From contig JAFZRZ010000038.1 of NCBI GenBank assembly GCA_017619635.1, positions 1 through 64,000 of the forward strand: DNA of 64,000 bases, given 5' to 3'. Each line of letters starts with the position of its first letter. Positions within the stretch are counted from its first letter, which is position 1. A program made the position numbers and the translations under genes. Source of the DNA: Lachnospiraceae bacterium (GTDB lineage: Bacteria > Bacillota > Clostridia > Lachnospirales > Lachnospiraceae). The notes below the pieces were generated by a model, which had not been told where the DNA came from, did not search any database, and saw only the letters and a program-made list of their open reading frames with translations. This document shows positions 1 to 64,000 of this stretch, one piece after another.

Positions 1-87
1 CACCGATTAGAAAATCGGCTTGTTAAAGTACTCAAATTTTTTCAACGGCAATAAAAGAACAGCCCAAAAGCATAACTTAATGGCATG

Positions 88-141
88 AAAAAGGGGCCTC
101 GCCCAAATGATTTAATCATCTAAAGCGACAGCCCCTTTTTT
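88..141 (-). terminator. Terminator of the flavin reductase gene
   Basis: The arms AAAAAGGGGC (88-97) and GCCCCTTTTT (131-140) can pair. On the minus strand the stem is followed by a T-rich stretch just after the stop codon of the gene at 150-710. The loop is long (about 33 nt), so efficiency is uncertain. Positions 1-87 hold no gene that I can support. Confidence 0.5.
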
Positions 142-149
142 GATGCGAT

Positions 150-710
150 CTATTTTTTAACTGAATAACCGAATTTACCGAGTTTTTCTCCCAGTGAAAA
201 ATACTCTCCATGTGAATAAGCCACAAGTCCGGTTGAGTTAAGTTCGAACTTACCGCTTTCATCCATGTATTTATCATCAACCGTTACGCCAACCACTTCA
301 GCGATGAACATATCGTGACTTCCCAGTTCTTTTATCTCCTTAACCTTGCAGGCCAGACTTAAAGGACTTTCTGCAATCGCAGGTGCATCAACACCTTCTA
401 TATTTACGGGGGTAAGATTCATCTTTACAAACTTATCTATATCCCTTCCGGATTTTACACCGCAGTAATCCGTGGCATAAACAAGATCCTGTGTGACGAG
501 GTTAATGACAAATTCACCGGTCTTTTCAATGATATCATGGGAATATCGTTCTTTTCTTACAGATATTGATACCATGACAGGATCTGAGCATATCGTGCCC
601 GCCCAGGCAACCGTGATGATATTTGGAGCCTTTCCTTCTTCTTTGCAGCTGACCATTACTACAGGCAGCGGATAAAGCATATTTCCGGGTTTCCAACTGA
701 GTTTTGACAT
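150..710 (-). CDS. Flavin reductase-like FMN-binding protein
   Basis: Protein of 186 aa of the flavin reductase-like (flavoredoxin) family, a split-barrel FMN-binding fold. It opens with the family signature MSKLSWKPGNMLYPLPVVMVS, followed by NIITVAWAGTICSDPVMVSI, typical of the FMN-binding strands. No signal peptide, so probably cytosolic. The start is the ATG at 710 because AAAGGAGA lies 6 nt upstream; an in-frame ATG ten codons further upstream contains that ribosome site and is less likely. It follows the Gx transporter gene by about 30 nt and is probably co-transcribed with the NusG-II/Gx pair, a flavin-linked neighbourhood. The substrate is unknown; donor electrons from NAD(P)H or ferredoxin are possible. 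Confidence 0.85.
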   Translation of the reverse strand: MSKLSWKPGNMLYPLPVVMVSCKEEGKAPNIITVAWAGTICSDPVMVSISVRKERYSHDIIEKTGEFVINLVTQDLVYATDYCGVKSGRDIDKFVKMNLTPVNIEGVDAPAIAESPLSLACKVKEIKELGSHDMFIAEVVGVTVDDKYMDESGKFELNSTGLVAYSHGEYFSLGEKLGKFGYSVKK

Positions 711-741
711 TTTTATCTCTCCTTTTTTATTGAAATCCAAT

Positions 742-1254
742 TTACAGGTGTGAATCTACAGTTCTCCCGATCAGTCCGATAAGGGATCCGGTTATCGTTC
801 CCAGCAATACAAGATAAGGAAGGTATACCGTGGGAGCATAGCTTTTTACAACAAGACAGGCAACGATAAGCTGTCCCATGTTGTGAAAGACACCGCCTAG
901 GATACTGACGCCGAGAGGAGAGAGTATCTTTGTTTTTTTTGCGATTAGCATGACCGCAAAACTGATGATCCCGCCGGCGAGACTGTATATGATCGTAGAA
1001 AAGGTGCCAAACATAAATCCTGACAGAATGATACGCGCTATCATTATAATAAATACCTGTCCCGGGGCTAAGAAGAAAAGACCTGTCAGAGTCACGAGAT
1101 TGGCAAGCCCCAGTTTTGCTCCAGGTATCGGAATGGCAAACGGGATCAGGGTTTCTATGTAGCTGAATATAAGAGCAACGGCAACCAGGAATCCTGATAT
1201 GGCAACATATCCTGCAGGACTTTTGGGACTTATGATATCATTGTGAGACCGCAT
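742..1254 (-). CDS. Gx transporter family membrane protein (EetB-like)
   Basis: About 170 aa, very hydrophobic, with roughly five membrane segments and the family pattern IPGAKLGLANLVTL and GGVFHNMGQL. It belongs to the Hpre_diP_synt_I/Gx family, which is often misnamed heptaprenyl diphosphate synthase component I; the sequence reads as an integral membrane, ECF-S-like protein. Start: AAGGAGG precedes both ATG 1260 and ATG 1254, and spacing favours 1254. It overlaps the 3' end of the NusG-II gene, so the two are translationally coupled. In Listeria the same two families flank the flavin-based electron transfer locus (eetA/eetB, from memory). The exact role is unknown. Confidence 0.8.
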   Translation of the reverse strand: MRSHNDIISPKSPAGYVAISGFLVAVALIFSYIETLIPFAIPIPGAKLGLANLVTLTGLFFLAPGQVFIIMIARIILSGFMFGTFSTIIYSLAGGIISFAVMLIAKKTKILSPLGVSILGGVFHNMGQLIVACLVVKSYAPTVYLPYLVLLGTITGSLIGLIGRTVDSHL

Positions 1255-1633
1255 CGACATCACCCTCCTTTTCACTGCAGATTTCTATAACAAGTTTATG
1301 GGGAAGACATACAATGGATTCTCCGTCATATCTTACAGCCACGTGGTTGACACAGATCTGATCCGGGCAGTCAGCAGAATCGACATAAACCTCCCCGCCG
1401 GATACATGGATCGTATTGGTACCTTTGTCTGTGGAAACAATGATATCTGTATCTTTATCAAGATCAAGTCGTGCATATTCCTCGCCGTTTACAGTAACGA
1501 GAGCATAAGCCCCGTCTTCTTTTGATGATCTTCCAAACACTATAAAAAGACATCCTGATATCATAAGGAACACGATCAGGATAAACAGATCGTTTTTTAA
1601 TGTGCTGTTGTTCTTTTCTTTTTTTGAACTCAT
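1238..1633 (-). CDS. NusG domain II-containing membrane-anchored protein (EetA-like)
   Basis: Protein of 131 aa with one N-terminal membrane anchor (about residues 13-34) and an outward-facing NusG domain II. Family hallmarks are the cysteine pair in DCPDQICV and the CLPHKLVIEI strand. Despite the name it is not a transcription factor: the NusG N-terminal and KOW domains are absent. It is the first gene of the leftward unit NusG-II, Gx, flavin reductase. The upstream start region has only a weak ribosome site. The likely role is in extracellular flavin/redox chemistry together with the Gx protein; this is inference from family context. Confidence 0.8.
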   Translation of the reverse strand: MSSKKEKNNSTLKNDLFILIVFLMISGCLFIVFGRSSKEDGAYALVTVNGEEYARLDLDKDTDIIVSTDKGTNTIHVSGGEVYVDSADCPDQICVNHVAVRYDGESIVCLPHKLVIEICSEKEGDVDAVSQ

Positions 1634-1678
1634 GATATCTCAGACAATTCCCGATAAAGTGATTCTTCTTTAGTTACT

Positions 1679-1705
1679 GTAATATACACATTTAACTTCA
1701 GTCAA
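1679..1705 (-). promoter_or_regulatory. Probable promoter of the NusG-II/Gx operon
   Basis: On the minus strand TTGACT (1705-1700) is followed after 15 nt by TATTAC (1684-1679). The -35 is good but the spacing is short, so activity may depend on a regulator. The 11-bp inverted repeat at 1718-1782 lies directly upstream. Confidence 0.4.
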
Positions 1706-1717
1706 TGCTTTTAATTA

Positions 1718-1782
1718 CACTTACAATGTGACAAAAGTCATATCTCATTCGTTTCTTTTTTCACTACAAGGCATTGTAAGTG
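1718..1782. repeat. Inverted repeat CACTTACAATG between divergent operons
   Basis: CACTTACAATG (1718-1728) is repeated in perfect inverted orientation as CATTGTAAGTG (1772-1782), separated by 43 nt. It lies between the leftward NusG-II unit and the rightward ABC/two-component operon. ACTACAAGG also occurs twice nearby (1763-1771 and 1820-1828). Both are plausible binding sites for the NarL-type regulator encoded at 6627, but this is inference. Confidence 0.45.
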
Positions 1783-1856
1783 ACTGATATCATGGTTACT
1801 GTGAACAGAAAGAAAAGTTACTACAAGGTACATGATGATAAATGAAAGGACAGACA

Positions 1857-2627
1857 ATGGAAAACAAAAGCAGTAACGAGATCATATTAAAAACGAAAGA
1901 TCTGACAAAGAAATACTCAAATACCGTAGTGGTGGATAATCTTAACATTGAGATAAAAAAGGGTGAGGTGTTCGGACTGCTCGGACCTAACGGCGCGGGA
2001 AAGAGCACCACAATGAACATGATATGCAATCTTATAAAGCCTGATCTTGGCAATGTGGAATTTATGGGCAAGGATTTCAGAAAGAACAAAAAGGAACTGA
2101 GTTCAAAGCTTGGATATATCCCGCAGCATCTGGCGATCCACGGAAATTTAAAGGCATGGGAAAATGTTGAGCTTTTCACTTCCCTTTACGGGATAAAAGG
2201 CAGTGAGTTAAAGTCTAGGATAGATGAGTCGCTTGAATATGTAGGACTGATGGAGAGAAGAAATGATTATGCCAAGACTTTTTCAGGCGGAATGAAGAGA
2301 AGACTTAACATCGCCTGTGCGATAGGGCATCATCCGGATCTTCTTATCTTCGATGAACCTACGGTGGGTATAGATCCACAGTCGAGAAACTTCATATTGG
2401 AGAAGATAAAGGAATCAAATAAAAACGGTACAACAGTCATATATACAAGTCATTACATGGAGGAAGTTGAAGCGATATGCACGAGGATCGCGATAATGGA
2501 TAACGGAAAGATAATCGCGAGCGGAACAAGCGAAGAATTAAAGAAACTTGTTGTGGAGGACACATCGTCCATTACTCTGGAGGAGGTATTCCTCACACTT
2601 ACGGGAAAGAAACTGAGGGATATGTGA
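1857..2627 (+). CDS. ABC-2 exporter ATP-binding protein
   Basis: Cytosolic ATPase of 256 aa. Walker A GPNGAGKST lies at about residues 43-51, the ABC signature FSGGMKRRL near 141 and Walker B LLIFDEPTVGID near 162; an H-loop YTSHYMEE follows. The C-terminal LEEVFLTLTGKKLRD is typical of the DrrA/CcmA-like branch that works with ABC-2 permeases. Start ATG 1857 is preceded by GAAAGGA at good spacing; the in-frame ATG at 1842 would include this site in the coding region. It is followed by two permease genes with overlapping stop/start codons, then a sensor kinase and regulator, suggesting export of, or resistance to, an envelope-active compound. Confidence 0.9.
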   Translation: MENKSSNEIILKTKDLTKKYSNTVVVDNLNIEIKKGEVFGLLGPNGAGKSTTMNMICNLIKPDLGNVEFMGKDFRKNKKELSSKLGYIPQHLAIHGNLKAWENVELFTSLYGIKGSELKSRIDESLEYVGLMERRNDYAKTFSGGMKRRLNIACAIGHHPDLLIFDEPTVGIDPQSRNFILEKIKESNKNGTTVIYTSHYMEEVEAICTRIAIMDNGKIIASGTSEELKKLVVEDTSSITLEEVFLTLTGKKLRDM

Positions 2628-3688
2628 TGATCAGATATTTGATAAAGAACAATTTCAAGATAATGTTCAGAAACGGAGTTAATCTTCTGATATACGTTAT
2701 CGGTCCGATCTTAATATCTGCTGTGCTTGCCAGTGCATTCTCATCTTTGCTTGAGAGTTATGAAAGTGCAGGCCAGTTCAGGGCTGGTTACAGTATAGAA
2801 GATGACAGCAGTATGGCTTTGTATATAGATGCACTTAAGGAAGTTGCACAGGATAACGGGATTTATTTAACGGAATACGAGACAGGCGATCCCCAAAAGA
2901 TCATTGAAAACAATGACCTGGGTGGCTTTGTTAAGATCAAAGGAGACAGTTACACGGTATATGAATCTGCTGACTCAAAAGTTGAAGGGGCTACACTCGA
3001 ATATCTTATGACTGCATTCTTTAATGCAATAATAAGCGGAGATACGGAATCATTAAAGCTTTCGATCAGTTATCCCGAACATGCACCAAGTGTTAATTCC
3101 ACAGATTATTACGGGATCATATACATCGCATATTTCGGATGGTTATCCATCATCTGTGCGGCCGGACTCTTATCAAATGAGAAGAAAAACAGGATCACGG
3201 AAAGACTGTGCGTATCCGATCTGTCATCTTTAAAGACGTATCTGTCAAGACTGATACCGCTTGTGACATCAGTACTGATAACACTTTCAATATCTTCTTT
3301 CTTGAATGTGTTTTTGCTTGGAGTACACTGGGGAAATGCATTGCTCTCGGCACTTATAGTATTTGTTTCGATACTGGCCGCATCGGCGTTCGGACTAATG
3401 CTGTTTGAGTTGACACAAAACATGGTGGCAGCAACATTTCTGTCATTTGCGGTCGTATGGACAATGGGCTTTATCGGAGGATCGTTTGAGACATATATGC
3501 TTTCCTCACATTCGGAAACATTGAAGAATCTGATGCCCATTTACCATGAGAACAGAGCACTGGTAGAGCTTTCCGGCATGGGTCACAGTGATTATGTGAT
3601 GAGCGCGATCCTGTATGCAGGTGTGCTTGCTGTCATATTTTCAGTGATATCTGTTGGATGTGCCGAGATCAAAAGGAGAAAAAGATAA
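2627..3688 (+). CDS. ABC-2 type permease (first subunit)
   Basis: Membrane protein of 353 aa. An N-terminal membrane helix (near residues 18-38) is followed by a roughly 130-residue external region and about five C-terminal helices, the ABC2_membrane_3 layout. Its ATG overlaps the ATPase stop codon (TGATG), indicating translational coupling. It is paired with a second, different permease directly downstream, so the transporter is probably a heterodimer served by the ATPase at 1857. The substrate cannot be deduced. Confidence 0.85.
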   Translation: MIRYLIKNNFKIMFRNGVNLLIYVIGPILISAVLASAFSSLLESYESAGQFRAGYSIEDDSSMALYIDALKEVAQDNGIYLTEYETGDPQKIIENNDLGGFVKIKGDSYTVYESADSKVEGATLEYLMTAFFNAIISGDTESLKLSISYPEHAPSVNSTDYYGIIYIAYFGWLSIICAAGLLSNEKKNRITERLCVSDLSSLKTYLSRLIPLVTSVLITLSISSFLNVFLLGVHWGNALLSALIVFVSILAASAFGLMLFELTQNMVAATFLSFAVVWTMGFIGGSFETYMLSSHSETLKNLMPIYHENRALVELSGMGHSDYVMSAILYAGVLAVIFSVISVGCAEIKRRKR

Positions 3689-4935
3689 TGATTAGTATTA
3701 TAAAAACAACGATGAAACTTCTGTTTAGAAATGTAGTCTTCTGGGTGTTTTTGATCTTCACTCCGATACTGTCGACACTGGTCTTACGGCTGGAAGTTGA
3801 AAATCTCGGTGCATACGAAGTGGTAGGCGCAGAGGAAATAATCGAGATGGATAAAACAGATGAAAAGGTAGCTTACTTTGGAGGAAAAGGAAAATACGTC
3901 ATCAAAGTATATGATGCTTCTAACACAGAATTATCCGAATATATGCTCAACAGCCTTTCAGAAAGCGGAATGATCACTGTGGTCAGGATCAAGACTAAGG
4001 ATATAACAAAAGATCAGGTTGAAAAAGAGATGCATTTCAACGGATACGATGACAGAATGGGAGCAGCACTTTATCTTGATAAGGATTTCGATAAGGCCAT
4101 ACTTGACGGTGACAGTGAAAAGGCCATGACGGTTTATATCCTTTCGGATGATGAAAGATCAAAGATCCTAGAAAATGAGATAAAGATGTGCATGGGCCGT
4201 ATAAATATGGCAAAGCAGATGGGGGGACAAAATGATATCATCGCTAATCTCGATAAGATAAGTGAAAACATTCCTGACAAAAATGTTGTTTTACTGGATG
4301 GAAAGAACAGCAGGAATCTCACCAATGTCCAGCTTGACCAGAAAGCACTTATGGGATATGCGTTTGCATTCATGACTTTAGGTTTTGTATTTGGAGGAGT
4401 ATTGATAGCTTATACGGTTATAAACGAGCAGAAGAACATGGTCCTTACAAGGGTAAAACTGTCTCAGCTTACCGATTCGCAGTATTTCGCGGCCAAGTTT
4501 ATCTGCGGAGCGATAGTATCGTTTATGATAACGGGAGTGACAAGCATTGCTGCACTTTCTGTCGACAGTGAAAAGATGGGAATGAGCAGGATCGGGTTCT
4601 TTATAATGATCTTCTTTCTTGGGCTGATATTCTGCTCGATCAGTCTAATGATCGGAATACTTTTTGCGGATGTGATGAGTGCGACTGTCGCTGCATTTGT
4701 GGTATGGGTCTTGTCATCACTGCTGTCAGGACTGTATTTCCCTCTTGATTCGGCGAGCAAAGCCATAAAGTCTATGTCTTATATGATGCCGTCCAAATGG
4801 TTTTTGGATGTCACGGAGATGTTGATGGTAAAAGACAGTAATGTGTATTTTATGATATTATGTATTACGGTAGCATATCTGATCGTAACACTGGGTCTGG
4901 GAAGCATTGGGGTAAAGATCAAGAAAAATGAGTGA
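3688..4935 (+). CDS. ABC-2 type permease (second subunit)
   Basis: Membrane protein of 415 aa with the same plan as its upstream partner: one N-terminal helix (IFTPILSTLVLRL), a long external domain, then about five helices ending in YLIVTLGLGSIGVKIKK. Start ATG 3688 overlaps the preceding stop codon (TAATG) and has AAAGGAG upstream, so the longer frame starting at 3658 is not needed. The gene overlaps the following kinase by 8 nt. The two permeases have diverged strongly, consistent with a heterodimeric ABC-2 exporter. Confidence 0.85.
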   Translation: MISIIKTTMKLLFRNVVFWVFLIFTPILSTLVLRLEVENLGAYEVVGAEEIIEMDKTDEKVAYFGGKGKYVIKVYDASNTELSEYMLNSLSESGMITVVRIKTKDITKDQVEKEMHFNGYDDRMGAALYLDKDFDKAILDGDSEKAMTVYILSDDERSKILENEIKMCMGRINMAKQMGGQNDIIANLDKISENIPDKNVVLLDGKNSRNLTNVQLDQKALMGYAFAFMTLGFVFGGVLIAYTVINEQKNMVLTRVKLSQLTDSQYFAAKFICGAIVSFMITGVTSIAALSVDSEKMGMSRIGFFIMIFFLGLIFCSISLMIGILFADVMSATVAAFVVWVLSSLLSGLYFPLDSASKAIKSMSYMMPSKWFLDVTEMLMVKDSNVYFMILCITVAYLIVTLGLGSIGVKIKKNE

Positions 4936-6058
4936 ACATATAAGAGATAAGTATTTCTTATTGATAAAGCTGGTACTGCTTATAGTATTCAGCATATACG
5001 GGATAATGAACACCGCTGACAAGACAGGGGTATCTGTAAAGATACTCCTGCTTGTTTCGTTTTATATCGGAGTACTTGCCGGCAAAGAGTTCATGAGCGG
5101 ATACAAAAAGGCGATATGTACAATTGCATCCCTTATGATCTTTCTGATACTCACATATATTGGCGGAGAATATTTTATCCTGTTCGGATTTTTGAGCATA
5201 TATGAGATATTGTCTCTTTTTCCAGGTATCGATCACAGATTTTATTTTGTGCCGCTTATAGGAGTGGTAGTGGATTCCCCGATAGGTTTTCTGAATCTGT
5301 TCGTGATAGTGTTTATGATGACTATCCTATATGTGCAGCAGAATTTCGTTATCAGAGGATATATGGAAACGATGCAAAAAGATCTGGAAACGGAACAGAA
5401 CCTGAAAAAAGACATGCTGTACAGGGAATATTCTGCCAAGGCTGAGTTTAAACAGAGTCTGCTCAATGCCCAGAATCAGATCTTAGAAGACAGGGCTGCT
5501 CTTTCCCAGACTCTACATGACAAACTGGGTCACAGCATAAACGGGTCCATTTATCAGCTAGAGGGAGTAAAGGTACTGATGGACAAGGACCCCGAAAAAT
5601 CAAGGTCAATGATACAGGCGGTCATAGATCAGTTAAGAACCGGTATGGATGAGATAAGAGCCATCTTAAGAAAAGAAAGACCGGAGAAAAAGGAACTTGC
5701 GATGATCCAGCTTTATAAGCTGTGTGAGGACTGTAATGATAAGGGTGTAAAGACAGATCTTAATGTCGAAGGAGATATTTCAATGATAACGGATACGGTC
5801 TGGGAGATCATTCTGGATAATGCGTATGAGGCTGTTTCAAATTCGATGAAATATTCCAAGTGTCATCATATCGATATAGCTATCAAGGTCATGAACAGGA
5901 TGGTTAAATGTACGGTAAGTGATGACGGGATAGGTTGCAGTAATATAAAAGACGGAATGGGAATATCAGGCATGCGAAGAAGAATGCGTGCTGTGAACGG
6001 TACACTTGATTTTGAATCTGAAGTGGGATTTTGCGTTACGATGCTTATTCCGCTTTAA
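4928..6058 (+). CDS. Sensor histidine kinase, LiaS/DesK (HisKA_3) type
   Basis: Protein of 376 aa. The N-terminal third has about four to five membrane segments with almost no external domain, the 'intramembrane-sensing' layout. A coiled-coil linker leads to the HisKA_3 H-box LSQTLHDKLGHSING (phosphorylated His near residue 197) and an HATPase domain with DNAYEAVSNSMKYS (N-box) and DDGIGCSNIKDGMGISGM (G1/G2). It starts inside the end of the permease gene. Its partner is the NarL-type regulator at 6627. Intramembrane kinases next to ABC exporters usually sense envelope stress or the transporter itself; that role is inferred. Confidence 0.9.
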   Translation: MSEHIRDKYFLLIKLVLLIVFSIYGIMNTADKTGVSVKILLLVSFYIGVLAGKEFMSGYKKAICTIASLMIFLILTYIGGEYFILFGFLSIYEILSLFPGIDHRFYFVPLIGVVVDSPIGFLNLFVIVFMMTILYVQQNFVIRGYMETMQKDLETEQNLKKDMLYREYSAKAEFKQSLLNAQNQILEDRAALSQTLHDKLGHSINGSIYQLEGVKVLMDKDPEKSRSMIQAVIDQLRTGMDEIRAILRKERPEKKELAMIQLYKLCEDCNDKGVKTDLNVEGDISMITDTVWEIILDNAYEAVSNSMKYSKCHHIDIAIKVMNRMVKCTVSDDGIGCSNIKDGMGISGMRRRMRAVNGTLDFESEVGFCVTMLIPL

Positions 6059-6072
6059 TAAGGAGAGATGAC

Positions 6073-6630
6073 ATGCTTGATAAACTTAATGCATTGGATA
6101 CAAAGGCAAAGATAAGACTGTTTGTGTTCGCTCTTGTTTTAGCGTGGTGTGCATATTGCAGTATAGGTTATGCCATGGAGACAAATTTCGGTGGTCTTGC
6201 CAGCAATTACGTGGATACATCGGATGTGCATGATGTCAGTATTGACGGCGGTGATTTTACATGGGCTGTCCTGCTGCTTGGACATGCCGTTAACGGGATG
6301 ATCACGGTGGTGATCTTTTTCCTGTTCTGTATATTACTGGTCGCAGAAGTGATATTTACCCTTATCCCTATTCTTTTGCTTAGATTTATAGGTATAAGGA
6401 ACTCGACTGTGATAACCGGGGAGGAATATCAGCTGTCAAAGTATCTGTATTATCTTGGCATAGTTATCTCCATAGTGATAGGTCTGATACTTGCCAGATT
6501 TTCGGGGATACTCAATCTGCTTATACTTGTCGGAGTATGGGCGCTATTGGTACGAATATATTTATCGGCATTAAAGATGAACATGTTGCAGCATAAGTCT
6601 TTTGACAATGACGCGGAGGAAACAGTATGA
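6073..6630 (+). CDS. Membrane protein of unknown function between kinase and regulator
   Basis: Protein of 185 aa with about four to five membrane helices: residues around 12-32, 65-105 (two segments) and 128-165 (two segments). A short external stretch rich in Asp, Ser and Val follows the first helix. I do not recognise the family. Start ATG 6073 has AAGGAGAG 8 nt upstream; longer in-frame starts lie within the kinase gene. Its 3' end overlaps the regulator gene (ATGA). Its place between the kinase and its regulator suggests an accessory sensor or modulator, but nothing in the sequence proves this. Confidence 0.7.
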   Translation: MLDKLNALDTKAKIRLFVFALVLAWCAYCSIGYAMETNFGGLASNYVDTSDVHDVSIDGGDFTWAVLLLGHAVNGMITVVIFFLFCILLVAEVIFTLIPILLLRFIGIRNSTVITGEEYQLSKYLYYLGIVISIVIGLILARFSGILNLLILVGVWALLVRIYLSALKMNMLQHKSFDNDAEETV

Positions 6631-7271
6631 GCAGGATCAGGGTTATCATAGCTGATGACAGTGATTTCGTCCGTGACGGTATGAGGATCATACTTGAGGT
6701 GGATGATGATTTTGAGGTGCTGGGATGTGCTTCAAACGGAAGGGAAGCAATAGAGATAGCACAAAAAGAAACACCGGATGTATTCCTTATGGATATACAG
6801 ATGCCGGTAATGGACGGTATTGAGGCAACAAAAGAGATCGTAAACAGCGGACTTGGAAAAGTTTTGATCCTGACAACCTTTGATGATGATGAGCTGGTGC
6901 GTCAGGCACTTGCAGCCGGAGCAAAAGGCTATCTTATAAAGAATCATACTCCCGAGCATTTAAAACAGATGATAAAGTCTGTATACAACGGAACCGGAGT
7001 AATGGAGGAGAACATACTGGAATCTCTTACCGGGGCAGGCACAGTCTCACAACAGTCTAAAGCAGCTTTAGGCTTTGATGGATCTGTATTCTCAACAAGG
7101 GAGTTAGAGATAATAAAAGAAGTTGCTGAGGGTCTTTCAAACAAAGAGATTGCAGAAAAGCTGTTCATATCAGAGGGAACCGTAAAGAATTACATCACCA
7201 CGATCCTTTCAAAAGAGGGGCTGTCGCACAGAACCGCCCTGGCAGTATATTATCTTACAGGAAAAAAATAA
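6627..7271 (+). CDS. NarL/LuxR-type response regulator
   Basis: Protein of 214 aa. The receiver domain has the acidic pocket IIADDSD and phospho-acceptor Asp near residue 55 in VFLMDIQMPVMDG, conserved Thr in LILTTFDDD and Lys in YLIKNHTP. A C-terminal LuxR-type helix-turn-helix follows (STRELEIIKEVAEGLSNKEI). GCGGAGGAAACAGT precedes ATG 6627. It overlaps the membrane protein gene by 4 nt and is the last gene of the ABC/kinase operon. It probably regulates that operon, possibly through the inverted repeat at 1718-1782. Confidence 0.92.
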   Translation: MSRIRVIIADDSDFVRDGMRIILEVDDDFEVLGCASNGREAIEIAQKETPDVFLMDIQMPVMDGIEATKEIVNSGLGKVLILTTFDDDELVRQALAAGAKGYLIKNHTPEHLKQMIKSVYNGTGVMEENILESLTGAGTVSQQSKAALGFDGSVFSTRELEIIKEVAEGLSNKEIAEKLFISEGTVKNYITTILSKEGLSHRTALAVYYLTGKK

Positions 7272-7276
7272 ATCAG

Positions 7277-7305
7277 TTGTATTATCAGCTTTCAGGTAGT
7301 ATTAT
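7277..7305 (+). promoter_or_regulatory. Promoter of the queT transcript
   Basis: TTGTAT (7277-7282) and TATTAT (7300-7305) are separated by exactly 17 nt. The predicted start near 7312 places the preQ1 aptamer wholly inside the leader. Confidence 0.6.
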
Positions 7306-7325
7306 TGTCTGTGCTACAAAAAATA

Positions 7326-7364
7326 GTGAGTTCGAGACCATCCTCACTCAAAACAAAACTAGGA
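7326..7364 (+). ncRNA. preQ1-I riboswitch controlling queT
   Basis: P1 stem GTGAG (7326-7330) pairs with CTCAC (7343-7347). The loop TTCGAGACCATC and the A-rich tail TCAAAACAAAACTAGGAG match the compact preQ1-I pseudoknot aptamer. The 3' pseudoknot strand AGG is also the Shine-Dalgarno sequence of the next gene (ATG 7372), so ligand binding should hide the ribosome site: translational repression. The next gene is a QueT queuosine-precursor transporter, the expected regulon member. Confidence 0.9.
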
Positions 7365-7371
7365 GAAAAAT

Positions 7372-7929
7372 ATGAAAAACAAAACAACGAAGCTTATTAC
7401 TCAGGCGGCTATCATAGCAGCCTTGTATGTGGTGCTTTCACTAGCCACATACCAATTCTCGTATCTTGAGATCCAGTGCAGAGTGGCAGAGGCACTGTGC
7501 ATGATGATCTACTTCACCCCCGCAGGTGTCTGGGGAGTATTCGTCGGATGTCTTATCACAAATATCTTTGGAGGATCATGGATCGATATCGTATTCGGAT
7601 CACTTGCAACTCTTATAGCAGCCCTGCTTACCATTCCGATTGCAAAAGCTCTTAAGAAGAAGTGCGGATCCAGTCTGGATATCAAACACAGTCTTTTGAT
7701 ACCTATCCCCACAGTATTAGTGAATGCAATAATCATACCTTTTGTGTTATATTATGGATATGGGATCACGAGCATGGGAAATGCCCAGTCTAAACTGGCC
7801 GTTTTGGGTCTCATGGCATTTTCGGTAGGTGCCGGTGAGGTCATATCATGTTATATATTCGGACCCATACTTGTAAAGGTGATGAACAGAGTGGACAAGA
7901 GCCTTCATCTTTCTGATGATGAGCAGTGA
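7372..7929 (+). CDS. queT: QueT family queuosine precursor transporter (ECF S component)
   Basis: Membrane protein of 185 aa with about five to six helices. The family signature YLEIQCRVAEALCMMIYFTP and the GVFVGCLITNIFGG and GSLATLIAALLT segments are characteristic of QueT, the substrate-binding subunit of an ECF transporter for preQ1/preQ0-type precursors of queuosine in tRNA. The shared ECF energizing module is not in this window. Translation is predicted to be repressed by the preQ1-I riboswitch that overlaps its ribosome site. Confidence 0.92.
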   Translation: MKNKTTKLITQAAIIAALYVVLSLATYQFSYLEIQCRVAEALCMMIYFTPAGVWGVFVGCLITNIFGGSWIDIVFGSLATLIAALLTIPIAKALKKKCGSSLDIKHSLLIPIPTVLVNAIIIPFVLYYGYGITSMGNAQSKLAVLGLMAFSVGAGEVISCYIFGPILVKVMNRVDKSLHLSDDEQ

Positions 7930-7953
7930 TACTCTGTAGAAAAGACAGCTACT

Positions 7954-8943
7954 ATGAAGAAGATATATGCGTTGCTGCTTGCAGTTATGATGTTTGCCTG
8001 TGCCTGTGGAAATAATACAGACACAGTGACATCTGATGAGAATGTAAGTGCTGACAATGAGCAGGTAACAGATAATAATGAGAATACACTAACAGCCATA
8101 CCTGTTCGTATATCACAGGAAACGGTTGATGTTGAGGGCTTTGACAGGGAATTCAACATCTTCTTTCTTGCAGACTCGCATATATCTCTTTGTGATGACA
8201 GAGATAAAGAACTTATGGAAAAAGCTATGTCCAGAAGCCCGATGTTTGCGGCTGAAGGCATAGAGGCGTGGGACAGATTTGACGCCATGATCACAGATGC
8301 GAAAAACGGTGGGAATGATATAGTGATACTCGGAGGAGATATCATTGATTCCGCAATGTATGCATCGATAGATCATGTAAGTGAGCAGCTTAAGACACTA
8401 AGCATACCGTATATGTATTCAATGGGAAATCATGACTTTGAATACGGAACGGAATACTTTTCACCTGCAGCTTATGAAGAATACCTTCCAAGACTTAATG
8501 ACATACACGGCAGTGAGTCATATCAGGTGAAGGAATATGATGATCTTATAATATTTGCCGCTGATGACGATAACAGTCAGATCGATGCTCCAATACTGGA
8601 GGCTTATAAGAAAGAAGCTGCAAAGGGAAAACCCATTGTGCTTATTGTCCATGTTCCGATAGAACCTGTGACGGGAGACGATTCTCTTACAGAGAAATGC
8701 AAGGAAGTGTGGGGACCGTCGGCAGATGATAAATCCAGAGTAACAATGGGTGTGAACGGATGTTATCCGAATGATACCACAAGGGAATTTTTGGACCTTG
8801 TGCTGGCAGATGACAGTCCTGTTGTGTTAGTACTTGCAGGACATATCCATTTTTATCATAAAGATATGTTAAACGATAAGACCGTTCAGATAGTAACAGG
8901 CGCGGCCTTTGAGGGAGACGCTTTAAGAGTGACATTAAAGTAA
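7954..8943 (+). CDS. Metallophosphoesterase lipoprotein
   Basis: Protein of 329 aa with a lipoprotein signal (MKKIYALLLAVMMFACACG; lipid-modified Cys at about 16-18) followed by an acidic, Asn/Thr-rich linker. The calcineurin-like phosphoesterase motifs are all present: LADSH (D-x-H), LGGDII, GNHDFEYG, LIVHVP and AGHIHFYH, so two metal ions can be bound. It is expected on the outer face of the membrane. The gene begins 24 nt after queT without a strong ribosome site and nearly abuts mutS2. The substrate is unknown. Confidence 0.88.
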   Translation: MKKIYALLLAVMMFACACGNNTDTVTSDENVSADNEQVTDNNENTLTAIPVRISQETVDVEGFDREFNIFFLADSHISLCDDRDKELMEKAMSRSPMFAAEGIEAWDRFDAMITDAKNGGNDIVILGGDIIDSAMYASIDHVSEQLKTLSIPYMYSMGNHDFEYGTEYFSPAAYEEYLPRLNDIHGSESYQVKEYDDLIIFAADDDNSQIDAPILEAYKKEAAKGKPIVLIVHVPIEPVTGDDSLTEKCKEVWGPSADDKSRVTMGVNGCYPNDTTREFLDLVLADDSPVVLVLAGHIHFYHKDMLNDKTVQIVTGAAFEGDALRVTLK

Positions 8944-8946
8944 GGC

Positions 8947-11331
8947 ATGAATACAAAAGTTTTATCAGTACTGGAATACAATAAGATAACGCAAAAGCTG
9001 GCGGATTATGCAAGTTCTGCACCGGGTAAGGATATGTGCCTTAAACTGGTTCCTTTATCTGATCTTGAAAAGATAGAGGAAGCCCAGATCAATACACAGG
9101 ATGCATTCAACAGACTTATCCATAAAGACGGCATCAGTTTCGGTAGTAACAAGGATGTGACACTCAGCATGAAGAGTCTGGAGATAGGTTCTGCTCTTTC
9201 AGCACCCGAACTTCTTGCCACGGCTAAGTTTCTGGCGAATGTCAACCGTGTCAAGGCATACGGCAGAAAAGAAAAACCGGATGAGGCTGATGATTCGCTG
9301 ACTGAGTCCTTCGATACCCTGGAGCCTCTTACTCAGATCGCAGAAGAGATCAACCGATGTATCCTTTCAGAGGATGAGATAGCGGATGATGCGTCACCGA
9401 CACTTAAAAAGATCAGACGAGAGATCGCTGCAACGAATGATAAGGTACACAGCCAGCTGACAAGTATGCTGAACGGTTCCGTAAGGAGCTATCTTCAGGA
9501 TGCTGTTATCACCATACGCGACAACAGATACTGCATACCCGTAAAGGCCGAGTATAAGAGTCAGGTTCCCGGTATGATACATGACCAGTCTTCAACCGGT
9601 TCCACCGTATTCATAGAACCCGCAGCGGTTGTTAATCTTAACAATAAGATAAGGGAACTGCTCATGGATGAGCAGAAAGAGATAGAAGTAATACTGGCTG
9701 ATCTGAGTGCGAAACTCAGTGAATTCACAGCTGAGATAATAGAAGACCAGAAGATTATGACAAAACTGGACTTCATATTCGCAAAGGGAAGACTTGCGAT
9801 AGAACAGAATGCGTCAAGACCTGTATTCAATACGGAACACATAATAAACATAAGGAAAGCCAGACATCCTCTTTTGCCAAAGGATAAAGTCGTACCTATA
9901 GATATAAGACTTGGAGAGGAGTTTGATCTTCTTATCGTCACCGGACCGAATACCGGAGGAAAGACGGTTTCTCTTAAGACTGTCGGTCTGCTGTCTTTGA
10001 TGGGACAGGCAGGACTTCATATACCCGCAGGTGACAGATCAAGACTTTCCATATTTAGAAAGATATATGCCGATATCGGAGATGAACAGAGCATAGAGCA
10101 GAGTCTGTCCACATTTTCCGCACATATGAAAAACATAGTGGCAATACTTAAGAATGCCGATGAGGACAGTCTGTGTCTTTTTGATGAGTTGGGAGCAGGA
10201 ACAGATCCTACCGAGGGAGCTGCCCTTGCCATTGCCATCCTTGAGCATCTGCATGACAGAGGCATAAGGACAATGGCGACAACGCATTACAGTGAGTTAA
10301 AAGTTTATGCACTGTCAACATCTTTTGTTGAGAATGCATGCTGTGAATTCAATGTGGAGACACTAAGCCCAACATACAGGCTTCTTATCGGAATTCCCGG
10401 AAAGAGTAATGCATTTGCCATTTCAAAGAGACTCGGATTAAAGGACAATATAATAGAAGCCGCTAAGCTTCAGATAGAAAAAGACAAGGAAAGCTTCGAA
10501 GATCTTATAAGCGACCTTGAGACAAAGAGAGTTGTGGTTGAACGAGACAGGGAGGAGATCGCCCAGTCAAAGAAGCGTATCAAAGAACTCGAGCAGGCTT
10601 TAGAAAAAAAACAAAACCGCATAGATGAGCAGAAAGAGAATATATTAAGGGAAGCAAGAGAAGAAGCAAGAGAGATCTTACAGGATGCCAAAGAGACTGC
10701 TGATGACATGATCATGTCTTTAAACAAGGCAAACCAGGGAATAGATGTAAGAGAACTCGAGAAAAAGAGAAGTGACTTAAGAGGCAAGATAGGTCAGACA
10801 AATTCAAAGCTTTCTCTTAATACTGAAAAACCCAAAAAGAAGTCACTTAAGCCCGAAAAGTTAAAACTTGGTGATGATGTCAAGGTTTTATCAATGGGTC
10901 TTAAGGGAATCGTGAACAGTTTACCCGATCCAAAGGGGAATCTATTTGTACAATGTGGTATCATAAGAACGAAGGTTAATGTATCCGACCTCGAGCTTAT
11001 CGAAGAAGACAGCATAAAGGAAACTGTTTCAAAGAAAAACAAATCCAATATGAGCAAGATAAAGATGAGCAAGAGCTACAGCATATCTCCCGAGATTAAT
11101 CTTTTGGGAAGGACTGTGGACGAAGCCATCCATGAGCTGGACAAATATCTCGATGATGCCTATCTTGCGCATCTTCCAAGTGTCAGGATAGTTCACGGTA
11201 AGGGTACCGGTGCTTTAAGGAATGCGGTCGTGAACCATCTTAAGCGTGTAAAGTATGTTGCAAGCTACAGACAGGGTGAATTCGGAGAAGGCGACGCAGG
11301 TGTAACTATAGCGGTATTTAAGGAGAATTGA
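8947..11331 (+). CDS. mutS2: Endonuclease MutS2 with C-terminal Smr domain
   Basis: Protein of 794 aa, the usual MutS2 length. The MutS lever/clamp region precedes the ATPase with Walker A TGPNTGGKT (about residues 332-340) and Walker B LFDELGAGTDPTEG (about 410). A long charged coiled coil (about 520-640), a KOW-like segment and a C-terminal Smr nuclease domain with VRIVHGKGTGALR (about 745-760) follow. MutS2 acts on recombination intermediates and, in Bacillus, on collided ribosomes. It starts 3 nt after the phosphoesterase stop codon with only a weak ribosome site (TAAGG), suggesting coupled translation. Confidence 0.95.
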   Translation: MNTKVLSVLEYNKITQKLADYASSAPGKDMCLKLVPLSDLEKIEEAQINTQDAFNRLIHKDGISFGSNKDVTLSMKSLEIGSALSAPELLATAKFLANVNRVKAYGRKEKPDEADDSLTESFDTLEPLTQIAEEINRCILSEDEIADDASPTLKKIRREIAATNDKVHSQLTSMLNGSVRSYLQDAVITIRDNRYCIPVKAEYKSQVPGMIHDQSSTGSTVFIEPAAVVNLNNKIRELLMDEQKEIEVILADLSAKLSEFTAEIIEDQKIMTKLDFIFAKGRLAIEQNASRPVFNTEHIINIRKARHPLLPKDKVVPIDIRLGEEFDLLIVTGPNTGGKTVSLKTVGLLSLMGQAGLHIPAGDRSRLSIFRKIYADIGDEQSIEQSLSTFSAHMKNIVAILKNADEDSLCLFDELGAGTDPTEGAALAIAILEHLHDRGIRTMATTHYSELKVYALSTSFVENACCEFNVETLSPTYRLLIGIPGKSNAFAISKRLGLKDNIIEAAKLQIEKDKESFEDLISDLETKRVVVERDREEIAQSKKRIKELEQALEKKQNRIDEQKENILREAREEAREILQDAKETADDMIMSLNKANQGIDVRELEKKRSDLRGKIGQTNSKLSLNTEKPKKKSLKPEKLKLGDDVKVLSMGLKGIVNSLPDPKGNLFVQCGIIRTKVNVSDLELIEEDSIKETVSKKNKSNMSKIKMSKSYSISPEINLLGRTVDEAIHELDKYLDDAYLAHLPSVRIVHGKGTGALRNAVVNHLKRVKYVASYRQGEFGEGDAGVTIAVFKEN

Positions 11332-11332
11332 T

Positions 11333-12037
11333 ATGGCTGTTTCAAAGCAAAGAATAATGATCGTTGATGATGACAACAACATAGCGGAGCTTATATCACT
11401 CTATCTTATAAAAGAGTGTTTTGAGGCAGAGATCTACAATGACGGAGAATCTGCACTTGAGGCGCTGGATACATATAAGCCGAATCTTATTTTGCTTGAT
11501 CTGATGTTACCCGGAATGGACGGATACCAGGTATGCCGTGAGGTGAGAGCCCGCAGCAACACACCGATCATCATGCTTTCAGCCAAGGGAGAAGTGTTTG
11601 ATAAGGTTCTGGGTCTTGAACTCGGTGCGGATGACTACATGGAAAAGCCTTTTGACACAAAGGAACTTGTGGCAAGGGTTAAATCGGTACTCAGAAGATA
11701 CAAAGCCGTTCCGGAGACCGTAACGGAAACTATCGACAAATGTGTTGAGTATCCTGATCTTATCATCAACCAGACAAATTATTCTGTTATATATATGGGA
11801 AAAAATGTGGATATGCCTCCAAAGGAACTGGAACTTTTGTATTTCTTGGCAGCAAGTCCGAATCACGTGTTCACCAGAGAGCAGCTTTTGGATCAGATCT
11901 GGGGATACGAATACATGGGTGACACCAGAACGGTTGATGTGCATATCAAACGTTTAAGAGAAAAGATAAACGATCACGAATCGTGGAAAATAGCCACCAT
12001 CTGGGGCATAGGTTACAAGTTTGAGGTAAGAGCATGA
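11333..12037 (+). CDS. OmpR-type response regulator
   Basis: Protein of 234 aa. The receiver domain has IMIVDDDNN and phospho-acceptor Asp near residue 56 (LILLDLMLPGMDG), Ser in IIMLSAKGE and Lys in YMEKPFD. A winged-helix DNA-binding domain follows (RTVDVHIKRLREKI). AAGGAGAATTGAT precedes the ATG. It overlaps the kinase at 12034 (ATGA). It resembles the ResD/WalR-like branch, but orthology cannot be settled by eye. Confidence 0.93.
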   Translation: MAVSKQRIMIVDDDNNIAELISLYLIKECFEAEIYNDGESALEALDTYKPNLILLDLMLPGMDGYQVCREVRARSNTPIIMLSAKGEVFDKVLGLELGADDYMEKPFDTKELVARVKSVLRRYKAVPETVTETIDKCVEYPDLIINQTNYSVIYMGKNVDMPPKELELLYFLAASPNHVFTREQLLDQIWGYEYMGDTRTVDVHIKRLREKINDHESWKIATIWGIGYKFEVRA

Positions 12038-13464
12038 GGAAAACCCTCTATCTGAAGCTTATTCTTGCATATATCATATTTGGCATCTTTGGATTCATCA
12101 TGGTTTCCACATTTGCTTCATCTATGACTCTTGAGCATCTTGTCAGGGAACAGGCTGAGAAGATGTATGGTGAAGCTACGCTCATCGCCAACACTTATGC
12201 GACCGATCTTTACAATAACCAGACATCTCTTGATGCGGTTCAAAAGCAGCTTGATGCTCTGGATACTTATCTGGATGCGACCATTTGGATCATAAATCCT
12301 TCCGGCCGTCTTATTGTAGAATCATCTACCGTACTTGATATAAATGAAGAAAAGATAGTCGAGAATTTTGACTCGACCGTGACCCTCGGTTCATATTATA
12401 CGACCGGGGATTTCTTCGGTTATTTCAAAGAGGATATGCTTAGTGTCTATGCACCCATCACAACTGACTTTACCGTAAAAGGTTATGTTGTGATCCATAC
12501 ATCCATGAAAGAGATCAAGGCTTCTACGGAATCTTTGCTGTCTATCTCGTATCTTTTACTGATACTTCTGTTTTTGCTCTCACTCATAATCCTGTTATTC
12601 TTTACGGAATTTGTTTATGTACCGATAAAGAGGATCACGGAGGCCACGGAGCATTATGCCACGGGTGATATGAACTATGAGCTTTCAATAGACAGTGACG
12701 ACGAGCTTGGTTATCTGGGAGGAGCTCTTTCCTACATGGCCCACAAGGTAGCCACGGCAGAAGAGGATCAAAAGAAATTCATAGCAAACGTATCACATGA
12801 TTTCAGATCTCCTCTTACCTCGATAAAAGGTTATCTTGAAGCGATGATAGACGGAACGATCCCCGAAGAGATGCATGAAAAGTATCTGAAGGTCGTACTA
12901 AATGAGACTGAGAGACTTACCAAACTTACTAACGGTCTTTTGACATTGAACAACTTAAACATGACGGGTATGGTACTGGAAAAGACCATATTTGATATAA
13001 ACCAGGTAATACGAAGTGTTGTTGAGTCCTTTGAAGGCACACTGCACAAGAAAAAGATCTCAGTCGATCTGGTGCTCACGGGAGAGACACTTTTGGTCGA
13101 AGCCGATATGAGTAAGATACAGCAGGTCCTTTATAATCTCATGGATAATGCCATAAAGTTCTCGCATGATGATTCTGTGATAAAGATAGAAACTACACAG
13201 AAGAGAAACAAGGTGTTTGTATCCGTTAAAGACAGCGGTATCGGAATACCGAAAGACAGTCTGAAACTCATCTGGGACAGATTTTACAAGACAGATCTTT
13301 CAAGAGGAAAGGACAAAAAGGGTACAGGTCTTGGTCTTGCGATAACAAAGGAGATCATAAAAGCCCACAACGAGAACATCAATGTTATCTCAACTGAAGG
13401 AGTCGGTACCGAGTTTATCTTCTCGCTTTCCGTATATGAAGATGACGAGGATGATGATGTTTGA
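12034..13464 (+). CDS. HAMP-domain sensor histidine kinase
   Basis: Protein of 476 aa. Membrane helix near residues 8-28, external sensing domain of about 140 residues, second helix near 172-195, HAMP (RITEATEHYATGDMNYEL), HisKA with FIANVSHDFRSPLTS (phospho-His near 255) and HATPase with N-box LMDNAIKFSHD, G1 DSGIGIP and G2 GTGLGLAI. It ends in an acidic tail EDDEDDDV. It overlaps and pairs with the regulator at 11333. There is no PAS domain, unlike WalK. The stimulus is unknown. Confidence 0.92.
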   Translation: MRKTLYLKLILAYIIFGIFGFIMVSTFASSMTLEHLVREQAEKMYGEATLIANTYATDLYNNQTSLDAVQKQLDALDTYLDATIWIINPSGRLIVESSTVLDINEEKIVENFDSTVTLGSYYTTGDFFGYFKEDMLSVYAPITTDFTVKGYVVIHTSMKEIKASTESLLSISYLLLILLFLLSLIILLFFTEFVYVPIKRITEATEHYATGDMNYELSIDSDDELGYLGGALSYMAHKVATAEEDQKKFIANVSHDFRSPLTSIKGYLEAMIDGTIPEEMHEKYLKVVLNETERLTKLTNGLLTLNNLNMTGMVLEKTIFDINQVIRSVVESFEGTLHKKKISVDLVLTGETLLVEADMSKIQQVLYNLMDNAIKFSHDDSVIKIETTQKRNKVFVSVKDSGIGIPKDSLKLIWDRFYKTDLSRGKDKKGTGLGLAITKEIIKAHNENINVISTEGVGTEFIFSLSVYEDDEDDDV

Positions 13465-13477
13465 TATTCTAAGAAGA

Positions 13478-13506
13478 TTGATATTAAACGATGTCGGTTA
13501 TATAAT
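13478..13506 (+). promoter_or_regulatory. Promoter of the DUF1846 gene
   Basis: TTGATA (13478-13483) and TATAAT (13501-13506) with an exact 17-nt spacer give a strong sigma-A-type promoter, predicted start near 13513, with a 36-nt leader before ATG 13550. Confidence 0.75.
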
Positions 13507-13549
13507 ATTCTCTTAGGGAAATAAAGGGACATTACAGGTAGGAGACGGT

Positions 13550-15037
13550 ATGAAAATAGGATTTGACAATGAAAAATATCTGAAGATGCAGTCAGAGCAT
13601 ATCAGGGAGAGGATAAAGAAGTTTGATAACAAGCTCTATCTGGAGTTTGGCGGAAAACTTTTTGATGACTATCATGCATCGAGAGTTCTGCCCGGATTTG
13701 AGCCTGACAGTAAGTTAAAGATGTTAATGCAGCTTAAGGAACAGGCTGAGATAGTCATAGTCATAAACGCTGCTGACATAGAAGGAAACAAGATCAGAGG
13801 AGACTACGGGATCACATATGATGAGGATGTGTTAAGGTTAATGGATGCATTCCAGGGCAGAGGACTTTATGTCGGAAGCGTATGTGTGACCAGATATGCG
13901 GGACAGAAAGCTGCAGACAAGTTCATGGACAGACTTCATGAACTTGGAGTAAAGACATACAAGCATTACAACATAGAAGGATATCCCAGTGATGTTGCAA
14001 CAATAGTAAGTGAAGAGGGACTTGGAAAGAATGATTATATCGAGACCACAAAGCCCCTTGTTGTGGTAACCGCACCGGGACCGGGAAGCGGAAAGATGGC
14101 GACCTGTCTGTCACAGCTCTATCATGAGCATAAGAGAGGCATAAAGGCAGGATATGCAAAGTTTGAGACATTCCCTATCTGGAATCTTCCTCTAAAACAT
14201 CCTGTAAATGTTGCATACGAGGCTGCTACTGCAGACTTAAATGATGTAAATATGATCGATCCCTTCCATCTGGAGGCATACGGAGAGACCACAGTTAACT
14301 ACAACAGGGATGTGGAGATATTCCCCGTTCTCAATGCCATATTTGAGAGCATACTGGGAACAAGTCCTTACAAGTCACCCACAGACATGGGCGTAAACAT
14401 GGCCGGAAACTGCATCATCAATGATGATATATGCAGACAGTCATCTGATCAGGAGATAATAAGAAGATATTATAAATGTCTTTATGATAAGAAGTGCGGT
14501 AAGGATGTCAAAGATATACAGTACAAGCTGGAGCTTCTGATGAAGCAGTCATCTTTGACAGTAGAGGATCGAGTAGTTGTAAATGCTGCACTTGAAAGAG
14601 AGGAAAAGACCGGTCATCCCGCTGCGAGTATAGAACTTCCGGATGGAACAGTCGTTACCGGAAAGACAACAGATCTGCTGGGTGCATCGGCAGCAGTACT
14701 TTTAAATGCAATAAAGGAGTTATGCGGACTTGATCATAAGCTTCACCTTGTAAGTCCGGAAGCTATAGAGCCCATACAGAAATTAAAGACGGGATATCTG
14801 GGAAGCCAAAATCCCCGTCTTCATACAGATGAGATACTTATAGCTCTTTCAATATCGGCAGCGACAGATGCAAACGCAAAACTCGCACTTGAACAGCTGC
14901 CAAAGTTAAGAGGCTGCGATGCGCATTCCTCAGTAATGCTCTCATCAGTAGATGAGCAGACATTCAAAAGGCTTGGTATGTATCTGACCTGTGAGCCCAA
15001 GTATGAGGCAGACAACAAGAAGTATCACAAGCATTGA
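13550..15037 (+). CDS. DUF1846 family protein
   Basis: Protein of 495 aa, the normal size for DUF1846, a conserved cytosolic family of Firmicutes and Actinobacteria with known structures but no firmly established reaction. A P-loop-like VTAPGPGSGKMATCLSQLY lies near residues 170-188. The N-terminus (MKIGFDNEKYLKMQSEHI) is the family signature. TAGGAGACGGT precedes the ATG. The gene has its own strong promoter and an intrinsic terminator, so it is monocistronic. Confidence 0.92.
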   Translation: MKIGFDNEKYLKMQSEHIRERIKKFDNKLYLEFGGKLFDDYHASRVLPGFEPDSKLKMLMQLKEQAEIVIVINAADIEGNKIRGDYGITYDEDVLRLMDAFQGRGLYVGSVCVTRYAGQKAADKFMDRLHELGVKTYKHYNIEGYPSDVATIVSEEGLGKNDYIETTKPLVVVTAPGPGSGKMATCLSQLYHEHKRGIKAGYAKFETFPIWNLPLKHPVNVAYEAATADLNDVNMIDPFHLEAYGETTVNYNRDVEIFPVLNAIFESILGTSPYKSPTDMGVNMAGNCIINDDICRQSSDQEIIRRYYKCLYDKKCGKDVKDIQYKLELLMKQSSLTVEDRVVVNAALEREEKTGHPAASIELPDGTVVTGKTTDLLGASAAVLLNAIKELCGLDHKLHLVSPEAIEPIQKLKTGYLGSQNPRLHTDEILIALSISAATDANAKLALEQLPKLRGCDAHSSVMLSSVDEQTFKRLGMYLTCEPKYEADNKKYHKH

Positions 15038-15045
15038 TCTTACAT

Positions 15046-15083
15046 GACTCCCGGGTGTGTTTACATGTCGGGAGTCTTTTTTT
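15046..15083 (+). terminator. Intrinsic terminator after the DUF1846 gene
   Basis: GACTCCCG (15046-15053) pairs with CGGGAGTC (15069-15076), followed by seven T residues. Confidence 0.92.
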
Positions 15084-15158
15084 GCAACTTACCATCGGAT
15101 TTATTACCTGTTACTTATAAAGCATTTACTTTACAGAGAGAATGAGTAGAATGATATC

Positions 15159-15611
15159 ATGAAGATACGGATTGAGCTTGATGACAGCTTACAGGAGCAG
15201 GAGATCATAATAAGAGCTCCCGAGTTGACACCGGAGATATCACAACTGCAGAAACTGATAGGCGATGCCACAAAGGCAACAAAGTCGCTTGAGTTTTATA
15301 AAGGTGATACGAGAGTGTATATCTCGACAGAAGAGGTTCTGTTTTTTGAGACTGATGAAAAGGGGATCAGTGCTCACACAGGTAATGACCGCTACGAGAT
15401 AAGATACAAGCTCTACGAACTTGAGCAGATGCTTCCGTCATACTTTATGAGAGTATCCAAGTCGACAATACTCAATATAAGAGAGATCTTCACGATCGAC
15501 AGAAGCTTATATGCATCAAGCGTTGTCTCATTCAGAGACACGCACAAGCAGGTATTCGTATCGAGACACTATTACAAGACTTTGACAGAGAGATTGGAAA
15601 GCAAAGCATAA
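15159..15611 (+). CDS. LytTR-type DNA-binding regulator
   Basis: Protein of 150 aa with no receiver domain. The N-terminal 45 residues are charged (MKIRIELDDSLQEQEIIIR); the C-terminal 100 form a LytTR domain with IYISTEEVLFFET-like strand, YELEQMLPSYFMRVSKSTILN and VSRHYYKTLTERL. Single-domain LytTR proteins with this N-terminal extension are common in Clostridia next to small membrane proteins. The LiaF-like gene follows after 46 nt and is probably co-transcribed. It likely controls its own operon and envelope genes. Confidence 0.88.
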   Translation: MKIRIELDDSLQEQEIIIRAPELTPEISQLQKLIGDATKATKSLEFYKGDTRVYISTEEVLFFETDEKGISAHTGNDRYEIRYKLYELEQMLPSYFMRVSKSTILNIREIFTIDRSLYASSVVSFRDTHKQVFVSRHYYKTLTERLESKA

Positions 15612-15657
15612 TGGTGCATGGGTCTGTAAAAGGAGGAAATCCAAGGAGGTAAGTTAT

Positions 15658-16368
15658 ATGAAACAGGGAAAGAATATTGCATGGGGAATAATCTTTATAG
15701 TAGCTGCAGTGATGGTACTGTTAAACGGATTTGACATAGCCATCGGTTTTCCTATCTGGAAGATACTGTTATCTATATTTTTGGTTATGTGGCTTAAGCA
15801 CGGTCTGGAACAGAAGGACTGGGCGAGCCTTGTATTCCCGATAGTATTTCTGGTATGCACATGGATAGATGATCTTGGCATATCAAAAGTTACGATCTTC
15901 TTCGCAGCATTTCTTGCAGTCATCGGTCTTTCGTTTTTGTCGGGGGGCAAGAACAAGATGTTTAAGAAGGATGACTTGGAACGCATAGAAGACAAGAGCA
16001 TGGGCTCAACCGATGACGGAACAGTAAACTCAAACGATAATGTATTCTCATTTTCAACATCATTCGGTTCAGGTGTTAAGTACGTAAAGGCCGATAACTT
16101 CTCAGAAGGAAGGGTAAACTGCTCATTCGGTGAGGCAAAGGTTTATTTTGACGATGCACAGATACATGACGGAGAAGCATACATATATGTGAATAACAGC
16201 TTTGGTACAATAAATCTTTATGTGCCCAAGGAGTGGTATGTGACAAATGAGGCCGGTATAATGTTTGGCGGAGTTGAAGAGAGAAACAGAAGTATAACAA
16301 CCGGAAATCCCAAGTTAAGGATAGTCGGAAACGTTAAATTCGGATGTGTTGCAGTTACATACATCTAA
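15658..16368 (+). CDS. LiaF-like membrane protein
   Basis: Protein of 236 aa. Four closely spaced membrane helices (about residues 5-105) are followed by a C-terminal beta-rich domain with repeats of the type CSFGEAKVYF and NNSFGTINLYVPKEW, typical of the LiaF / 'cell wall-active antibiotics response' C-terminal domain. A perfect AAGGAGGT precedes ATG 15658. In Bacillus, LiaF inhibits the LiaRS system; here the partner is a LytTR regulator instead, so the signalling route must differ. Confidence 0.85.
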   Translation: MKQGKNIAWGIIFIVAAVMVLLNGFDIAIGFPIWKILLSIFLVMWLKHGLEQKDWASLVFPIVFLVCTWIDDLGISKVTIFFAAFLAVIGLSFLSGGKNKMFKKDDLERIEDKSMGSTDDGTVNSNDNVFSFSTSFGSGVKYVKADNFSEGRVNCSFGEAKVYFDDAQIHDGEAYIYVNNSFGTINLYVPKEWYVTNEAGIMFGGVEERNRSITTGNPKLRIVGNVKFGCVAVTYI

Positions 16369-16386
16369 GCAATATGTAAATTCTGA

Positions 16387-16427
16387 GGTCGCACCTTTAA
16401 AGGGGGAGGGTGCGGCCTTTTTTCTTT
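16387..16427 (+). terminator. Intrinsic terminator after the LiaF-like gene
   Basis: GGTCGCACC (16387-16395) pairs with GGTGCGGCC (16409-16417, one G-T pair), followed by TTTTTTCTTTT. Confidence 0.9.
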
Positions 16428-16466
16428 TATAGAAAAAAATTCGGGAAAAAATATAGAGTTTGTCCA

Positions 16467-16495
16467 TTGTTAAGCGCAATATATGCTGATAAAAT
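16467..16495 (+). promoter_or_regulatory. Promoter of the adaptor/ABC export operon
   Basis: TTGTTA (16467-16472), 17-nt spacer, TAAAAT (16490-16495) with an extended -10 TG element (TGATAAAAT). The predicted start near 16502 is about 32 nt before ATG 16534. It drives the run of five genes to the terminator at 24281. Confidence 0.65.
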
Positions 16496-16533
16496 GGTTT
16501 TCAGTACGTTTACCAGTGGGATTATGGGGAAGT

Positions 16534-17529
16534 ATGAATTACAGAAGATATACAATATTTATTCTCATATGTGCAATTCTTTTGACCGGATGCGGTAATA
16601 AAGCATACAAGTCGATCACTGATATATCAAGAATAATGTATCAGAAAAAAGAGTATCAGATCACTCCTGTGCAGACAGGAGATCTTGAGCCTATCCTTAA
16701 ACTCAAGCTTGCCAGACAGGAAACTGAAAAGATCAGTTACAGTGTTGATGAGAGTGATCTTGAGATGGAAGAGATCCTAGTCAGTATCGGTGATCATGTC
16801 AGTGCAGGTCAGATGCTCATCTCATTTAAATCCGAAGAGATAAAAAAGAATATCGAAAAATACAGTGGCGAAGTGACGAAAAAACAGCTCCTCTTGGATC
16901 ATTACAAGCGTATGTACAATGTCGATTATACCGACAGGGATGAAAAGTATGCCGTTATCCTCGAAGAGCTTGAAGACGATGTCGAACTGGCAAAGCTTTA
17001 TCTTGCCGAAGAGCAGGCAAGATTCGACAAATGTCAGATCAAAGCAGAACGTGACGGTATCATATCATTTATAAGTAAGAACATCGTGAGCGGTATAGCT
17101 GAACCGGGAGAGACGCTTGTCACCCAGATCTGCGGTCAGACACGGTACACTGCCAATACAAAGGACAGTTTTGCCTTTAATATCGGTGATGTGTATGAGG
17201 CTCAGACTGTGGAAGCAAGCTATGACATGGAAGTTGTTGATGTGATCGATGAGAGCGATTTCAGCAGGACCGTAGTGTTTGTGCCCCTCGATGATACTGT
17301 TGAGATCACCGAGGATATAACCATGGACATAAAGAAGGGAAAACTGTCGAACTGCATTTATGTTCCCAAGCTCTGCGTGTATTCAAAGAATGATAAAAAG
17401 TTCGTATATATTGTCAAAGAAGACGGTTTTTTGGAAGGTCGTTTTGTTGAGACAGGTGAAGAGATCGATGACTGGGTTGTCATCAAGAGCGGACTGGACG
17501 GAACGGAAGAGGTAGCATATACAGAATGA
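16534..17529 (+). CDS. MacA/HlyD-like adaptor lipoprotein
   Basis: Protein of 331 aa. Lipoprotein signal MNYRRYTIFILICAILLTGCG (lipobox LTGC, Cys near 20). It then shows the membrane-fusion-protein order: half lipoyl motif (ILVSIGDHVSAGQMLISF), helical hairpin (about 105-180), second lipoyl half (IKAERDGIISFISKNIVSGI), beta-barrel and a MacA-type C-terminus (VYIVKEDGFLEGRFVETGEEI). ATG 16534 is chosen because it gives the signal peptide and has GGGGA upstream. It overlaps the next adaptor gene by 4 nt. It probably links the permease at 19813 to the cell-wall space. Confidence 0.85.
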   Translation: MNYRRYTIFILICAILLTGCGNKAYKSITDISRIMYQKKEYQITPVQTGDLEPILKLKLARQETEKISYSVDESDLEMEEILVSIGDHVSAGQMLISFKSEEIKKNIEKYSGEVTKKQLLLDHYKRMYNVDYTDRDEKYAVILEELEDDVELAKLYLAEEQARFDKCQIKAERDGIISFISKNIVSGIAEPGETLVTQICGQTRYTANTKDSFAFNIGDVYEAQTVEASYDMEVVDVIDESDFSRTVVFVPLDDTVEITEDITMDIKKGKLSNCIYVPKLCVYSKNDKKFVYIVKEDGFLEGRFVETGEEIDDWVVIKSGLDGTEEVAYTE

Positions 17530-19805
17530 GAAGATTTGGCAGAATTATCAGGACAACTTCATTGATACTTACCCTTTCCTTACTTCTTGGTGGCTGTGCA
17601 CAGGAGAGAGATATCCCTGTATTGGAAGAACCGGTCACAGAGAGGGAACTGTTCAGACCTGTTACACGTATGGATGTCGGTGAGTTAAAGGTAAGCATAG
17701 GAAATGTTACTCCCATGCCATATTGTCATTATTTCGAAAGACAGACTGTTATCGATGAGATCAACTGTACTGTCGGACAGTATGTCAATAAGGGTGATGT
17801 GCTTGTGACAGCAGATACCGAGTCCATGAAGGATGAGCTTGTTGAAATGCAGGCTTCACTTAAACTGCTTATTGACGAGCATACGGCAAAAGAGCCTTTG
17901 CATGACCTGAACATAAAGATACTCAGTTCGAAACGTCAGGAGTGTCTGTACAGATATGATGAGGAAGGCGCATCACAGTATACCACCGAGATAAAAAAGA
18001 CAGAAGAGGACCATACCTATGATGAGGAACTCTATGCCTACATGGTGGAGTACTATCAGTCAGAGATAGCCAAGATTGAAAAGAGCATAAATGAAAAGAC
18101 TTTAAAGGCCAAAGTATCGGGATATGTTACCTATATAAAGGATACTTCCAAGGGAAGTACTGCAAAGAATGAGGAAGCGATAGTAATAGTCAATGATTTT
18201 GACGACCTTTATATTGAAGTGCCGGATACCACAACAGCAACCAATACATACGGTAAGTATGAAGTAAAGTATGCTGTGATCAAAGGGCAGGAAGTACCGA
18301 TCGAAGAGATAGAGTACTCTTCAAGGGAACAGGTATATGCAAAATCTCAGGGTAGTTACCCCTGCGTAAGATATAAAACTCTGACTCCTCAGGAACTTAA
18401 GATCGGGGAGACTGTGATACTGTGCTTTGTAAGAAGAGACAGACAGGATGTTCTCACTGTCGGATATGATTCATCAAATTCGGATGAGAACGGCATCTAT
18501 GTTTATGTCAAAAAAGAGGATGGCAGTCTTGAAAAAAGATATATAGAGGTCGGTATAACCGATGATTATTATTATGAGGTATTAAGCGGTCTTGAAGAGG
18601 GAGAGGAAGTCTTATACACGCAGGAATCCGTAGCTCCGGTATCATATGAGGAATATACGGTTGTAACAGGAACACAGAGGACTTCGGTTCTGGGTTCCAA
18701 TCTTAAGAAAGCAGAGATAGTGAACACGGCGTATTTCACTCCCTGTGACGGAAAGATCGAGAGTCTGAATGTTGATCCCGGACAGGAGGTCCATAAGGGA
18801 GATGTTCTTGCTGTCATTGACAGCGGAAGCGGAGAGGCTGCGATCCAGGAGATCGAAAATGAGATAAAGCATCTTAACATGGATTATGAGAAATATGTTA
18901 AGGATGCTGATAAAAACATAAAGACAATGACTGTACAGGGTCTTCAGCTCCTTACTGTCATCGAACAGGGAAATTTTTACGGTACTTTGGGTGAGCATGA
19001 AGAGGATGCAATCAACTGTCAGAAGGATGTGTTTGATCATCAGGTAAGTATCGCAAAGATCGAAAAAGAAGTAAGAAGAATCGAATATGAGGATTCTCTT
19101 GCGAGATTAAACAGGCAGATAACAAAGATCAAAAAGAACAATAACGGAAGCGGAAAGATAAGTGTCATTGCAAAAGAAGACGGTGTCGTATCCTCACTGT
19201 ATGTAAAGGAAGGCGATATCGTTAAGCGTGGCGGAGATAAATATCTTTTGTTCTCATGCACCAGATCCGTGGAAGGGATAGGAAGCCTGTCAGTAGGAAA
19301 GGGAGGCGAGATACCGCCTTTGGGATGTTCTATAGAGATATCCATAAATGAATCTGATGATAAATATACAGGTAAAGCAATAAGCTGTATAGTCGGAGGA
19401 AAAGCTTATGCATTTACCGAGGATGATAAGATAAGACTCTCAGTATGTGAAAGTGCGGGAGTAAGTAACGGCAAGTCTGTTATATTTGAATTTGATGACA
19501 AGGAATTCTTTGACAAGGTGAAGATAAAAGACTGCGAACCAAAGATCCAGGTCCTTTATGCAGAAAATCTTGTTATAGTTCCGGGAAGTGTCGTTTATAA
19601 AGAGGAAAATGTACTGACTTCCAAGATGAGATTCTTTGTCTGGAAGATGATGGACGGAAAACCTGTTAAGCAATATGTAGTTAAGGGAAGCACATACGGT
19701 ATCGGTGATGAGGCCAGTGTTGTTATACTTCGCGGCTTAGAGCCCGGTGATGTGCTTGCAAAAGAATCAAGCGCGGTTAAGACAGCTACGGATGAGGAGC
19801 AGTAA
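17526..19805 (+). CDS. Tandem (double) MacA/HlyD-like adaptor lipoprotein
   Basis: Protein of 759 aa, about twice the usual adaptor length. Lipoprotein signal ends in LLLGGCAQ (Cys near 25). Two complete adaptor modules follow. Module A has CTVGQYVNKGDVLVTADTES, LKAKVSGYVTYIKD and a C-terminal YVKKEDGSLEKRYIEVGI. Module B has DGKIESLNVDPGQEVHKGDV, a long coiled-coil hairpin (about 435-535), IAKEDGVVSSLYVKEGDIV and a C-terminal MRFFVWKMMDGKPVKQYVV. It is coupled to the first adaptor (ATGA overlap) and precedes the permease. With the upstream gene the operon encodes three adaptor modules. Confidence 0.85.
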   Translation: MRRFGRIIRTTSLILTLSLLLGGCAQERDIPVLEEPVTERELFRPVTRMDVGELKVSIGNVTPMPYCHYFERQTVIDEINCTVGQYVNKGDVLVTADTESMKDELVEMQASLKLLIDEHTAKEPLHDLNIKILSSKRQECLYRYDEEGASQYTTEIKKTEEDHTYDEELYAYMVEYYQSEIAKIEKSINEKTLKAKVSGYVTYIKDTSKGSTAKNEEAIVIVNDFDDLYIEVPDTTTATNTYGKYEVKYAVIKGQEVPIEEIEYSSREQVYAKSQGSYPCVRYKTLTPQELKIGETVILCFVRRDRQDVLTVGYDSSNSDENGIYVYVKKEDGSLEKRYIEVGITDDYYYEVLSGLEEGEEVLYTQESVAPVSYEEYTVVTGTQRTSVLGSNLKKAEIVNTAYFTPCDGKIESLNVDPGQEVHKGDVLAVIDSGSGEAAIQEIENEIKHLNMDYEKYVKDADKNIKTMTVQGLQLLTVIEQGNFYGTLGEHEEDAINCQKDVFDHQVSIAKIEKEVRRIEYEDSLARLNRQITKIKKNNNGSGKISVIAKEDGVVSSLYVKEGDIVKRGGDKYLLFSCTRSVEGIGSLSVGKGGEIPPLGCSIEISINESDDKYTGKAISCIVGGKAYAFTEDDKIRLSVCESAGVSNGKSVIFEFDDKEFFDKVKIKDCEPKIQVLYAENLVIVPGSVVYKEENVLTSKMRFFVWKMMDGKPVKQYVVKGSTYGIGDEASVVILRGLEPGDVLAKESSAVKTATDEEQ

Positions 19806-19812
19806 ACAATAG

Positions 19813-22659
19813 ATGTTAAATTTTATCAGATATAAGATCACAAATAAAAAGCTATTGAACTGCAGCCTTTTGGTAGGTGTTATAATGCTGGCCGGTTTCT
19901 TATGCGTATACCCGATGTTCAGAGAAGGCAGTTTAAACCGTCTGATACAGACAATGTTTGTTGAACAGGCAAAAGAGACCAGGGAATATCCCTGCACCAT
20001 TTACTATACCGGAGGTGTGCCTTTCGACCGGTTTGAATCTGTGGATAAGATATGCGAGGAGATGGATGGTATAGAAAAGAAGTGGGCAAGCGGTCTTACC
20101 TGCCCCCAGCTTGATACCCAGCGTGTTCTCTATGTCAAAACAGGTAATGCTGACACTACTTTTGGTTCAAAATCGAGAGTGGTATCAATAGGAACTATCC
20201 CCGGTCTGTACGATCATGCTGATCTTTTGTACGGTGTTAAGGCCGAGGAAGCAGCAAACAGTGATAACGATATGGTTAAGGAGGCTCTGGCAAACGGAGC
20301 TTATCCGTGCGTTATATCGCAGTCTGTTATGGACAGATACGGACTTGTGGTCGGTGAGACACTCTCATTTAAGTTTAAGATGTACAGCGGAGCCGATGTA
20401 TCGAGTTTTGTCATAACAGGTATCATAGAGGAGAAGGAGGAAGACAGATTCTACTGGCATAACCGCCTGGAGAGTTATAAAGACCTTCTTATTCTGCCTT
20501 ATGAAGTTTATGACAGCATAATAAGAAAATTTGAGATCAATGAGACATATTATGATCTGGCCGTTATGTATGATTACACATATATAGACAGTGTCAACGC
20601 GGTCTCATACAGAGGATTTTTGAAATGGCTCAATAAAGAGGACAAGGATGTGAAGAACAACTTCAGCAATATCCTTGGCTCGTATCTTATACAGGAAAAG
20701 AGTATAAGCCTGATACTCTTTGCATTTGAGCTGCCGATCGTGGCTTTGATGCTTCTGTTCTTATACATGATCTCAAGCAGGATCCTTGAGATGGAGACAA
20801 CAGAGATAGCTATGTTAAAGAGCCGTGGTGTCTCAAGATTAAAGATCATCGGTGTTTATGTTTTACAGTCATCCATCATCGCAGGACTTGGCTGTCTGAT
20901 CGGACTTCCTGTCGGATATGGCATGTGTAAGATGGCTGTTTCAACAAATGCGTTTCTTTCATTTACGATAAAGGATGTCAGCATATATGAGCCGGTATTA
21001 AATATGATCCTTTTTGTGATCCTTGCATTTTTGCTTGCTGTGCTCTTTATGACACTGCCTGTTATCGGTCTGTCAAAGCTTACCATAACAGAAAGAAAAG
21101 GTCTCAGGATATCATCTTCAGGCACACCTTTGTGGCAGAAGTATTTCTTTGACATCGCACTTTTGATCGTATCGGGCTACCTTTTATATAACTATTACAA
21201 GCAGAAAGATGCCATGGCGGTTCAGATCATATCGGGAGGAGCAGTCGATCCTGTCATCTTCCTTGATTCGAGTCTGTTTATATTAGCGTGCGGACTTCTG
21301 TTCCTAAGACTGACGGGATACCTGGTAAGACTGATTTATCACATTGGAAAAAAGAGATGGAAACCTGCTGGGTACGTTGCATTTTTGCAGATCATAAGAA
21401 ATGCCAAAAGACAGGGATTTATCACAGTATTCCTTGTAATGACCATAGCCATGGGTGTGTTCAATGCAAACCTGGCGCGAACCGTAAATGAGAATGTTGA
21501 GAAAAGAACAAACTATAACATAGGTACAGACTATGTGGTTCAGGAAAGATGGGTACTGACCACCATAAAGCTTCAAAGCGGTGAGTATACATGGAAATAC
21601 AAAGAGCCCGATTATGAGAGGTTTAAACTTTCAGAGGATTACGGTGTTGAGAGCTTCACAAAAGTGATGATAGATGAGAGCACCGATATAAAGGTAGGAG
21701 ACAAGCTTGAAGTCGGAAACATGCTGATGGCTATAAGCACCAAGGAGTTTGGTGAGACAGCCGTACTGGAAGGAAATGTAAATGATAAGCACTGGTTTTA
21801 TTATCTGAATGCACTGGGTAAGAATCCAAAGGGAGTTTTGATATCTTCAAACCTGGCTAAAAAGTATGATCTTCATGAGGGAGACAGCATACATTACCTG
21901 CGTTACAGCCCGCTCGATCCCAAGAAAGCCGATCTTGACACATCTGCTGTGATATGCGGTATAGTTGATGCCTTTCCCGGATATGAGAGTACTGTTTACG
22001 AGACACAATCGGACGGAAGCATTGAGCCAAGAGAGAGATATCTGATAGTCGCTAACCTGCAGACTGTAATAAACAACAGAAGGATCACTCCTTACCAGGT
22101 ATGGATGAGACTGTCTGAAGATGCAGACACCGAGAAGATAGAAGAAGGATTAAGAGCCAACAAAATCGATATCAAGAGTATCAGTGACAGGAAAAAGACT
22201 ATACAGAATCAGAGAGATTCGTCAATGATACAGATAACAAACGGTATGTTCTCTATAGGATTCATCATATCGCTTTTGATCTGTGCTGCCGGATTTTTGA
22301 TCTACTGGATACTGACCATAAAAGAGAGAGAGATGCTTTACGGAATTTATCGTGCCATGGGTATGAGCATGAGAGAGATCGTGACCATGCTTGTGACAGA
22401 GCAGATATTCAGTTCTTTACTGGCTGCTTTATCGGGATTTGCAGTTGGCGGTATATCGACACTGTTATTTACAAAGCTGATATCCATCGTATATCTGCCC
22501 AGAAAACATAATCAGCCGATAGAGATATTCATAAAAGCACAGGACAGCATAAAGATGGTAATCATCATAGGAGCTGCATTTGCGGTTTGCTTCTATATCA
22601 TAGGCAGGATACTTAAGGACATGAATATAACCAGTGCACTGAAGATGGGAGAGGATTGA
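19813..22659 (+). CDS. Two-lobed FtsX/MacB-type ABC permease
   Basis: Protein of 948 aa. N-terminal helix (about 17-37), external domain of about 240 residues, helices near 290-320, 345-375 and 395-425, a linker pair of helices (about 445-510), a helix near 540, a second external domain, then three C-terminal helices (about 815-840, 860-890, 912-940). This is the 10-helix, double FtsX-domain architecture, in which one polypeptide can replace a MacB dimer. It follows the adaptor genes and precedes two ATPase genes. The substrate is unknown; lipids, peptides or glycolipids are possible. Confidence 0.87.
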   Translation: MLNFIRYKITNKKLLNCSLLVGVIMLAGFLCVYPMFREGSLNRLIQTMFVEQAKETREYPCTIYYTGGVPFDRFESVDKICEEMDGIEKKWASGLTCPQLDTQRVLYVKTGNADTTFGSKSRVVSIGTIPGLYDHADLLYGVKAEEAANSDNDMVKEALANGAYPCVISQSVMDRYGLVVGETLSFKFKMYSGADVSSFVITGIIEEKEEDRFYWHNRLESYKDLLILPYEVYDSIIRKFEINETYYDLAVMYDYTYIDSVNAVSYRGFLKWLNKEDKDVKNNFSNILGSYLIQEKSISLILFAFELPIVALMLLFLYMISSRILEMETTEIAMLKSRGVSRLKIIGVYVLQSSIIAGLGCLIGLPVGYGMCKMAVSTNAFLSFTIKDVSIYEPVLNMILFVILAFLLAVLFMTLPVIGLSKLTITERKGLRISSSGTPLWQKYFFDIALLIVSGYLLYNYYKQKDAMAVQIISGGAVDPVIFLDSSLFILACGLLFLRLTGYLVRLIYHIGKKRWKPAGYVAFLQIIRNAKRQGFITVFLVMTIAMGVFNANLARTVNENVEKRTNYNIGTDYVVQERWVLTTIKLQSGEYTWKYKEPDYERFKLSEDYGVESFTKVMIDESTDIKVGDKLEVGNMLMAISTKEFGETAVLEGNVNDKHWFYYLNALGKNPKGVLISSNLAKKYDLHEGDSIHYLRYSPLDPKKADLDTSAVICGIVDAFPGYESTVYETQSDGSIEPRERYLIVANLQTVINNRRITPYQVWMRLSEDADTEKIEEGLRANKIDIKSISDRKKTIQNQRDSSMIQITNGMFSIGFIISLLICAAGFLIYWILTIKEREMLYGIYRAMGMSMREIVTMLVTEQIFSSLLAALSGFAVGGISTLLFTKLISIVYLPRKHNQPIEIFIKAQDSIKMVIIIGAAFAVCFYIIGRILKDMNITSALKMGED

Positions 22660-22660
22660 T

Positions 22661-23362
22661 ATGTCGGAATATATGATAGAGACAAAAAATATCCATAAGA
22701 GCTTTCCCATAGGCAACAAAGAGACACTGGAAGTCTTAAAGGGTATAGATATTGTTGTACCGAAAGGGAAACTGACCATTTTAAAAGGCCGTTCCGGTTC
22801 GGGTAAGACAACACTTTTAAATATTCTTAGCATGCTTGACGACGCGACTGAAGGAACATTTTTGATCGATGATGAAGATGTGTCAAAAATGGACAGCTCC
22901 CAAAAAGAGACCTTCAGACGTTACAACATAGGATTTGTTTTCCAGTCTGTTGCTCTTGTTCCGATAATGTCCGCATACGAGAATGTTGATTTCGGGCTTA
23001 AGCTTGCAGAATATGATGGGGACAAGGATGCGAGGATCAAGGAAGTACTCGGTATCGTTGGACTCGGAGGCCGTATGAATCATATGCCATCACAGCTTTC
23101 GGGCGGTGAGAGGCAGAGAGTTGCCATAGCAAGAGCCGTTGCGCATAAGCCGAAGATCATATTTGCGGATGAACCTACGGGAGCACTTGATACGGCAGCA
23201 GGTATAGCGGTAATGAAGCTGTTCAGGGAGCTCATAGACCGTGAGGGTATCACGATAGTTATGACTACACATGACCCGAACCTTATGCCTTTGGGAGATG
23301 TGGTCTACAGCATGGAAGACGGTATGTGTCATGATGCAACGATAGTTGAATCAAACAATTGA
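22661..23362 (+). CDS. ABC ATPase of LolD/MacB type (first of two)
   Basis: Protein of 233 aa. Walker A GRSGSGKTT near residues 45-53, Q-loop FVFQSVALVP, signature LSGGERQRVAIARA near 145, Walker B IIFADEPTGALD, H-loop TTHDPN. The ATG is 1 nt after the permease stop with GAGGA upstream. It belongs to the LolD-like branch that energises FtsX-type permeases. A second, clearly different ATPase gene follows after 10 nt; the two probably form a heterodimer under the asymmetric permease. Confidence 0.92.
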   Translation: MSEYMIETKNIHKSFPIGNKETLEVLKGIDIVVPKGKLTILKGRSGSGKTTLLNILSMLDDATEGTFLIDDEDVSKMDSSQKETFRRYNIGFVFQSVALVPIMSAYENVDFGLKLAEYDGDKDARIKEVLGIVGLGGRMNHMPSQLSGGERQRVAIARAVAHKPKIIFADEPTGALDTAAGIAVMKLFRELIDREGITIVMTTHDPNLMPLGDVVYSMEDGMCHDATIVESNN

Positions 23363-23372
23363 TGAGGTATAT

Positions 23373-24281
23373 ATGTCACAGGAGAGTAATACGACGCCGG
23401 ATAACATTTTGGTATGTGACGGTCTCGTAAAGATCTACAAAACTGAAGATATAGAAGTAATGGCACTGCAGGGTCTTGATCTGGAGATAGGCAGAGGTGA
23501 GCTTGTTGCCGTTATCGGAAAGAGCGGAAGCGGAAAGTCTACTCTGTTAAATATGATAGGCGGCCTTGAGAAACCCACTGCCGGCAGGATATATGTTGAC
23601 GGTAACGATCTGTTTGCAATGGAAGAATCTGAACTTGTCAGGTACAGGCAGACCACTGTGGGATTTGTATGGCAAAACAGCGGCCAGAATCTTTTCCCTT
23701 ACATGACGGCCGTGCAGAATGTTGAAGCCCCGATGTTCTTTATGAAGGGCAACAAGAAAGAACGCCGCCAGAAAGCCATGAATCTGCTTAAACTTACGGG
23801 AATTGATCATAAAGCCGATTCATATCCACCGCAGATGTCAGGGGGTGAGCAGCAGAGAGTAGCGATAGCAGTTGCTCTTGCCTGTGATCCGAAAGTCCTT
23901 TTGGCTGACGAACCTACAGGAGCCGTGGATTCAAAGACATCCAACATGATACAGGATCTGTTCAGAAAGCTAAACGAGGAACTCGGCATTACGATCATCA
24001 TAGTAACGCATGATATAAGCCTTGCAAATAAGGTATCGAGAGTTATCATGGTTTCCGACGGTAAGATAAGTACCGAGAAGATCATGAAAGATGAGTATAA
24101 GAAAAAGCTGGATGAGCTTTCCGCAGAAAATCTTGCACAGGTTGAGTCTCATGAGGAATACTCTGTCATGGATAAGGCCCACAGAGTACAGCTGAGTGAG
24201 GAATTACTTGAAATGGCAGGGATAGATTCCAACAAGGTCAAAGTAGAAGTAAAAGACGGTAAGATAATAATATCCAAATAA
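23373..24281 (+). CDS. ABC ATPase with C-terminal AbrB-like extension (second of two)
   Basis: Protein of 302 aa. LolD-like ATPase with Walker A GKSGSGKST, Q-loop FVWQNSGQNLFPYM, signature MSGGEQQRVAIAVA, Walker B VLLADEPTGAVD and H-loop VTHDIS. About 70 residues extend past the ATPase core; the last 33 (about 270-302: HRVQLSEELLEMAGID, then NKVKVEVKDGKIIISK) look like an AbrB/MazE swapped-hairpin domain. ATG 23373 has GATGAGG at good spacing; the upstream TTG lies inside the first ATPase gene. It is the last gene of the export operon. Confidence 0.9.
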   Translation: MSQESNTTPDNILVCDGLVKIYKTEDIEVMALQGLDLEIGRGELVAVIGKSGSGKSTLLNMIGGLEKPTAGRIYVDGNDLFAMEESELVRYRQTTVGFVWQNSGQNLFPYMTAVQNVEAPMFFMKGNKKERRQKAMNLLKLTGIDHKADSYPPQMSGGEQQRVAIAVALACDPKVLLADEPTGAVDSKTSNMIQDLFRKLNEELGITIIIVTHDISLANKVSRVIMVSDGKISTEKIMKDEYKKKLDELSAENLAQVESHEEYSVMDKAHRVQLSEELLEMAGIDSNKVKVEVKDGKIIISK

Positions 24282-24305
24282 AAAATCCCCTTACGGGGAT
24301 TTTTT
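24281..24305. terminator. Bidirectional terminator between convergent genes
   Basis: AAAAATCCCC (24281-24290) pairs with GGGGATTTTT (24295-24304) around a TTAC loop. T-runs on both strands serve the export operon and the leftward GlsB-like gene, whose stop codon lies in the stem. Confidence 0.92.
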
Positions 24306-24540
24306 ATTTCATCAGTTTTCGTCCGATAAAGATCAGAAGACATGCACCGACAACAGAAGTGATTATGCTTCCGATTATGTTAGATGCCTGGAAGCCTATG
24401 ATCCCGAATAAAATACCGCCTACAAAACCACCGACGATACCGAGGATGATATTCCTGATCCATCCGCCCTGGCTCTTCATGATCACTCCGGCGATACAAC
24501 CTGATATCGCACCAACGATAAGACCTATGATAATACCCAT
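24304..24540 (-). CDS. GlsB/YeaQ/YmgE family membrane protein
   Basis: Protein of 78 aa with three short Gly-rich membrane helices (GLIVGAISGCIAG, NIILGIVGGFVGG, IITSVVGACLLIFIG), the pattern of the transglycosylase-associated/GlsB stress family. AAAGGAG lies upstream. GlsB-type proteins are linked to general or envelope stress in Gram-positives; the biochemical role is unknown. It has its own promoter and terminator. Confidence 0.92.
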   Translation of the reverse strand: MGIIIGLIVGAISGCIAGVIMKSQGGWIRNIILGIVGGFVGGILFGIIGFQASNIIGSIITSVVGACLLIFIGRKLMK

Positions 24541-24564
24541 AATGATTAGCTCCTTTCTTTATGA

Positions 24565-24615
24565 CCGGTAATACCGGACTGCTTAAGTATAACATATATG
24601 GTGTCTCTTATCCAA
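24565..24615 (-). promoter_or_regulatory. Promoter and palindrome upstream of the GlsB-like gene
   Basis: On the minus strand TTGGAT (24615-24610), 18-nt spacer and TATACT (24591-24586) with an extended -10 TG. A 13-bp palindrome CCGGTAATACCGG (24565-24577) lies at the predicted transcription start, a typical operator position or a leader hairpin. Confidence 0.6.
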
Positions 24616-24635
24616 TTTCATAAAAGATCAGATGG

Positions 24636-25319
24636 CTATACCTTCAACGTACGAAGGTATTTCTTTTGCTCATCAGTTATACGATAACTTTCCACAGATT
24701 TTTGAATGGCTTTGTTATGTGTCCATGCGGAGAGCTTCTTATCTTCTATAAAAGGAAGGATCGTATCATATTGCTTGGCAAGAGCTGTTGCAAAATACCA
24801 GGCGATCATCATGTTAACGTAGTATTCTTCAGATCGTATCTTTGAGATCTTTTCAGGATATCGTATATCAAAATCCTCATCCAGAAAGTGTTCCATGAGC
24901 ATGCCTATACCAAATCTCACTGTATAAGTCTCTTTTAAAGATATCCATTCTTCTATCTTAATAAGAAGTTCATCCTTATGTTTTTTAAAGATCTTCGGGC
25001 TCATCTGATCACATGTTGCCCAGTTATCGACATATGGAAGAAAGGCGCTCACTTTTTCGATACATTGATCATAGTCCTTCATTTCACAAAGGATAAAGGC
25101 ATGAAGCTGGTCTTCATCAAAATACTGATGCGGCAGTGTATTTAAAAAATCATTTACGTCCTGTCTCTTGGCCAGCTGTTTGGCATATTTCCTAAGATCA
25201 GGAGTTCTGACACCTATCATGTCATCTGCAGTCTTGCCGGGTATGAGTTTTACCTGAAAATCCCTGTATTTTGTATCCTGGAGACGAAAAAGCTCATCCC
25301 TTATCTCTTTGTTTATCAT
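24636..25319 (-). CDS. DNA alkylation repair protein (AlkD-like HEAT repeat)
   Basis: Protein of 227 aa. It has the AlkD family signatures GVRTPDLRKYAKQL, YVDNWATCDQMSPKIF (Trp/Asp of the substrate cleft) and AWYFATALAKQYD. It should be a cytosolic DNA glycosylase-like protein for N3/N7-alkylpurines. It is the last gene of the leftward run that begins with the antiporter at 28576, 31 nt after the hydrolase gene. Members of the short Firmicute branch have not all been tested for activity. Confidence 0.9.
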   Translation of the reverse strand: MINKEIRDELFRLQDTKYRDFQVKLIPGKTADDMIGVRTPDLRKYAKQLAKRQDVNDFLNTLPHQYFDEDQLHAFILCEMKDYDQCIEKVSAFLPYVDNWATCDQMSPKIFKKHKDELLIKIEEWISLKETYTVRFGIGMLMEHFLDEDFDIRYPEKISKIRSEEYYVNMMIAWYFATALAKQYDTILPFIEDKKLSAWTHNKAIQKSVESYRITDEQKKYLRTLKV

Positions 25320-25350
25320 ATGACTTTCATCCTTTTATATATATAATCGT

Positions 25351-26412
25351 TTATTGATCCATTGTATTCAGCCATTCAAGGCAATCAGAATTAAGTTTTT
25401 CAAGCTGTTCGTAGGGATCTGTTTTTTGAAACTCTCCGCTCAATACAGCAGAAAGAAGAGGTGAAGCGACTGACAGATCGCACAATCCCATATGACCGGT
25501 TCCCTCATAATAGATATTTGTATATCCTTTATTATCTTCATTAAGGAACATCGCATTATTTTTATATTGTCCCCACTCATCAAGATGAGGATAGGACGAA
25601 TCAGAATATATATTCAAAAGCGGGACCTTGTAATCGCTGTCATCAAAAACAAACTCTCCGTCTTTTATACCTTTTATATCATACATGCAGGGTGATTCTA
25701 AAGCTATGCATCCGATAACGTCGTCTCTGATCCTTGCCATGGCGTATGCCGCAGAGCCTCCCAGCGAATGTCCAAGCATGATAAAACTTGTTTCACCGGC
25801 TTTATCTGTATGATCATCCATGACTGCATTAAGGTCTGTGATGCGGATATCCATCCACTCAGAGAATACCCCGTAAGCCTGTTTTGGATCTTTCTGAGGC
25901 TGCAACGTGGACATCTGATTAAGAAAAGTCATACTTGGACCGGCATTTCTTCCGTCTTTATATTTTATACTGGCTGCCTGACCCGGATGACAGACCGCAA
26001 GAACAGTATAACCGTGACTGGCCAGTTCCCGGTACAAAGAAACATTGTTATCGATAGTTCCGCAGCTTCCGTGCGAAGCAACTATCACAGGTAGTTGTTT
26101 ATCTGAATCTATAGGGTACCATTTTCTGACCTGCAGCTGTCGAATGGTACCGTCATCAAGATAAGGATCAGTCTTCTGTTCATCGATCCAGTAATCTGAT
26201 GAATCGATCTGATACCTGCCGGTTGTCGGAATGCTTTTAACCGGAGGAAATATGATAAATCTTATAGTGATCATCCATATGAGGATAAACAAAACCAACG
26301 TTAAAATGCGATATATCTTCTTTGTTTCCTTCTTTCGCTGCTGTTTCTTTAATATAGAGAATGCAAAGATCTCTGTTAGAAGAATAACAAAGAATAATAA
26401 TACTAGTGACAC
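25351..26412 (-). CDS. Membrane-anchored alpha/beta hydrolase
   Basis: Protein of 353 aa. Two N-terminal membrane helices (about 1-20 and 33-55) precede an alpha/beta hydrolase domain with an oxyanion-hole motif VIVASHGSCG, nucleophile elbow GHSLGGSAAYA (Ser near residue 217) and a late His in GTGHMGLCD. It is similar to the platelet-activating-factor acetylhydrolase/dienelactone hydrolase-like group. The catalytic domain probably faces outward. It lies between the ATC-hydrolase-like and AlkD-like genes. The substrate is unknown; an ester or lipid is likely. Confidence 0.85.
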   Translation of the reverse strand: MSLVLLFFVILLTEIFAFSILKKQQRKKETKKIYRILTLVLFILIWMITIRFIIFPPVKSIPTTGRYQIDSSDYWIDEQKTDPYLDDGTIRQLQVRKWYPIDSDKQLPVIVASHGSCGTIDNNVSLYRELASHGYTVLAVCHPGQAASIKYKDGRNAGPSMTFLNQMSTLQPQKDPKQAYGVFSEWMDIRITDLNAVMDDHTDKAGETSFIMLGHSLGGSAAYAMARIRDDVIGCIALESPCMYDIKGIKDGEFVFDDSDYKVPLLNIYSDSSYPHLDEWGQYKNNAMFLNEDNKGYTNIYYEGTGHMGLCDLSVASPLLSAVLSGEFQKTDPYEQLEKLNSDCLEWLNTMDQ

Positions 26413-26436
26413 TTTAAGGATACTCCTTCTTTATAG

Positions 26437-27033
26437 TTATTTCTTTCTAAAGGTATAATCACATATTTTCCCACCGGTACCTATCTGCTGCGTATAGAGA
26501 AAATCCGCACAGGGCAGATCGCTGTAGAGAATATCATCCACCTTACAGAATACCGCTGTCATTTCAGGCATCCCGTATTTTTCAAATATCTGCTGAAAAA
26601 TGCATTTATGTGTGATCATTGTAAACTCATTTTTTTTGCACTTTGGAAATTCAACATCCCATCCATAGCCAAGAGTTTTCTTAAACTTTAAGGGCATGGT
26701 TATCTTAAGCATACGAACAAAAAAGCTGTGGCTGGCAAGTTTTTTCATTGACTTGATCTGCGGTTCTATGAACTTATACATAGCATCGGCCACATATTGC
26801 TGTGCTTCTTTTCTTGGCATTTTCTTATCTTCCAAAACCTGGATGATGGCAAGGGATGAAAGAAGGTTGCACATAAAACCGTAATTGTTGGGATCTGTGA
26901 ATTTGGAGTTTTCCTGAATGAGGACGTTCATTTTATCGATCAGAAGATCTCTGTCCTCTTCACTCCAATTTTGATACAGGTCTTTGAACCTGCTTTTTAA
27001 GATCATTTGCTGTGGTATATATTTCTTGCTCAT
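26437..27033 (-). CDS. L-2-amino-thiazoline-4-carboxylic acid hydrolase family protein
   Basis: About 198 aa. The C-terminal half carries the family pattern FEKYGMPEMTAVFCKVDDIL followed by LPCADFLYTQQIGTGGKICDYTF, as in ATC hydrolases that open the thiazoline ring on the route to cysteine. In Clostridia most members have no tested function. Start: ATG 27033 has AAGGAG 12 nt upstream; an ATG at 27057 lacks a ribosome site. It follows the antiporter gene closely and is probably co-transcribed. Confidence 0.8.
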   Translation of the reverse strand: MSKKYIPQQMILKSRFKDLYQNWSEEDRDLLIDKMNVLIQENSKFTDPNNYGFMCNLLSSLAIIQVLEDKKMPRKEAQQYVADAMYKFIEPQIKSMKKLASHSFFVRMLKITMPLKFKKTLGYGWDVEFPKCKKNEFTMITHKCIFQQIFEKYGMPEMTAVFCKVDDILYSDLPCADFLYTQQIGTGGKICDYTFRKK

Positions 27034-27070
27034 AAGTCTGCAGGTCTCCTTACTCATATGTGAGAGGAGA

Positions 27071-28576
27071 CTATTGTTTTTTCTTTGATTTTTCAGATTT
27101 CTTTTTCTTGTCTTTCTTAGCTTTATTCTTTTTCTTCTTTTCTAAGTTTATGGTACGCAGTTCATCGGGATCATACTGCCCCTTAAAGTATTCGAGAGCG
27201 GCTTCATCGTAGAACTTTTCTTCCATGTTCTCTATATCGCTAAGATCTGCCTGTGTCATATGAATGGCATTTGGAGTTTTATCATTTGATTGAGAAGGAG
27301 TATCGTTATCATCCTCCTGATGCTCATAATTACTCTTTGGATCTTCATCATCGTATGAACCGGATTTGAAGAGAGCAAATTTTGCTGCAGCCGGACCGAT
27401 AAGCTCATAGAGCACACTTGATGCAAGTATGATAGTAAGAAGAGCTTCTCCCATCTCTCCCTTTAAAGCTCTGGCACCGAGTTCGGCAAGACCGATCGCA
27501 ACACCGGCCTGAGGGATCAGGGCAAAACCGAGGTATTTTTGAACTGAAGGTGCAGTATGCATCATCTTGCTTCCTGCAAAGCTTCCCAGAAATTTACCAA
27601 CGATCCTGATAAAGAAATAACCTATTCCTATCCATATAAGAGGCAGGGTTCCGAACGATCCTTTGCTGAAAAGAGCACTTAAGTTAAACGATATACCTGA
27701 CCTTACAAAGAATAAAAGCAATATCGGAGGGTTAAAGTAATTGAGTTGTTTAAAGAGCTTATCATCATCAGTCATGTTTATATATACAGAACCCATTGCC
27801 ATACAGCCAAGCAGGGGGGAAGTCCCGAGTATTGAGGCTATTCCGCAAAACGAGAACAGCATCGCTATAGCTATTATGAGTCTGTTATCAGTGCTGTGCC
27901 TGTGACGCATGAAAAGTACGATGAACCATCCGAATATCCCTCCAAGGATCAGGACACCTATATTTGTAAAAAACGGTATGAGACTTCCAGATAAGCTTAT
28001 ACTGCTACCTGCAAGATGTGATGTGGCAATGGATATCGCGACACTGTAAGCGATAAGACCCACTATATCATCAAGTGCGACAACCTGAAGAAGTATGTCG
28101 ACAAATTCTCCTTTTGCCTTTGTCTGTCTTATGGTCATCATGGTTGATGCAGGCGCTGTGGCAGCAGCCAGTGCGGCTAGCACCGTGGAGAATGCCAGCG
28201 GAAGCTTAAATATATAAAGACAGAGTAATAAAACCAGTAAAGTTGACATCAGAGCTTCCAGCAGAGTTATGATGAACACTTTAACACCGCTCTTTTTTAG
28301 AGTATCAAGTCTGAAGAATTCACCGATACCGAAAGCAATGAATGCGAGCGCTATATCAGGCAGAAAAGCCGTGGCGCTTATAAATCTGTCAGAGACAAGA
28401 TTAAGAACATACGGACCGATAAGGATTCCCGCAACTATATAAGCCGTCACATTGGGCAGCTTAAGCTTTTTGGTTATCCTTGTCACAAGGAATCCCGTAA
28501 GCAGCATTATTGAAATTGAAAGGATATCTTCCGGTACATTCGACCCGGATGCAAATCTCTCATAAAATGCCGTCAT
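27071..28576 (-). CDS. CPA2-type cation:proton antiporter
   Basis: About 501 aa. Twelve or so membrane helices (residues about 15-400) with the Na+/H+ exchanger pattern, including VTAYIVAGILIGPYVL, the ALAAATAPASTMM stretch and the charged VALDDIVGLIAYS segment that carries the ion-translocating Asp pair. A cytosolic acidic/hydrophilic region follows, then a striking Lys-rich tail (KKKKNKAKKDKKKKSEKS). There is no RCK/TrkA-N domain. ATG 28576 has GGAG upstream; the longer start at 28618 overlaps a likely promoter. It is the first gene of the leftward run. Confidence 0.88.
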   Translation of the reverse strand: MTAFYERFASGSNVPEDILSISIMLLTGFLVTRITKKLKLPNVTAYIVAGILIGPYVLNLVSDRFISATAFLPDIALAFIAFGIGEFFRLDTLKKSGVKVFIITLLEALMSTLLVLLLCLYIFKLPLAFSTVLAALAAATAPASTMMTIRQTKAKGEFVDILLQVVALDDIVGLIAYSVAISIATSHLAGSSISLSGSLIPFFTNIGVLILGGIFGWFIVLFMRHRHSTDNRLIIAIAMLFSFCGIASILGTSPLLGCMAMGSVYINMTDDDKLFKQLNYFNPPILLLFFVRSGISFNLSALFSKGSFGTLPLIWIGIGYFFIRIVGKFLGSFAGSKMMHTAPSVQKYLGFALIPQAGVAIGLAELGARALKGEMGEALLTIILASSVLYELIGPAAAKFALFKSGSYDDEDPKSNYEHQEDDNDTPSQSNDKTPNAIHMTQADLSDIENMEEKFYDEAALEYFKGQYDPDELRTINLEKKKKNKAKKDKKKKSEKSKKKQ

Positions 28577-28637
28577 ACATGCTTTATCTCCATATCTGTT
28601 ATGACTATATAATACCATATTTTACCGTTGTATATGC

Positions 28638-28643
28638 TATAAT
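28638..28643 (+). promoter_or_regulatory. Extended -10 promoter of the TPR gene
   Basis: TGCTATAAT (TG at 28635-28636, TATAAT 28638-28643) lies 22 nt before ATG 28666. No good -35 is visible, as expected for an extended -10 promoter. A divergent TGGTATTAT on the minus strand nearby may serve the antiporter. Confidence 0.6.
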
Positions 28644-28665
28644 CGGAAAGAAAGGACAGACAGAT

Positions 28666-29406
28666 ATGGGAATAGATGTTACACGTTTCATAAACAAACT
28701 GGATGATCATCTGGCACGTAATGATATGAAGGGTGCGAAAGAGTGTCTTTCATTTTGGGAGAGTGAAGCCAGAAGAGTGGGTGATGACAGAGGACTTCTT
28801 ACAGTACTTAATGAATCTGTCGGTTTTTTCAGGCGTGCATCAAAAAAAGACAGGGCTCTTAACTATATGGAAGAATGCCTTTCACTGATTGATAAACTGG
28901 GACTTTCTGAAAGTATATCGGGAGCGACCGTTTTTATAAACTCGGCTACAACAATGTCTTTTTTCGGGCAGGAAGAGGAGGCATTAAAGTTATATGACAG
29001 GGCTGCTTTATGTTTTGTAAAAGCCGGTATGACAGAGTCTTATGAATATGCTTCACTGCTCAACAATAAGGCGGCAACACTGTACGGACTGCTAAGATAT
29101 GATGAAGCAAAGAAAGACTGGCTTGAGGCTATAGATATATTAAAGAAGACAGGCTTCCATGACGGTGAGATAGCGATATCTCTTTTGATGCTCGCACACC
29201 TTACTTTTGACAGTGACGATACAGCTTATGAAAAGGTTGAGTCCTTACTGGATGAGGCATGGGAATATTTAAACTCAGATAACCAGCCAAAGGATAAAAG
29301 ATATGCAGAGGTACTCAGAAAATGCGTTCCATCGTTTGAATACTTTAAACGGCCGATGGAAGCAAACGCATTAAGAGAGGTTATAAAGGAGATATCATTT
29401 TCATGA
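28666..29406 (+). CDS. Stand-alone TPR protein
   Basis: Protein of 246 aa composed almost entirely of helical TPR-like repeats (for example SLLNNKAATLYGLLRYDEA and EALKLYDRAALCFVKAG). No signal peptide, so a cytosolic scaffold. GAAAGGACAG precedes ATG 28666. It resembles the N-terminal TPR half of the large protein at 55657: both contain a LLxxLNExxGFxR block followed by a similar repeat order, so they look like paralogues. Its partner is unknown. pncA and nadE follow, with a separate promoter. Confidence 0.85.
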   Translation: MGIDVTRFINKLDDHLARNDMKGAKECLSFWESEARRVGDDRGLLTVLNESVGFFRRASKKDRALNYMEECLSLIDKLGLSESISGATVFINSATTMSFFGQEEEALKLYDRAALCFVKAGMTESYEYASLLNNKAATLYGLLRYDEAKKDWLEAIDILKKTGFHDGEIAISLLMLAHLTFDSDDTAYEKVESLLDEAWEYLNSDNQPKDKRYAEVLRKCVPSFEYFKRPMEANALREVIKEISFS

Positions 29407-29426
29407 GTTTTTCTCTGTGATAAAAT
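29398..29426 (+). promoter_or_regulatory. Promoter of pncA-nadE
   Basis: TTTTCA (29398-29403), 17 nt, TAAAAT (29421-29426) with an extended -10 TG (TGATAAAAT). The -35 overlaps the end of the TPR gene. Confidence 0.5.
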
Positions 29427-29464
29427 GTTAAATCATACATACAAAACGAAAGGACGGATGAAAG

Positions 29465-29980
29465 ATGAAGATACTTGTAGTTGTTGATATGCAAAACGAT
29501 TTTATAGATGCGGCACTTGGCACCAAAGAAGCACAGGCGATAGTTGAGAATGTAAAGAAAAAGATAGAAGGTTTTGACGGAAAGAAGATATTTACAAGAG
29601 ATACACATAAACCTGAATACCTAAATACCCTCGAGGGAAAGAATCTTCCGGTTGAGCATTGTATAGAAGGAAGTGACGGCTGGCAGATTTCTAAAGTTTT
29701 ACCTGTATCGGATGATGACAAGATAATAAACAAGCCTACTTTCGGATCCAAGGAACTTGGTTTATACCTGGAAGAACTTGCAAAGGAAAACACGATAGAT
29801 GAGATAGAAGTCATAGGTCTTTGCACGGATATATGTGTTATATCAAACGCACTTCTTATCAAGGCATTTTTACCTGAGATACCCGTAACTGTTGATTCAT
29901 CATGCTGCGCGGGAGTAACACCAAAGAGTCATGAGACGGCACTTGAAGCTATGAAGATGTGCCAGATTAATATCATATAA
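29465..29980 (+). CDS. pncA: Nicotinamidase-like cysteine hydrolase
   Basis: Protein of 171 aa of the isochorismatase-like fold. Catalytic Asp8 (VVVDMQNDF), the Lys in IINKPTFGS and nucleophile Cys124 (GLCTDICV) are present, as is the metal-binding DTH motif (RDTHKPEYL) found in nicotinamidases. Expected reaction: nicotinamide to nicotinate plus ammonia. nadE follows after 18 nt, which strongly supports an NAD-salvage role. Another cysteine hydrolase of the same fold cannot be excluded by eye. Confidence 0.87.
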   Translation: MKILVVVDMQNDFIDAALGTKEAQAIVENVKKKIEGFDGKKIFTRDTHKPEYLNTLEGKNLPVEHCIEGSDGWQISKVLPVSDDDKIINKPTFGSKELGLYLEELAKENTIDEIEVIGLCTDICVISNALLIKAFLPEIPVTVDSSCCAGVTPKSHETALEAMKMCQINII

Positions 29981-29998
29981 GAATGAGGGAGGTCAGCT

Positions 29999-30748
29999 AT
30001 GTTTGATGCTAAGAAAGTTAAAGATGAATGCGTAGCATGGATAAGGAAGTTTTTTGAGGAAAACGGTCCCGGATGTAATGCCGTTTTGGGAATAAGCGGA
30101 GGAAAGGACAGTTCCGTCGTGGCAGCACTTTGTGTTGAAGCTTTAGGTAAAGACAGGGTTGTAGGTGTTTTGATGCCGTGCGGGGACCAGCCTGACATAG
30201 ATATGTCCTATCTTTTAGTCAATCATCTGGGTATAAAGCATTATGTGGTAAATATACAGGATGCAGTCGAAGGTCTTAAAGGCGCTATCCCCTCAGAACT
30301 TGAACTTACAAGTCAGACGATCATAAACCTTTCACCTAGAATACGTATGGCTACGGTATATGCCGTATCACAAAGCTGTAACGGACGAGTTGCGAATACA
30401 TGTAACCTTTCTGAGGACTGGGTGGGTTATTCAACAAGATATGGTGACGCAGCAGGAGATTTCAGTCCGCTTGCTCATCTTACCGTACAGGAAGTAAAGG
30501 CTATCGGAAGAGAACTTAACCTTCCGGAAGAACTGATAGAAAAGGTTCCTTCAGACGGACTCTGTGGAAAAACTGATGAGGATAATCTCGGATTTACCTA
30601 TGCAGAGCTTGACAGATATATCAGAGAGGGTGTCATAGACGATCTTGATCATAAGGCTTTGATAGACAGAAAGCATAAGATGAATCTGTTCAAACTTCAG
30701 ATGATGCCGGGATTTGATCCCGGAATAGAAGAAAAAGCAGGGCGATAA
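29999..30748 (+). CDS. nadE: NH3-dependent NAD+ synthetase
   Basis: Protein of 249 aa, the length of the ammonia-dependent form without a glutaminase domain. The N-type ATP pyrophosphatase loop GISGGKDSSV lies at about 31-40, and the family strings NLSPRIRMATVYA, NTCNLSEDWVGY and VPSDGLCGKTDEDNLGF are all present. It forms NAD from nicotinate adenine dinucleotide. GGGAGGTCAGCT precedes the ATG. It directly follows pncA and is followed after 2 nt by a response regulator gene, so read-through transcription is likely. Confidence 0.95.
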   Translation: MFDAKKVKDECVAWIRKFFEENGPGCNAVLGISGGKDSSVVAALCVEALGKDRVVGVLMPCGDQPDIDMSYLLVNHLGIKHYVVNIQDAVEGLKGAIPSELELTSQTIINLSPRIRMATVYAVSQSCNGRVANTCNLSEDWVGYSTRYGDAAGDFSPLAHLTVQEVKAIGRELNLPEELIEKVPSDGLCGKTDEDNLGFTYAELDRYIREGVIDDLDHKALIDRKHKMNLFKLQMMPGFDPGIEEKAGR

Positions 30749-30750
30749 GT

Positions 30751-31509
30751 ATGGAAGATATCAAGTACAGTGTTTTGATGATAGATGATGATGAGGTCAT
30801 AGCTCAGTCTACGGCAGAGTACTTCAACATGTTTGATGTGAAGACGGCATATGTTACAGGTTATGATGAGGCTGTCTCATTCCTTGAAGTTAACACAGTA
30901 TCTCTTCTTTTGCTTGATATCAATCTCGGTGAAAGATCGGGCTTTGATCTTTGCAAGAAGGTAAGAGAAAACTATGACATGCCAATCCTGTTTATCAGTG
31001 CAAGGACCAGTGATGATGATGTACTGATCGCTCTTAACATAGGCGGAGATGATTACATTAAAAAGCCTTATACATTAAGTATCCTGCTAGCAAAGGTAAA
31101 GACCATTCTTTCCAGATACGAAAAGGCAAAGGAGATGGCACGTGCATCAAATAAGGATGATTCCGGTGAACAGGAATCAGGTATAACAGAGGGCGATATC
31201 ATAAAGCTTACGGATAAGATATGCCTTGATACAGGGACCCATAAGCTTAAAAGTGAGAATGAACAGATAAGCTTAAAGGCAATGGAGTACAAGCTGCTTT
31301 TCTATCTTATCCTAAACTGCGGAAGAGTAGTTACCAAGGATGAGCTCTTAAAGAATGTATGGGATGATGAATTCATCGGAGAAGGCACCCTTGCGGTCCA
31401 TATCAGGCATTTAAGAGAAAAGATAGAGGATGATCCCAAAGAGCCAAAGGTCATAAAGACTATCTGGGGAGTCGGATATATAATAGAAAGCTATGAAAAA
31501 CTACAGTAG
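30751..31509 (+). CDS. OmpR-type response regulator of the second FtsX-type ABC locus
   Basis: Protein of 252 aa. Receiver with MIDDDE and phospho-acceptor Asp near 55 (LLLLDINLGERSG), Ser in LFISARTSDD and Lys in YIKKPYT. An acidic linker of about 30 residues leads to a winged-helix domain (AVHIRHLREKIEDD). It overlaps the kinase gene by 17 nt. The tandem 11-bp repeats at 32808-32829, just in front of the ABC genes, are a likely binding site for this protein. Confidence 0.93.
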   Translation: MEDIKYSVLMIDDDEVIAQSTAEYFNMFDVKTAYVTGYDEAVSFLEVNTVSLLLLDINLGERSGFDLCKKVRENYDMPILFISARTSDDDVLIALNIGGDDYIKKPYTLSILLAKVKTILSRYEKAKEMARASNKDDSGEQESGITEGDIIKLTDKICLDTGTHKLKSENEQISLKAMEYKLLFYLILNCGRVVTKDELLKNVWDDEFIGEGTLAVHIRHLREKIEDDPKEPKVIKTIWGVGYIIESYEKLQ

Positions 31510-32809
31510 GTTTGTCATCGTACTCTTTGTCTTATACTTTACCGCTGTGATCATAGTAGCGGTAGTAACAGGTAAAAAGGGTTACGAGACAAACTCAAGA
31601 GATGAAGATGTATTAAAACTGAATGACATTGCAAGAGATGTCGAAGATAACTGGTATGATCTTAACGCACTCGACAGTACCGATTACGGCGTTGTCTTTA
31701 CGGTAATAGATTTAAATAATGAAATTCTCTATGAAACGAATCTGTCGGATGAAAGAATCGAAACCGTCTCTGTTGAGAATGCGATAAAGAACCGCTATCC
31801 GTATGCATGCCTTACCGTTAATGAAAAATCGGTCGGATACATTATCATGGCAGATGACGGACTCGGATTTTTTAAACTTATCAGGTTAAGACTTATCATC
31901 GGTCTTTTGATCCTGGGCCTGTGTCTGTTTTTTCTTACGTTTTTATACGGAAGATATATTGATAAGAGCATAATCACTCCTTTTAAAAACATGAAGAGCT
32001 TTGCGGGCAAGATAGCAGAAGGCAATCTTGACGAACCCCTCATGATGGATAAGGGAAACATGTTCGGGGCATTCAGCGAGAGCTTCGATATAATGAGGGA
32101 GGAACTTTCCGAATCAAGAAAAAGAGAGATAGCCCTTCAAAAGAAGGAAAGAGAGCTCGTGGCATCATTAAGCCATGACTTAAAGACTCCCATAACAGGG
32201 ATAAAACTTACTACCGAGCTTTTAAAGGCAAAGCTTGAAGCGGCAGATGAAAAGAACGAAAACACAGGGGATATTAAAGAGAAGCTTGACAACATATATA
32301 AAAAAGCAGACCAGATAGATGTTTTAGTCAGCGACCTTTTCTCATCAGTACTCGATGATCTTGGTGAATTCAAGGTAAGCTTGAGTGATGAAGAAACAAA
32401 GGTGCTTTCAGACATCGTTAAAAAGTATGACGATAAAAACCTTGTCGTATCATCACCTATACCGGATGTTCTTATACGCATAGATTTAAGGCGAATGAGC
32501 CAGGTTATTGGAAACATCATTTCTAATTCATATAAGTATGCAGGGACGAGGATCGATATCGATTACAGGATAGAAGAAGAATTTTTGCAGATGCGCATAC
32601 ACGATCACGGACCGGGAGTTCCCGAAGATGAACTGAGTTTAATCGCTAACAAGTTCTATCGCGGCAGGGACTGGGAAAAGAGTTCAAAAGACGGAAGCGG
32701 ACTTGGACTGTATATAGCAAAGATGTTAATGGAAAAGATGAACGGAGAGATGCTTCCCGAGAGTAATGGGGACGGACTTATCATCACACTGCTCATTCCT
32801 CTCTGTTAA
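31493..32809 (+). CDS. HAMP-type sensor histidine kinase
   Basis: Protein of 438 aa. Helix near 5-25, external domain of about 100 residues, second helix near 128-150, HAMP region, HisKA with LVASLSHDLKTPITG (phospho-His near 228), HATPase N-box IGNIISNSYKYAG, G1 DHGPGVP and G2 GSGLGLYIA. It overlaps the regulator gene and is followed, without a terminator, by the ABC transporter genes. The external domain is probably the sensor; the ligand is unknown. Confidence 0.92.
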   Translation: MKNYSRFVIVLFVLYFTAVIIVAVVTGKKGYETNSRDEDVLKLNDIARDVEDNWYDLNALDSTDYGVVFTVIDLNNEILYETNLSDERIETVSVENAIKNRYPYACLTVNEKSVGYIIMADDGLGFFKLIRLRLIIGLLILGLCLFFLTFLYGRYIDKSIITPFKNMKSFAGKIAEGNLDEPLMMDKGNMFGAFSESFDIMREELSESRKREIALQKKERELVASLSHDLKTPITGIKLTTELLKAKLEAADEKNENTGDIKEKLDNIYKKADQIDVLVSDLFSSVLDDLGEFKVSLSDEETKVLSDIVKKYDDKNLVVSSPIPDVLIRIDLRRMSQVIGNIISNSYKYAGTRIDIDYRIEEEFLQMRIHDHGPGVPEDELSLIANKFYRGRDWEKSSKDGSGLGLYIAKMLMEKMNGEMLPESNGDGLIITLLIPLC

Positions 32810-32829
32810 GAATTTGATAAGAATTTAAT
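32808..32829 (+). promoter_or_regulatory. Tandem 11-bp direct repeat, probable response-regulator site
   Basis: AAGAATTTGAT (32808-32818) is followed immediately by AAGAATTTAAT (32819-32829), one mismatch in eleven. Head-to-tail repeats at one helical turn are the usual binding pattern of OmpR/PhoB-type regulators. The site begins on the last bases of the kinase gene and lies upstream of a possible -10 (TATACT, 32865-32870) that lacks a good -35. Confidence 0.55.
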
Positions 32830-32853
32830 AATACTTCGACAAGGAAGTATCAA

Positions 32854-32920
32854 AAGAAACCATATATACTGATTTCATAAGATGACAGATTATGAAAGGA
32901 AGTAGTATATATGGTTTCTT
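32854..32920 (+). repeat. 17-bp inverted repeat enclosing the ABC gene start
   Basis: The arms 32854-32870 (AAGAAACCATATATACT) and 32904-32920 (AGTATATATGGTTTCTT) are perfectly complementary. A second inverted repeat inside, TTTCATAA (32873-32880) and TTATGAAA (32890-32897), stacks below it. The ATG (32911-32913) lies in the outer stem and the ribosome site GGAAG (32898-32902) in the internal bulge. A smaller hairpin ATACTTC/GAAGTAT (32831-32850) precedes it. Confidence 0.8.
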
Positions 32921-33672
32921 CTATTTTGCAAACAGAAAAGCTCTGTAAATCATTTTCAAACGGCGGAATGCAGCAGCATGTGATAAAGAATTTAGATATG
33001 GAGATAAGAAAGGGAGACTTCACGGTCATCATGGGAGCATCGGGTTCCGGAAAGTCAACTCTTCTCTATGCTCTTTCGGGAATGGATAAGCCTACGATGG
33101 GAAAGGTTAAGTTTGACGGGAGAGAGATCCAAAATCTTTCCAATGACGAGCTGGCAGTCTTTAGAAGAGGCAACTGCGGATTTGTTTTCCAGAGTGTATA
33201 TCTTTTAGAGAATCAGACGGTTTTAGATAACGTCTTAACAGGCGCTCTTATAGTTCAGAAAAATTCACCTGAGCTTGTTAGCAAAGCCAAGGACCTTTTA
33301 AGAAAGGTAGGACTTAGCGATGAGGATATGAAGAAATATCCAAACCAGTTATCGGGAGGAGAGGCTCAGCGAGTAGGTATAGTAAGAGCGATAATAAACG
33401 ATCCCACAATTCTTTTTGCGGATGAGCCTACAGGACAGCTAAATTCGGCTTCAAGCAAGGATGTACTTGACATATTTTCTGATATCCATAAAAACGGCCA
33501 GTCGATAGTGATGGTAACGCATGATCTTAAGACAGCGCTAAGAGCAACGAGAGTTATATTCTTACGTGACGGAGGAATAGTCGGGGAGTATGAGATGCCC
33601 GTCTACGGAACTGATGATATAAAGCAGCGAAGGAGCGATCTTCAGAAGTTTTTAGACGAGATGGGATGGTAG
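32911..33672 (+). CDS. ABC ATPase of LolD/BceA type
   Basis: Protein of 253 aa. Walker A GASGSGKST near 48-56, Q-loop FVFQSVYLLENQ, signature LSGGEAQRVGIVRA, Walker B ILFADEPTGQLN and H-loop VTHDLK. AAAGGAAG precedes the ATG, but both lie in a long inverted repeat (32854-32920). It pairs with the FtsX-type permease at 33754. Its place after a two-component system recalls Bce-type peptide-resistance modules, though the kinase here has an external domain, unlike BceS. Confidence 0.92.
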   Translation: MVSSILQTEKLCKSFSNGGMQQHVIKNLDMEIRKGDFTVIMGASGSGKSTLLYALSGMDKPTMGKVKFDGREIQNLSNDELAVFRRGNCGFVFQSVYLLENQTVLDNVLTGALIVQKNSPELVSKAKDLLRKVGLSDEDMKKYPNQLSGGEAQRVGIVRAIINDPTILFADEPTGQLNSASSKDVLDIFSDIHKNGQSIVMVTHDLKTALRATRVIFLRDGGIVGEYEMPVYGTDDIKQRRSDLQKFLDEMGW

Positions 33673-33676
33673 AAGC

Positions 33677-33733
33677 GCAGAAAAAGATTTCTGCAATTAG
33701 CCTCAGTCACGAAGACGAAAAATAAGCTGAGGC
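33677..33733 (+). repeat. Two hairpins between ATPase and permease genes
   Basis: GCAGAAA/TTTCTGC (33677-33683, 33688-33694, 4-nt loop) and GCCTCAG/CTGAGGC (33700-33706, 33727-33733) fill the 81-nt gap. There is no T-run, so these are more likely RNA-processing or stability elements than terminators. Confidence 0.6.
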
Positions 33734-33753
33734 AGGGTTTAGAGGTAAATGTA

Positions 33754-36261
33754 ATGAAGATATTCAGATTATCATTATTCAATATAAAGAAGAACAAAAA
33801 AGAAGTGATCGCGATCATTTTCCTAACATTCATCACTGTCTTTCTCATGGGAGGAGTGGTCACAGGTGCGACAAAGATGAACACCGCATTTGATGAAAGC
33901 TTTGATCGTACCGGATGTGTCACCAACATGATCGTAATAACCAGGGAAAAATACAGGGACGAGTACTTAGGTTTACTCACGGACGATCCCAATGTAAGCG
34001 ATGTAAAGAAAAACAGGATGTTAGACGGAATGACAGGCACGGGAGTTGTGCGAGATAAAAACGGCGAAACGATCGCCTACAACATGTATCTTTGTACCGA
34101 AAAGACAGAAAGGCAGATCGAGGATTTTGTTAAGACTGAGTCGATGAGTGAATCCGAGATAGCAGCACTGAAACATCCCATATGGCTTCCGACACCGTTT
34201 AGCGTAACGCTTAAATATAATATAGGAGATACGTTTACGCTTGTGAGCGCAGGAAGGGATTATCCTTTTACGGTTGCAGGGTTTTATGAGGCAGGCCTCC
34301 TTTCAAGTTCGGGACACGGATACAAGCTTATCGTTTCCGATGAGGACTATGAACTTTTATCCTACAACTATAATGAGAGAGTATGTCTGTCATTTAATGC
34401 CAGTGATAAATGGGATCGGTCACAGTACTATGAGAAATGCACCGAGGCAACCGGAGAGAATATCAGTTCATACTGCTTTGCATATTACAAGGAAGGTGAA
34501 AAACTGATCGAGATCAGCTTTTTAAGTATCTTTATCGTCTTAAGCTCGTTTCTTTCAATAGTTACTCTTGTTGCGGCAACCTTTCTGATAAGAAGAAAGA
34601 TAACCAATGATATCGAGGATCAGATGCAGCAGATCGGGGTACTGGAAGCACTCGGATACAGATCAGGCGAGATATCATTATCATATCTGTATGAATATGT
34701 GTTTTCCGGAGGGAGCGGTTCGCTTCTCGGCTGTATCGCATCCATACTGTTCACTCCTGTAATGAACAGCATAGTAGGGACCATGATGGGCAGAAGATAT
34801 CACGGGATGACGACAGTATTTGGCGATATCGTTATCGCTATTATCGTTACGATGATAATAATGGGATTTGCTCTTTTAAAGGCAGGAGCGGTTAAGAAGT
34901 TCCCGCCTGTCATCGCTTTCAGAAAAGGGATACAGACACATCATTTCGGCAAAAATATCCTTCCGCTTGAAAAGCACAGCGGAAATATAAATATAAAACT
35001 TGCACTAAAGGATTTCTTTATCAATTACAGATCAGGGATAGGGACCGGGATATGTATCATCATAGCCGGAGCGGCACTGGTCTTTGCGGTACAAATGCTT
35101 GATTTCTTTAAGACGGGAGTGAACGGCCTTGTATCCTTAATGGGATGTGATATTGTTGAGACTCAGATCGAGCTTATGAACGGCGTGGATGCTAAAGATT
35201 TCGCGGATGAAATAAGTCAGCTTGATGGTGTCAGAAAGGTTTTGTTAAATTACGGATATCCCTACATAAGAGTAAAAAACTCCGCTGAGGACGGAACGGC
35301 GATCGTATTTGAAGACTTTAACGATTCCGAAAACATCTTTACAACAGAAGGGAGATATCCCGAACATGACAATGAGATCATGATCTCATTAAAGAGGGCT
35401 AAGCTGGAAGGATACAGACTCGGTGACAGTATCACGGTTTATAATGACTCCATCGAAAAGACCTATGTGATATGCGGGATCGTCAATTCGATGATGAACA
35501 GCGGATACAATCTGTATCTGACAAAAGAAGGTTATCTAAGGCTTAACCCGAATGCGCGTCCGGGCAGTGTGGAAGTATACCTTGATAAGGATTATGACAG
35601 AAAGAAATTCGAGGATACCTTAGGGGAAATGTACGGAAGCAGCGCTAGGGATTCACAGGCAGTATCTGAAAGCGACGGTGATCTTGAATCAAGGATACGC
35701 AAAGTGGCAGATGAGAAGATGGCCATCCTCATATCCGAGTACGGTGTGACTGATGTTGATTACGCCATATATATAGGCGATGAGGTAATAACGGGTGACA
35801 GCAGGAAATTTGTTATCAAGAATATCTCATCCTTACAGGATCTTACAAAGTCGCAGATGGAACCCATAGCGACTCAGATCAAGGGCTATTCCGTAGGAGC
35901 TTTGATATTCATAGCGATCGTAGTCGGTGTTATCCTCTATATACTTACCGTTTCAAATATAAGAAGACAGAGACAGGCTTTAGGGATAATGAAGAGCATG
36001 GGATACTCATCAAAGGATCTGATGATCCAGATGTCTGTAAAGTTCATGCCGATCACCGTGACCGCAGCTATTTTTGCCTCGATCCTTGCGATCTTTCTTA
36101 CAAAGGCTTTCTGGTTATACGGACTGGGAATTGACATGGGCTACAGCATCTTTTTGATCATAGTCGTTGATATCCTTCTTATCATCTACTGCTTCTTTAT
36201 CACTTACATCAGTTCCAGAAGGATAAAGAAAATCTCAGTCACGGAGCTTATGACGGAATAG
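33754..36261 (+). CDS. Two-lobed FtsX-type ABC permease
   Basis: Protein of 835 aa. N-terminal helix (about 18-38), external domain of about 210 residues, helices near 255-280, 310-335 and 355-380, a central helix near 425-445, a second external domain (about 450-700) and three C-terminal helices (about 710-730, 765-790, 795-825). This double FtsX arrangement suits a single permease with an ATPase dimer. It follows the ATPase at 32911 and precedes a beta-lactamase-fold hydrolase. The substrate is unknown; antimicrobial peptide or lipoprotein-type cargo is typical of the class. Confidence 0.88.
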   Translation: MKIFRLSLFNIKKNKKEVIAIIFLTFITVFLMGGVVTGATKMNTAFDESFDRTGCVTNMIVITREKYRDEYLGLLTDDPNVSDVKKNRMLDGMTGTGVVRDKNGETIAYNMYLCTEKTERQIEDFVKTESMSESEIAALKHPIWLPTPFSVTLKYNIGDTFTLVSAGRDYPFTVAGFYEAGLLSSSGHGYKLIVSDEDYELLSYNYNERVCLSFNASDKWDRSQYYEKCTEATGENISSYCFAYYKEGEKLIEISFLSIFIVLSSFLSIVTLVAATFLIRRKITNDIEDQMQQIGVLEALGYRSGEISLSYLYEYVFSGGSGSLLGCIASILFTPVMNSIVGTMMGRRYHGMTTVFGDIVIAIIVTMIIMGFALLKAGAVKKFPPVIAFRKGIQTHHFGKNILPLEKHSGNINIKLALKDFFINYRSGIGTGICIIIAGAALVFAVQMLDFFKTGVNGLVSLMGCDIVETQIELMNGVDAKDFADEISQLDGVRKVLLNYGYPYIRVKNSAEDGTAIVFEDFNDSENIFTTEGRYPEHDNEIMISLKRAKLEGYRLGDSITVYNDSIEKTYVICGIVNSMMNSGYNLYLTKEGYLRLNPNARPGSVEVYLDKDYDRKKFEDTLGEMYGSSARDSQAVSESDGDLESRIRKVADEKMAILISEYGVTDVDYAIYIGDEVITGDSRKFVIKNISSLQDLTKSQMEPIATQIKGYSVGALIFIAIVVGVILYILTVSNIRRQRQALGIMKSMGYSSKDLMIQMSVKFMPITVTAAIFASILAIFLTKAFWLYGLGIDMGYSIFLIIVVDILLIIYCFFITYISSRRIKKISVTELMTE

Positions 36262-36272
36262 GAGAGAGAAAA

Positions 36273-38273
36273 ATGAGATTAAGATATTTTAAACATATCA
36301 TCATAGCACTTGTGACAGTATCTGTACTGTCAGCCATAGGTCTGACAGACAGATATTCATATGCTGCAGAGGTAAATGATGGAAAGGAAAGTGAACAGAC
36401 TGCTAAGGATGGTGAGAGAGTATACTGTGTGGGTTCTGTCAGCAAGGTCTATGTGACGGCGGCTGTAATGATGCTGGCAGATGAAGGAAAGGTTGATCTT
36501 GACTTACCTGTTACAGAGTATATACCTGAGTTTACGATGGCTGATGAAAGATATAAGGATATAACAGTCAGGATGCTGATGAATCATACCTCCGGCCTGA
36601 TGGGAAGCTCCTTTAAGGATACATTCCTTTATGATGACAACGATCCGTATCATCATGACAATCTTTTAAGTCTGCTTTCAAAGCAGAGACTGAAAGCCGA
36701 TCCGGGAGAGTTTGCATGCTACTGCAATGACGGCTTTGATCTTCTTGAGCTTATCGTCGAGAGAGTAAGCGGCATGTCCTATACCGATTATGTCACGGAT
36801 GTGATGGGAAGGAAGATGGGGGTTTCTCATACCGGCACAGCGCTAAACATGATCGATAAATATGAGACCGCACCAGTATTCAGAAAGGGCAATATCGAAT
36901 ACGGAATGATCCATACAAAGGCAGTAGGTGCAGGCGGAATATATGCTACCGCAAAGGATACGGCCTTATTTGGTACAACATTCTATACCGGAAACAATAC
37001 ACTTTTATCCGAAGATCTTAAGGATGAGATGAAAACACGCTGGAACGATGCAGGAAAGGATACTGATATATATACTGCCGATTCGGCTCTCGGATGGGAT
37101 TATGTCGAAGAACTTAAGTACAAGGAAGCAAACGTGAATGTCATGGGAAAGGGTGGAGATGCCCTGGATAACCATGCGATGCTGATCGTAGCACCCGATG
37201 AGAAGATAAGCGTGGCTGTTTTGTCAAGCGGCGGTAGCAGCTCATATAATGTAGCCATGGCAGAGGCACTTCTTGATGTGGTACTTAAGGATAGAGGAAT
37301 AGATGTAAAAGAACCTGCTGCATCTGAAGTTACGTTTAAAGAGATCGATGAAGATTTCACTAAATACGAGGGATCCTATGCAGTCTCAAAGGGCGCAGGC
37401 GCCATTGATATCTGGAACATAAGCTTTGATGACAATATCATGAATGTTAAAGTTACCGGTATGTATAAAAGCGATACATATACATATAAATATATCGGTG
37501 ATGGTGAGTTTGCAAAGATAGATGATTACGGTAATCTGACAATGGATTGTCAGACTGTCTCGTTTGAAGAGTACAAGGACAAAAAGACATATCTTAAATG
37601 TGATGAACTTCAGATGATCACCGGACTCGGAAAAGAAGACGTAAGCATGTATATGGGACAGAAGCTTGATGAAAACAGCATAAGTGATGACGTGATAAAA
37701 AACTGGGAGGCAAATGAAGGAAAGAAGTATGCTGTATATGACAACAGTTATTCATCGGGATTTTATGAGACTCCTTTCTTCTCATACAAACTTGTTCATG
37801 AGATCCCCGGTTACATCTTTGTGGGAAACGAACAGACATATACACTTGAAAAGATCGTATCTAAAGATGAAGCGCACAGCTTTATTACAATACCCGGAGA
37901 TGCTTCGAGAGATCAGTATGATTTTAGGTTAAAAAAGGATGTTAAGATAAACAATAACAGCTACAATGTCCTTGATACAATGAACAAAGGTCTTGCATGT
38001 CTTGACTTGGATAAGATACCCGTGCTTACGTCAGAGTTAAAAGAGATCGATCTTGTAAGTAAGGAGGCTGCCTGGTACAGACTCTGCGGCGATGTATCAA
38101 ATACGACTATCAGGGTCGACAGACCTCTTGAGAGCTCTGTCTTTGTCTATAACAAGTACGGAGAGATGGTATACAGCACTTTCATGAAGGGCGGTAACGG
38201 TGACATCATTTTGCCAAAAGACGGATACATCGTATTTCTTGGCAAGACCGGCGACAGTATCAATATTAAATGA
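36273..38273 (+). CDS. Beta-lactamase-fold serine hydrolase, secreted
   Basis: Protein of 666 aa. Signal peptide (about 1-31, ending YAA). Class C beta-lactamase/DD-peptidase fold: catalytic SVSK (Ser55, Lys58), Tyr-x-Asn as YCN (150-152) and a GKGGD motif near residue 292. The remaining 300 residues form a beta-rich C-terminal region of unknown role. Only about 20 residues separate the signal peptide from the catalytic Ser, so the usual first strands seem absent. It is co-directional with the ABC genes (11 nt after the permease) and probably acts in the cell-wall space. Confidence 0.87.
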   Translation: MRLRYFKHIIIALVTVSVLSAIGLTDRYSYAAEVNDGKESEQTAKDGERVYCVGSVSKVYVTAAVMMLADEGKVDLDLPVTEYIPEFTMADERYKDITVRMLMNHTSGLMGSSFKDTFLYDDNDPYHHDNLLSLLSKQRLKADPGEFACYCNDGFDLLELIVERVSGMSYTDYVTDVMGRKMGVSHTGTALNMIDKYETAPVFRKGNIEYGMIHTKAVGAGGIYATAKDTALFGTTFYTGNNTLLSEDLKDEMKTRWNDAGKDTDIYTADSALGWDYVEELKYKEANVNVMGKGGDALDNHAMLIVAPDEKISVAVLSSGGSSSYNVAMAEALLDVVLKDRGIDVKEPAASEVTFKEIDEDFTKYEGSYAVSKGAGAIDIWNISFDDNIMNVKVTGMYKSDTYTYKYIGDGEFAKIDDYGNLTMDCQTVSFEEYKDKKTYLKCDELQMITGLGKEDVSMYMGQKLDENSISDDVIKNWEANEGKKYAVYDNSYSSGFYETPFFSYKLVHEIPGYIFVGNEQTYTLEKIVSKDEAHSFITIPGDASRDQYDFRLKKDVKINNNSYNVLDTMNKGLACLDLDKIPVLTSELKEIDLVSKEAAWYRLCGDVSNTTIRVDRPLESSVFVYNKYGEMVYSTFMKGGNGDIILPKDGYIVFLGKTGDSINIK

Positions 38274-38298
38274 TCATAGTTTTTTCACAGAAATTTAA

Positions 38299-38327
38299 TT
38301 GCTTTTAGATTTTTTAATCTCTATAAT
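38299..38327 (+). promoter_or_regulatory. Promoter of ftsH
   Basis: TTGCTT (38299-38304), exactly 17 nt, TATAAT (38322-38327). Predicted start near 38334, inside the 5' arm of the hairpin that follows. Confidence 0.8.
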
Positions 38328-38328
38328 T

Positions 38329-38363
38329 GTATCATGCCGTTTTAGGCATGATACTTTTATTTT
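38329..38363 (+). terminator. Terminator-like hairpin overlapping the ftsH start of transcription
   Basis: GTATCATGCC (38329-38338) and GGCATGATAC (38345-38354) form a perfect 10-bp stem followed by TTTTATTTT. It would stop transcripts coming from the serine hydrolase operon. A transcript starting near 38334 would lack half of the 5' arm. Confidence 0.8.
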
Positions 38364-38375
38364 GAGGATATTTAT

Positions 38376-40553
38376 ATGAGCGATTTAGAAGGAAACAACA
38401 GATATAATTCCGGTGGCTCCGAACAGGGAGGATACAGCGGAAGAAACAATAATAATGACAACGAAAACGGTAACAACAATCAGGGCAACAGGAATAACAG
38501 CAACATGCCGCCAAAGAAACAGAGCCTTATGTTTCTTGTTATTGCGGTCCTTCTTACTCTGATAAGCATGAGTCTTTTCATGAATGTGTTTTCAGGTGAT
38601 GCATCTCAGGAGATAACATACGACGAGTTTTTGCAAAAACTTGATGCCGGAGAGATAGCTACCGTAGAGATAAAGTCGGATACATTAAACATCATTCCTA
38701 AGACGGAAGGTGATAATGCTCAGACTACAAAGGATCCTATTCAGGATCTGTATACACCTGCATTCAATCCTTTTGGTGCGGAAGCTCCTCAGATCACATA
38801 CTACACAGGTATAACCGAAAGCGGTGATGTACTGGTGGAGAGACTGACCAAAGCAGGTGTTGAGATAAAGACCTATATTCCGGATAACTCAGGATGGATA
38901 CTGTCAATACTTTTGACATATGTACTTCCAATCCTTCTTATCTGGTTCTTACTCTCGTTTGCATATAAGAAGATGGCAGGAGGCGGAGGTCCCATGGGAG
39001 TGGGCAAGTCAAATGCCAAGGTATATGTTCAAAAAGAGACAGGAGTCACATTTGACGATGTTGCGGGTGTAGATGAAGCCAAGGAATCATTGGTTGAAGT
39101 GGTTGATTTCCTTCATGATCCCGGCAAGTATACCAAGATAGGAGCCAAGCTTCCAAAAGGTGCATTGCTCGTAGGCCCTCCCGGAACAGGTAAGACTCTT
39201 CTTGCAAAGGCTGTAGCGGGTGAGGCACATGTACCATTCTTTTCACTTACGGGTTCTGATTTCATAGAACTTTATGTCGGTGTCGGTGCAAGCCGTGTTA
39301 GAGATCTTTTCAGGGAAGCCAACAAGAACGCTCCCTGTATCATATTTATAGATGAGATAGATGCTATCGGTCGAAGCCGTGATTCAAAATACGGCGGAGG
39401 AAATGAAGAAAGAGAGCAGACTCTTAATCAGCTTTTGAGTGAGATGGACGGATTCGATCCCTCAAAGGGTGTTCTGGTACTCGGTGCCACAAACAGACCG
39501 GAGATCCTTGATAAGGCACTACTTCGTCCGGGACGTTTTGACAGACGTATCGTTGTTGAAAGACCCGACGTCAAAGGCAGGGAGGCAATCCTTAAAGTTC
39601 ATGCCAAGGATGTCAAGATGGATGAGACGGTGGATCTTAAGGAGATAGCACTTGCCACAGCCGGTTCCGTAGGTTCGGATCTTGCAAATATGATAAATGA
39701 GGCTGCCATCAATGCAGTAAAGGGTAAGCGCGAGTTCGTAAGTCAGCAGGATCTTATGGAAGCAATAGAGCAGGTAATGGTCGGTAAGGAGAAGAAAGAC
39801 CGTATCATGAGCAAGGAAGAGAGAAAGATCGTATCTTATCACGAGATAGGTCATGCTCTTGTCACAGCTCTTCAAAAGAACACGGAGCCTGTCCAGAAGA
39901 TAACTATCATACCAAGGACCATGGGAGCTCTCGGTTATGTCCTTCAGGTACCTGAAGAGGAGAAATATCTGGAGAGTAATGTTGAACTCAAAGAGAAGCT
40001 TGCCATATATATGGGCGGTCGTGCCGCTGAAACGATCGTATTTGGAAGCATAACAAGCGGTGCTGCAAATGATATCGAACAGGCGACCAATCTTGCCAAG
40101 AACATGATTACCAGATTCGGTATGAGTGAGAGATTCGGTCCGATGGGTCTTGCCACGATCGAAAATCAGTATCTGTCGGGAGGAGCACATTTAGAGTGTT
40201 CAGATGTGACTGCAGCTCAGATAGACGAAGAAGTCAAGAACATGCTCAAAGAAGCATTTGAGACAGCGAAAAATCTTCTCGAGGAAAACAGAGAAGTCAT
40301 GGATAAGCTGGCTGAATTCCTTATTGAGAAAGAGACTATCACAGGCAAGGAATTCATGAAGATATTCAGAGAGCTTAAAGGAATACCGGAACCTGAAGAG
40401 GAAAAGAGTGAAACTTCTTCTGAAACAGAAACCGATGACAAGAATGAAACTGTTAAAGAAGCAGATAGCGAAGTGAAAGAAGACACTGACGAGGTAGAGT
40501 CTGAAGAAATAAACGAATCATCAGAGGAAACGGCTGATGGAGAAACTGTTTGA
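38376..40553 (+). CDS. ftsH: ATP-dependent zinc metalloprotease FtsH
   Basis: Protein of 725 aa. An unusual Asn/Gly-rich cytosolic N-terminus (about 1-45) precedes helix 1 (about 50-71), an external domain, helix 2 (about 168-188), the AAA ATPase (Walker A GPPGTGKT near 267, Walker [13 protein letters not shown], second region of homology) and the M41 protease with zinc motif HEIGH (about 489-493). The C-terminal 50 residues are strongly acidic (Glu/Asp/Ser). It degrades membrane and regulatory proteins. GAGGATATTTAT precedes the ATG. Its 3' end overlaps uvrC by 17 nt. Confidence 0.97.
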
Positions 40554-42405
40554 TATACAGGAAGAATTAAAGAAACTCCCCCATGAACCGGGGGTGTACA
40601 TTATGCATGATAAGAGCGATGCGATCATCTATGTGGGTAAAGCGAAAGACCTGCATAGTCGCGTACGCTCTTATTTTCGTGAGAATATCGGAAGAGGTCC
40701 CTGGATAGACCGTATGGTCAGGCTCATTACATATTTTGAATACATAGTGACCGATTCCGAACTCGAATCCCTTGTGCTTGAGAATAACCTTATAAAAGAG
40801 CATCGTCCAAAGTACAACACCATGCTCGTTGATGACAAGACCTATCCTTATATAAAGGTAACGGTTGATGACGAATTTCCAAAGATCGTGCTGACAAGAA
40901 AGGTAAAAAAGGATAGATCAAGGTATTTTGGACCATATACTAGTGCTCTTGCCGTAAGGGATACTATAGAGCTGGTAAACAAGATATATAAATTGAGGAC
41001 ATGTAACAAGTACATCAAAGAAGGTCAGGTAAATGACAGACCCTGTTTAAACTATCACATGGGTCTTTGCATGGCACCCTGCAGGGGAAATATATCAGCA
41101 GACGATTATTCAAAGAGTGTGGATGAGGCATTGTCTTTCCTTGGAGGAAATGTTAAAGACGTTCTGGCAGATCTTGAAAAAAAGATGTTAAAACAGTCTG
41201 AGGATTTATTATTTGAAGAGGCGGCTTCGACCAGGGATCTGATAGCCAGTATAAAACACACGACCCAGAAACAGAAGATAACAGACAGCGATCTTGATGA
41301 CAAGGATGTTATCGCAATGTCAAAAAGCGAATCGGATGCTGTTGTCCAGGTATTCTTTATCAGGGCTGGAAAACTGATTGGACGTGAACACTTTTATATG
41401 AAGGGTGTGGAGGACAGACAGCCCCAGGGCATAATGGAAGACTTTGTAAAGCAGTTTTATGCGGGTACCCCGTTCATACCAAAAGAGATCATGCTTCAGT
41501 ATGATATAGAAGATGTCGAACTTTTGGAAAGCTGGCTGAGTGATAAAAGAGGCAGCAGGACATATATCAGGATACCAAAGGCCGGAAAGAAGGAAAAACT
41601 GGTCGAACTTGCCGCTAAAAATGCGGATCTTATACTTTCGAGAGATAAAGAGAGGATAAAGAAGGAAGAGGGCAGAACGATAGGTGCCGTAAAGGAGATC
41701 GAGGAACTGACGGGTATAAAAGGCATCAACCGTATGGAAGCATTTGATATATCCAATATCAGCGGATTTGAAAATGTGGGTTCTATGGTGGTATTCGAAA
41801 AAGGCCGTCCGAAGAAGAGCGACTACAGGAAGTTTAAGATCAAGACAGTCAGCGGTCCGGATGATTACGCCTGCATGAGAGAAGTCCTTACAAGACGATT
41901 CCTTCACGGTATGGAGGAAGCAAAGAACATCGAGGACAGTGAGTACGGAAGCTTTACTAGATTTCCGGATCTGCTCCTTATGGATGGCGGAAGAGGACAG
42001 GTGAACATAGCGCTTCAGGTTTTGGGAGAGCTTCATCTGGATATTCCGGTCTGTGGCATGGTAAAGGATGACAATCACAATACCAGAGGTCTTTATTATA
42101 ACAATGTGGAACTGCCGATAGATACCCACAGCGAGGGATTCAAGCTGATAACCAGGGTACAGGATGAGGCTCACAGATTTGCCATAGAGTTCCACAGGTC
42201 ATTAAGGAGTAAGGATCAGGTAAGATCTGTCCTCGACAATATCCCCGGTGTCGGAGAGACGAGAAGAAAAGCTCTTATGAAGCATTTTGACAGCATCGAT
42301 CATATAAAATCGGCGGATGTCGAAACACTCTCAAAAGTGCCCGGGATCCCCAAAAACGTGGCTCAAGATATATATTCTTTTTTCCACGACGATATGTTAA
42401 AATGA
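40537..42405 (+). CDS. uvrC: Excinuclease ABC subunit C
   Basis: Protein of 622 aa. N-terminal GIY-YIG nuclease ([18 protein letters not shown], about 19-36), a four-Cys-containing stretch near 155-180, UvrB-interacting UVR region (about 205-240), RNase H-like C-terminal nuclease (FDISNISG and [10 protein letters not shown]) and tandem helix-hairpin-helix ([23 protein letters not shown]). It makes the two incisions in nucleotide excision repair. The start lies within ftsH, with AGAGGAAACGGCTG as ribosome site. hprK follows after 45 nt. Confidence 0.96.
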
Positions 42406-42450
42406 TACTCGTAGGCTAACTTTCATATCATTTTCTTAAGGGAGACATAT

Positions 42451-43389
42451 ATGGCAAGTGTAAAATTATGTGAGATCATCGAAAGGATGAAGCTTGAGAA
42501 TCTTACACCTGAGATAGATATCAGCAAGTCTAAGATTACTCAGCCGGATATTAACAGACCTGCGCTTCAGATGGCAGGATATTTTGAACATTACGAGGCG
42601 ACAAGACTCCAGATAATCGGTTTTGTTGAATATACTTATATGCAGAGCATGGAACCTGAGATGCAGAAGGATATATATGACAAACTTCTGTCTTATCCCA
42701 TTCCTGCTATCATCTTCTGCAGAGAGCTCATTCCCGACGAGCTGTTCATAAAGACAGCCAAGGAAAAAGGCGTTCCGCTTCTAATGACAAAGAAGGCAAC
42801 AAGTGCATTTACAGCTGAGATCATCAGATGGTTAAATGTTAAGCTTGCTCCGTGTATCACGGTTCACGGCGTACTTGTCGATGTTTACGGCGAAGGTCTT
42901 CTGATAACGGGTGAGAGCGGTATCGGTAAATCCGAGGCAGCACTTGAGCTCATCAAGCGTGGACACCGTCTTGTAACAGATGACGTTGTTGAGATAAGAA
43001 AGGTATCCGATGAGACACTTATCGGAACAGCACCTGCCGTAACTAAGCACTTTATCGAACTTCGTGGTATCGGTATCGTTGATGTAAAGACCCTGTTCGG
43101 TGTATCCAGCGTTAAGGAGACACAGAATATCGACCTGGTCATCAAGCTTGAGGACTGGGACAAGGATAAGGAGTACGACAGACTTGGTCTGGAGGAAGAA
43201 TATATAGAATATCTCGGTAACAAAGTAGTTTGTCACAGCATACCGATCCGTCCGGGACGAAATCTTGCCATCATCTGCGAATCTGCGGCTGTTAATCACA
43301 GACAGAAGAAGATGGGATACAATGCGGCCCAGGTTCTGTATGAGCGTGTTCAGGCATCTTTGGCACAGAGACGAGAGGAAGAGGATTGA
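42451..43389 (+). CDS. hprK: HPr kinase/phosphorylase
   Basis: Protein of 312 aa. Walker A GESGIGKSE at about 154-162, the capping Asp/His region and the HprK signature GRGIGIVDVKTLFG-like segment (ELRGIGIVDVKTLFGVSS). The C-terminal helices end REEED. It phosphorylates and dephosphorylates Ser46 of HPr and Crh in response to glycolytic intermediates, the key switch of carbon catabolite control in Firmicutes. AAGGGAGACATAT precedes the ATG. The glucokinase gene overlaps its stop codon. A Crh-like substrate is encoded at 46193. Confidence 0.96.
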   Translation: MASVKLCEIIERMKLENLTPEIDISKSKITQPDINRPALQMAGYFEHYEATRLQIIGFVEYTYMQSMEPEMQKDIYDKLLSYPIPAIIFCRELIPDELFIKTAKEKGVPLLMTKKATSAFTAEIIRWLNVKLAPCITVHGVLVDVYGEGLLITGESGIGKSEAALELIKRGHRLVTDDVVEIRKVSDETLIGTAPAVTKHFIELRGIGIVDVKTLFGVSSVKETQNIDLVIKLEDWDKDKEYDRLGLEEEYIEYLGNKVVCHSIPIRPGRNLAIICESAAVNHRQKKMGYNAAQVLYERVQASLAQRREEED

Positions 43390-44324
43390 TGAAGAAATAT
43401 GTATTCGGTGTTGACGTAGGCGGCACCACGGTGAAGATCGGACTGTTCAGTCCCGAAGGAGAGATCAGGGAAAAGTGGGAGATACCGACACGAAAGGAAG
43501 ACAACGGAGATCATATAATCGCCGATATTGCTGAGAGCATAAAAGATAAGATGAATGCTCACGGCATTGACAGAACAGACGTCATTGGTATAGGACTCGG
43601 AGTTCCGGGACCTGTAAAGGAAGACGGAACCGTTCTGCTTGCTGCAAACCTTGGATGGGGTAAGCGCAATATCTCAATGGAGCTTTCTGATATCATAAAG
43701 ATTCCAGTAATGGCTGGTAATGATGCCAACGTTGCGGCACTCGGAGAGATGTGGCGCGGAGGCGGAAGAGGCTATAAGAACATGGTGGCCGTGACACTCG
43801 GAACAGGAGTAGGCGGCGGTATCATCATTGGTGGAAAGATCCTAAGCGGTGCCACAGGCGCAGGCGGAGAGATCGGACATATCCACCTTGATGACAATGA
43901 GACGGATACATGCGGATGCGGAGGACACGGATGTTTAGAGCAGTATGCTTCTGCAACAGGTGTTGTTCGTATCGCAAATAAAAAGCTTGCCCAGACTGAT
44001 AAGCCCAGTATCTTAAGAGATACGGAAGTATCTGCAAAGAGTGTATGGGATGCAGTCAAGGAAGGCGATGAGTTGGCAATAGAGGTTGCGAATGTCTACG
44101 GAGAATATCTCGGTAAGGGACTCGCAGCAGTGGCAGATGTAGTAAATCCCGATATATTCGTTATCGGCGGAGGAGTTTCCAAAGCCGGTGATATCCTGAT
44201 AGATTACATGAAGCCTCATTTTGAGAAATATGTTTTCCCCGGAGCAAAAGGAGCAAAATTCACTCTTGCGCTTTTGGGAAATGATGCAGGAATATACGGA
44301 GCAGCAAAATTGGTTCTTGAATAA
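43389..44324 (+). CDS. ROK family glucokinase
   Basis: Protein of 311 aa. N-terminal phosphate loop GVDVGGTTVKIGLF, catalytic Asp in AGNDANVAALGE, the ATP-binding VTLGTGVGGGII and the zinc-binding CGCGGHGCLEQYAS (about 175-188) of ROK kinases. It should phosphorylate glucose to glucose 6-phosphate in the cytosol; other hexoses are possible. There is no N-terminal helix-turn-helix, so it is an enzyme rather than a repressor. The ATG overlaps the hprK stop (TGATG), placing sugar phosphorylation next to the catabolite sensor kinase. Confidence 0.93.
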   Translation: MKKYVFGVDVGGTTVKIGLFSPEGEIREKWEIPTRKEDNGDHIIADIAESIKDKMNAHGIDRTDVIGIGLGVPGPVKEDGTVLLAANLGWGKRNISMELSDIIKIPVMAGNDANVAALGEMWRGGGRGYKNMVAVTLGTGVGGGIIIGGKILSGATGAGGEIGHIHLDDNETDTCGCGGHGCLEQYASATGVVRIANKKLAQTDKPSILRDTEVSAKSVWDAVKEGDELAIEVANVYGEYLGKGLAAVADVVNPDIFVIGGGVSKAGDILIDYMKPHFEKYVFPGAKGAKFTLALLGNDAGIYGAAKLVLE

Positions 44325-44333
44325 CAGAGTGAT

Positions 44334-45251
44334 ATGAAAGATCCGGCAATCATCGAACAGATCAAGTGCATAGTGACACCCGAGAATGTGCGTATAAACG
44401 AGCCAATGAGCCTGCATACGACTTTCAGGATAGGCGGACCCGCAGATGTCTATGTTGAGATAATCAACGAACATGAGATCTCGCGGTTGATCGATCTGCT
44501 TAAAAGTAAGGATGTGCCGTATTTTATCATCGGTAACGGTAGCAACCTTCTCGTTTCTGACAAAGGTTACAACGGAGTTATCGTTGAGATAGGTTCGGGT
44601 TACAGCGGCTTAAGGATGATGGATGACATCATAGTAGCAAAGGCTGGTACAACCATGAGCAAACTGTCTCACTTTGCAATGGAGAATGAACTGACAGGAC
44701 TTGAGTTTGCAGGAGGCATACCGGGAACAGTAGGCGGTGGCATGATAATGAATGCCGGAGCATACGGCGGTGAGATGCGCCAGGTTGCATACAGAGTGAA
44801 AGTCATCATGCCTGACGGTGAGGTTAAATACCTGACAAATACCGAGATGGGATTTGAATACAGAAATTCAAGGGCTAAGAGAGAAGGTTACATCGTACTT
44901 CAGGCGGAATTCATGCTCCATCACGGAGACAGACAGGTGATAGAGGGTATCATGCGCGACCTTACCGCAAAACGTAAGGAGAAGCAGCCGCTGGAATATC
45001 CTTCGGCAGGCTCCACATTTAAGAGACCTCAGGGTTATTATGCAGGAAAGCTCATATCGGATTCGGGCCTTAAGGGCTTTACGATAGGAGGGGCCCAAGT
45101 ATCTGAAAAGCATGCAGGTTTCCTCATAAATACCGGAAATGCCACAGCCAAAGACATGTATGATCTTATCGCTAAGGTCAGAAAAGAAGTGCATACCCGT
45201 TATGGTGTAACGCTTGAGCCTGAGGTGATATTCCTGGGAGAATTTGATTGA
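44334..45251 (+). CDS. murB: UDP-N-acetylenolpyruvoylglucosamine reductase
   Basis: Protein of 305 aa, type II MurB size. FAD-binding motifs IIGNGSNLLVSD and GIPGTVGGGMIMNAGAYGGE, catalytic Ser in YPSAGSTFKRP (near 225) and the C-terminal catalytic Glu in LEPEVIFLGEF. It completes the synthesis of UDP-MurNAc for peptidoglycan. It starts 9 nt after the glucokinase gene and ends 1 nt before the whiA ATG. Confidence 0.96.
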   Translation: MKDPAIIEQIKCIVTPENVRINEPMSLHTTFRIGGPADVYVEIINEHEISRLIDLLKSKDVPYFIIGNGSNLLVSDKGYNGVIVEIGSGYSGLRMMDDIIVAKAGTTMSKLSHFAMENELTGLEFAGGIPGTVGGGMIMNAGAYGGEMRQVAYRVKVIMPDGEVKYLTNTEMGFEYRNSRAKREGYIVLQAEFMLHHGDRQVIEGIMRDLTAKRKEKQPLEYPSAGSTFKRPQGYYAGKLISDSGLKGFTIGGAQVSEKHAGFLINTGNATAKDMYDLIAKVRKEVHTRYGVTLEPEVIFLGEFD

Positions 45252-45252
45252 T

Positions 45253-46203
45253 ATGTCATTTTCGTATGATGTAAAAGAAGAGATGGCAAAGCACACGAGC
45301 AGTGCCAGACACTGCCAGATAGCAGAACTGGCGGCAGTCATTGCTTTTTGCGGAAGCTTAAGGAAAGAAAACGGTCTTGATGCTCTTGTGATAAGCATGG
45401 ACCGTGAATCTCTTTTCAGAAAATGCTTTACTTTGCTGAAGAAAACATATAATATAGATGATGCGTCTGCCAGAGCATTACCGGGTAAGGGTGATTCAAA
45501 CGGCAGATACGAGATAGTAATAACAGATTACGATAAAGTCTGGGATATATTCAAAGGGCTTAAGCTCATTGACAGGGAGTCCAGTTTTTCAGGTTTTTCC
45601 CACAGTATAGATCCCTTACTTATAAAGAATGCCTGTTGCAGAAGATCATATTTAAGAGGAGTATTTTTGTGTGCGGGCTCGATGAGCGATCCGGGCAAGG
45701 GATACCACCTTGAGATGGTCTGTGAGAGCAGTGAGCAGGCTGAGCAGATAGCACAGGTACTGTCAACCTTCGAAATTGAAGCAAAAACCATTTGCCGAAA
45801 GAAGTATTTTGTTGTATATATTAAAGAAGGTAGCGCAATAGTTGAGTTTTTGGGACTGTGTGAGGCACATGTTTCCCTTATGGAATTTGAAAATCGCCGC
45901 ATACTTAAGGAGATGAGCAATTCCATAAACAGAAAGGTCAACTGCGAGACCGCAAACATAGCAAAGACAGTACGAGCAGCGAACAGACAGGTAGAGGATA
46001 TCCTCTATTTACAAAAGGTATATGGGTTTCATAAGCTGCCGGGCAGCTTAAGAGAGATGGCACAGGTAAGACTTGATAATCCTGATGCCACACTACAGGA
46101 ATTGGGTAAGTTACTGGATCCGCCGGTGGGTAAGAGCGGCGTGAACCATAGGTTGCGAAAGCTAAGCGAATTAGCAGATGAGAGGAGAAGTTATGATCAG
46201 TAA
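45253..46203 (+). CDS. whiA: DNA-binding protein WhiA
   Basis: Protein of 316 aa. N-terminal LAGLIDADG-like domain (MSFSYDVKEEMAKH at the start, RRSYLRGVFLCAGSMSDPGK) and a C-terminal helix-turn-helix (DNPDATLQELGKLL, SGVNHRLRKLSELA). In Firmicutes WhiA influences cell division and chromosome segregation. ATG 45253 is preferred to an upstream TTG within murB. It overlaps the Crh-like gene by 11 nt. The usual rapZ and yvcK genes are not between murB and whiA here. Confidence 0.95.
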   Translation: MSFSYDVKEEMAKHTSSARHCQIAELAAVIAFCGSLRKENGLDALVISMDRESLFRKCFTLLKKTYNIDDASARALPGKGDSNGRYEIVITDYDKVWDIFKGLKLIDRESSFSGFSHSIDPLLIKNACCRRSYLRGVFLCAGSMSDPGKGYHLEMVCESSEQAEQIAQVLSTFEIEAKTICRKKYFVVYIKEGSAIVEFLGLCEAHVSLMEFENRRILKEMSNSINRKVNCETANIAKTVRAANRQVEDILYLQKVYGFHKLPGSLREMAQVRLDNPDATLQELGKLLDPPVGKSGVNHRLRKLSELADERRSYDQ

Positions 46204-46447
46204 GGAAATTACCATCCGTCTGGAGAATGGTCTTGAAGCCAGACCTGTGGCCCTTCTTGTCCAGGTAGCGAGCCAGTTTGACAGTTCCGTTTATCTTGAG
46301 ACAGGAGACAAGAGAGTCAATGCCAAGAGTATCATGGGCATGATGAGCCTTGGTCTCGACCTTGGTGAAAAGGTTAATGTAGTGGTTGACGGCGCTGACG
46401 AGAGCGATGCACTTACAGGTATCGAGAACTATCTCAGCGGTCGATAG
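46193..46447 (+). CDS. crh: Crh-like HPr paralogue with Glu at position 15
   Basis: Protein of 84 aa with the HPr fold. The active-site motif GLHARP of HPr reads GLEARP here (Glu15, codon GAA at 46235-46237), so it cannot take phosphate from enzyme I at His15. The regulatory KSIMGMMSLGL with Ser46 is intact. Crh of Bacillus has Gln15 and also follows whiA. The expected role is as a Ser46-phosphorylated co-repressor of CcpA, modified by the HprK encoded at 42451. GAGGAGAAGTT precedes ATG 46193; a terminator follows. Confidence 0.88.
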   Translation: MISKEITIRLENGLEARPVALLVQVASQFDSSVYLETGDKRVNAKSIMGMMSLGLDLGEKVNVVVDGADESDALTGIENYLSGR

Positions 46448-46461
46448 GTTCATATAAAATA

Positions 46462-46492
46462 AAGCAGGCTTAATGCCTGCTTATTTTTTTTT
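46462..46492 (+). terminator. Intrinsic terminator after the Crh-like gene
   Basis: AAGCAGGC (46462-46469) pairs with GCCTGCTT (46475-46482), followed by A and nine T residues. It ends the ftsH-to-crh run and faces the convergent GNAT gene. Confidence 0.95.
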
Positions 46493-46498
46493 GCTCTT

Positions 46499-47353
46499 TT
46501 ACATCTCGAGCACCCAGCGCTCATGGAGCTGTTCATTTATCGTATAACGTCCGCACTCACGGAATCCCAGTTTGTTAAGGAGAGCTATTGAAGGCTCATT
46601 CTCCACTCTGACAAATGAATGGATGCGCTTAAAGCCGTGTTCTTTCTTTCCATATTCAATGACTGCAGAGCAGGTCTCATAAGCATAACCACGTCTCCAC
46701 TGTTTCGGATCTATGACAAATCCGAGTTCGGGATCTTCAAAACCGGGTCTGTAATTGAAACCGACCCTTCCTATAAGGTTTCCTGAGAACTTGTCTTCTA
46801 TTAGCCAGGTACCGAAACCGTAGAAGTGATACATGTTTTTAACATAATCTTTGATGTAATCAAGCTCGTGCATGCGGTTTTCAAACAGATCCTCGGTATA
46901 CTGGCATATCCTTTTATCCTTGTACAGATCATAAAGATCATTCAGATCATCGGGACACATCTCACGGATCTTGCATCTTTCGGTATCCATCACATGCCAG
47001 GGGATATCTGCATAACGCTGCCAGTATTTTATGAAGTAGTGCCAGTCGACCTCTGTAAAGTCTTCAAGTGCGTATCTTATACTGAAATGTGCATCTTTGT
47101 TATCCCTGTGGAAGATAGCGACAACATAGTAACCTGCATTCAAAAATGCGTGTGCCAGTTCCGGAACATCACAAAGGATAAGACAGTTTTGAGGTGTCAT
47201 GTTCTTTGGAGGCAGGAACTTTTCTATTGAATGATAAGGTACCTGAAATATCTTTATCCCATGGTACGAAAGGTCAGCGATGAGCTCCTGTGGTATTGGA
47301 ACAAAATGATCTATTGTTACGTAATATATGGCTCTTAACAATTTTGAACGCAT
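46499..47353 (-). CDS. GNAT acetyltransferase with an N-terminal extra domain
   Basis: Protein of 284 aa. The C-terminal half (about 125-284) is a RimJ/RimL-type GNAT domain (TERCKIREMCPDDLNDLY, then WRRGYAYETCSAVIEYG for acetyl-CoA binding, and ENEPSIALLNKLGF). The N-terminal 120 residues contain TPQNCLILCDVPELAHAFLNAGYYVVAIF, resembling a Rossmann/HAD-like segment seen in other clostridial GNAT proteins, without obvious catalytic residues. The substrate is unknown. It has only a weak AAAGAAAAA before the ATG and is divergent from the cyclophilin gene. Confidence 0.82.
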   Translation of the reverse strand: MRSKLLRAIYYVTIDHFVPIPQELIADLSYHGIKIFQVPYHSIEKFLPPKNMTPQNCLILCDVPELAHAFLNAGYYVVAIFHRDNKDAHFSIRYALEDFTEVDWHYFIKYWQRYADIPWHVMDTERCKIREMCPDDLNDLYDLYKDKRICQYTEDLFENRMHELDYIKDYVKNMYHFYGFGTWLIEDKFSGNLIGRVGFNYRPGFEDPELGFVIDPKQWRRGYAYETCSAVIEYGKKEHGFKRIHSFVRVENEPSIALLNKLGFRECGRYTINEQLHERWVLEM

Positions 47354-47394
47354 TTTTCTTTAAAATTCCCTTTTTATAGGTTAAAATCAAATAA

Positions 47395-47424
47395 GTGACA
47401 CAGGTTAAAACCTAATAACATAAT
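47395..47424 (+). promoter_or_regulatory. Promoter of the cyclophilin gene with an internal palindrome
   Basis: GTGACA (47395-47400), 18-nt spacer, CATAAT (47419-47424). The spacer holds the palindrome AGGTTAAAACCT (47402-47413), and the half-site AGGTTAAAA also occurs at 47378-47386. This is a possible operator shared with the divergent GNAT gene. Confidence 0.5.
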
Positions 47425-47457
47425 AAATCAATTAAAGACGAAAGGAAATAGAAATCT

Positions 47458-47979
47458 ATGGCACAGAATCCTATAGTTACTATCACGATGGAAAACGGAG
47501 ATGTTATGAAGGCGGAGCTCTATCCCGAGATCGCTCCTCAGTCTGTTAACAATTTCATTAGCCTTATAAACAAGAAGTTTTATGACGGACTTATTTTTCA
47601 CAGAGTCATCAACGGATTTATGATCCAGGGCGGATGTCCCGAAGGAACAGGCATGGGTGGTCCCGGATACAGCATAAAAGGTGAATTTGCACAGAACGGA
47701 TTTGCCAATGATCTTAAGCACACGGAAGGTGTTCTTTCAATGGCAAGAGCAATGCATCCGGATTCAGCAGGATCACAGTTCTTTATCATGCATAAGACAT
47801 CTCCTCACCTTGACGGAAGCTATGCGGCATTCGGAAAGATCACAGAGGGCATGGATATCGTTAACAAGATAGCAGAGACAAAGACAGACTGGAACGACAG
47901 ACCGCTCGAGGATCAGAAGATCGCTACGATCACTGTAGAGACATTCGGTGTGGACTATCCGGAAGCAGATCATGTATAG
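47458..47979 (+). CDS. Cyclophilin-type peptidyl-prolyl isomerase
   Basis: Protein of 173 aa. Full cyclophilin core with FHRVINGFMIQGGCPEGTG (catalytic Arg and Phe), ARAMHPDSAGSQFFIM and YAAFGKITEGMDIV. There is no signal peptide, so it is cytosolic. AAAGGAAATAG precedes the ATG. It is monocistronic, with its own promoter and a weak hairpin downstream. Confidence 0.95.
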   Translation: MAQNPIVTITMENGDVMKAELYPEIAPQSVNNFISLINKKFYDGLIFHRVINGFMIQGGCPEGTGMGGPGYSIKGEFAQNGFANDLKHTEGVLSMARAMHPDSAGSQFFIMHKTSPHLDGSYAAFGKITEGMDIVNKIAETKTDWNDRPLEDQKIATITVETFGVDYPEADHV

Positions 47980-48023
47980 GATTAAATTGCAAAACATAGC
48001 ATAAATAGCAAAAAAGTACGGAA

Positions 48024-48050
48024 ACAGGCGCCTTTCGGGGCGCTTGTTCA
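48024..48050 (+). terminator. Weak terminator-like hairpin after the cyclophilin gene
   Basis: ACAGGCGCC (48024-48032) and GGCGCTTGT (48039-48047) pair with one G-T pair. The following sequence is only moderately T-rich. Confidence 0.5.
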
Positions 48051-48064
48051 TATTTCGTTAACAA

Positions 48065-48087
48065 TTAATTAACGGTAAGTTAATTAA
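48065..48087. repeat. AT-rich palindrome TTAATTAAC/GTTAATTAA
   Basis: TTAATTAAC (48065-48073) and GTTAATTAA (48079-48087) flank a 5-nt spacer; another GTTAAC half-site precedes it. It lies in the 350-nt gap between the cyclophilin and AraC genes and may be an operator. Confidence 0.5.
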
Positions 48088-48176
48088 CATAACATTATTT
48101 AGACAAATTCCTACTTTACAATACTAACTATAGAGAGAGACATTCACAGTTAAATAAATAACTTTTTCATAATAAA

Positions 48177-48229
48177 ATGCCAAGTACACAGAGTGTACTT
48201 GGCATCCTCCCATTTATGGGACTTTTTTT
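48177..48229 (+). promoter_or_regulatory. Strong hairpin plus terminator upstream of the AraC gene
   Basis: ATGCCAAGTACAC (48177-48189) and GTGTACTTGGCAT (48193-48205) form a perfect 13-bp stem with a 3-nt loop. A second stem TCCCA/TGGGA (48208-48221) is followed by seven T residues. The pair may end a small RNA made from the gap or act as an attenuator 100 nt ahead of the AraC gene. No ORF is credible in 47980-48329. Confidence 0.6.
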
Positions 48230-48329
48230 ATTTTTGAACACCAGATACGTTTCTGACAAAAGAAAGCAAGTACAGACAGGTATTCTAAGGATATAGAGTG
48301 TAGGATAAATTTTGACAGGAGGGATACCG

Positions 48330-49169
48330 ATGGATTGGATAAGGACGATCAATGATGCCATAACCTATATGGAAGACCATCTGACAGATGAGATAACACT
48401 TGATGATATCGCAAAGAGTGTGAATCTCTCGGTCTTTCATTTTCACAGAGCATTCTCCATGCTCACAGGCATGTCCCCTGCAGAGTATCTGAGAAACAGG
48501 CGCCTTTCACAGGCAGGAGCAGACCTGATCAACAAAGATGAAAAGGTTATAGACGTAGCATTAAAGTACGGATATGAGACACCGGAAAGTTTTAGCAAAG
48601 CTTTTACGAGACATCATGGTGTTTCTCCCATGCAGGCAAAAAAGGGAAGTCCCATTCAGTTCATGAGCAGGTATACCGTCAAGATCACTATCGAAGGAGG
48701 CTGTATCATGGAATATAAAATAGAAAAATGGGAAGCAATGGATCTGCTCGTGCATGCGAGGGATTTTAGTGCTGAAACAAGCGAAAAAGAGATTCCGAAG
48801 TTCTGGGATGAGTATTATGCGGATGAGGAATTAAGAAAGATCCCCGGATATCTGGGAGTATGTGCACAAAAAAAGACCGGCGGGGATGTATTCCGCTATG
48901 GTATAGGATGCAGATCAGCGGATGTCAATGGAATACCTGAAGGATTTGAGCTGATCCATATCCCACAGTACACATGGGCGGTGTTTAAATGTGTCGGCCC
49001 GTCACCAAAGGCGATCCAGGATATGTGGGAGAGGATATATAAGGAATGGCTTCCCACATCGGATTATGAGATGATCCCGGATTATGATATCGAGAATTAT
49101 CTTCCCGGCGATCCGAGTTCACAGGATTATGTGAGTGAGATATGCATCCCTGTTAAGAGTATAAGATAG
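48330..49169 (+). CDS. AraC regulator with GyrI-like effector domain
   Basis: Protein of 279 aa. The N-terminal 105 residues carry two AraC-type helix-turn-helix motifs (TLDDIAKSVNLSVFHFHRAF and IDVALKYGYETPESFSKAF). The C-terminal part (about 120-279) is a GyrI/BmrR-like effector-binding domain with EGFELIHIPQYTWAVF. Such regulators usually sense hydrophobic or cationic drugs. ATG 48330 has a perfect AGGAGG. No obvious efflux target is adjacent; the next gene is a flippase with its own promoter. Confidence 0.92.
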   Translation: MDWIRTINDAITYMEDHLTDEITLDDIAKSVNLSVFHFHRAFSMLTGMSPAEYLRNRRLSQAGADLINKDEKVIDVALKYGYETPESFSKAFTRHHGVSPMQAKKGSPIQFMSRYTVKITIEGGCIMEYKIEKWEAMDLLVHARDFSAETSEKEIPKFWDEYYADEELRKIPGYLGVCAQKKTGGDVFRYGIGCRSADVNGIPEGFELIHIPQYTWAVFKCVGPSPKAIQDMWERIYKEWLPTSDYEMIPDYDIENYLPGDPSSQDYVSEICIPVKSIR

Positions 49170-49181
49170 AGACAATGAAAG

Positions 49182-49210
49182 AACCCCTGACCTTAGGGGT
49201 TTTTTTATTT
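49182..49210 (+). terminator. Intrinsic terminator after the AraC gene
   Basis: AACCCCT (49182-49188) pairs with AGGGGTT (49195-49201), followed by a T-run. Confidence 0.92.
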
Positions 49211-49222
49211 GGCGGGATAATC

Positions 49223-49228
49223 TATAAT
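49223..49228 (+). promoter_or_regulatory. -10 box very close to the flippase start codon
   Basis: TATAAT (49223-49228) lies only 8 nt before ATG 49237, and no ribosome binding site is visible. The predicted transcription start falls within 0-3 nt of the ATG, so the mRNA may be leaderless. No clear -35 is present; the T-run of the upstream terminator occupies that position. Confidence 0.5.
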
Positions 49229-49236
49229 ACTTGTGT

Positions 49237-50895
49237 ATGAAAAAGGAATCTAAGAACAATTTTATCCTGCAGGCCGGTATAATGGCCGCAGCAGGTATCA
49301 TAGTCAGGATAATAGGTATTCTGTACAGAAGTCCGCTTGTCGCCATCATAGGTGATGAAGGCAACGGATATTACAATACTGCCTATAATATCTACACCAT
49401 CATCCTGCTGGTGTCTTCTTACAGTATCCCTTCGGCAATATCAAAAGTCATGGCGGCCCGTCTTGGTCTTGGGCAGTACAAAAATGCCCACAGGCTTTTT
49501 ATAGGCTCACTGGTTTATGTTCTGATAGTGGGTGGTTTGGCATCACTGTTTTGCTTCACATGTGCGGACAGGCTTGTTGGCCACAATTCGACAATGGTAT
49601 TAAGGGTCTTCTCACCGACCATTTTCTTTTCGGGTTTTCTCGGATGTCTTAGAGGCTATTTCCAGGCACATAAAAGTCTGGTGGAGACCTCGGTCTCACA
49701 GATAATAGAACAGATATTAAACGCGATAGTCAGTATCACCGCAGCATATTTTTTAATGGCATCGGTCGTTGACGGTACCGATACTGTAAGAGCTATATAC
49801 GGAGCGATAGGAAGCGCACTCGGTACGGGAAGCGGAGTGGTCATAGCACTTATCTTTGTGTTTGCGGTTTATCTTCACAGAAGACAGAATATCATGAAGA
49901 GCATAAAGGAGGATGAGCATGCTGAAGTCCTTTCTGCCTTTCAGACCGCAAAAATACTTATCAGCATGGTGACTCCCATAGTTTTGAGTACCTGCATATA
50001 CAATCTTTCCACAGCATCAAATCTTAAGATATATCAGACGATAACCCAGAAATATCAGGGCATGGATGAGGCTACATCGACAACGCTTTACGGACTGTTT
50101 TCGGGAAAAGCCATGCAGATCATAAATATACCTGTTGCTATCGCAACAGCTATGTCATCGGCTCTTATACCTGTCATTTCCTCGTCATATGAAAGAAAAG
50201 AATATGATGTTACAAGGATGAGGATGGCAAGTGCCATTAGAGTTACGATGCTGATCGCGATACCGGCATGTGTGGGACTCTTTGTATTGTCACATCCTGT
50301 GACCATGCTTTTATATCCCCAGAAGGCATCGCTTGATACCGTATCTCTTCTTATAAAAGTTCTTGCTATAGCAGTGGTATTATATTGTCTTTCGACACTC
50401 AGTAACGGTATGCTGCAGGGTACCGGATTTGTTAACAGACCGGTAGTACATGCTGCGATCGCTCTTGTCATCCAGGCACTGCTCTTGGTGTTCATGCTGT
50501 TTAAGACCGATCTTGGACTTTATTCCCTTTGTCTTGCAAATGTCATTTATTCACTGCTTATGTGCATAATGAACGGAAGATCATTAAGAACAAAGCTTGG
50601 TTACAAACAGGAGGTCACAAAGACTTTCACACTTCCTTTTGTCTGTGCTCTGATAATGGGAGTTATGTCCTGGGCGATAAACCTGTTAGGAAGAAATGCA
50701 TATCTTAACCTGTTTGGAGCAGATGAGCTTAACTGGTATGCGAATGCAGTTGTTCTGGCTGTGGATCTTTTGTTATCTGTCTTTATCTACGGGGTTTTAC
50801 TTATCAAACTGAAGGCCCTGGATGAAGAATCCATCGCAGAACTGCCCAAAGGGAAGACTCTCATACGTATATTTAAGAGGATGAGATTACTCTAG
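49237..50895 (+). CDS. MurJ/SpoVB-like polysaccharide or lipid II flippase
   Basis: Protein of 552 aa with about 14 membrane helices of the MVF/MOP superfamily. The N-terminus ILQAGIMAAAGIIVRIIGIL and the pattern GNGYYNTAYNIYTIILLVSS are typical of SpoVB/YtgP-type exporters. It probably flips lipid-linked cell-wall or polysaccharide precursors across the membrane. ATG 49237 has no Shine-Dalgarno sequence but a -10 box just upstream. It is monocistronic. Confidence 0.9.
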   Translation: MKKESKNNFILQAGIMAAAGIIVRIIGILYRSPLVAIIGDEGNGYYNTAYNIYTIILLVSSYSIPSAISKVMAARLGLGQYKNAHRLFIGSLVYVLIVGGLASLFCFTCADRLVGHNSTMVLRVFSPTIFFSGFLGCLRGYFQAHKSLVETSVSQIIEQILNAIVSITAAYFLMASVVDGTDTVRAIYGAIGSALGTGSGVVIALIFVFAVYLHRRQNIMKSIKEDEHAEVLSAFQTAKILISMVTPIVLSTCIYNLSTASNLKIYQTITQKYQGMDEATSTTLYGLFSGKAMQIINIPVAIATAMSSALIPVISSSYERKEYDVTRMRMASAIRVTMLIAIPACVGLFVLSHPVTMLLYPQKASLDTVSLLIKVLAIAVVLYCLSTLSNGMLQGTGFVNRPVVHAAIALVIQALLLVFMLFKTDLGLYSLCLANVIYSLLMCIMNGRSLRTKLGYKQEVTKTFTLPFVCALIMGVMSWAINLLGRNAYLNLFGADELNWYANAVVLAVDLLLSVFIYGVLLIKLKALDEESIAELPKGKTLIRIFKRMRLL

Positions 50896-51003
50896 GAAAT
50901 ATCAAATAAGTGTGAAAAGGGTAGATTTTTTGAGCCGATAGTTGTAAAATCATTTAGAATAGCTATCTATGTAATCTGTTGGGTGGCTAGGGAGATAGAT
51001 CAG

Positions 51004-52131
51004 ATGTCGAAGAGATTAAGTATACTTGCCGTTTTGGTCATGGCGCTTGTTCTTACGGCCTGCAAAACACCGAAAGAAGCGGCAGAGGATACACAACATA
51101 CACAGGAAGCTGAGGTTACCGCTCAGGCTACCGAAGAAGTAAAACAGGAAGTCGAACAGCCGGATGAAGAGATATGCAGTTACTTTACCGGTTTACCATG
51201 TACTGTGGAACAGCAGCAGCACAGACCACTGGCTGTGATGTTAAACAACATCAAGGAAGGCTGTCCTCAGTCCGGTACTGCACAGGCTTCAATAATCTAT
51301 GAGTGCCCGGTAGAAGGACGTATCACACGTCTCATGGGTATATTCGAAGATTATGAGCATGTGGAGAAGATCGGTTCGATAAGAAGCTGCAGAGACTATT
51401 TTGTGTTCTTTGCAAATGAATACGACTGTATCTACTGTCATTTCGGTCAGGCAACACCTTATGTCGGTGACTACCTCAACTCAGACGGAGTTGACAATAT
51501 AAGCGGTGCCGTATCAGGTATCGAAAGACCGGCGACCAATACATTTTACAGAGTTACAGAGAGGAAAGCTCCTCACAACGTATATATCGATCCCGAAGGT
51601 CTTTTGACCGATATCGAGAAGTTCGGATACAGAACGACTATCAGGGAAGGTTATACTCCCAAGTTCACCTATATAAAAGACGGCGAGGATCCATACAAGG
51701 ATGACAGCGCAGCAAACGTATTGTATCCGGGTGGCAAGGAGACAGGAAAGGCAAACGGATTCTCAACCGTTCAGTCGAGATTTGAATATAATGCCGAGGA
51801 CGGCAAGTATTACAGATTCCAGTACGGTGATAAGCATATCGATGAGCTCACCGGAGAACAGCTTGCTTTTGATAATGTGGTATTCCAGTACTGCCACGGT
51901 GAAGTAAGAGATGAGCATGACTATCTGGCATTCGGATGTCACGGAGACAACGGATACAAGGTACAGGTATTCACCAAGGGTAAGATGAAAGAAGGAACAT
52001 GGGTAAGAAATGAAGATACTGTTCCTGCAAGTTATATAGATGCAGACGGTAATCCTATACCGTTAACACCCGGTAAGACCTGGGTATGTGTCATTTGGAA
52101 TGATTTCGCAGACGATGTAGTCATAGAGTAA
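51004..52131 (+). CDS. DUF3048 (YerB-like) lipoprotein
   Basis: Protein of 375 aa. Lipoprotein signal with lipobox LTAC (MSKRLSILAVLVMALVLTAC), a Glu/Thr-rich linker, then DUF3048 N- and C-terminal domains (PLAVMLNNIKEGCPQSGTAQA; VEGRITRLMGIFEDYEH). YerB-type lipoproteins are surface proteins of unknown function. ATG 51004 has AGGGAGATAG upstream; a GTG seven codons earlier would place this inside the frame. It is the first gene of the run to 60719; the 108 nt upstream hold no clear promoter. Confidence 0.88.
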   Translation: MSKRLSILAVLVMALVLTACKTPKEAAEDTQHTQEAEVTAQATEEVKQEVEQPDEEICSYFTGLPCTVEQQQHRPLAVMLNNIKEGCPQSGTAQASIIYECPVEGRITRLMGIFEDYEHVEKIGSIRSCRDYFVFFANEYDCIYCHFGQATPYVGDYLNSDGVDNISGAVSGIERPATNTFYRVTERKAPHNVYIDPEGLLTDIEKFGYRTTIREGYTPKFTYIKDGEDPYKDDSAANVLYPGGKETGKANGFSTVQSRFEYNAEDGKYYRFQYGDKHIDELTGEQLAFDNVVFQYCHGEVRDEHDYLAFGCHGDNGYKVQVFTKGKMKEGTWVRNEDTVPASYIDADGNPIPLTPGKTWVCVIWNDFADDVVIE

Positions 52132-52140
52132 AGGATAGGT

Positions 52141-52914
52141 ATGAACGCAGTTTTTAGAAGTTTCGTGCTTGCTTTTTCAAAATATTCGATAAGCCCTAAG
52201 GCCCGTTTTAAGGATCATGAAGATACTGAAAACAGATATATCCTGCTTTTTGTGCCCTTAATCGGGTTCATAATAGGCGGTGTTATATTCATATGTTCAG
52301 AAGGATGGCCATATCTTTGCAATTTTGAACTGCTCCCAGCAGTCGTATGTGTTATCCTGCCGATCATCATATCCGGCGGCGGACACCTTGAGGGATTTAT
52401 AAAGACGGTCGATGCTCTTTGCGCACATAAGCCCAGAGAGAAAAAGATGGAGATCCTTGCTGATTCACATGGCGGATACTTCGCTATCATCGTTTGTCTG
52501 AGTTATTTCCTTTTGGGCATCGGTATCTGGAGTGAGATGCCTATAGACGGAATACCGATACTCGCTATCGGATTCGTGATGTCTAGAGCTTTATTTGGAC
52601 TTTCAATACTTACACTCAATCATGCGGATGAGAGTAAGTGTGTTTCTTATGTTCCCGACAGTTCGGTATTAAGGATGGTGGAGATAATCATTCTTGGCCT
52701 GCTTGCAATGGTCGGAGCATATTTTATGGTATTCTTCAATGCTTCAGTAGGACTTGCATGTGTTATAGGAGCTCTTCTGACGTTCCTATATTACTGGTTT
52801 GTCACACATAAGCATTTTGGTGGTATCACTGAAGACAGCGCAGGATTCTTCCTTCAGCTGTGTGAGATCATCATTCCTCTTGCAGCTCTTCTTGCTTACA
52901 AGAAGTGGTGGTAA
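52141..52914 (+). CDS. CobS-like protein with altered acidic motifs
   Basis: Membrane protein of 257 aa clearly homologous to adenosylcobinamide-GDP ribazoletransferase (GGGHLEGFIKTVDAL, KMEILADSHGGYFAI, FGGITEDSAGFFLQ). The conserved acidic motif HLDGxxDxxD is changed to HLEGFIKTVD: Asp to Glu84 and Asp to Lys88, with only Asp91 kept. The second motif GGxTGD reads GGITED (Glu231). No other cobalamin gene is present in the window. It may be inactive or use a different substrate. I withhold the symbol cobS for this reason. Confidence 0.8.
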   Translation: MNAVFRSFVLAFSKYSISPKARFKDHEDTENRYILLFVPLIGFIIGGVIFICSEGWPYLCNFELLPAVVCVILPIIISGGGHLEGFIKTVDALCAHKPREKKMEILADSHGGYFAIIVCLSYFLLGIGIWSEMPIDGIPILAIGFVMSRALFGLSILTLNHADESKCVSYVPDSSVLRMVEIIILGLLAMVGAYFMVFFNASVGLACVIGALLTFLYYWFVTHKHFGGITEDSAGFFLQLCEIIIPLAALLAYKKWW

Positions 52915-52917
52915 TAT

Positions 52918-54564
52918 ATGGAGTCTAAAGGTAAAAACAATTTGGGCTACAGGCTTGCCCTCTGGCTTATCATTGTCATATCCATGATCATAGCGGTCCT
53001 GTTTTGTAATATGAAGCAGGGCTTTCATTATGATGAGAACTATTCCTATTATTCAACAAATTCAACATACGGTCTGTGGCCGACGGATCACGAATGGAAG
53101 AGCACCGAAGAGATAAAGAGCGAGTATATGGTGCTTCCGGGGGAATCTCTGTCTCTTGGTATGGTAAAGACCAACCAGGGTTATGATGTCCATCCGCCGC
53201 TGTATTATTATGTTTTAAGAATAGTCTGTTTCTTTTCCAAAGGCATCTTTTCAAAATGGCAGGGTCTTGCCATAAATCTGGTCTTATATTTCATCTGTCT
53301 GTTACTGCTTTATAGGATAACGGATATCGTTTCTGATCATGACAGATATGTGAATCTGTTCACCATGGCCATATTCGGTCTGTCTCCGGGTTATCTGAGC
53401 ACAGTCACATTTATCAGGATGTATGTCATGCTGACGATGTTTTGTTTTATCCTGCTCCTTACAGCGGTCAAATGTGTTAGGGATGACACGTGGGATTTAA
53501 AGAGGGCATATATACCGACAGTTATTGTCACATGTCTGGGATTTCTTACGCATTATTACTTCATGGTCTTTGCTTTCTTTGTTGCAGCCTATGTTTGTAT
53601 ATATCTGGTTATCAGGAGCAAGACCAAAAAAGCGGCATTTATATATGGAGGAAGCGTATGCCTTGGCATGGCTCTGGCAGTCGCTTACTATCCTGTATGC
53701 TTAAGTCATATCTTCTCCGGATACAGAGGGACCGAATCAACACAGGCGTTTATGGATATGTCAAATACAGCTGACAGATTTGAGTTTTTTGTCGGCATGC
53801 TAAACGATTACACGTTCAGCGGCATGTTCTACATACTGATCCTTGTCGGACTGCTCCTTTACATGTTCTATTCATACAGACGTAAAGTAAGATGGGCAGG
53901 AAGGATGACGGGAGAAGAAGAAAAAAGCGTTGAAACAAAAAAAACCGCAGAGAAAAAAGAGGACCCGGAACATAAAAAGGCAGTACTGGGATTAAATATA
54001 GCGGTAACTGTGGGATTTTTCCTTATAGTCTGCAAGACAGCCATGACTCCTTCCAATCCTGCGGAAGCTTTAAGATACGAATGTCCGGTATACGGCCTTA
54101 TCATAATGCTCATCGTTTTGGGTATAGTGAGAGTATTTGAGAAGGTCATGAACAAAAAGATGATCTCTGTTTTTGTTCTTGTTATAGCGGTCGGATGTCA
54201 GATATACGGACTGTGCAGCGACAAGGTATTCTTTATCTATGAGGGAGCTCAGGACTTTGTTGAGTTCGCAAGACAGCATAAGGATGCTGATATAGTATAC
54301 ATCTATAATCCCAACAATGACTGGATGATATGGAATGACGGTCCGGAACTCATGGAGTACAGGGATATTTACTTTGTTCCGTATGATTCGGAAGACAAAA
54401 TAGATGATAAAAGACTGTCAGTCAGCAGCGATATCTACGTATATGCATGCAGAAGTGATGAGACTGATGCTATAATACAGAGTATAGTGGATATGAATGA
54501 GGGATTTGAAGGATACGACATGATATCTGAGAGAGCGTTTGTTGATGTCTACAGACTCAGATAA
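52918..54564 (+). CDS. GT39-type membrane glycosyltransferase
   Basis: Protein of 548 aa, GT-C fold with about ten or more membrane helices. The first external loop has HYDENYSYYS (catalytic Asp-Glu region) and a later VHPPLYYYVLR, typical of PMT/ArnT-like transferases that use polyprenyl-phosphate sugars. A Lys/Glu-rich cytosolic loop lies near residues 325-360. It starts 3 nt after the CobS-like gene. The acceptor is unknown; surface proteins or glycans are likely. Confidence 0.87.
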   Translation: MESKGKNNLGYRLALWLIIVISMIIAVLFCNMKQGFHYDENYSYYSTNSTYGLWPTDHEWKSTEEIKSEYMVLPGESLSLGMVKTNQGYDVHPPLYYYVLRIVCFFSKGIFSKWQGLAINLVLYFICLLLLYRITDIVSDHDRYVNLFTMAIFGLSPGYLSTVTFIRMYVMLTMFCFILLLTAVKCVRDDTWDLKRAYIPTVIVTCLGFLTHYYFMVFAFFVAAYVCIYLVIRSKTKKAAFIYGGSVCLGMALAVAYYPVCLSHIFSGYRGTESTQAFMDMSNTADRFEFFVGMLNDYTFSGMFYILILVGLLLYMFYSYRRKVRWAGRMTGEEEKSVETKKTAEKKEDPEHKKAVLGLNIAVTVGFFLIVCKTAMTPSNPAEALRYECPVYGLIIMLIVLGIVRVFEKVMNKKMISVFVLVIAVGCQIYGLCSDKVFFIYEGAQDFVEFARQHKDADIVYIYNPNNDWMIWNDGPELMEYRDIYFVPYDSEDKIDDKRLSVSSDIYVYACRSDETDAIIQSIVDMNEGFEGYDMISERAFVDVYRLR

Positions 54565-54577
54565 CGGGGAGATTTAC

Positions 54578-55660
54578 TTGAAAAAGAGATTAATCATATC
54601 ATTTTTGGTCTTGATACTGTTTATATGCGGATGTGCTCATGGTGATGATCAGGAGCAGGATCCGGTAGATGTGCATGTCATAAAGGATCCGGTTTCAGAA
54701 ACCGTTAAGATGGAGACTACGTCGGGAAGTGAGCATATGAATGACGTTAACGGCAAGAGTGTGGGAGCATGGATAACATACTGGGATCTGGATACGGCAT
54801 ATGATGAACTCGATCTTCTTAAGGACGATCTGGATACGTTGTGTTATTTTGCCGCATATTTTGATAATAACAGTGAACCGTTCATACCCGAGGGAACACT
54901 CGGAACTATGGATAAGCTTAAACAGGATGGAAGCTTTTCAAATACGGTAAACTATCTTACTTTTGTAAATGACAAGCTTTTACCTCAGGGTTCATCGCTA
55001 AAAGACACTGAGCTCTTATATGATCTTATCGGTAATGAAAAGAAGGCAAAAAAGCATGCCGAACAGATAACGGATATGACAGTATCTGCTGGCTGTAACG
55101 GCATAGAGATAGATTATGAGGCCATTAAGAAGGATTATGAGCTGTGGGAGCATTTCCGCGACTTTTTAAATATCCTTGTTCCGATGGCACATGAAAAGGG
55201 TCTGTCTGTCCGAGTTCTTTTTGAGCCGGGTGCTCCGATCGAAAAATATGAGTGGCCCAAAGATGTTGAATACGTCATGATGTGTTACAATCTTTATGGA
55301 TACGGTACAAAACCGGGACCCAAAGCGGATAAGGAGTTCTTAAAAGAGATGGTCACCAAGATGGAAACTCTGCCCGGAACCATAAACTTCGCTCTGGCAA
55401 CAGGCGGATTTGATTTTGCGCAAGACGGCAGTGTGGCTCAGATAGATACAAAGACAGCCAAAGCTGTTGCAATGAGGTATGATGCAATGGAGCATACTGA
55501 TGAAGCCAGCGGAGACCATGTCTATACATATACCGATGAGGACGGTATGTCACATGAGGTGTGGTATGCCGATCAGGATACGATCAGACTCTGGATACAG
55601 ACGATCAAAGATGAAGGCCATGAACGTATAACCATATGGCGTATTGGAGGGAACATATGA
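54578..55660 (+). CDS. Glycoside hydrolase family 18-like lipoprotein
   Basis: Protein of 360 aa. A TTG start at 54578 is chosen: GGGGAG lies 6 nt upstream and the product then begins with a perfect lipoprotein signal MKKRLIISFLVLILFICGC. The upstream ATG would bury this signal. The domain has GCNGIEIDYE (catalytic Glu near 182), VEYVMMCYNLYGYG and ITIWRIGGN, as in GH18 (YaaH-like) enzymes acting on GlcNAc polymers. It probably trims peptidoglycan or surface glycans. The downstream TPR-DUF4037 gene starts at its stop codon. Confidence 0.87.
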   Translation: MKKRLIISFLVLILFICGCAHGDDQEQDPVDVHVIKDPVSETVKMETTSGSEHMNDVNGKSVGAWITYWDLDTAYDELDLLKDDLDTLCYFAAYFDNNSEPFIPEGTLGTMDKLKQDGSFSNTVNYLTFVNDKLLPQGSSLKDTELLYDLIGNEKKAKKHAEQITDMTVSAGCNGIEIDYEAIKKDYELWEHFRDFLNILVPMAHEKGLSVRVLFEPGAPIEKYEWPKDVEYVMMCYNLYGYGTKPGPKADKEFLKEMVTKMETLPGTINFALATGGFDFAQDGSVAQIDTKTAKAVAMRYDAMEHTDEASGDHVYTYTDEDGMSHEVWYADQDTIRLWIQTIKDEGHERITIWRIGGNI

Positions 55661-58104
55661 ATATAGCGGAGGTATTGAAGGAACTGGATTCTTTGGAATA
55701 CAAGGATTTTGAGGGGTATCTGCTTAAGATGATTAAGCAGGCAGATGAAGAGCATGACATGGGATCAAAGATCACACTGCTCAATGAGATGATAGGTTTC
55801 TGCCGTGACAGTTGTCAGTTTAACAAGACAAAGATATACAGCAACGAACTCTTAACTCTGCTCGAAGACGAGAATCTCGAGGAATCTCAGGCTTATGCGA
55901 CATCGCTCTTAAATATAGCAAATGCCGACAGAGCGAGCGGAGATCTTGAGGAGTCACTGGATTTTTATAAACAGGCTTATGCCATATATGAAAAAGAGTT
56001 AAAACCGGGCGACTTTTTGTTTGCGAGCATAAACAACAACATGGCACTCCTTTATCAGGAGATGAAGGACTTTGAATCAGCTTGCGTGTGTCTTGAAAAG
56101 GCACTGGATATAATAGAGCTTTATGATGATAAGATCATCGAAGAAGCCATAACATATACAAACCTTGCCCAGTCAAGGTTAAGACTTGATGATATAGATG
56201 CGGCCAAAGACAGTATCGACAGGGCAATGTATATATTTGAGGCCGGAAGACAGGGGGATTATCATTACTCCGGTGCACTTTCTGTCTGCGGAGAGATGTC
56301 TTTTAAGCAGGGTGAGTATGCAAAGGCAGCAGAGTATTACAACAAAGCAATGCATGAGCTTAAAAAGCATATAGGAAAGACCGGCAACTATGACATACTC
56401 ATGGAAAACAGAGATGAAGCCATGAAAAAAGCACAGGAGAACGGACAGGATGTATCTGAACTGACGGAGACCATAAAGGCATTCGATTGTGATGAAGGAA
56501 CCGTGAAGGATGGAGAAGCAAAGGCTATGAATGAGACAGAGAAACCTTTAAGAGGGCTGGATATCTGCAGAAAATATTATGAGGAAGTCGGAGCACCGAT
56601 GATCCATGAGAGATTCCCTGCTTATGAGACGAGGATATCTGTTGGTCTTGTCGGAGAAGGCTCAGACTGTTTCGGATTCGATGATGAGATCTCGAGAGAT
56701 CATGACTGGGGTCCGGGCTTTTGCATGTGGCTTGATGATGTCACATACGATGCAATAGGAAAAGAGCTTCAGGCGGCTTATGATGAACTGCCGGCCCAGT
56801 TCATGGGATATACAAGGATGACCACGAGAGAAGCCCAGGGACGTCTTGGTGTAATGCGTGTAAAGGATTTCTATTCCGAGCTTTTACGCATGAAAAACGG
56901 TATACCGAGAAACGATGACGAGTGGCTCACAGTGGATGAGGCAGATCTGGCTGCAGCAACAAACGGTGCCATATTCAGGGATGATGACGGTATATTCTTC
57001 AGTCTGAGAAACGATCTTCTGGCTTATTATCCTGAGAGCGTATACAGAAGAAAACTCGCATACGAGATTGTGCGCATGTCTCAGACAGGACAGTACAATT
57101 TCGGAAGATGCTTAAACAGAGGTGATAAAGTCACCGCCCAGCTGTATCTTTCCGAGTTCATGGAGCATACACTTCATGTGCTGTTCCTCATAAACAGAAA
57201 GTATGCGCCATATAAGAAATGGATGATGAAGTCTGCGGCAACAAAGCTTCAGATACTTCCCGAGGTAACTGATATACTCATAGCGATATCCGATATGGAT
57301 ATATATGATGACAATATCAAAGGCAGCATAGAGATCATAGCAAATCTGGTACTCAATGAACTCAAGCACCAGGGACTTGTCGTTGCATTTAACAGAAGGG
57401 ATCCGTATTTTTTGGAGCCTTACGGACATGAGATCCTAAACAGCATCAATTTCCTTCCGGGAGAAGCATCAGCAAATGCTGACAGCGTAAAGAACAAGCA
57501 GGCCAGACTGGTCGATGAGGTTGTCGCTGCCGAGTGGGAAGCTTTTGACAAGGTGGAAAACGAAGGCGGAAGAGCTGACTGTCAGGATAACTGGGAGACA
57601 TTCTCAAAGATGAGAAAGAGCCAGTACATGACATGGAGCATAGAAATGCTTGAAAGCTTCCTTGATGATATGAGACAGGCACAGGCAAAAGGCTGGAATC
57701 TCATAACCGAGAAATATGCCAGAATGGAAGCGAGCACAGCTCCCGAAAAGTATGCCGAGATAGCAGATAAGCTGCCTCAAAAAGATGATCATACAAAAGC
57801 AATAGTTGAGGAGATAGTTAAATTCCAGGTCGGCTTTATGGAAGAGCTGGCAGAGGATTATCCCAAGGTTGCGGGTACGGCAAGAGCCATCCATACATAT
57901 GAGGATACGCCTTACGATACCAGTTATGAGACATACCTCAGAGGAGAGCTTCTGACATACTCTGAAAGAACACTTTCACTGTACGGTCAGTATGTTGTGG
58001 ATCATGTTAAGAGTGAGAAGAACCTTGCGATAGAGATCATGACAAACACGGCGCTTTTATACGGATATAAGTCTCTTGACGATCTTGAGAGCAAACTGGA
58101 TTAA
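55657..58104 (+). CDS. TPR-DUF4037-DUF4125 fusion protein
   Basis: Protein of 815 aa in three parts. Residues 1-275: TPR-type helical repeats (NNNMALLYQEMKDFESA). Residues about 305-590: DUF4037 with a nucleotidyltransferase-like loop GEGSDCFGFDDEISRDHDW near 333, where the GS and the DHD acidic pair match the polymerase-beta-like active site. Residues about 610-815: DUF4125 (NWETFSKMRKSQYMTW, SYETYLRGELLTYS). No signal peptide; cytosolic. GGAGGGAACAT precedes the ATG, which overlaps the GH18 stop (ATGA). The function is unknown; nucleotide transfer to a protein or small molecule is suggested by the fold. Confidence 0.85.
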   Translation: MNIAEVLKELDSLEYKDFEGYLLKMIKQADEEHDMGSKITLLNEMIGFCRDSCQFNKTKIYSNELLTLLEDENLEESQAYATSLLNIANADRASGDLEESLDFYKQAYAIYEKELKPGDFLFASINNNMALLYQEMKDFESACVCLEKALDIIELYDDKIIEEAITYTNLAQSRLRLDDIDAAKDSIDRAMYIFEAGRQGDYHYSGALSVCGEMSFKQGEYAKAAEYYNKAMHELKKHIGKTGNYDILMENRDEAMKKAQENGQDVSELTETIKAFDCDEGTVKDGEAKAMNETEKPLRGLDICRKYYEEVGAPMIHERFPAYETRISVGLVGEGSDCFGFDDEISRDHDWGPGFCMWLDDVTYDAIGKELQAAYDELPAQFMGYTRMTTREAQGRLGVMRVKDFYSELLRMKNGIPRNDDEWLTVDEADLAAATNGAIFRDDDGIFFSLRNDLLAYYPESVYRRKLAYEIVRMSQTGQYNFGRCLNRGDKVTAQLYLSEFMEHTLHVLFLINRKYAPYKKWMMKSAATKLQILPEVTDILIAISDMDIYDDNIKGSIEIIANLVLNELKHQGLVVAFNRRDPYFLEPYGHEILNSINFLPGEASANADSVKNKQARLVDEVVAAEWEAFDKVENEGGRADCQDNWETFSKMRKSQYMTWSIEMLESFLDDMRQAQAKGWNLITEKYARMEASTAPEKYAEIADKLPQKDDHTKAIVEEIVKFQVGFMEELAEDYPKVAGTARAIHTYEDTPYDTSYETYLRGELLTYSERTLSLYGQYVVDHVKSEKNLAIEIMTNTALLYGYKSLDDLESKLD

Positions 58105-58129
58105 ATATATTAAGGATACATTGTTTTAC

Positions 58130-59236
58130 ATGAGGAAATTTGTTATTAGCCTGCTGATGTGCATGCTTATCGGCATATCGGTCTTGGCAGGTTGCGGTTC
58201 TGAGCAGGAAGTTGAACAAGAGGCTGCTCCGGTAAAGATAAGCATATATACCTATGATGACATTTTAGACAGTTCCATGAACATGCTGTATGAGAGTCAT
58301 GCAGACTGGAAAGAAAGAGTTGAACTTGTTGTCATTTCAAAAGATGAATATGACCAGAAACTGAAAGTGGCTCTGTACGGAGAGGAAAAGCCTGAGAATG
58401 AGGAGCAGACCGGATCGGGAGAGGAGACAGCACCTCCTGTATATCCTGACATTTTCCTGGCTGATACGGATGAGCTTTACGGATACGTAAATGCAGAAAC
58501 GGTGATCTCCATGAACGAACTTGGGCTTACCGGGGATGATATGACACAGATGTATCAGTATACAAAGGACAGCGTTACCGATAAAGACGGCAATCAGTGG
58601 GCGGTGACATGGAGTATAGATCCTACAGCTTTTATCTATAACAGGGCTATGGCTGTAGAATACCTTGGAAGTGATGATCCGAGAGATGTGCAGTCTTATA
58701 TAAAGGATGAGCATACAAAAGATGATACATTACTTGCAATGAAGAAAAAGTCAGGTAAAGAGTACAGGATCCTTGACAGTTTTTCGCAATACCGTGATGA
58801 CAGATCAAAAACGACGGTATTCGGATTCTATTGTGACATGGACGGACTCATGGATGAGTTTGCATCGGATATAAAGCTTAATCTTAACGACAAATGGGGT
58901 GTCTGCAAAGGAACGAAGGACGAGATGGCAGCAGGTCCCTGGCTTATGGTCACCAAAGACTGCAAGGATAAGGAACTTGCTCTTAACGTGATCAAAGAGC
59001 TTTGTCTTAATGAGAGCGTGCTTAAGGCAAAACAGGAAGAGAAGAATAACTTTGTTAACAATGTAAGGATAATGTCAAACGCATTCAATACAGGCAAGGG
59101 CAAACTTGATGTTTTGGGATCGAATGACTGTATGGAAATATACGATAACAGGGCAAAGAAAGCCACCCCAATAAACTGGGAGGATCTTAAGCCCGAGGAG
59201 ACGCAAGAGACGACTGATGGCGAGCAAGAAGGTTGA
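58130..59236 (+). CDS. Orphan solute-binding-type lipoprotein
   Basis: About 368 aa. Lipoprotein signal MRKFVISLLMCMLIGISVLAGCG. The rest resembles a family 1 extracellular solute-binding protein (YPDIFLADTDELYGYVN, NQWAVTWSIDPTAFIYNR, AAGPWLMVTKDCKDKELALNVIKEL). No permease or ATPase gene is nearby, so it may serve a transporter encoded elsewhere or act as a sensor partner. Start: ATG 58130, or TTG 58121, which is nearer to the AAGGA site; both keep the signal peptide. Confidence 0.8.
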   Translation: MRKFVISLLMCMLIGISVLAGCGSEQEVEQEAAPVKISIYTYDDILDSSMNMLYESHADWKERVELVVISKDEYDQKLKVALYGEEKPENEEQTGSGEETAPPVYPDIFLADTDELYGYVNAETVISMNELGLTGDDMTQMYQYTKDSVTDKDGNQWAVTWSIDPTAFIYNRAMAVEYLGSDDPRDVQSYIKDEHTKDDTLLAMKKKSGKEYRILDSFSQYRDDRSKTTVFGFYCDMDGLMDEFASDIKLNLNDKWGVCKGTKDEMAAGPWLMVTKDCKDKELALNVIKELCLNESVLKAKQEEKNNFVNNVRIMSNAFNTGKGKLDVLGSNDCMEIYDNRAKKATPINWEDLKPEETQETTDGEQEG

Positions 59237-59864
59237 AAACATACTGTGTGCACTTGATGAGGCATACGGGACAGAATACAAATGCTATCTGGACCATGAT
59301 AATGCATGGCAGCTTTTGATCGCAACTATCTTAAGTGCGCAGTGCACCGATGCAAGAGTCAATATCGTGACAAAGGATCTGTTTGTTAAGTATCCTGATG
59401 TCAATGCTTTTGCATGCGCTGATCTTAAAGAACTTGAACAGGATATTAGATCCACGGGTTTTTATCATAATAAGGCAAAGAACATAATAGACTGCTGTAA
59501 AAAACTAGTGAATGATTTCGGGTCAGAAGTGCCCTCCGACATAGAGGAACTGACCTCACTTCCGGGAGTCGGAAGAAAGACGGCAAACGTCATAAGGGGA
59601 AATATTTATAATGAACCGAGTATCGTTGTTGATACTCATGTAAAACGCATATCAAATCTTTTGGGACTTACCAAAGAATCAGATCCGGTGAAGATCGAGT
59701 TTGATCTGATGAAGAAACTGCCCAAAGATCACTGGATCATATACAACATTCATATCATAAGACTTGGAAGAACCATATGCATTGCAAACCGTCCCAAATG
59801 TTTGGAATGCATGTTAAAGGATTACTGCTCACACTATCTTTCAAAAAACACAAAAAAGAGATAA
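59217..59864 (+). CDS. nth: Endonuclease III
   Basis: Protein of 215 aa, the normal length. Helix-hairpin-helix LPGVGRKTANV with catalytic Lys, catalytic Asp in VDTHVKRISNLLGL and the 4Fe-4S loop CIANRPKCLECMLKDYC (C-x6-C-x2-C-x5-C). It is a DNA glycosylase/AP lyase for oxidised pyrimidines. It overlaps the solute-binding protein gene by 20 nt, so its translation depends on that transcript. Its place among surface-protein genes looks incidental. Confidence 0.95.
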   Translation: MASKKVENILCALDEAYGTEYKCYLDHDNAWQLLIATILSAQCTDARVNIVTKDLFVKYPDVNAFACADLKELEQDIRSTGFYHNKAKNIIDCCKKLVNDFGSEVPSDIEELTSLPGVGRKTANVIRGNIYNEPSIVVDTHVKRISNLLGLTKESDPVKIEFDLMKKLPKDHWIIYNIHIIRLGRTICIANRPKCLECMLKDYCSHYLSKNTKKR

Positions 59865-59870
59865 AAGCAT

Positions 59871-60719
59871 ATGAAAATAATCAACAGGATACTCTTGTCA
59901 ATTGGAATAATGGTATCAGCACTCCTTATCTGTTGTTTTCCGTCCTATGCGGATATGGGTCCCAAACCGAGTATCAGCCTGATATTGGAAAACGCCCCTG
60001 AGGACTACTATGTCGGTCTTTTGGTTGAATCGGATAAATACGGTAAGGCAGATGTGCAGCTCGATGATGAATTGAGTAAAGAAGAGTTCAATGCCCTAAA
60101 TACCATGACAGGATTCGACAAAGACGGATGGATATACTGGGATGGGAATCCGGTAACGAGTACACGCTTCAGGTCGGATGCAGACCATAAGTACAATTTT
60201 ACATATATGGTCCCTTCCACTTTCAGAGTCATTGTTGTTTCACTTGACGGTCAGACATATATAAGCGATAAGATTACAAAGAAAAAATTCAATGCCGAAT
60301 GCACGTATGATATTGCAAACGGCAGGATAAAAGAGAATGTTTTTGCAGGTACAAAAAAATATCTCTTATTTGTGATAGGCTGTTATCTTGCCACGTTGTT
60401 TTTTGAAGGTATCGCACTTTTTATCTTTGGACTTTTTAACAAAAAGAATCTCAAATACTTCCTTATCGCAAATACTGTCACACAGATAATGCTAAACAGT
60501 ATTATCGTATATATGGATTACAAGGGCATGGATATCTTACTTGTACTGATCTGGCCGGTAGCAGAGATAGCGATCATCATCACTGAGAGTCTGATATACA
60601 AAAAAAGACTTGTAAATAAAAACGGAGAGGTAAGTACGAAGAGAAATGTCGGTTACGCCGTATTTGCAAATATATTCAGTATCGTGGCAGGTATTGTAGC
60701 ACTATTGGTTGTTGCTTAA
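59871..60719 (+). CDS. Membrane protein of unknown function with an external domain
   Basis: Protein of 282 aa. Cleavable signal peptide (about 1-27, CFPSYADMGPKPSI), an external domain of about 130 residues, then four membrane helices (about 165-190, 198-218, 223-243, 258-281). The stretch ADMGPKPS at the mature N-terminus is seen in other uncharacterised Firmicute membrane proteins. I do not recognise a function. It begins 6 nt after nth and is probably the last gene of the run from 51004. Confidence 0.75.
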   Translation: MKIINRILLSIGIMVSALLICCFPSYADMGPKPSISLILENAPEDYYVGLLVESDKYGKADVQLDDELSKEEFNALNTMTGFDKDGWIYWDGNPVTSTRFRSDADHKYNFTYMVPSTFRVIVVSLDGQTYISDKITKKKFNAECTYDIANGRIKENVFAGTKKYLLFVIGCYLATLFFEGIALFIFGLFNKKNLKYFLIANTVTQIMLNSIIVYMDYKGMDILLVLIWPVAEIAIIITESLIYKKRLVNKNGEVSTKRNVGYAVFANIFSIVAGIVALLVVA

Positions 60720-60727
60720 AAAATCTC

Positions 60728-60758
60728 TTGGCAAGCCAACATGTATTCTAGTATACTA
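60728..60758 (+). promoter_or_regulatory. uxaC promoter overlapped by two palindromes
   Basis: TTGGCA (60728-60733), 18-nt spacer, TATACT (60752-60757). The -35 lies in the palindrome TTGGCAAGCCAA (60728-60739) and the -10 in the palindrome TAGTATACTA (60749-60758), both plausible operator positions. Confidence 0.6.
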
Positions 60759-60796
60759 ATCGTAGATATATATTGATACGAATAAGGGTACACATT

Positions 60797-62212
60797 ATGA
60801 AACAGTTTATGGACAAAGACTTTTTACTTAATTCAGATACAGCATCAAAGCTTTTTCACGAGTATGCAGAGAATGCGCCGATAATAGATTATCACTGCCA
60901 TATCAGTCCCAAGGAGATAGCTGAGAACAGGCACTTTAAGAATATAACCGAAGTATGGCTTGGCGGAGATCATTACAAATGGCGTTTTATGCGCTCATGC
61001 GGAGTGGAAGAGAGATATATTACGGGTGATGCAGATGATAAGGATAAATTCTTAAAGTGGGCGGAGTGTCTGGGTAAAGCAATAGGAAACCCTTTGTATC
61101 ATTGGAGTCATCTTGAGCTTCAAAGATATTTTGACTTTAATAAACCGCTAAGCTCAAAGACTGCGCAAGAAGCGTGGGAAGTATGTAACGAAGTCCTTAA
61201 CAGACCCGATATGGGGGCTAAGGATATCATAATGAGATCAGGTGTCACACTGATATGCACAACGGATGATCCCATAGATTCTTTGGAGTTTCACGACGAG
61301 ATAAGAAAAGATAGTGAATTCACAGCCAGGGTTTTGCCGGCATGGCGTCCTGACAGGGCAATGAACATAGAAAAGCCTGACTTTGTTGAATATATAGAAA
61401 AACTTGCGAGAGTAAGCGGTGTTAAGATCGATTCATTTGAGGATCTTATTGAAGCTTTGAGAAAAAGAATGGATTTCTTTTCGGATATGGGATGTGTTTT
61501 ATCAGATCACGGACTTGAGTTTGTGATGTATGCCCCCTCATCAGAAAACGAGGTTGAGAGGATATTTGCTTCAAGACTTGCAGGCAGTGCTGTATCACGT
61601 GAGGAAGAGCTTAAATATAAGTTTGCTTTCATGCAGGCACTGGCCAAAGAATATGTAAAAAAGAACTGGGTCATGCAGCTTCACTACGGATGCAAGCGTG
61701 ACAACAACAAGCCAAGGTTCAGAGAACTCGGTCCCGATACAGGATTTGACTGCATAAATGACAATACACCTTCTACTCAGCTTGCAGATTTCTTAAATGC
61801 TCTTGAAGAGACTGACAGTCTTCCAAAGACCATACTTTACAGCCTGAACCCTTCCGACAATGCAGCTATAGGTACTATACTCGGATGTTTCCAGGATTCT
61901 TCTGCCGTTGCAAAGATCCAGCAGGGAAGTGCATGGTGGTTCAATGATCATAAACCCGGCATGACAGAGCAGCTTCGTTCACTCGCTGCCTTGGGCAACC
62001 TGTCAGGTTTTGTGGGTATGCTCACGGATTCCAGATCCTTCCTGTCATATACAAGACATGAGTATTTCAGACGTATACTGTGCAACATGTTCGGTGAACT
62101 CGTGGAAAACGGGGAATTCCCCGAAGACTACGATATCCTTGGCGAAATCGTCAAGGATATCAGTTACAATAACAGTATAGATTATTTTGGTTTTTCACTT
62201 GAAAAGATCTGA
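60797..62212 (+). CDS. uxaC: Glucuronate isomerase
   Basis: Protein of 471 aa, the family length. Metal-binding IIDYHCHISPKEIAEN near the start, then TTDDPIDSLEFH, MQLHYGCKRDNN and GMLTDSRSFLSYTRHEYFRR. It converts glucuronate to fructuronate and galacturonate to tagaturonate. ATG 60797 has AAGGG upstream; the in-frame TTG at 60773 lacks a ribosome site. No other hexuronate genes are in the window. Its stop lies 3 nt from the stop of the convergent GGDEF gene, without a terminator. Confidence 0.95.
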   Translation: MKQFMDKDFLLNSDTASKLFHEYAENAPIIDYHCHISPKEIAENRHFKNITEVWLGGDHYKWRFMRSCGVEERYITGDADDKDKFLKWAECLGKAIGNPLYHWSHLELQRYFDFNKPLSSKTAQEAWEVCNEVLNRPDMGAKDIIMRSGVTLICTTDDPIDSLEFHDEIRKDSEFTARVLPAWRPDRAMNIEKPDFVEYIEKLARVSGVKIDSFEDLIEALRKRMDFFSDMGCVLSDHGLEFVMYAPSSENEVERIFASRLAGSAVSREEELKYKFAFMQALAKEYVKKNWVMQLHYGCKRDNNKPRFRELGPDTGFDCINDNTPSTQLADFLNALEETDSLPKTILYSLNPSDNAAIGTILGCFQDSSAVAKIQQGSAWWFNDHKPGMTEQLRSLAALGNLSGFVGMLTDSRSFLSYTRHEYFRRILCNMFGELVENGEFPEDYDILGEIVKDISYNNSIDYFGFSLEKI

Positions 62213-62215
62213 TGA

Positions 62216-64000
62216 TTAATTCGTGTTTTTTGACTGCTTCTTCTTTCTTTTAATCTCATACATCAGGGAATCCGCCTTTTGTATGATATCGGCAAGTCTG
62301 TCATTTCTCGTGGGTGTCGTGAATACGCTTCCGGCACTCGCGCTTATCGTATAAGGTTTGTTCACGGATTGGTTGATCTTATCCAGTTTACTGTCTAATC
62401 TGCTCTCAAACAGCAATTCGAAAGTTTCAGGAACATTTATGCACATGACAACAAACTCATCACCGCCGAATCGTGCACAGATATCTGTTCCGCCTCTGCA
62501 GCAACTCGTAATGGCCTCCGCAACCTTTTGTATCGCAAAGTCACCCTCTTTATGACCAAAGTTGTCATTTATATACTTTAATCCGTCCATATCTATGAAG
62601 CTGACCATAAGTGTGTTACCTTGGGACACGCATCTTTTGAACAGTTCCTCAGAAGTTCTCGTGAAACCGTTTCTGTTATATATCTTGCAGAGCGGATCGA
62701 GTACGTTAAGCTTGGATATACCTTCTATCGCATTTCCTATGCTCATGGTCATTGTATGACAGAGCATGCTGTATATCGGGAAGTCATCGTTTGTTATGAT
62801 ATAGTATCCGAGACATCTCTCATCGAAGTGCAGCGGCAGGAAGTAACTTACGTTTCCGCCTGTCTCAAACGGTATGGGATGAAGCTGGCTGCTCTTAAAT
62901 CTTTCAAGTGTCATCCGCTTTCCGTTATCCCAGATAAGAGGTGCCGTCATGTAATCGGGATAAGATGAATCTTTGTCTGCCAGAGAGAGCGTATGATAAG
63001 TGTTTTCCCAGTCCTCTATAAGACACAGACTGAAGCTTTTCATCTCAAGGGTTTTTACCATCTGTTCTATGGCATCAACACACTCATTCATGTTCTGCGC
63101 ACCGGCAAGACCGGCTATCAGCCTGTTTAACATATGAACACTGGTATATGTTCTTTCAATACGCTGATAGGTGCTCCTTTTAAACTCCATGACATCCTCG
63201 TAATCATGGAGATCACATCCGCAGCTTTGGGCAAATACCGTTTCTGCCTCTAACTTTATATCCTTTGGCTGTTCTTTACCGTTCATCAGGTCAAACAGAA
63301 CCTGACAGGCTTTCTGTCCGGATGCATAAAGAGGACGTTTTACGGTTGTAAGTGTGGGATAGGAGTTTTGTGCATTGAACGTATTGTCAAAACCGCTGAT
63401 TATCACATCATCGGGTATCTTATAACCCATACGCTGCAACTTGCTCATTGCTGTAAGTGCCATACTGTCATTTGCACAGACAAAAGCATCAGGAAGTTCA
63501 AGACCCGATTCAACAAACTGTTCGATAGCCTTGATACCGTCATAACTTCTGAAGCGACCGGCAAAGAAGCGTCTCTCGTCGAATTCTATGTCATGCTCTT
63601 TAAGGACATCCCTGAATGCCCTTAGTCTTTCATTGGCCTCCGGATTTGTTGAAGGACCCGATATGAAGTTAAAAGTCTTTGCGTTGTGAACAGTGATAAG
63701 ATGCTCAACAAGTTTTTTCATTACGGAATAATTGTCTATTCCGATATTGTAAAACTCATCATAATCTTCGCATTCAAATATGACCGTGGGTATACCTGCG
63801 GCTTTGACTCTGTCTATGATAAGACCACGGACTGTTTTATTGGCGAAAGTGTTTGAAAGAAGAAGTGCTCCGTCAAATTCAGAGAAATCGGGAAGACCGT
63901 AGATGCTGTATTCACCAAGGTCAAAATCCCTGCTGTCGATTATACCTCCGAATGCGGCAAAATAAGAGACATTGATATCATGCTCCCTTGCGTATTCATT
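62216..64000 (-). CDS. Periplasmic-binding-like sensor/GGDEF protein (5' end beyond window)
   Basis: At least 594 aa are encoded; the frame stays open from 63721 to the right edge, so the N-terminus is missing. The visible part begins with a LacI/PBP1-type ligand domain (FDGALLLSNTFANKTVRGLI; ELPDAFVCANDSMALTAM; IISGFDNTFNAQNSYPTLTT), then a GAF-like or linker region and a GGDEF diguanylate cyclase (ICARFGGDEFVVM). An RxxD inhibitory site is not in its usual place. No membrane helix is visible, so it is probably cytosolic: sugar or metabolite sensing coupled to c-di-GMP synthesis. Confidence 0.88.
   Translation of the reverse strand, partial: NEYAREHDINVSYFAAFGGIIDSRDFDLGEYSIYGLPDFSEFDGALLLSNTFANKTVRGLIIDRVKAAGIPTVIFECEDYDEFYNIGIDNYSVMKKLVEHLITVHNAKTFNFISGPSTNPEANERLRAFRDVLKEHDIEFDERRFFAGRFRSYDGIKAIEQFVESGLELPDAFVCANDSMALTAMSKLQRMGYKIPDDVIISGFDNTFNAQNSYPTLTTVKRPLYASGQKACQVLFDLMNGKEQPKDIKLEAETVFAQSCGCDLHDYEDVMEFKRSTYQRIERTYTSVHMLNRLIAGLAGAQNMNECVDAIEQMVKTLEMKSFSLCLIEDWENTYHTLSLADKDSSYPDYMTAPLIWDNGKRMTLERFKSSQLHPIPFETGGNVSYFLPLHFDERCLGYYIITNDDFPIYSMLCHTMTMSIGNAIEGISKLNVLDPLCKIYNRNGFTRTSEELFKRCVSQGNTLMVSFIDMDGLKYINDNFGHKEGDFAIQKVAEAITSCCRGGTDICARFGGDEFVVMCINVPETFELLFESRLDSKLDKINQSVNKPYTISASAGSVFTTPTRNDRLADIIQKADSLMYEIKRKKKQSKNTN

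What the first reader, a model, noticed from the sequence alone, without database searches (positions are those of the whole stretch)
16534..22659. Export operon with three adaptor modules, two of them fused in one lipoprotein
A single-module adaptor lipoprotein and a 759-aa tandem adaptor are both membrane-anchored by lipid and precede one 948-aa two-lobed permease. Known MacA-type adaptors form hexamers. Here 1 + 2 modules, doubled, would give six: a hetero-oligomeric adaptor ring on a pseudo-dimeric permease. A Gram-positive tunnel through the cell wall would be an unusual machine.
Basis: partly seen in the sequence, partly recalled or inferred. Interest (0 to 1): 0.58.

Follow-up and report, generated by a model that had tools for sequence, protein, structure and literature searches.

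The report
Three-part adaptor set on ABC exporter
Gut bacteria of one family carry an export pump whose collar is built from three different but related adaptor proteins, two of them often joined into one, where related pumps use copies of a single adaptor; this offers a natural case of a simple ring becoming a complex one.

Summary
The window carries a five-gene transcription unit: a lipoprotein adaptor (331 aa), a tandem adaptor lipoprotein (759 aa), a two-lobed permease (948 aa) and two ABC ATPases that lie outside the stated coordinates. Profiles, AlphaFold2 and structure searches show that both halves of the tandem are complete MacA/HlyD-type modules.

In 57 of 57 uncut relatives (60 examined) the operon holds exactly one module of each of three types: as single + tandem, or as three separate genes. 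Each type forms its own clade, so the adaptor was triplicated once, before these operons diverged; types 2 and 3 were later fused about three times. Most relatives outside this group have one adaptor on the same kind of permease. Hence a hetero-oligomeric adaptor is the best reading, and a ring of 2 x 3 = 6 is the natural but unproven stoichiometry.

Not supported: a tunnel through the cell wall. Hairpins are only 30-45 residues per helix, unequal, and type 1 has lost its hairpin in one subclade. Prior art exists (TriA/TriB; fused DSY0927; Spr0693 nanotube), so this is a new variant of a known kind. The substrate is unknown.

The parts
16385..16419 (+). terminator-like hairpin separating the upstream LiaF-like gene from the operon
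   Evidence: 14-pair stem, 7 G-C, T tail; consensus match only
16467..16495 (+). promoter-like site (TTGTTA-17-TAAAAT, TG before the second hexamer)
   Evidence: 9 of 12 consensus match; overall number of such sites is near the shuffled expectation, so weak
16534..17529 (+). adaptor 1 (type 1 module), lipoprotein, 331 aa
   Evidence: TIGR01730 E 1.4e-15, below its cut-off; AF2 pLDDT 85.2; MacA 5nik_D Z 15.8; lipobox Cys20 invariant in 40 of 40 rows
17526..18647 (+). tandem adaptor, first module (type 2), residues 1-374, lipobox Cys24
   Evidence: Cys24 invariant in 36 of 36 rows
18648..19805 (+). tandem adaptor, second module (type 3), residues 375-759, no signal peptide of its own
19813..22659 (+). 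two-lobed permease, 948 aa: two FtsX domains, MacB_PCD-type extracellular domains
   Evidence: hydropathy gives 9 clear and 1 weak (my reading) membrane segments and two ~250-residue extracellular domains; lobe-lobe profile match E 1.1e-7
22661..23362 (+). ABC ATPase 1, 233 aa
   Evidence: ABC_tran E 2e-32; Walker A, signature, Walker B, H-loop intact
23373..24281 (+). ABC ATPase 2, 302 aa (an in-frame TTG at 23346 is possible)
   Evidence: ABC_tran E 7.7e-36; all motifs intact
24276..24309 (.). bidirectional terminator-like hairpin at the operon's end
   Evidence: 15-pair stem on both strands

Best explanation
It is a MacAB-like (type VII) ABC exporter of Clostridia in which the single adaptor has become three. 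An ancestral operon had one adaptor gene with a two-lobed permease and two ATPases. The adaptor was triplicated once; copies 1, 2 and 3 specialised and have been kept together since, and copies 2 and 3 were later fused (about three times), giving the tandem seen here. Mechanism: the permease chain supplies both halves of the MacB-type dimer and the two distinct ATPases sit beneath it. ATP binding and hydrolysis move the two extracellular domains against each other, and a lipid-anchored collar of types 1, 2 and 3 (most simply two of each, 2 x (1 + tandem) = six modules) sits on these domains and guides a substrate away from the membrane. Shown: gene content, module anatomy, clades, co-retention, fusion. 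Inferred: that the three types assemble in one ring, its size of six, direction of transport. Unknown: the substrate.
For: All 57 uncut loci with this permease clade have exactly one module each of types 1, 2 and 3 (60 examined, 3 cut at contig ends). Counted from the permease alone, this holds for 34 of 34 uncut places in 33 of 250 family genomes (35 places, one cut). Types 1, 2, 3 are each one clade (supports 86, 99*, 99* in 97 rows; 98*, 99*, 99* in 93 rows with four further loci from three other families). The tandem is a fusion and not an internal duplication: holding all tandem halves together is rejected, p-AU 5e-56. Three-adaptor permeases form one clade (100*) among one-adaptor ones, and fused versus separate needs 3 changes on that tree. 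Only 2-3 fusions were seen, never 1-2. Full-length profile homology among the types, E 1e-40 to 1e-49. Type 1 has lost its hairpin in five loci while types 2 and 3 there keep theirs, i.e. the types are not equivalent. Hexamers are known for MacA and Spr0693 (6:2:2 model; PMC5768738).
Against: No complex could be predicted or measured. The module profiles used were trained on most of the same loci; loci outside the training set are L089, L103, L115, L116, L118 and L140. The number three is not a law of the permease: 36 of 53 class loci have one adaptor, two have two, and one family has several in another arrangement. Unequal hairpins do not suit an even six-hairpin tube. The genome held for another species of the window's genus lacks the system (G213).
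Confidence: 0.62

Rival explanations
1. Hetero-oligomer of another size: one adaptor 1 and one tandem per permease (three modules, an open or asymmetric collar), without a closed ring of six.
For: Three module types per single two-lobed permease chain fit 1:1:1 just as well. Type 1 without a hairpin and unequal hairpins suit an irregular collar.
Against: Solved adaptors of this fold, MacA and Spr0693, form hexamers, and the one-adaptor relatives of this very permease would need a homo-oligomer.
Confidence: 0.2
2. Alternative homo-oligomers: each adaptor forms its own ring and they swap on the permease, for different substrates or conditions.
For: Paralogues with different hairpin lengths; each type is able to fold alone.
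Against: Types 2 and 3 are covalently joined in 37 of the 57 uncut loci (table, near-copies included), genes 1 and 2 overlap by 4 bases in the window, and all three are co-retained in 57 of 57.
Confidence: 0.1
3. Only types 2 and 3 form the ring on the permease; type 1 is an accessory subunit (regulator, substrate receiver or anchor).
For: Type 1 is the one that lost the hairpin in one clade (5 of 48 loci) and is never fused.
Against: Type 1 keeps lipoyl, barrel and membrane-proximal domains, and is the type whose profile is closest to the solo adaptors (pos1-solo E 1.5e-45, against 7.3e-43 and 7.7e-35).
Confidence: 0.15

Closest known systems
Spr0693-0694-0695 of Streptococcus pneumoniae (MacAB-like, Gram-positive; PDB 5xu0/5xu1)
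   Same: Adaptor with hairpin, lipoyl and barrel domains; MacB-type permease; adaptor 1 aligns to 5xu0 (Z 13.2); hexameric nanotube on a dimeric transporter, modelled 6:2:2 (passages)
   Different: One adaptor gene, one-lobed permease and one ATPase, each used twice
MacAB-TolC of Escherichia coli (5nik)
   Same: Same adaptor fold and FtsX/MacB_PCD permease domains
   Different: Homohexameric MacA, ATPase fused to a one-lobed permease, docks on TolC; here no outer-membrane partner was looked for or expected in a Gram-positive family
TriABC-OpmH of Pseudomonas aeruginosa
   Same: Two non-identical adaptors, both required, 36% identical, proposed trimer of dimers or hetero-hexamer (PMC4338810 and PMC13328181, passages); a 695-aa adaptor chain named for two fused proteins is in the PDB (6vej_P; that it is an engineered TriA-TriB fusion is recalled)
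   Different: RND pump, two adaptor types and not three, Gram-negative
DSY0927 of Desulfitobacterium hafniense
   Same: Natural fusion of two different adaptors beside an ABC transporter in a Gram-positive lineage (PMC4338810 and PMC4446572, passages)
   Different: Its N-terminal half is described as lacking a coiled coil and MF-type; no third adaptor is mentioned in the passages; sequence not compared here
BesA of Borrelia burgdorferi
   Same: Adaptor without hairpin (abstract in listing), like type 1 in L060, L062, L069, L070, L072
   Different: Sole adaptor of an RND pump

Membership tests
HlyD/MacA-type adaptor (membrane fusion protein / PAP) | lipoyl, helical hairpin, beta-barrel and membrane-proximal domains in each module | tested here: met
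   for adaptor 1 and both halves of the tandem
HlyD/MacA-type adaptor (membrane fusion protein / PAP) | N-terminal membrane anchor (helix or lipid) | tested here: met
   lipobox cysteine invariant in alignments A2 (36 rows) and A3 (40 rows); the type 3 half has none of its own
MacB/FtsX-type (type VII) ABC transporter | FtsX permease domain with MacB-like extracellular domain plus ABC ATPase | tested here: met
   PF02687 E 8.6e-19 with two stretches, PF12704 E 1.2e-9, two ABC_tran proteins; motifs intact
MacAB tripartite pump | homohexameric adaptor of a single kind on a homodimeric permease | tested here: not met
   three adaptor types and a two-lobed permease with two different ATPases; oligomeric state itself not testable
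MacAB tripartite pump | outer-membrane TolC partner | not tested
   no TolC search was made; Gram-positive family
Hetero-oligomeric adaptor pump (TriABC type) | more than one adaptor type encoded with one transporter and retained together | tested here: met
   57 of 57 uncut loci
Hetero-oligomeric adaptor pump (TriABC type) | all adaptor types required and in one complex | not testable with these tools
   needs experiment or complex prediction

The most novel reading that the evidence does not exclude
A natural adaptor crown made of three distinct subunit types in fixed order (1-2-3-1-2-3) on a pseudo-dimeric permease, evolved by one triplication of a homomeric adaptor, with types 2 and 3 repeatedly fused, and with a second family (f177) that reached a three-adaptor set on its own: an evolvable model for how a homomeric ring becomes an obligate heteromeric one.
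Probability: 0.42. Interest if true: 0.68.

Novelty: new variant of a known kind. Interest (0 to 1): 0.52.

Why it matters
Adaptor stoichiometry in ABC exporters is inferred mostly from homo-oligomers. Here evolution has tagged three positions with three sequences, and has even joined two of them, so the order and number of adaptors can be read by ordinary genetics or mass spectrometry. One-adaptor, three-adaptor and fused versions coexist in related bacteria, which lets the origin of a heteromeric ring be followed step by step. It also bears on why Gram-positive bacteria keep adaptors at all.

Tried and rejected
Internal duplication as the source of the tandem: rejected, because the two halves belong to two clades with separate-gene members, p-AU 5e-56. 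The second half as a non-adaptor coiled-coil protein: rejected. Defence-system link: no PADLOC match for adaptor 1, tandem or permease. LytTR and LiaF-like genes upstream as members of the unit: a terminator-like hairpin lies between, and they recur only in the three closest loci by my reading, so left out. DUF6034 lipoproteins as a constant partner: found in 12 of 130 loci scanned, plus one weak match, L067, so at most a subclade feature. A wall-spanning tunnel: not supported, see report. Equal hairpin length for all three types: not met. Sequence search of the PDB with the permease finds only partial relatives (LolC/LolF, PsdB, 5xu1_M, MacB; best E 1e-5), so no full-length solved relative by sequence. 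Structural comparison of the tandem listed no Spr0693 chain among the 50 rows shown, which excludes nothing. Literature on three-adaptor sets: searches showed no report of it in the listed rows; most subscription papers are not held.

Rows dropped: 97 of the 168 collected modules were put in the first tree; nine near-copies or cut loci were left out of the permease tree; five class hits with the permease at a contig start (G963, G670, G753, G903, G674) were not fetched; L043, L048 and L103 are cut.

Full report
WHAT IS THERE. Gene calls give adaptor 1 at 16534-17529, the tandem adaptor at 17526-19805 (4-base overlap), the permease at 19813-22659, ATPase 1 at 22661-23362 and ATPase 2 at about 23373-24281, all on the + strand. 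Terminator-like hairpins lie just upstream (16385-16419) and at the end (24276-24309), with a weak promoter-like site at 16467-16495. The window lies in a 3.0-Mb genome (G000) whose nearest named relatives are Lachnospiraceae MAGs.

MODULES. Pfam finds three Biotin_lipoyl_2 stretches and two HlyD_D23 stretches in the tandem, and the second half alone keeps both matches. AF2 with 36 related tandems gives two complete modules, hairpin helices 99-142/146-189 and 437-480/492-536. AF2 with 40 relatives of adaptor 1 gives the same fold with shorter helices, 101-130/137-166. The first half of the tandem aligns best to CusB (Z 13.2, 255 residues, rmsd 7.1), the second to BesA and MacA (Z 12.2); adaptor 1 aligns to AcrA, TMexC and MacA (Z 16.7, 16.2, 15.8; rmsd about 8). 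Foldseek agrees. The permease has two FtsX domains, two extracellular domains of about 250 residues, and nine clear membrane segments plus, by my reading, a weak tenth; its two lobes match each other as profiles at E 1.1e-7. Both ATPases have intact motifs.

CO-OCCURRENCE. A scan of genome contigs with the permease gave 21 loci. All 19 whose upstream DNA is held have single adaptor, tandem and permease in this order, down to 36% permease identity, and two start inside the permease. A tandem search in 250 family genomes exposed operons with three separate adaptor genes. To avoid choosing by adaptor I then searched with 28 permeases (alignment A1): 33 of 250 family genomes, 35 places. Of these, 34 are uncut and all have three modules: 18 as 1 + 2 and 16 as 1 + 1 + 1; the 35th (L103) is cut and shows types 2 and 3. 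In L089 the type 2 gene is broken into two overlapping frames. Over all three-adaptor loci examined, 57 of 57 uncut carry types 1, 2 and 3 once each, and three are cut (near-copies included).

CONTROLS. One-lobed MacB-like permeases picked up in the same genomes stand with one adaptor: nine loci, L088, L090, L092, L093, L095-L099. Two-lobed relatives outside the group mostly have one adaptor. In the phylum sample (13 of 398 genomes with a hit), nine out-of-class loci have one and one is cut. In the class sample (57 of 391 genomes) I fetched 53 loci: 36 have one adaptor (L125 with a split frame, L136 cut at a contig end; L130 and L144 have a further MacA-like adaptor fragment at the edge of the stretch), 4 have types 1, 2 and 3 as separate genes (L115, L116, L118, L140, in three other families), 2 have two adaptors (L129, L143), 10 belong to family f177 with several adaptors, and 1 is cut (L119).

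HISTORY. In a tree of 97 modules, types 1, 2 and 3 are one clade each (86, 99*, 99*) with one-adaptor relatives outside. Adding the four loci from other families and the f177 adaptors keeps this (98*, 99*, 99*). So one triplication came first. The permease tree puts all three-adaptor operons in one clade (100*), with separate genes at its base; fused versus separate needs 3 changes, at least 2 forced by starred branches. The halves of the tandem do not form one clade (p-AU 5e-56): they are a fusion of genes 2 and 3. No 1-2 fusion was seen.

NON-EQUIVALENCE. The stretch between the two lipoyl halves, a proxy for hairpin length, has medians of 69, 95 and 90 residues for types 1, 2 and 3, and 60-65 in ten one-adaptor relatives; type 1 is the shortest in 34 of 48 loci. 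In L060, L062, L069, L070 and L072 it is 15 residues, so the hairpin of type 1 is gone while types 2 and 3 keep 87-94. BesA is a known hairpin-less adaptor (PMC3807786, listing). Type 3 as a separate gene has a lipobox-like motif in 13 of 15.

MECHANISM. By analogy to MacA/MacB and Spr0693 (passages of PMC5768738) the adaptor sits on the extracellular domains of the permease. A two-lobed permease is the covalent equivalent of the MacB dimer, so six adaptor modules per permease would be two of each type. This is inference. At 1.5 A rise per residue (textbook value) the hairpins reach about 45 A (type 1) and 66 A (types 2, 3), similar to the helical barrel given for Spr0693 (31 A in diameter and 56 long by the passage seen). 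That reaches into the inner wall space at most, not through a wall. Substrate and direction are unknown. The LiaF-like and LytTR genes upstream hint at envelope stress but are outside the unit.

NOVELTY. Two adaptor types in one pump are known (TriA/TriB) and a natural fused adaptor beside a Gram-positive ABC transporter has been noted (DSY0927) (PMC4338810, PMC4446572, PMC13328181, passages). I found no report of a three-type set in the searches. In family f177 three or four adaptors occur in another layout: L163 and L166 have one before the permease and two after the ATPases; L164 adds a second permease; L151, L153 and L154 have four adaptors and two permeases. These fall outside the clades of types 1, 2 and 3, though the backbone of that tree is weakly supported, so independent origin is likely but not shown.

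Noticed in passing
L151, L153, L154, L156, L163, L164, L166 (family f177): A second multi-adaptor arrangement: adaptor, permease, ATPase 1, ATPase 2, adaptor, adaptor, in some followed by a second two-lobed permease and a fourth adaptor; apparently independent of the triplication studied here.
   Followed up: partly
L060, L062, L069, L070, L072: Type 1 adaptor that has lost its whole helical hairpin (15 residues between the lipoyl halves), while the two partner adaptors keep theirs.
   Followed up: partly
L047, L049-L052, L054-L057, L080-L082: One to four DUF6034 (PF19499) lipoproteins of about 470 aa next to the operon in 12 loci; possible substrate-handling partners.
   Followed up: partly
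window 15159-16368: LytTR DNA-binding protein followed by a LiaF-like membrane protein just upstream of the operon, before a terminator-like hairpin.
   Followed up: partly
window 30751-38273: Two-component system (30751-32809), ABC ATPase, an 835-aa two-FtsX permease without adaptor, and a beta-lactamase-like serine hydrolase (the last name is from reading the translation); possibly a BceAB-like sensing and resistance unit.
   Followed up: no
L089:5236-6341: Middle adaptor gene broken into two overlapping frames (frameshift or assembly error).
   Followed up: no
G213 (same genus as the window): No permease match at E 1e-30 in the other genome of the genus, so the operon is patchily distributed.
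   Followed up: no
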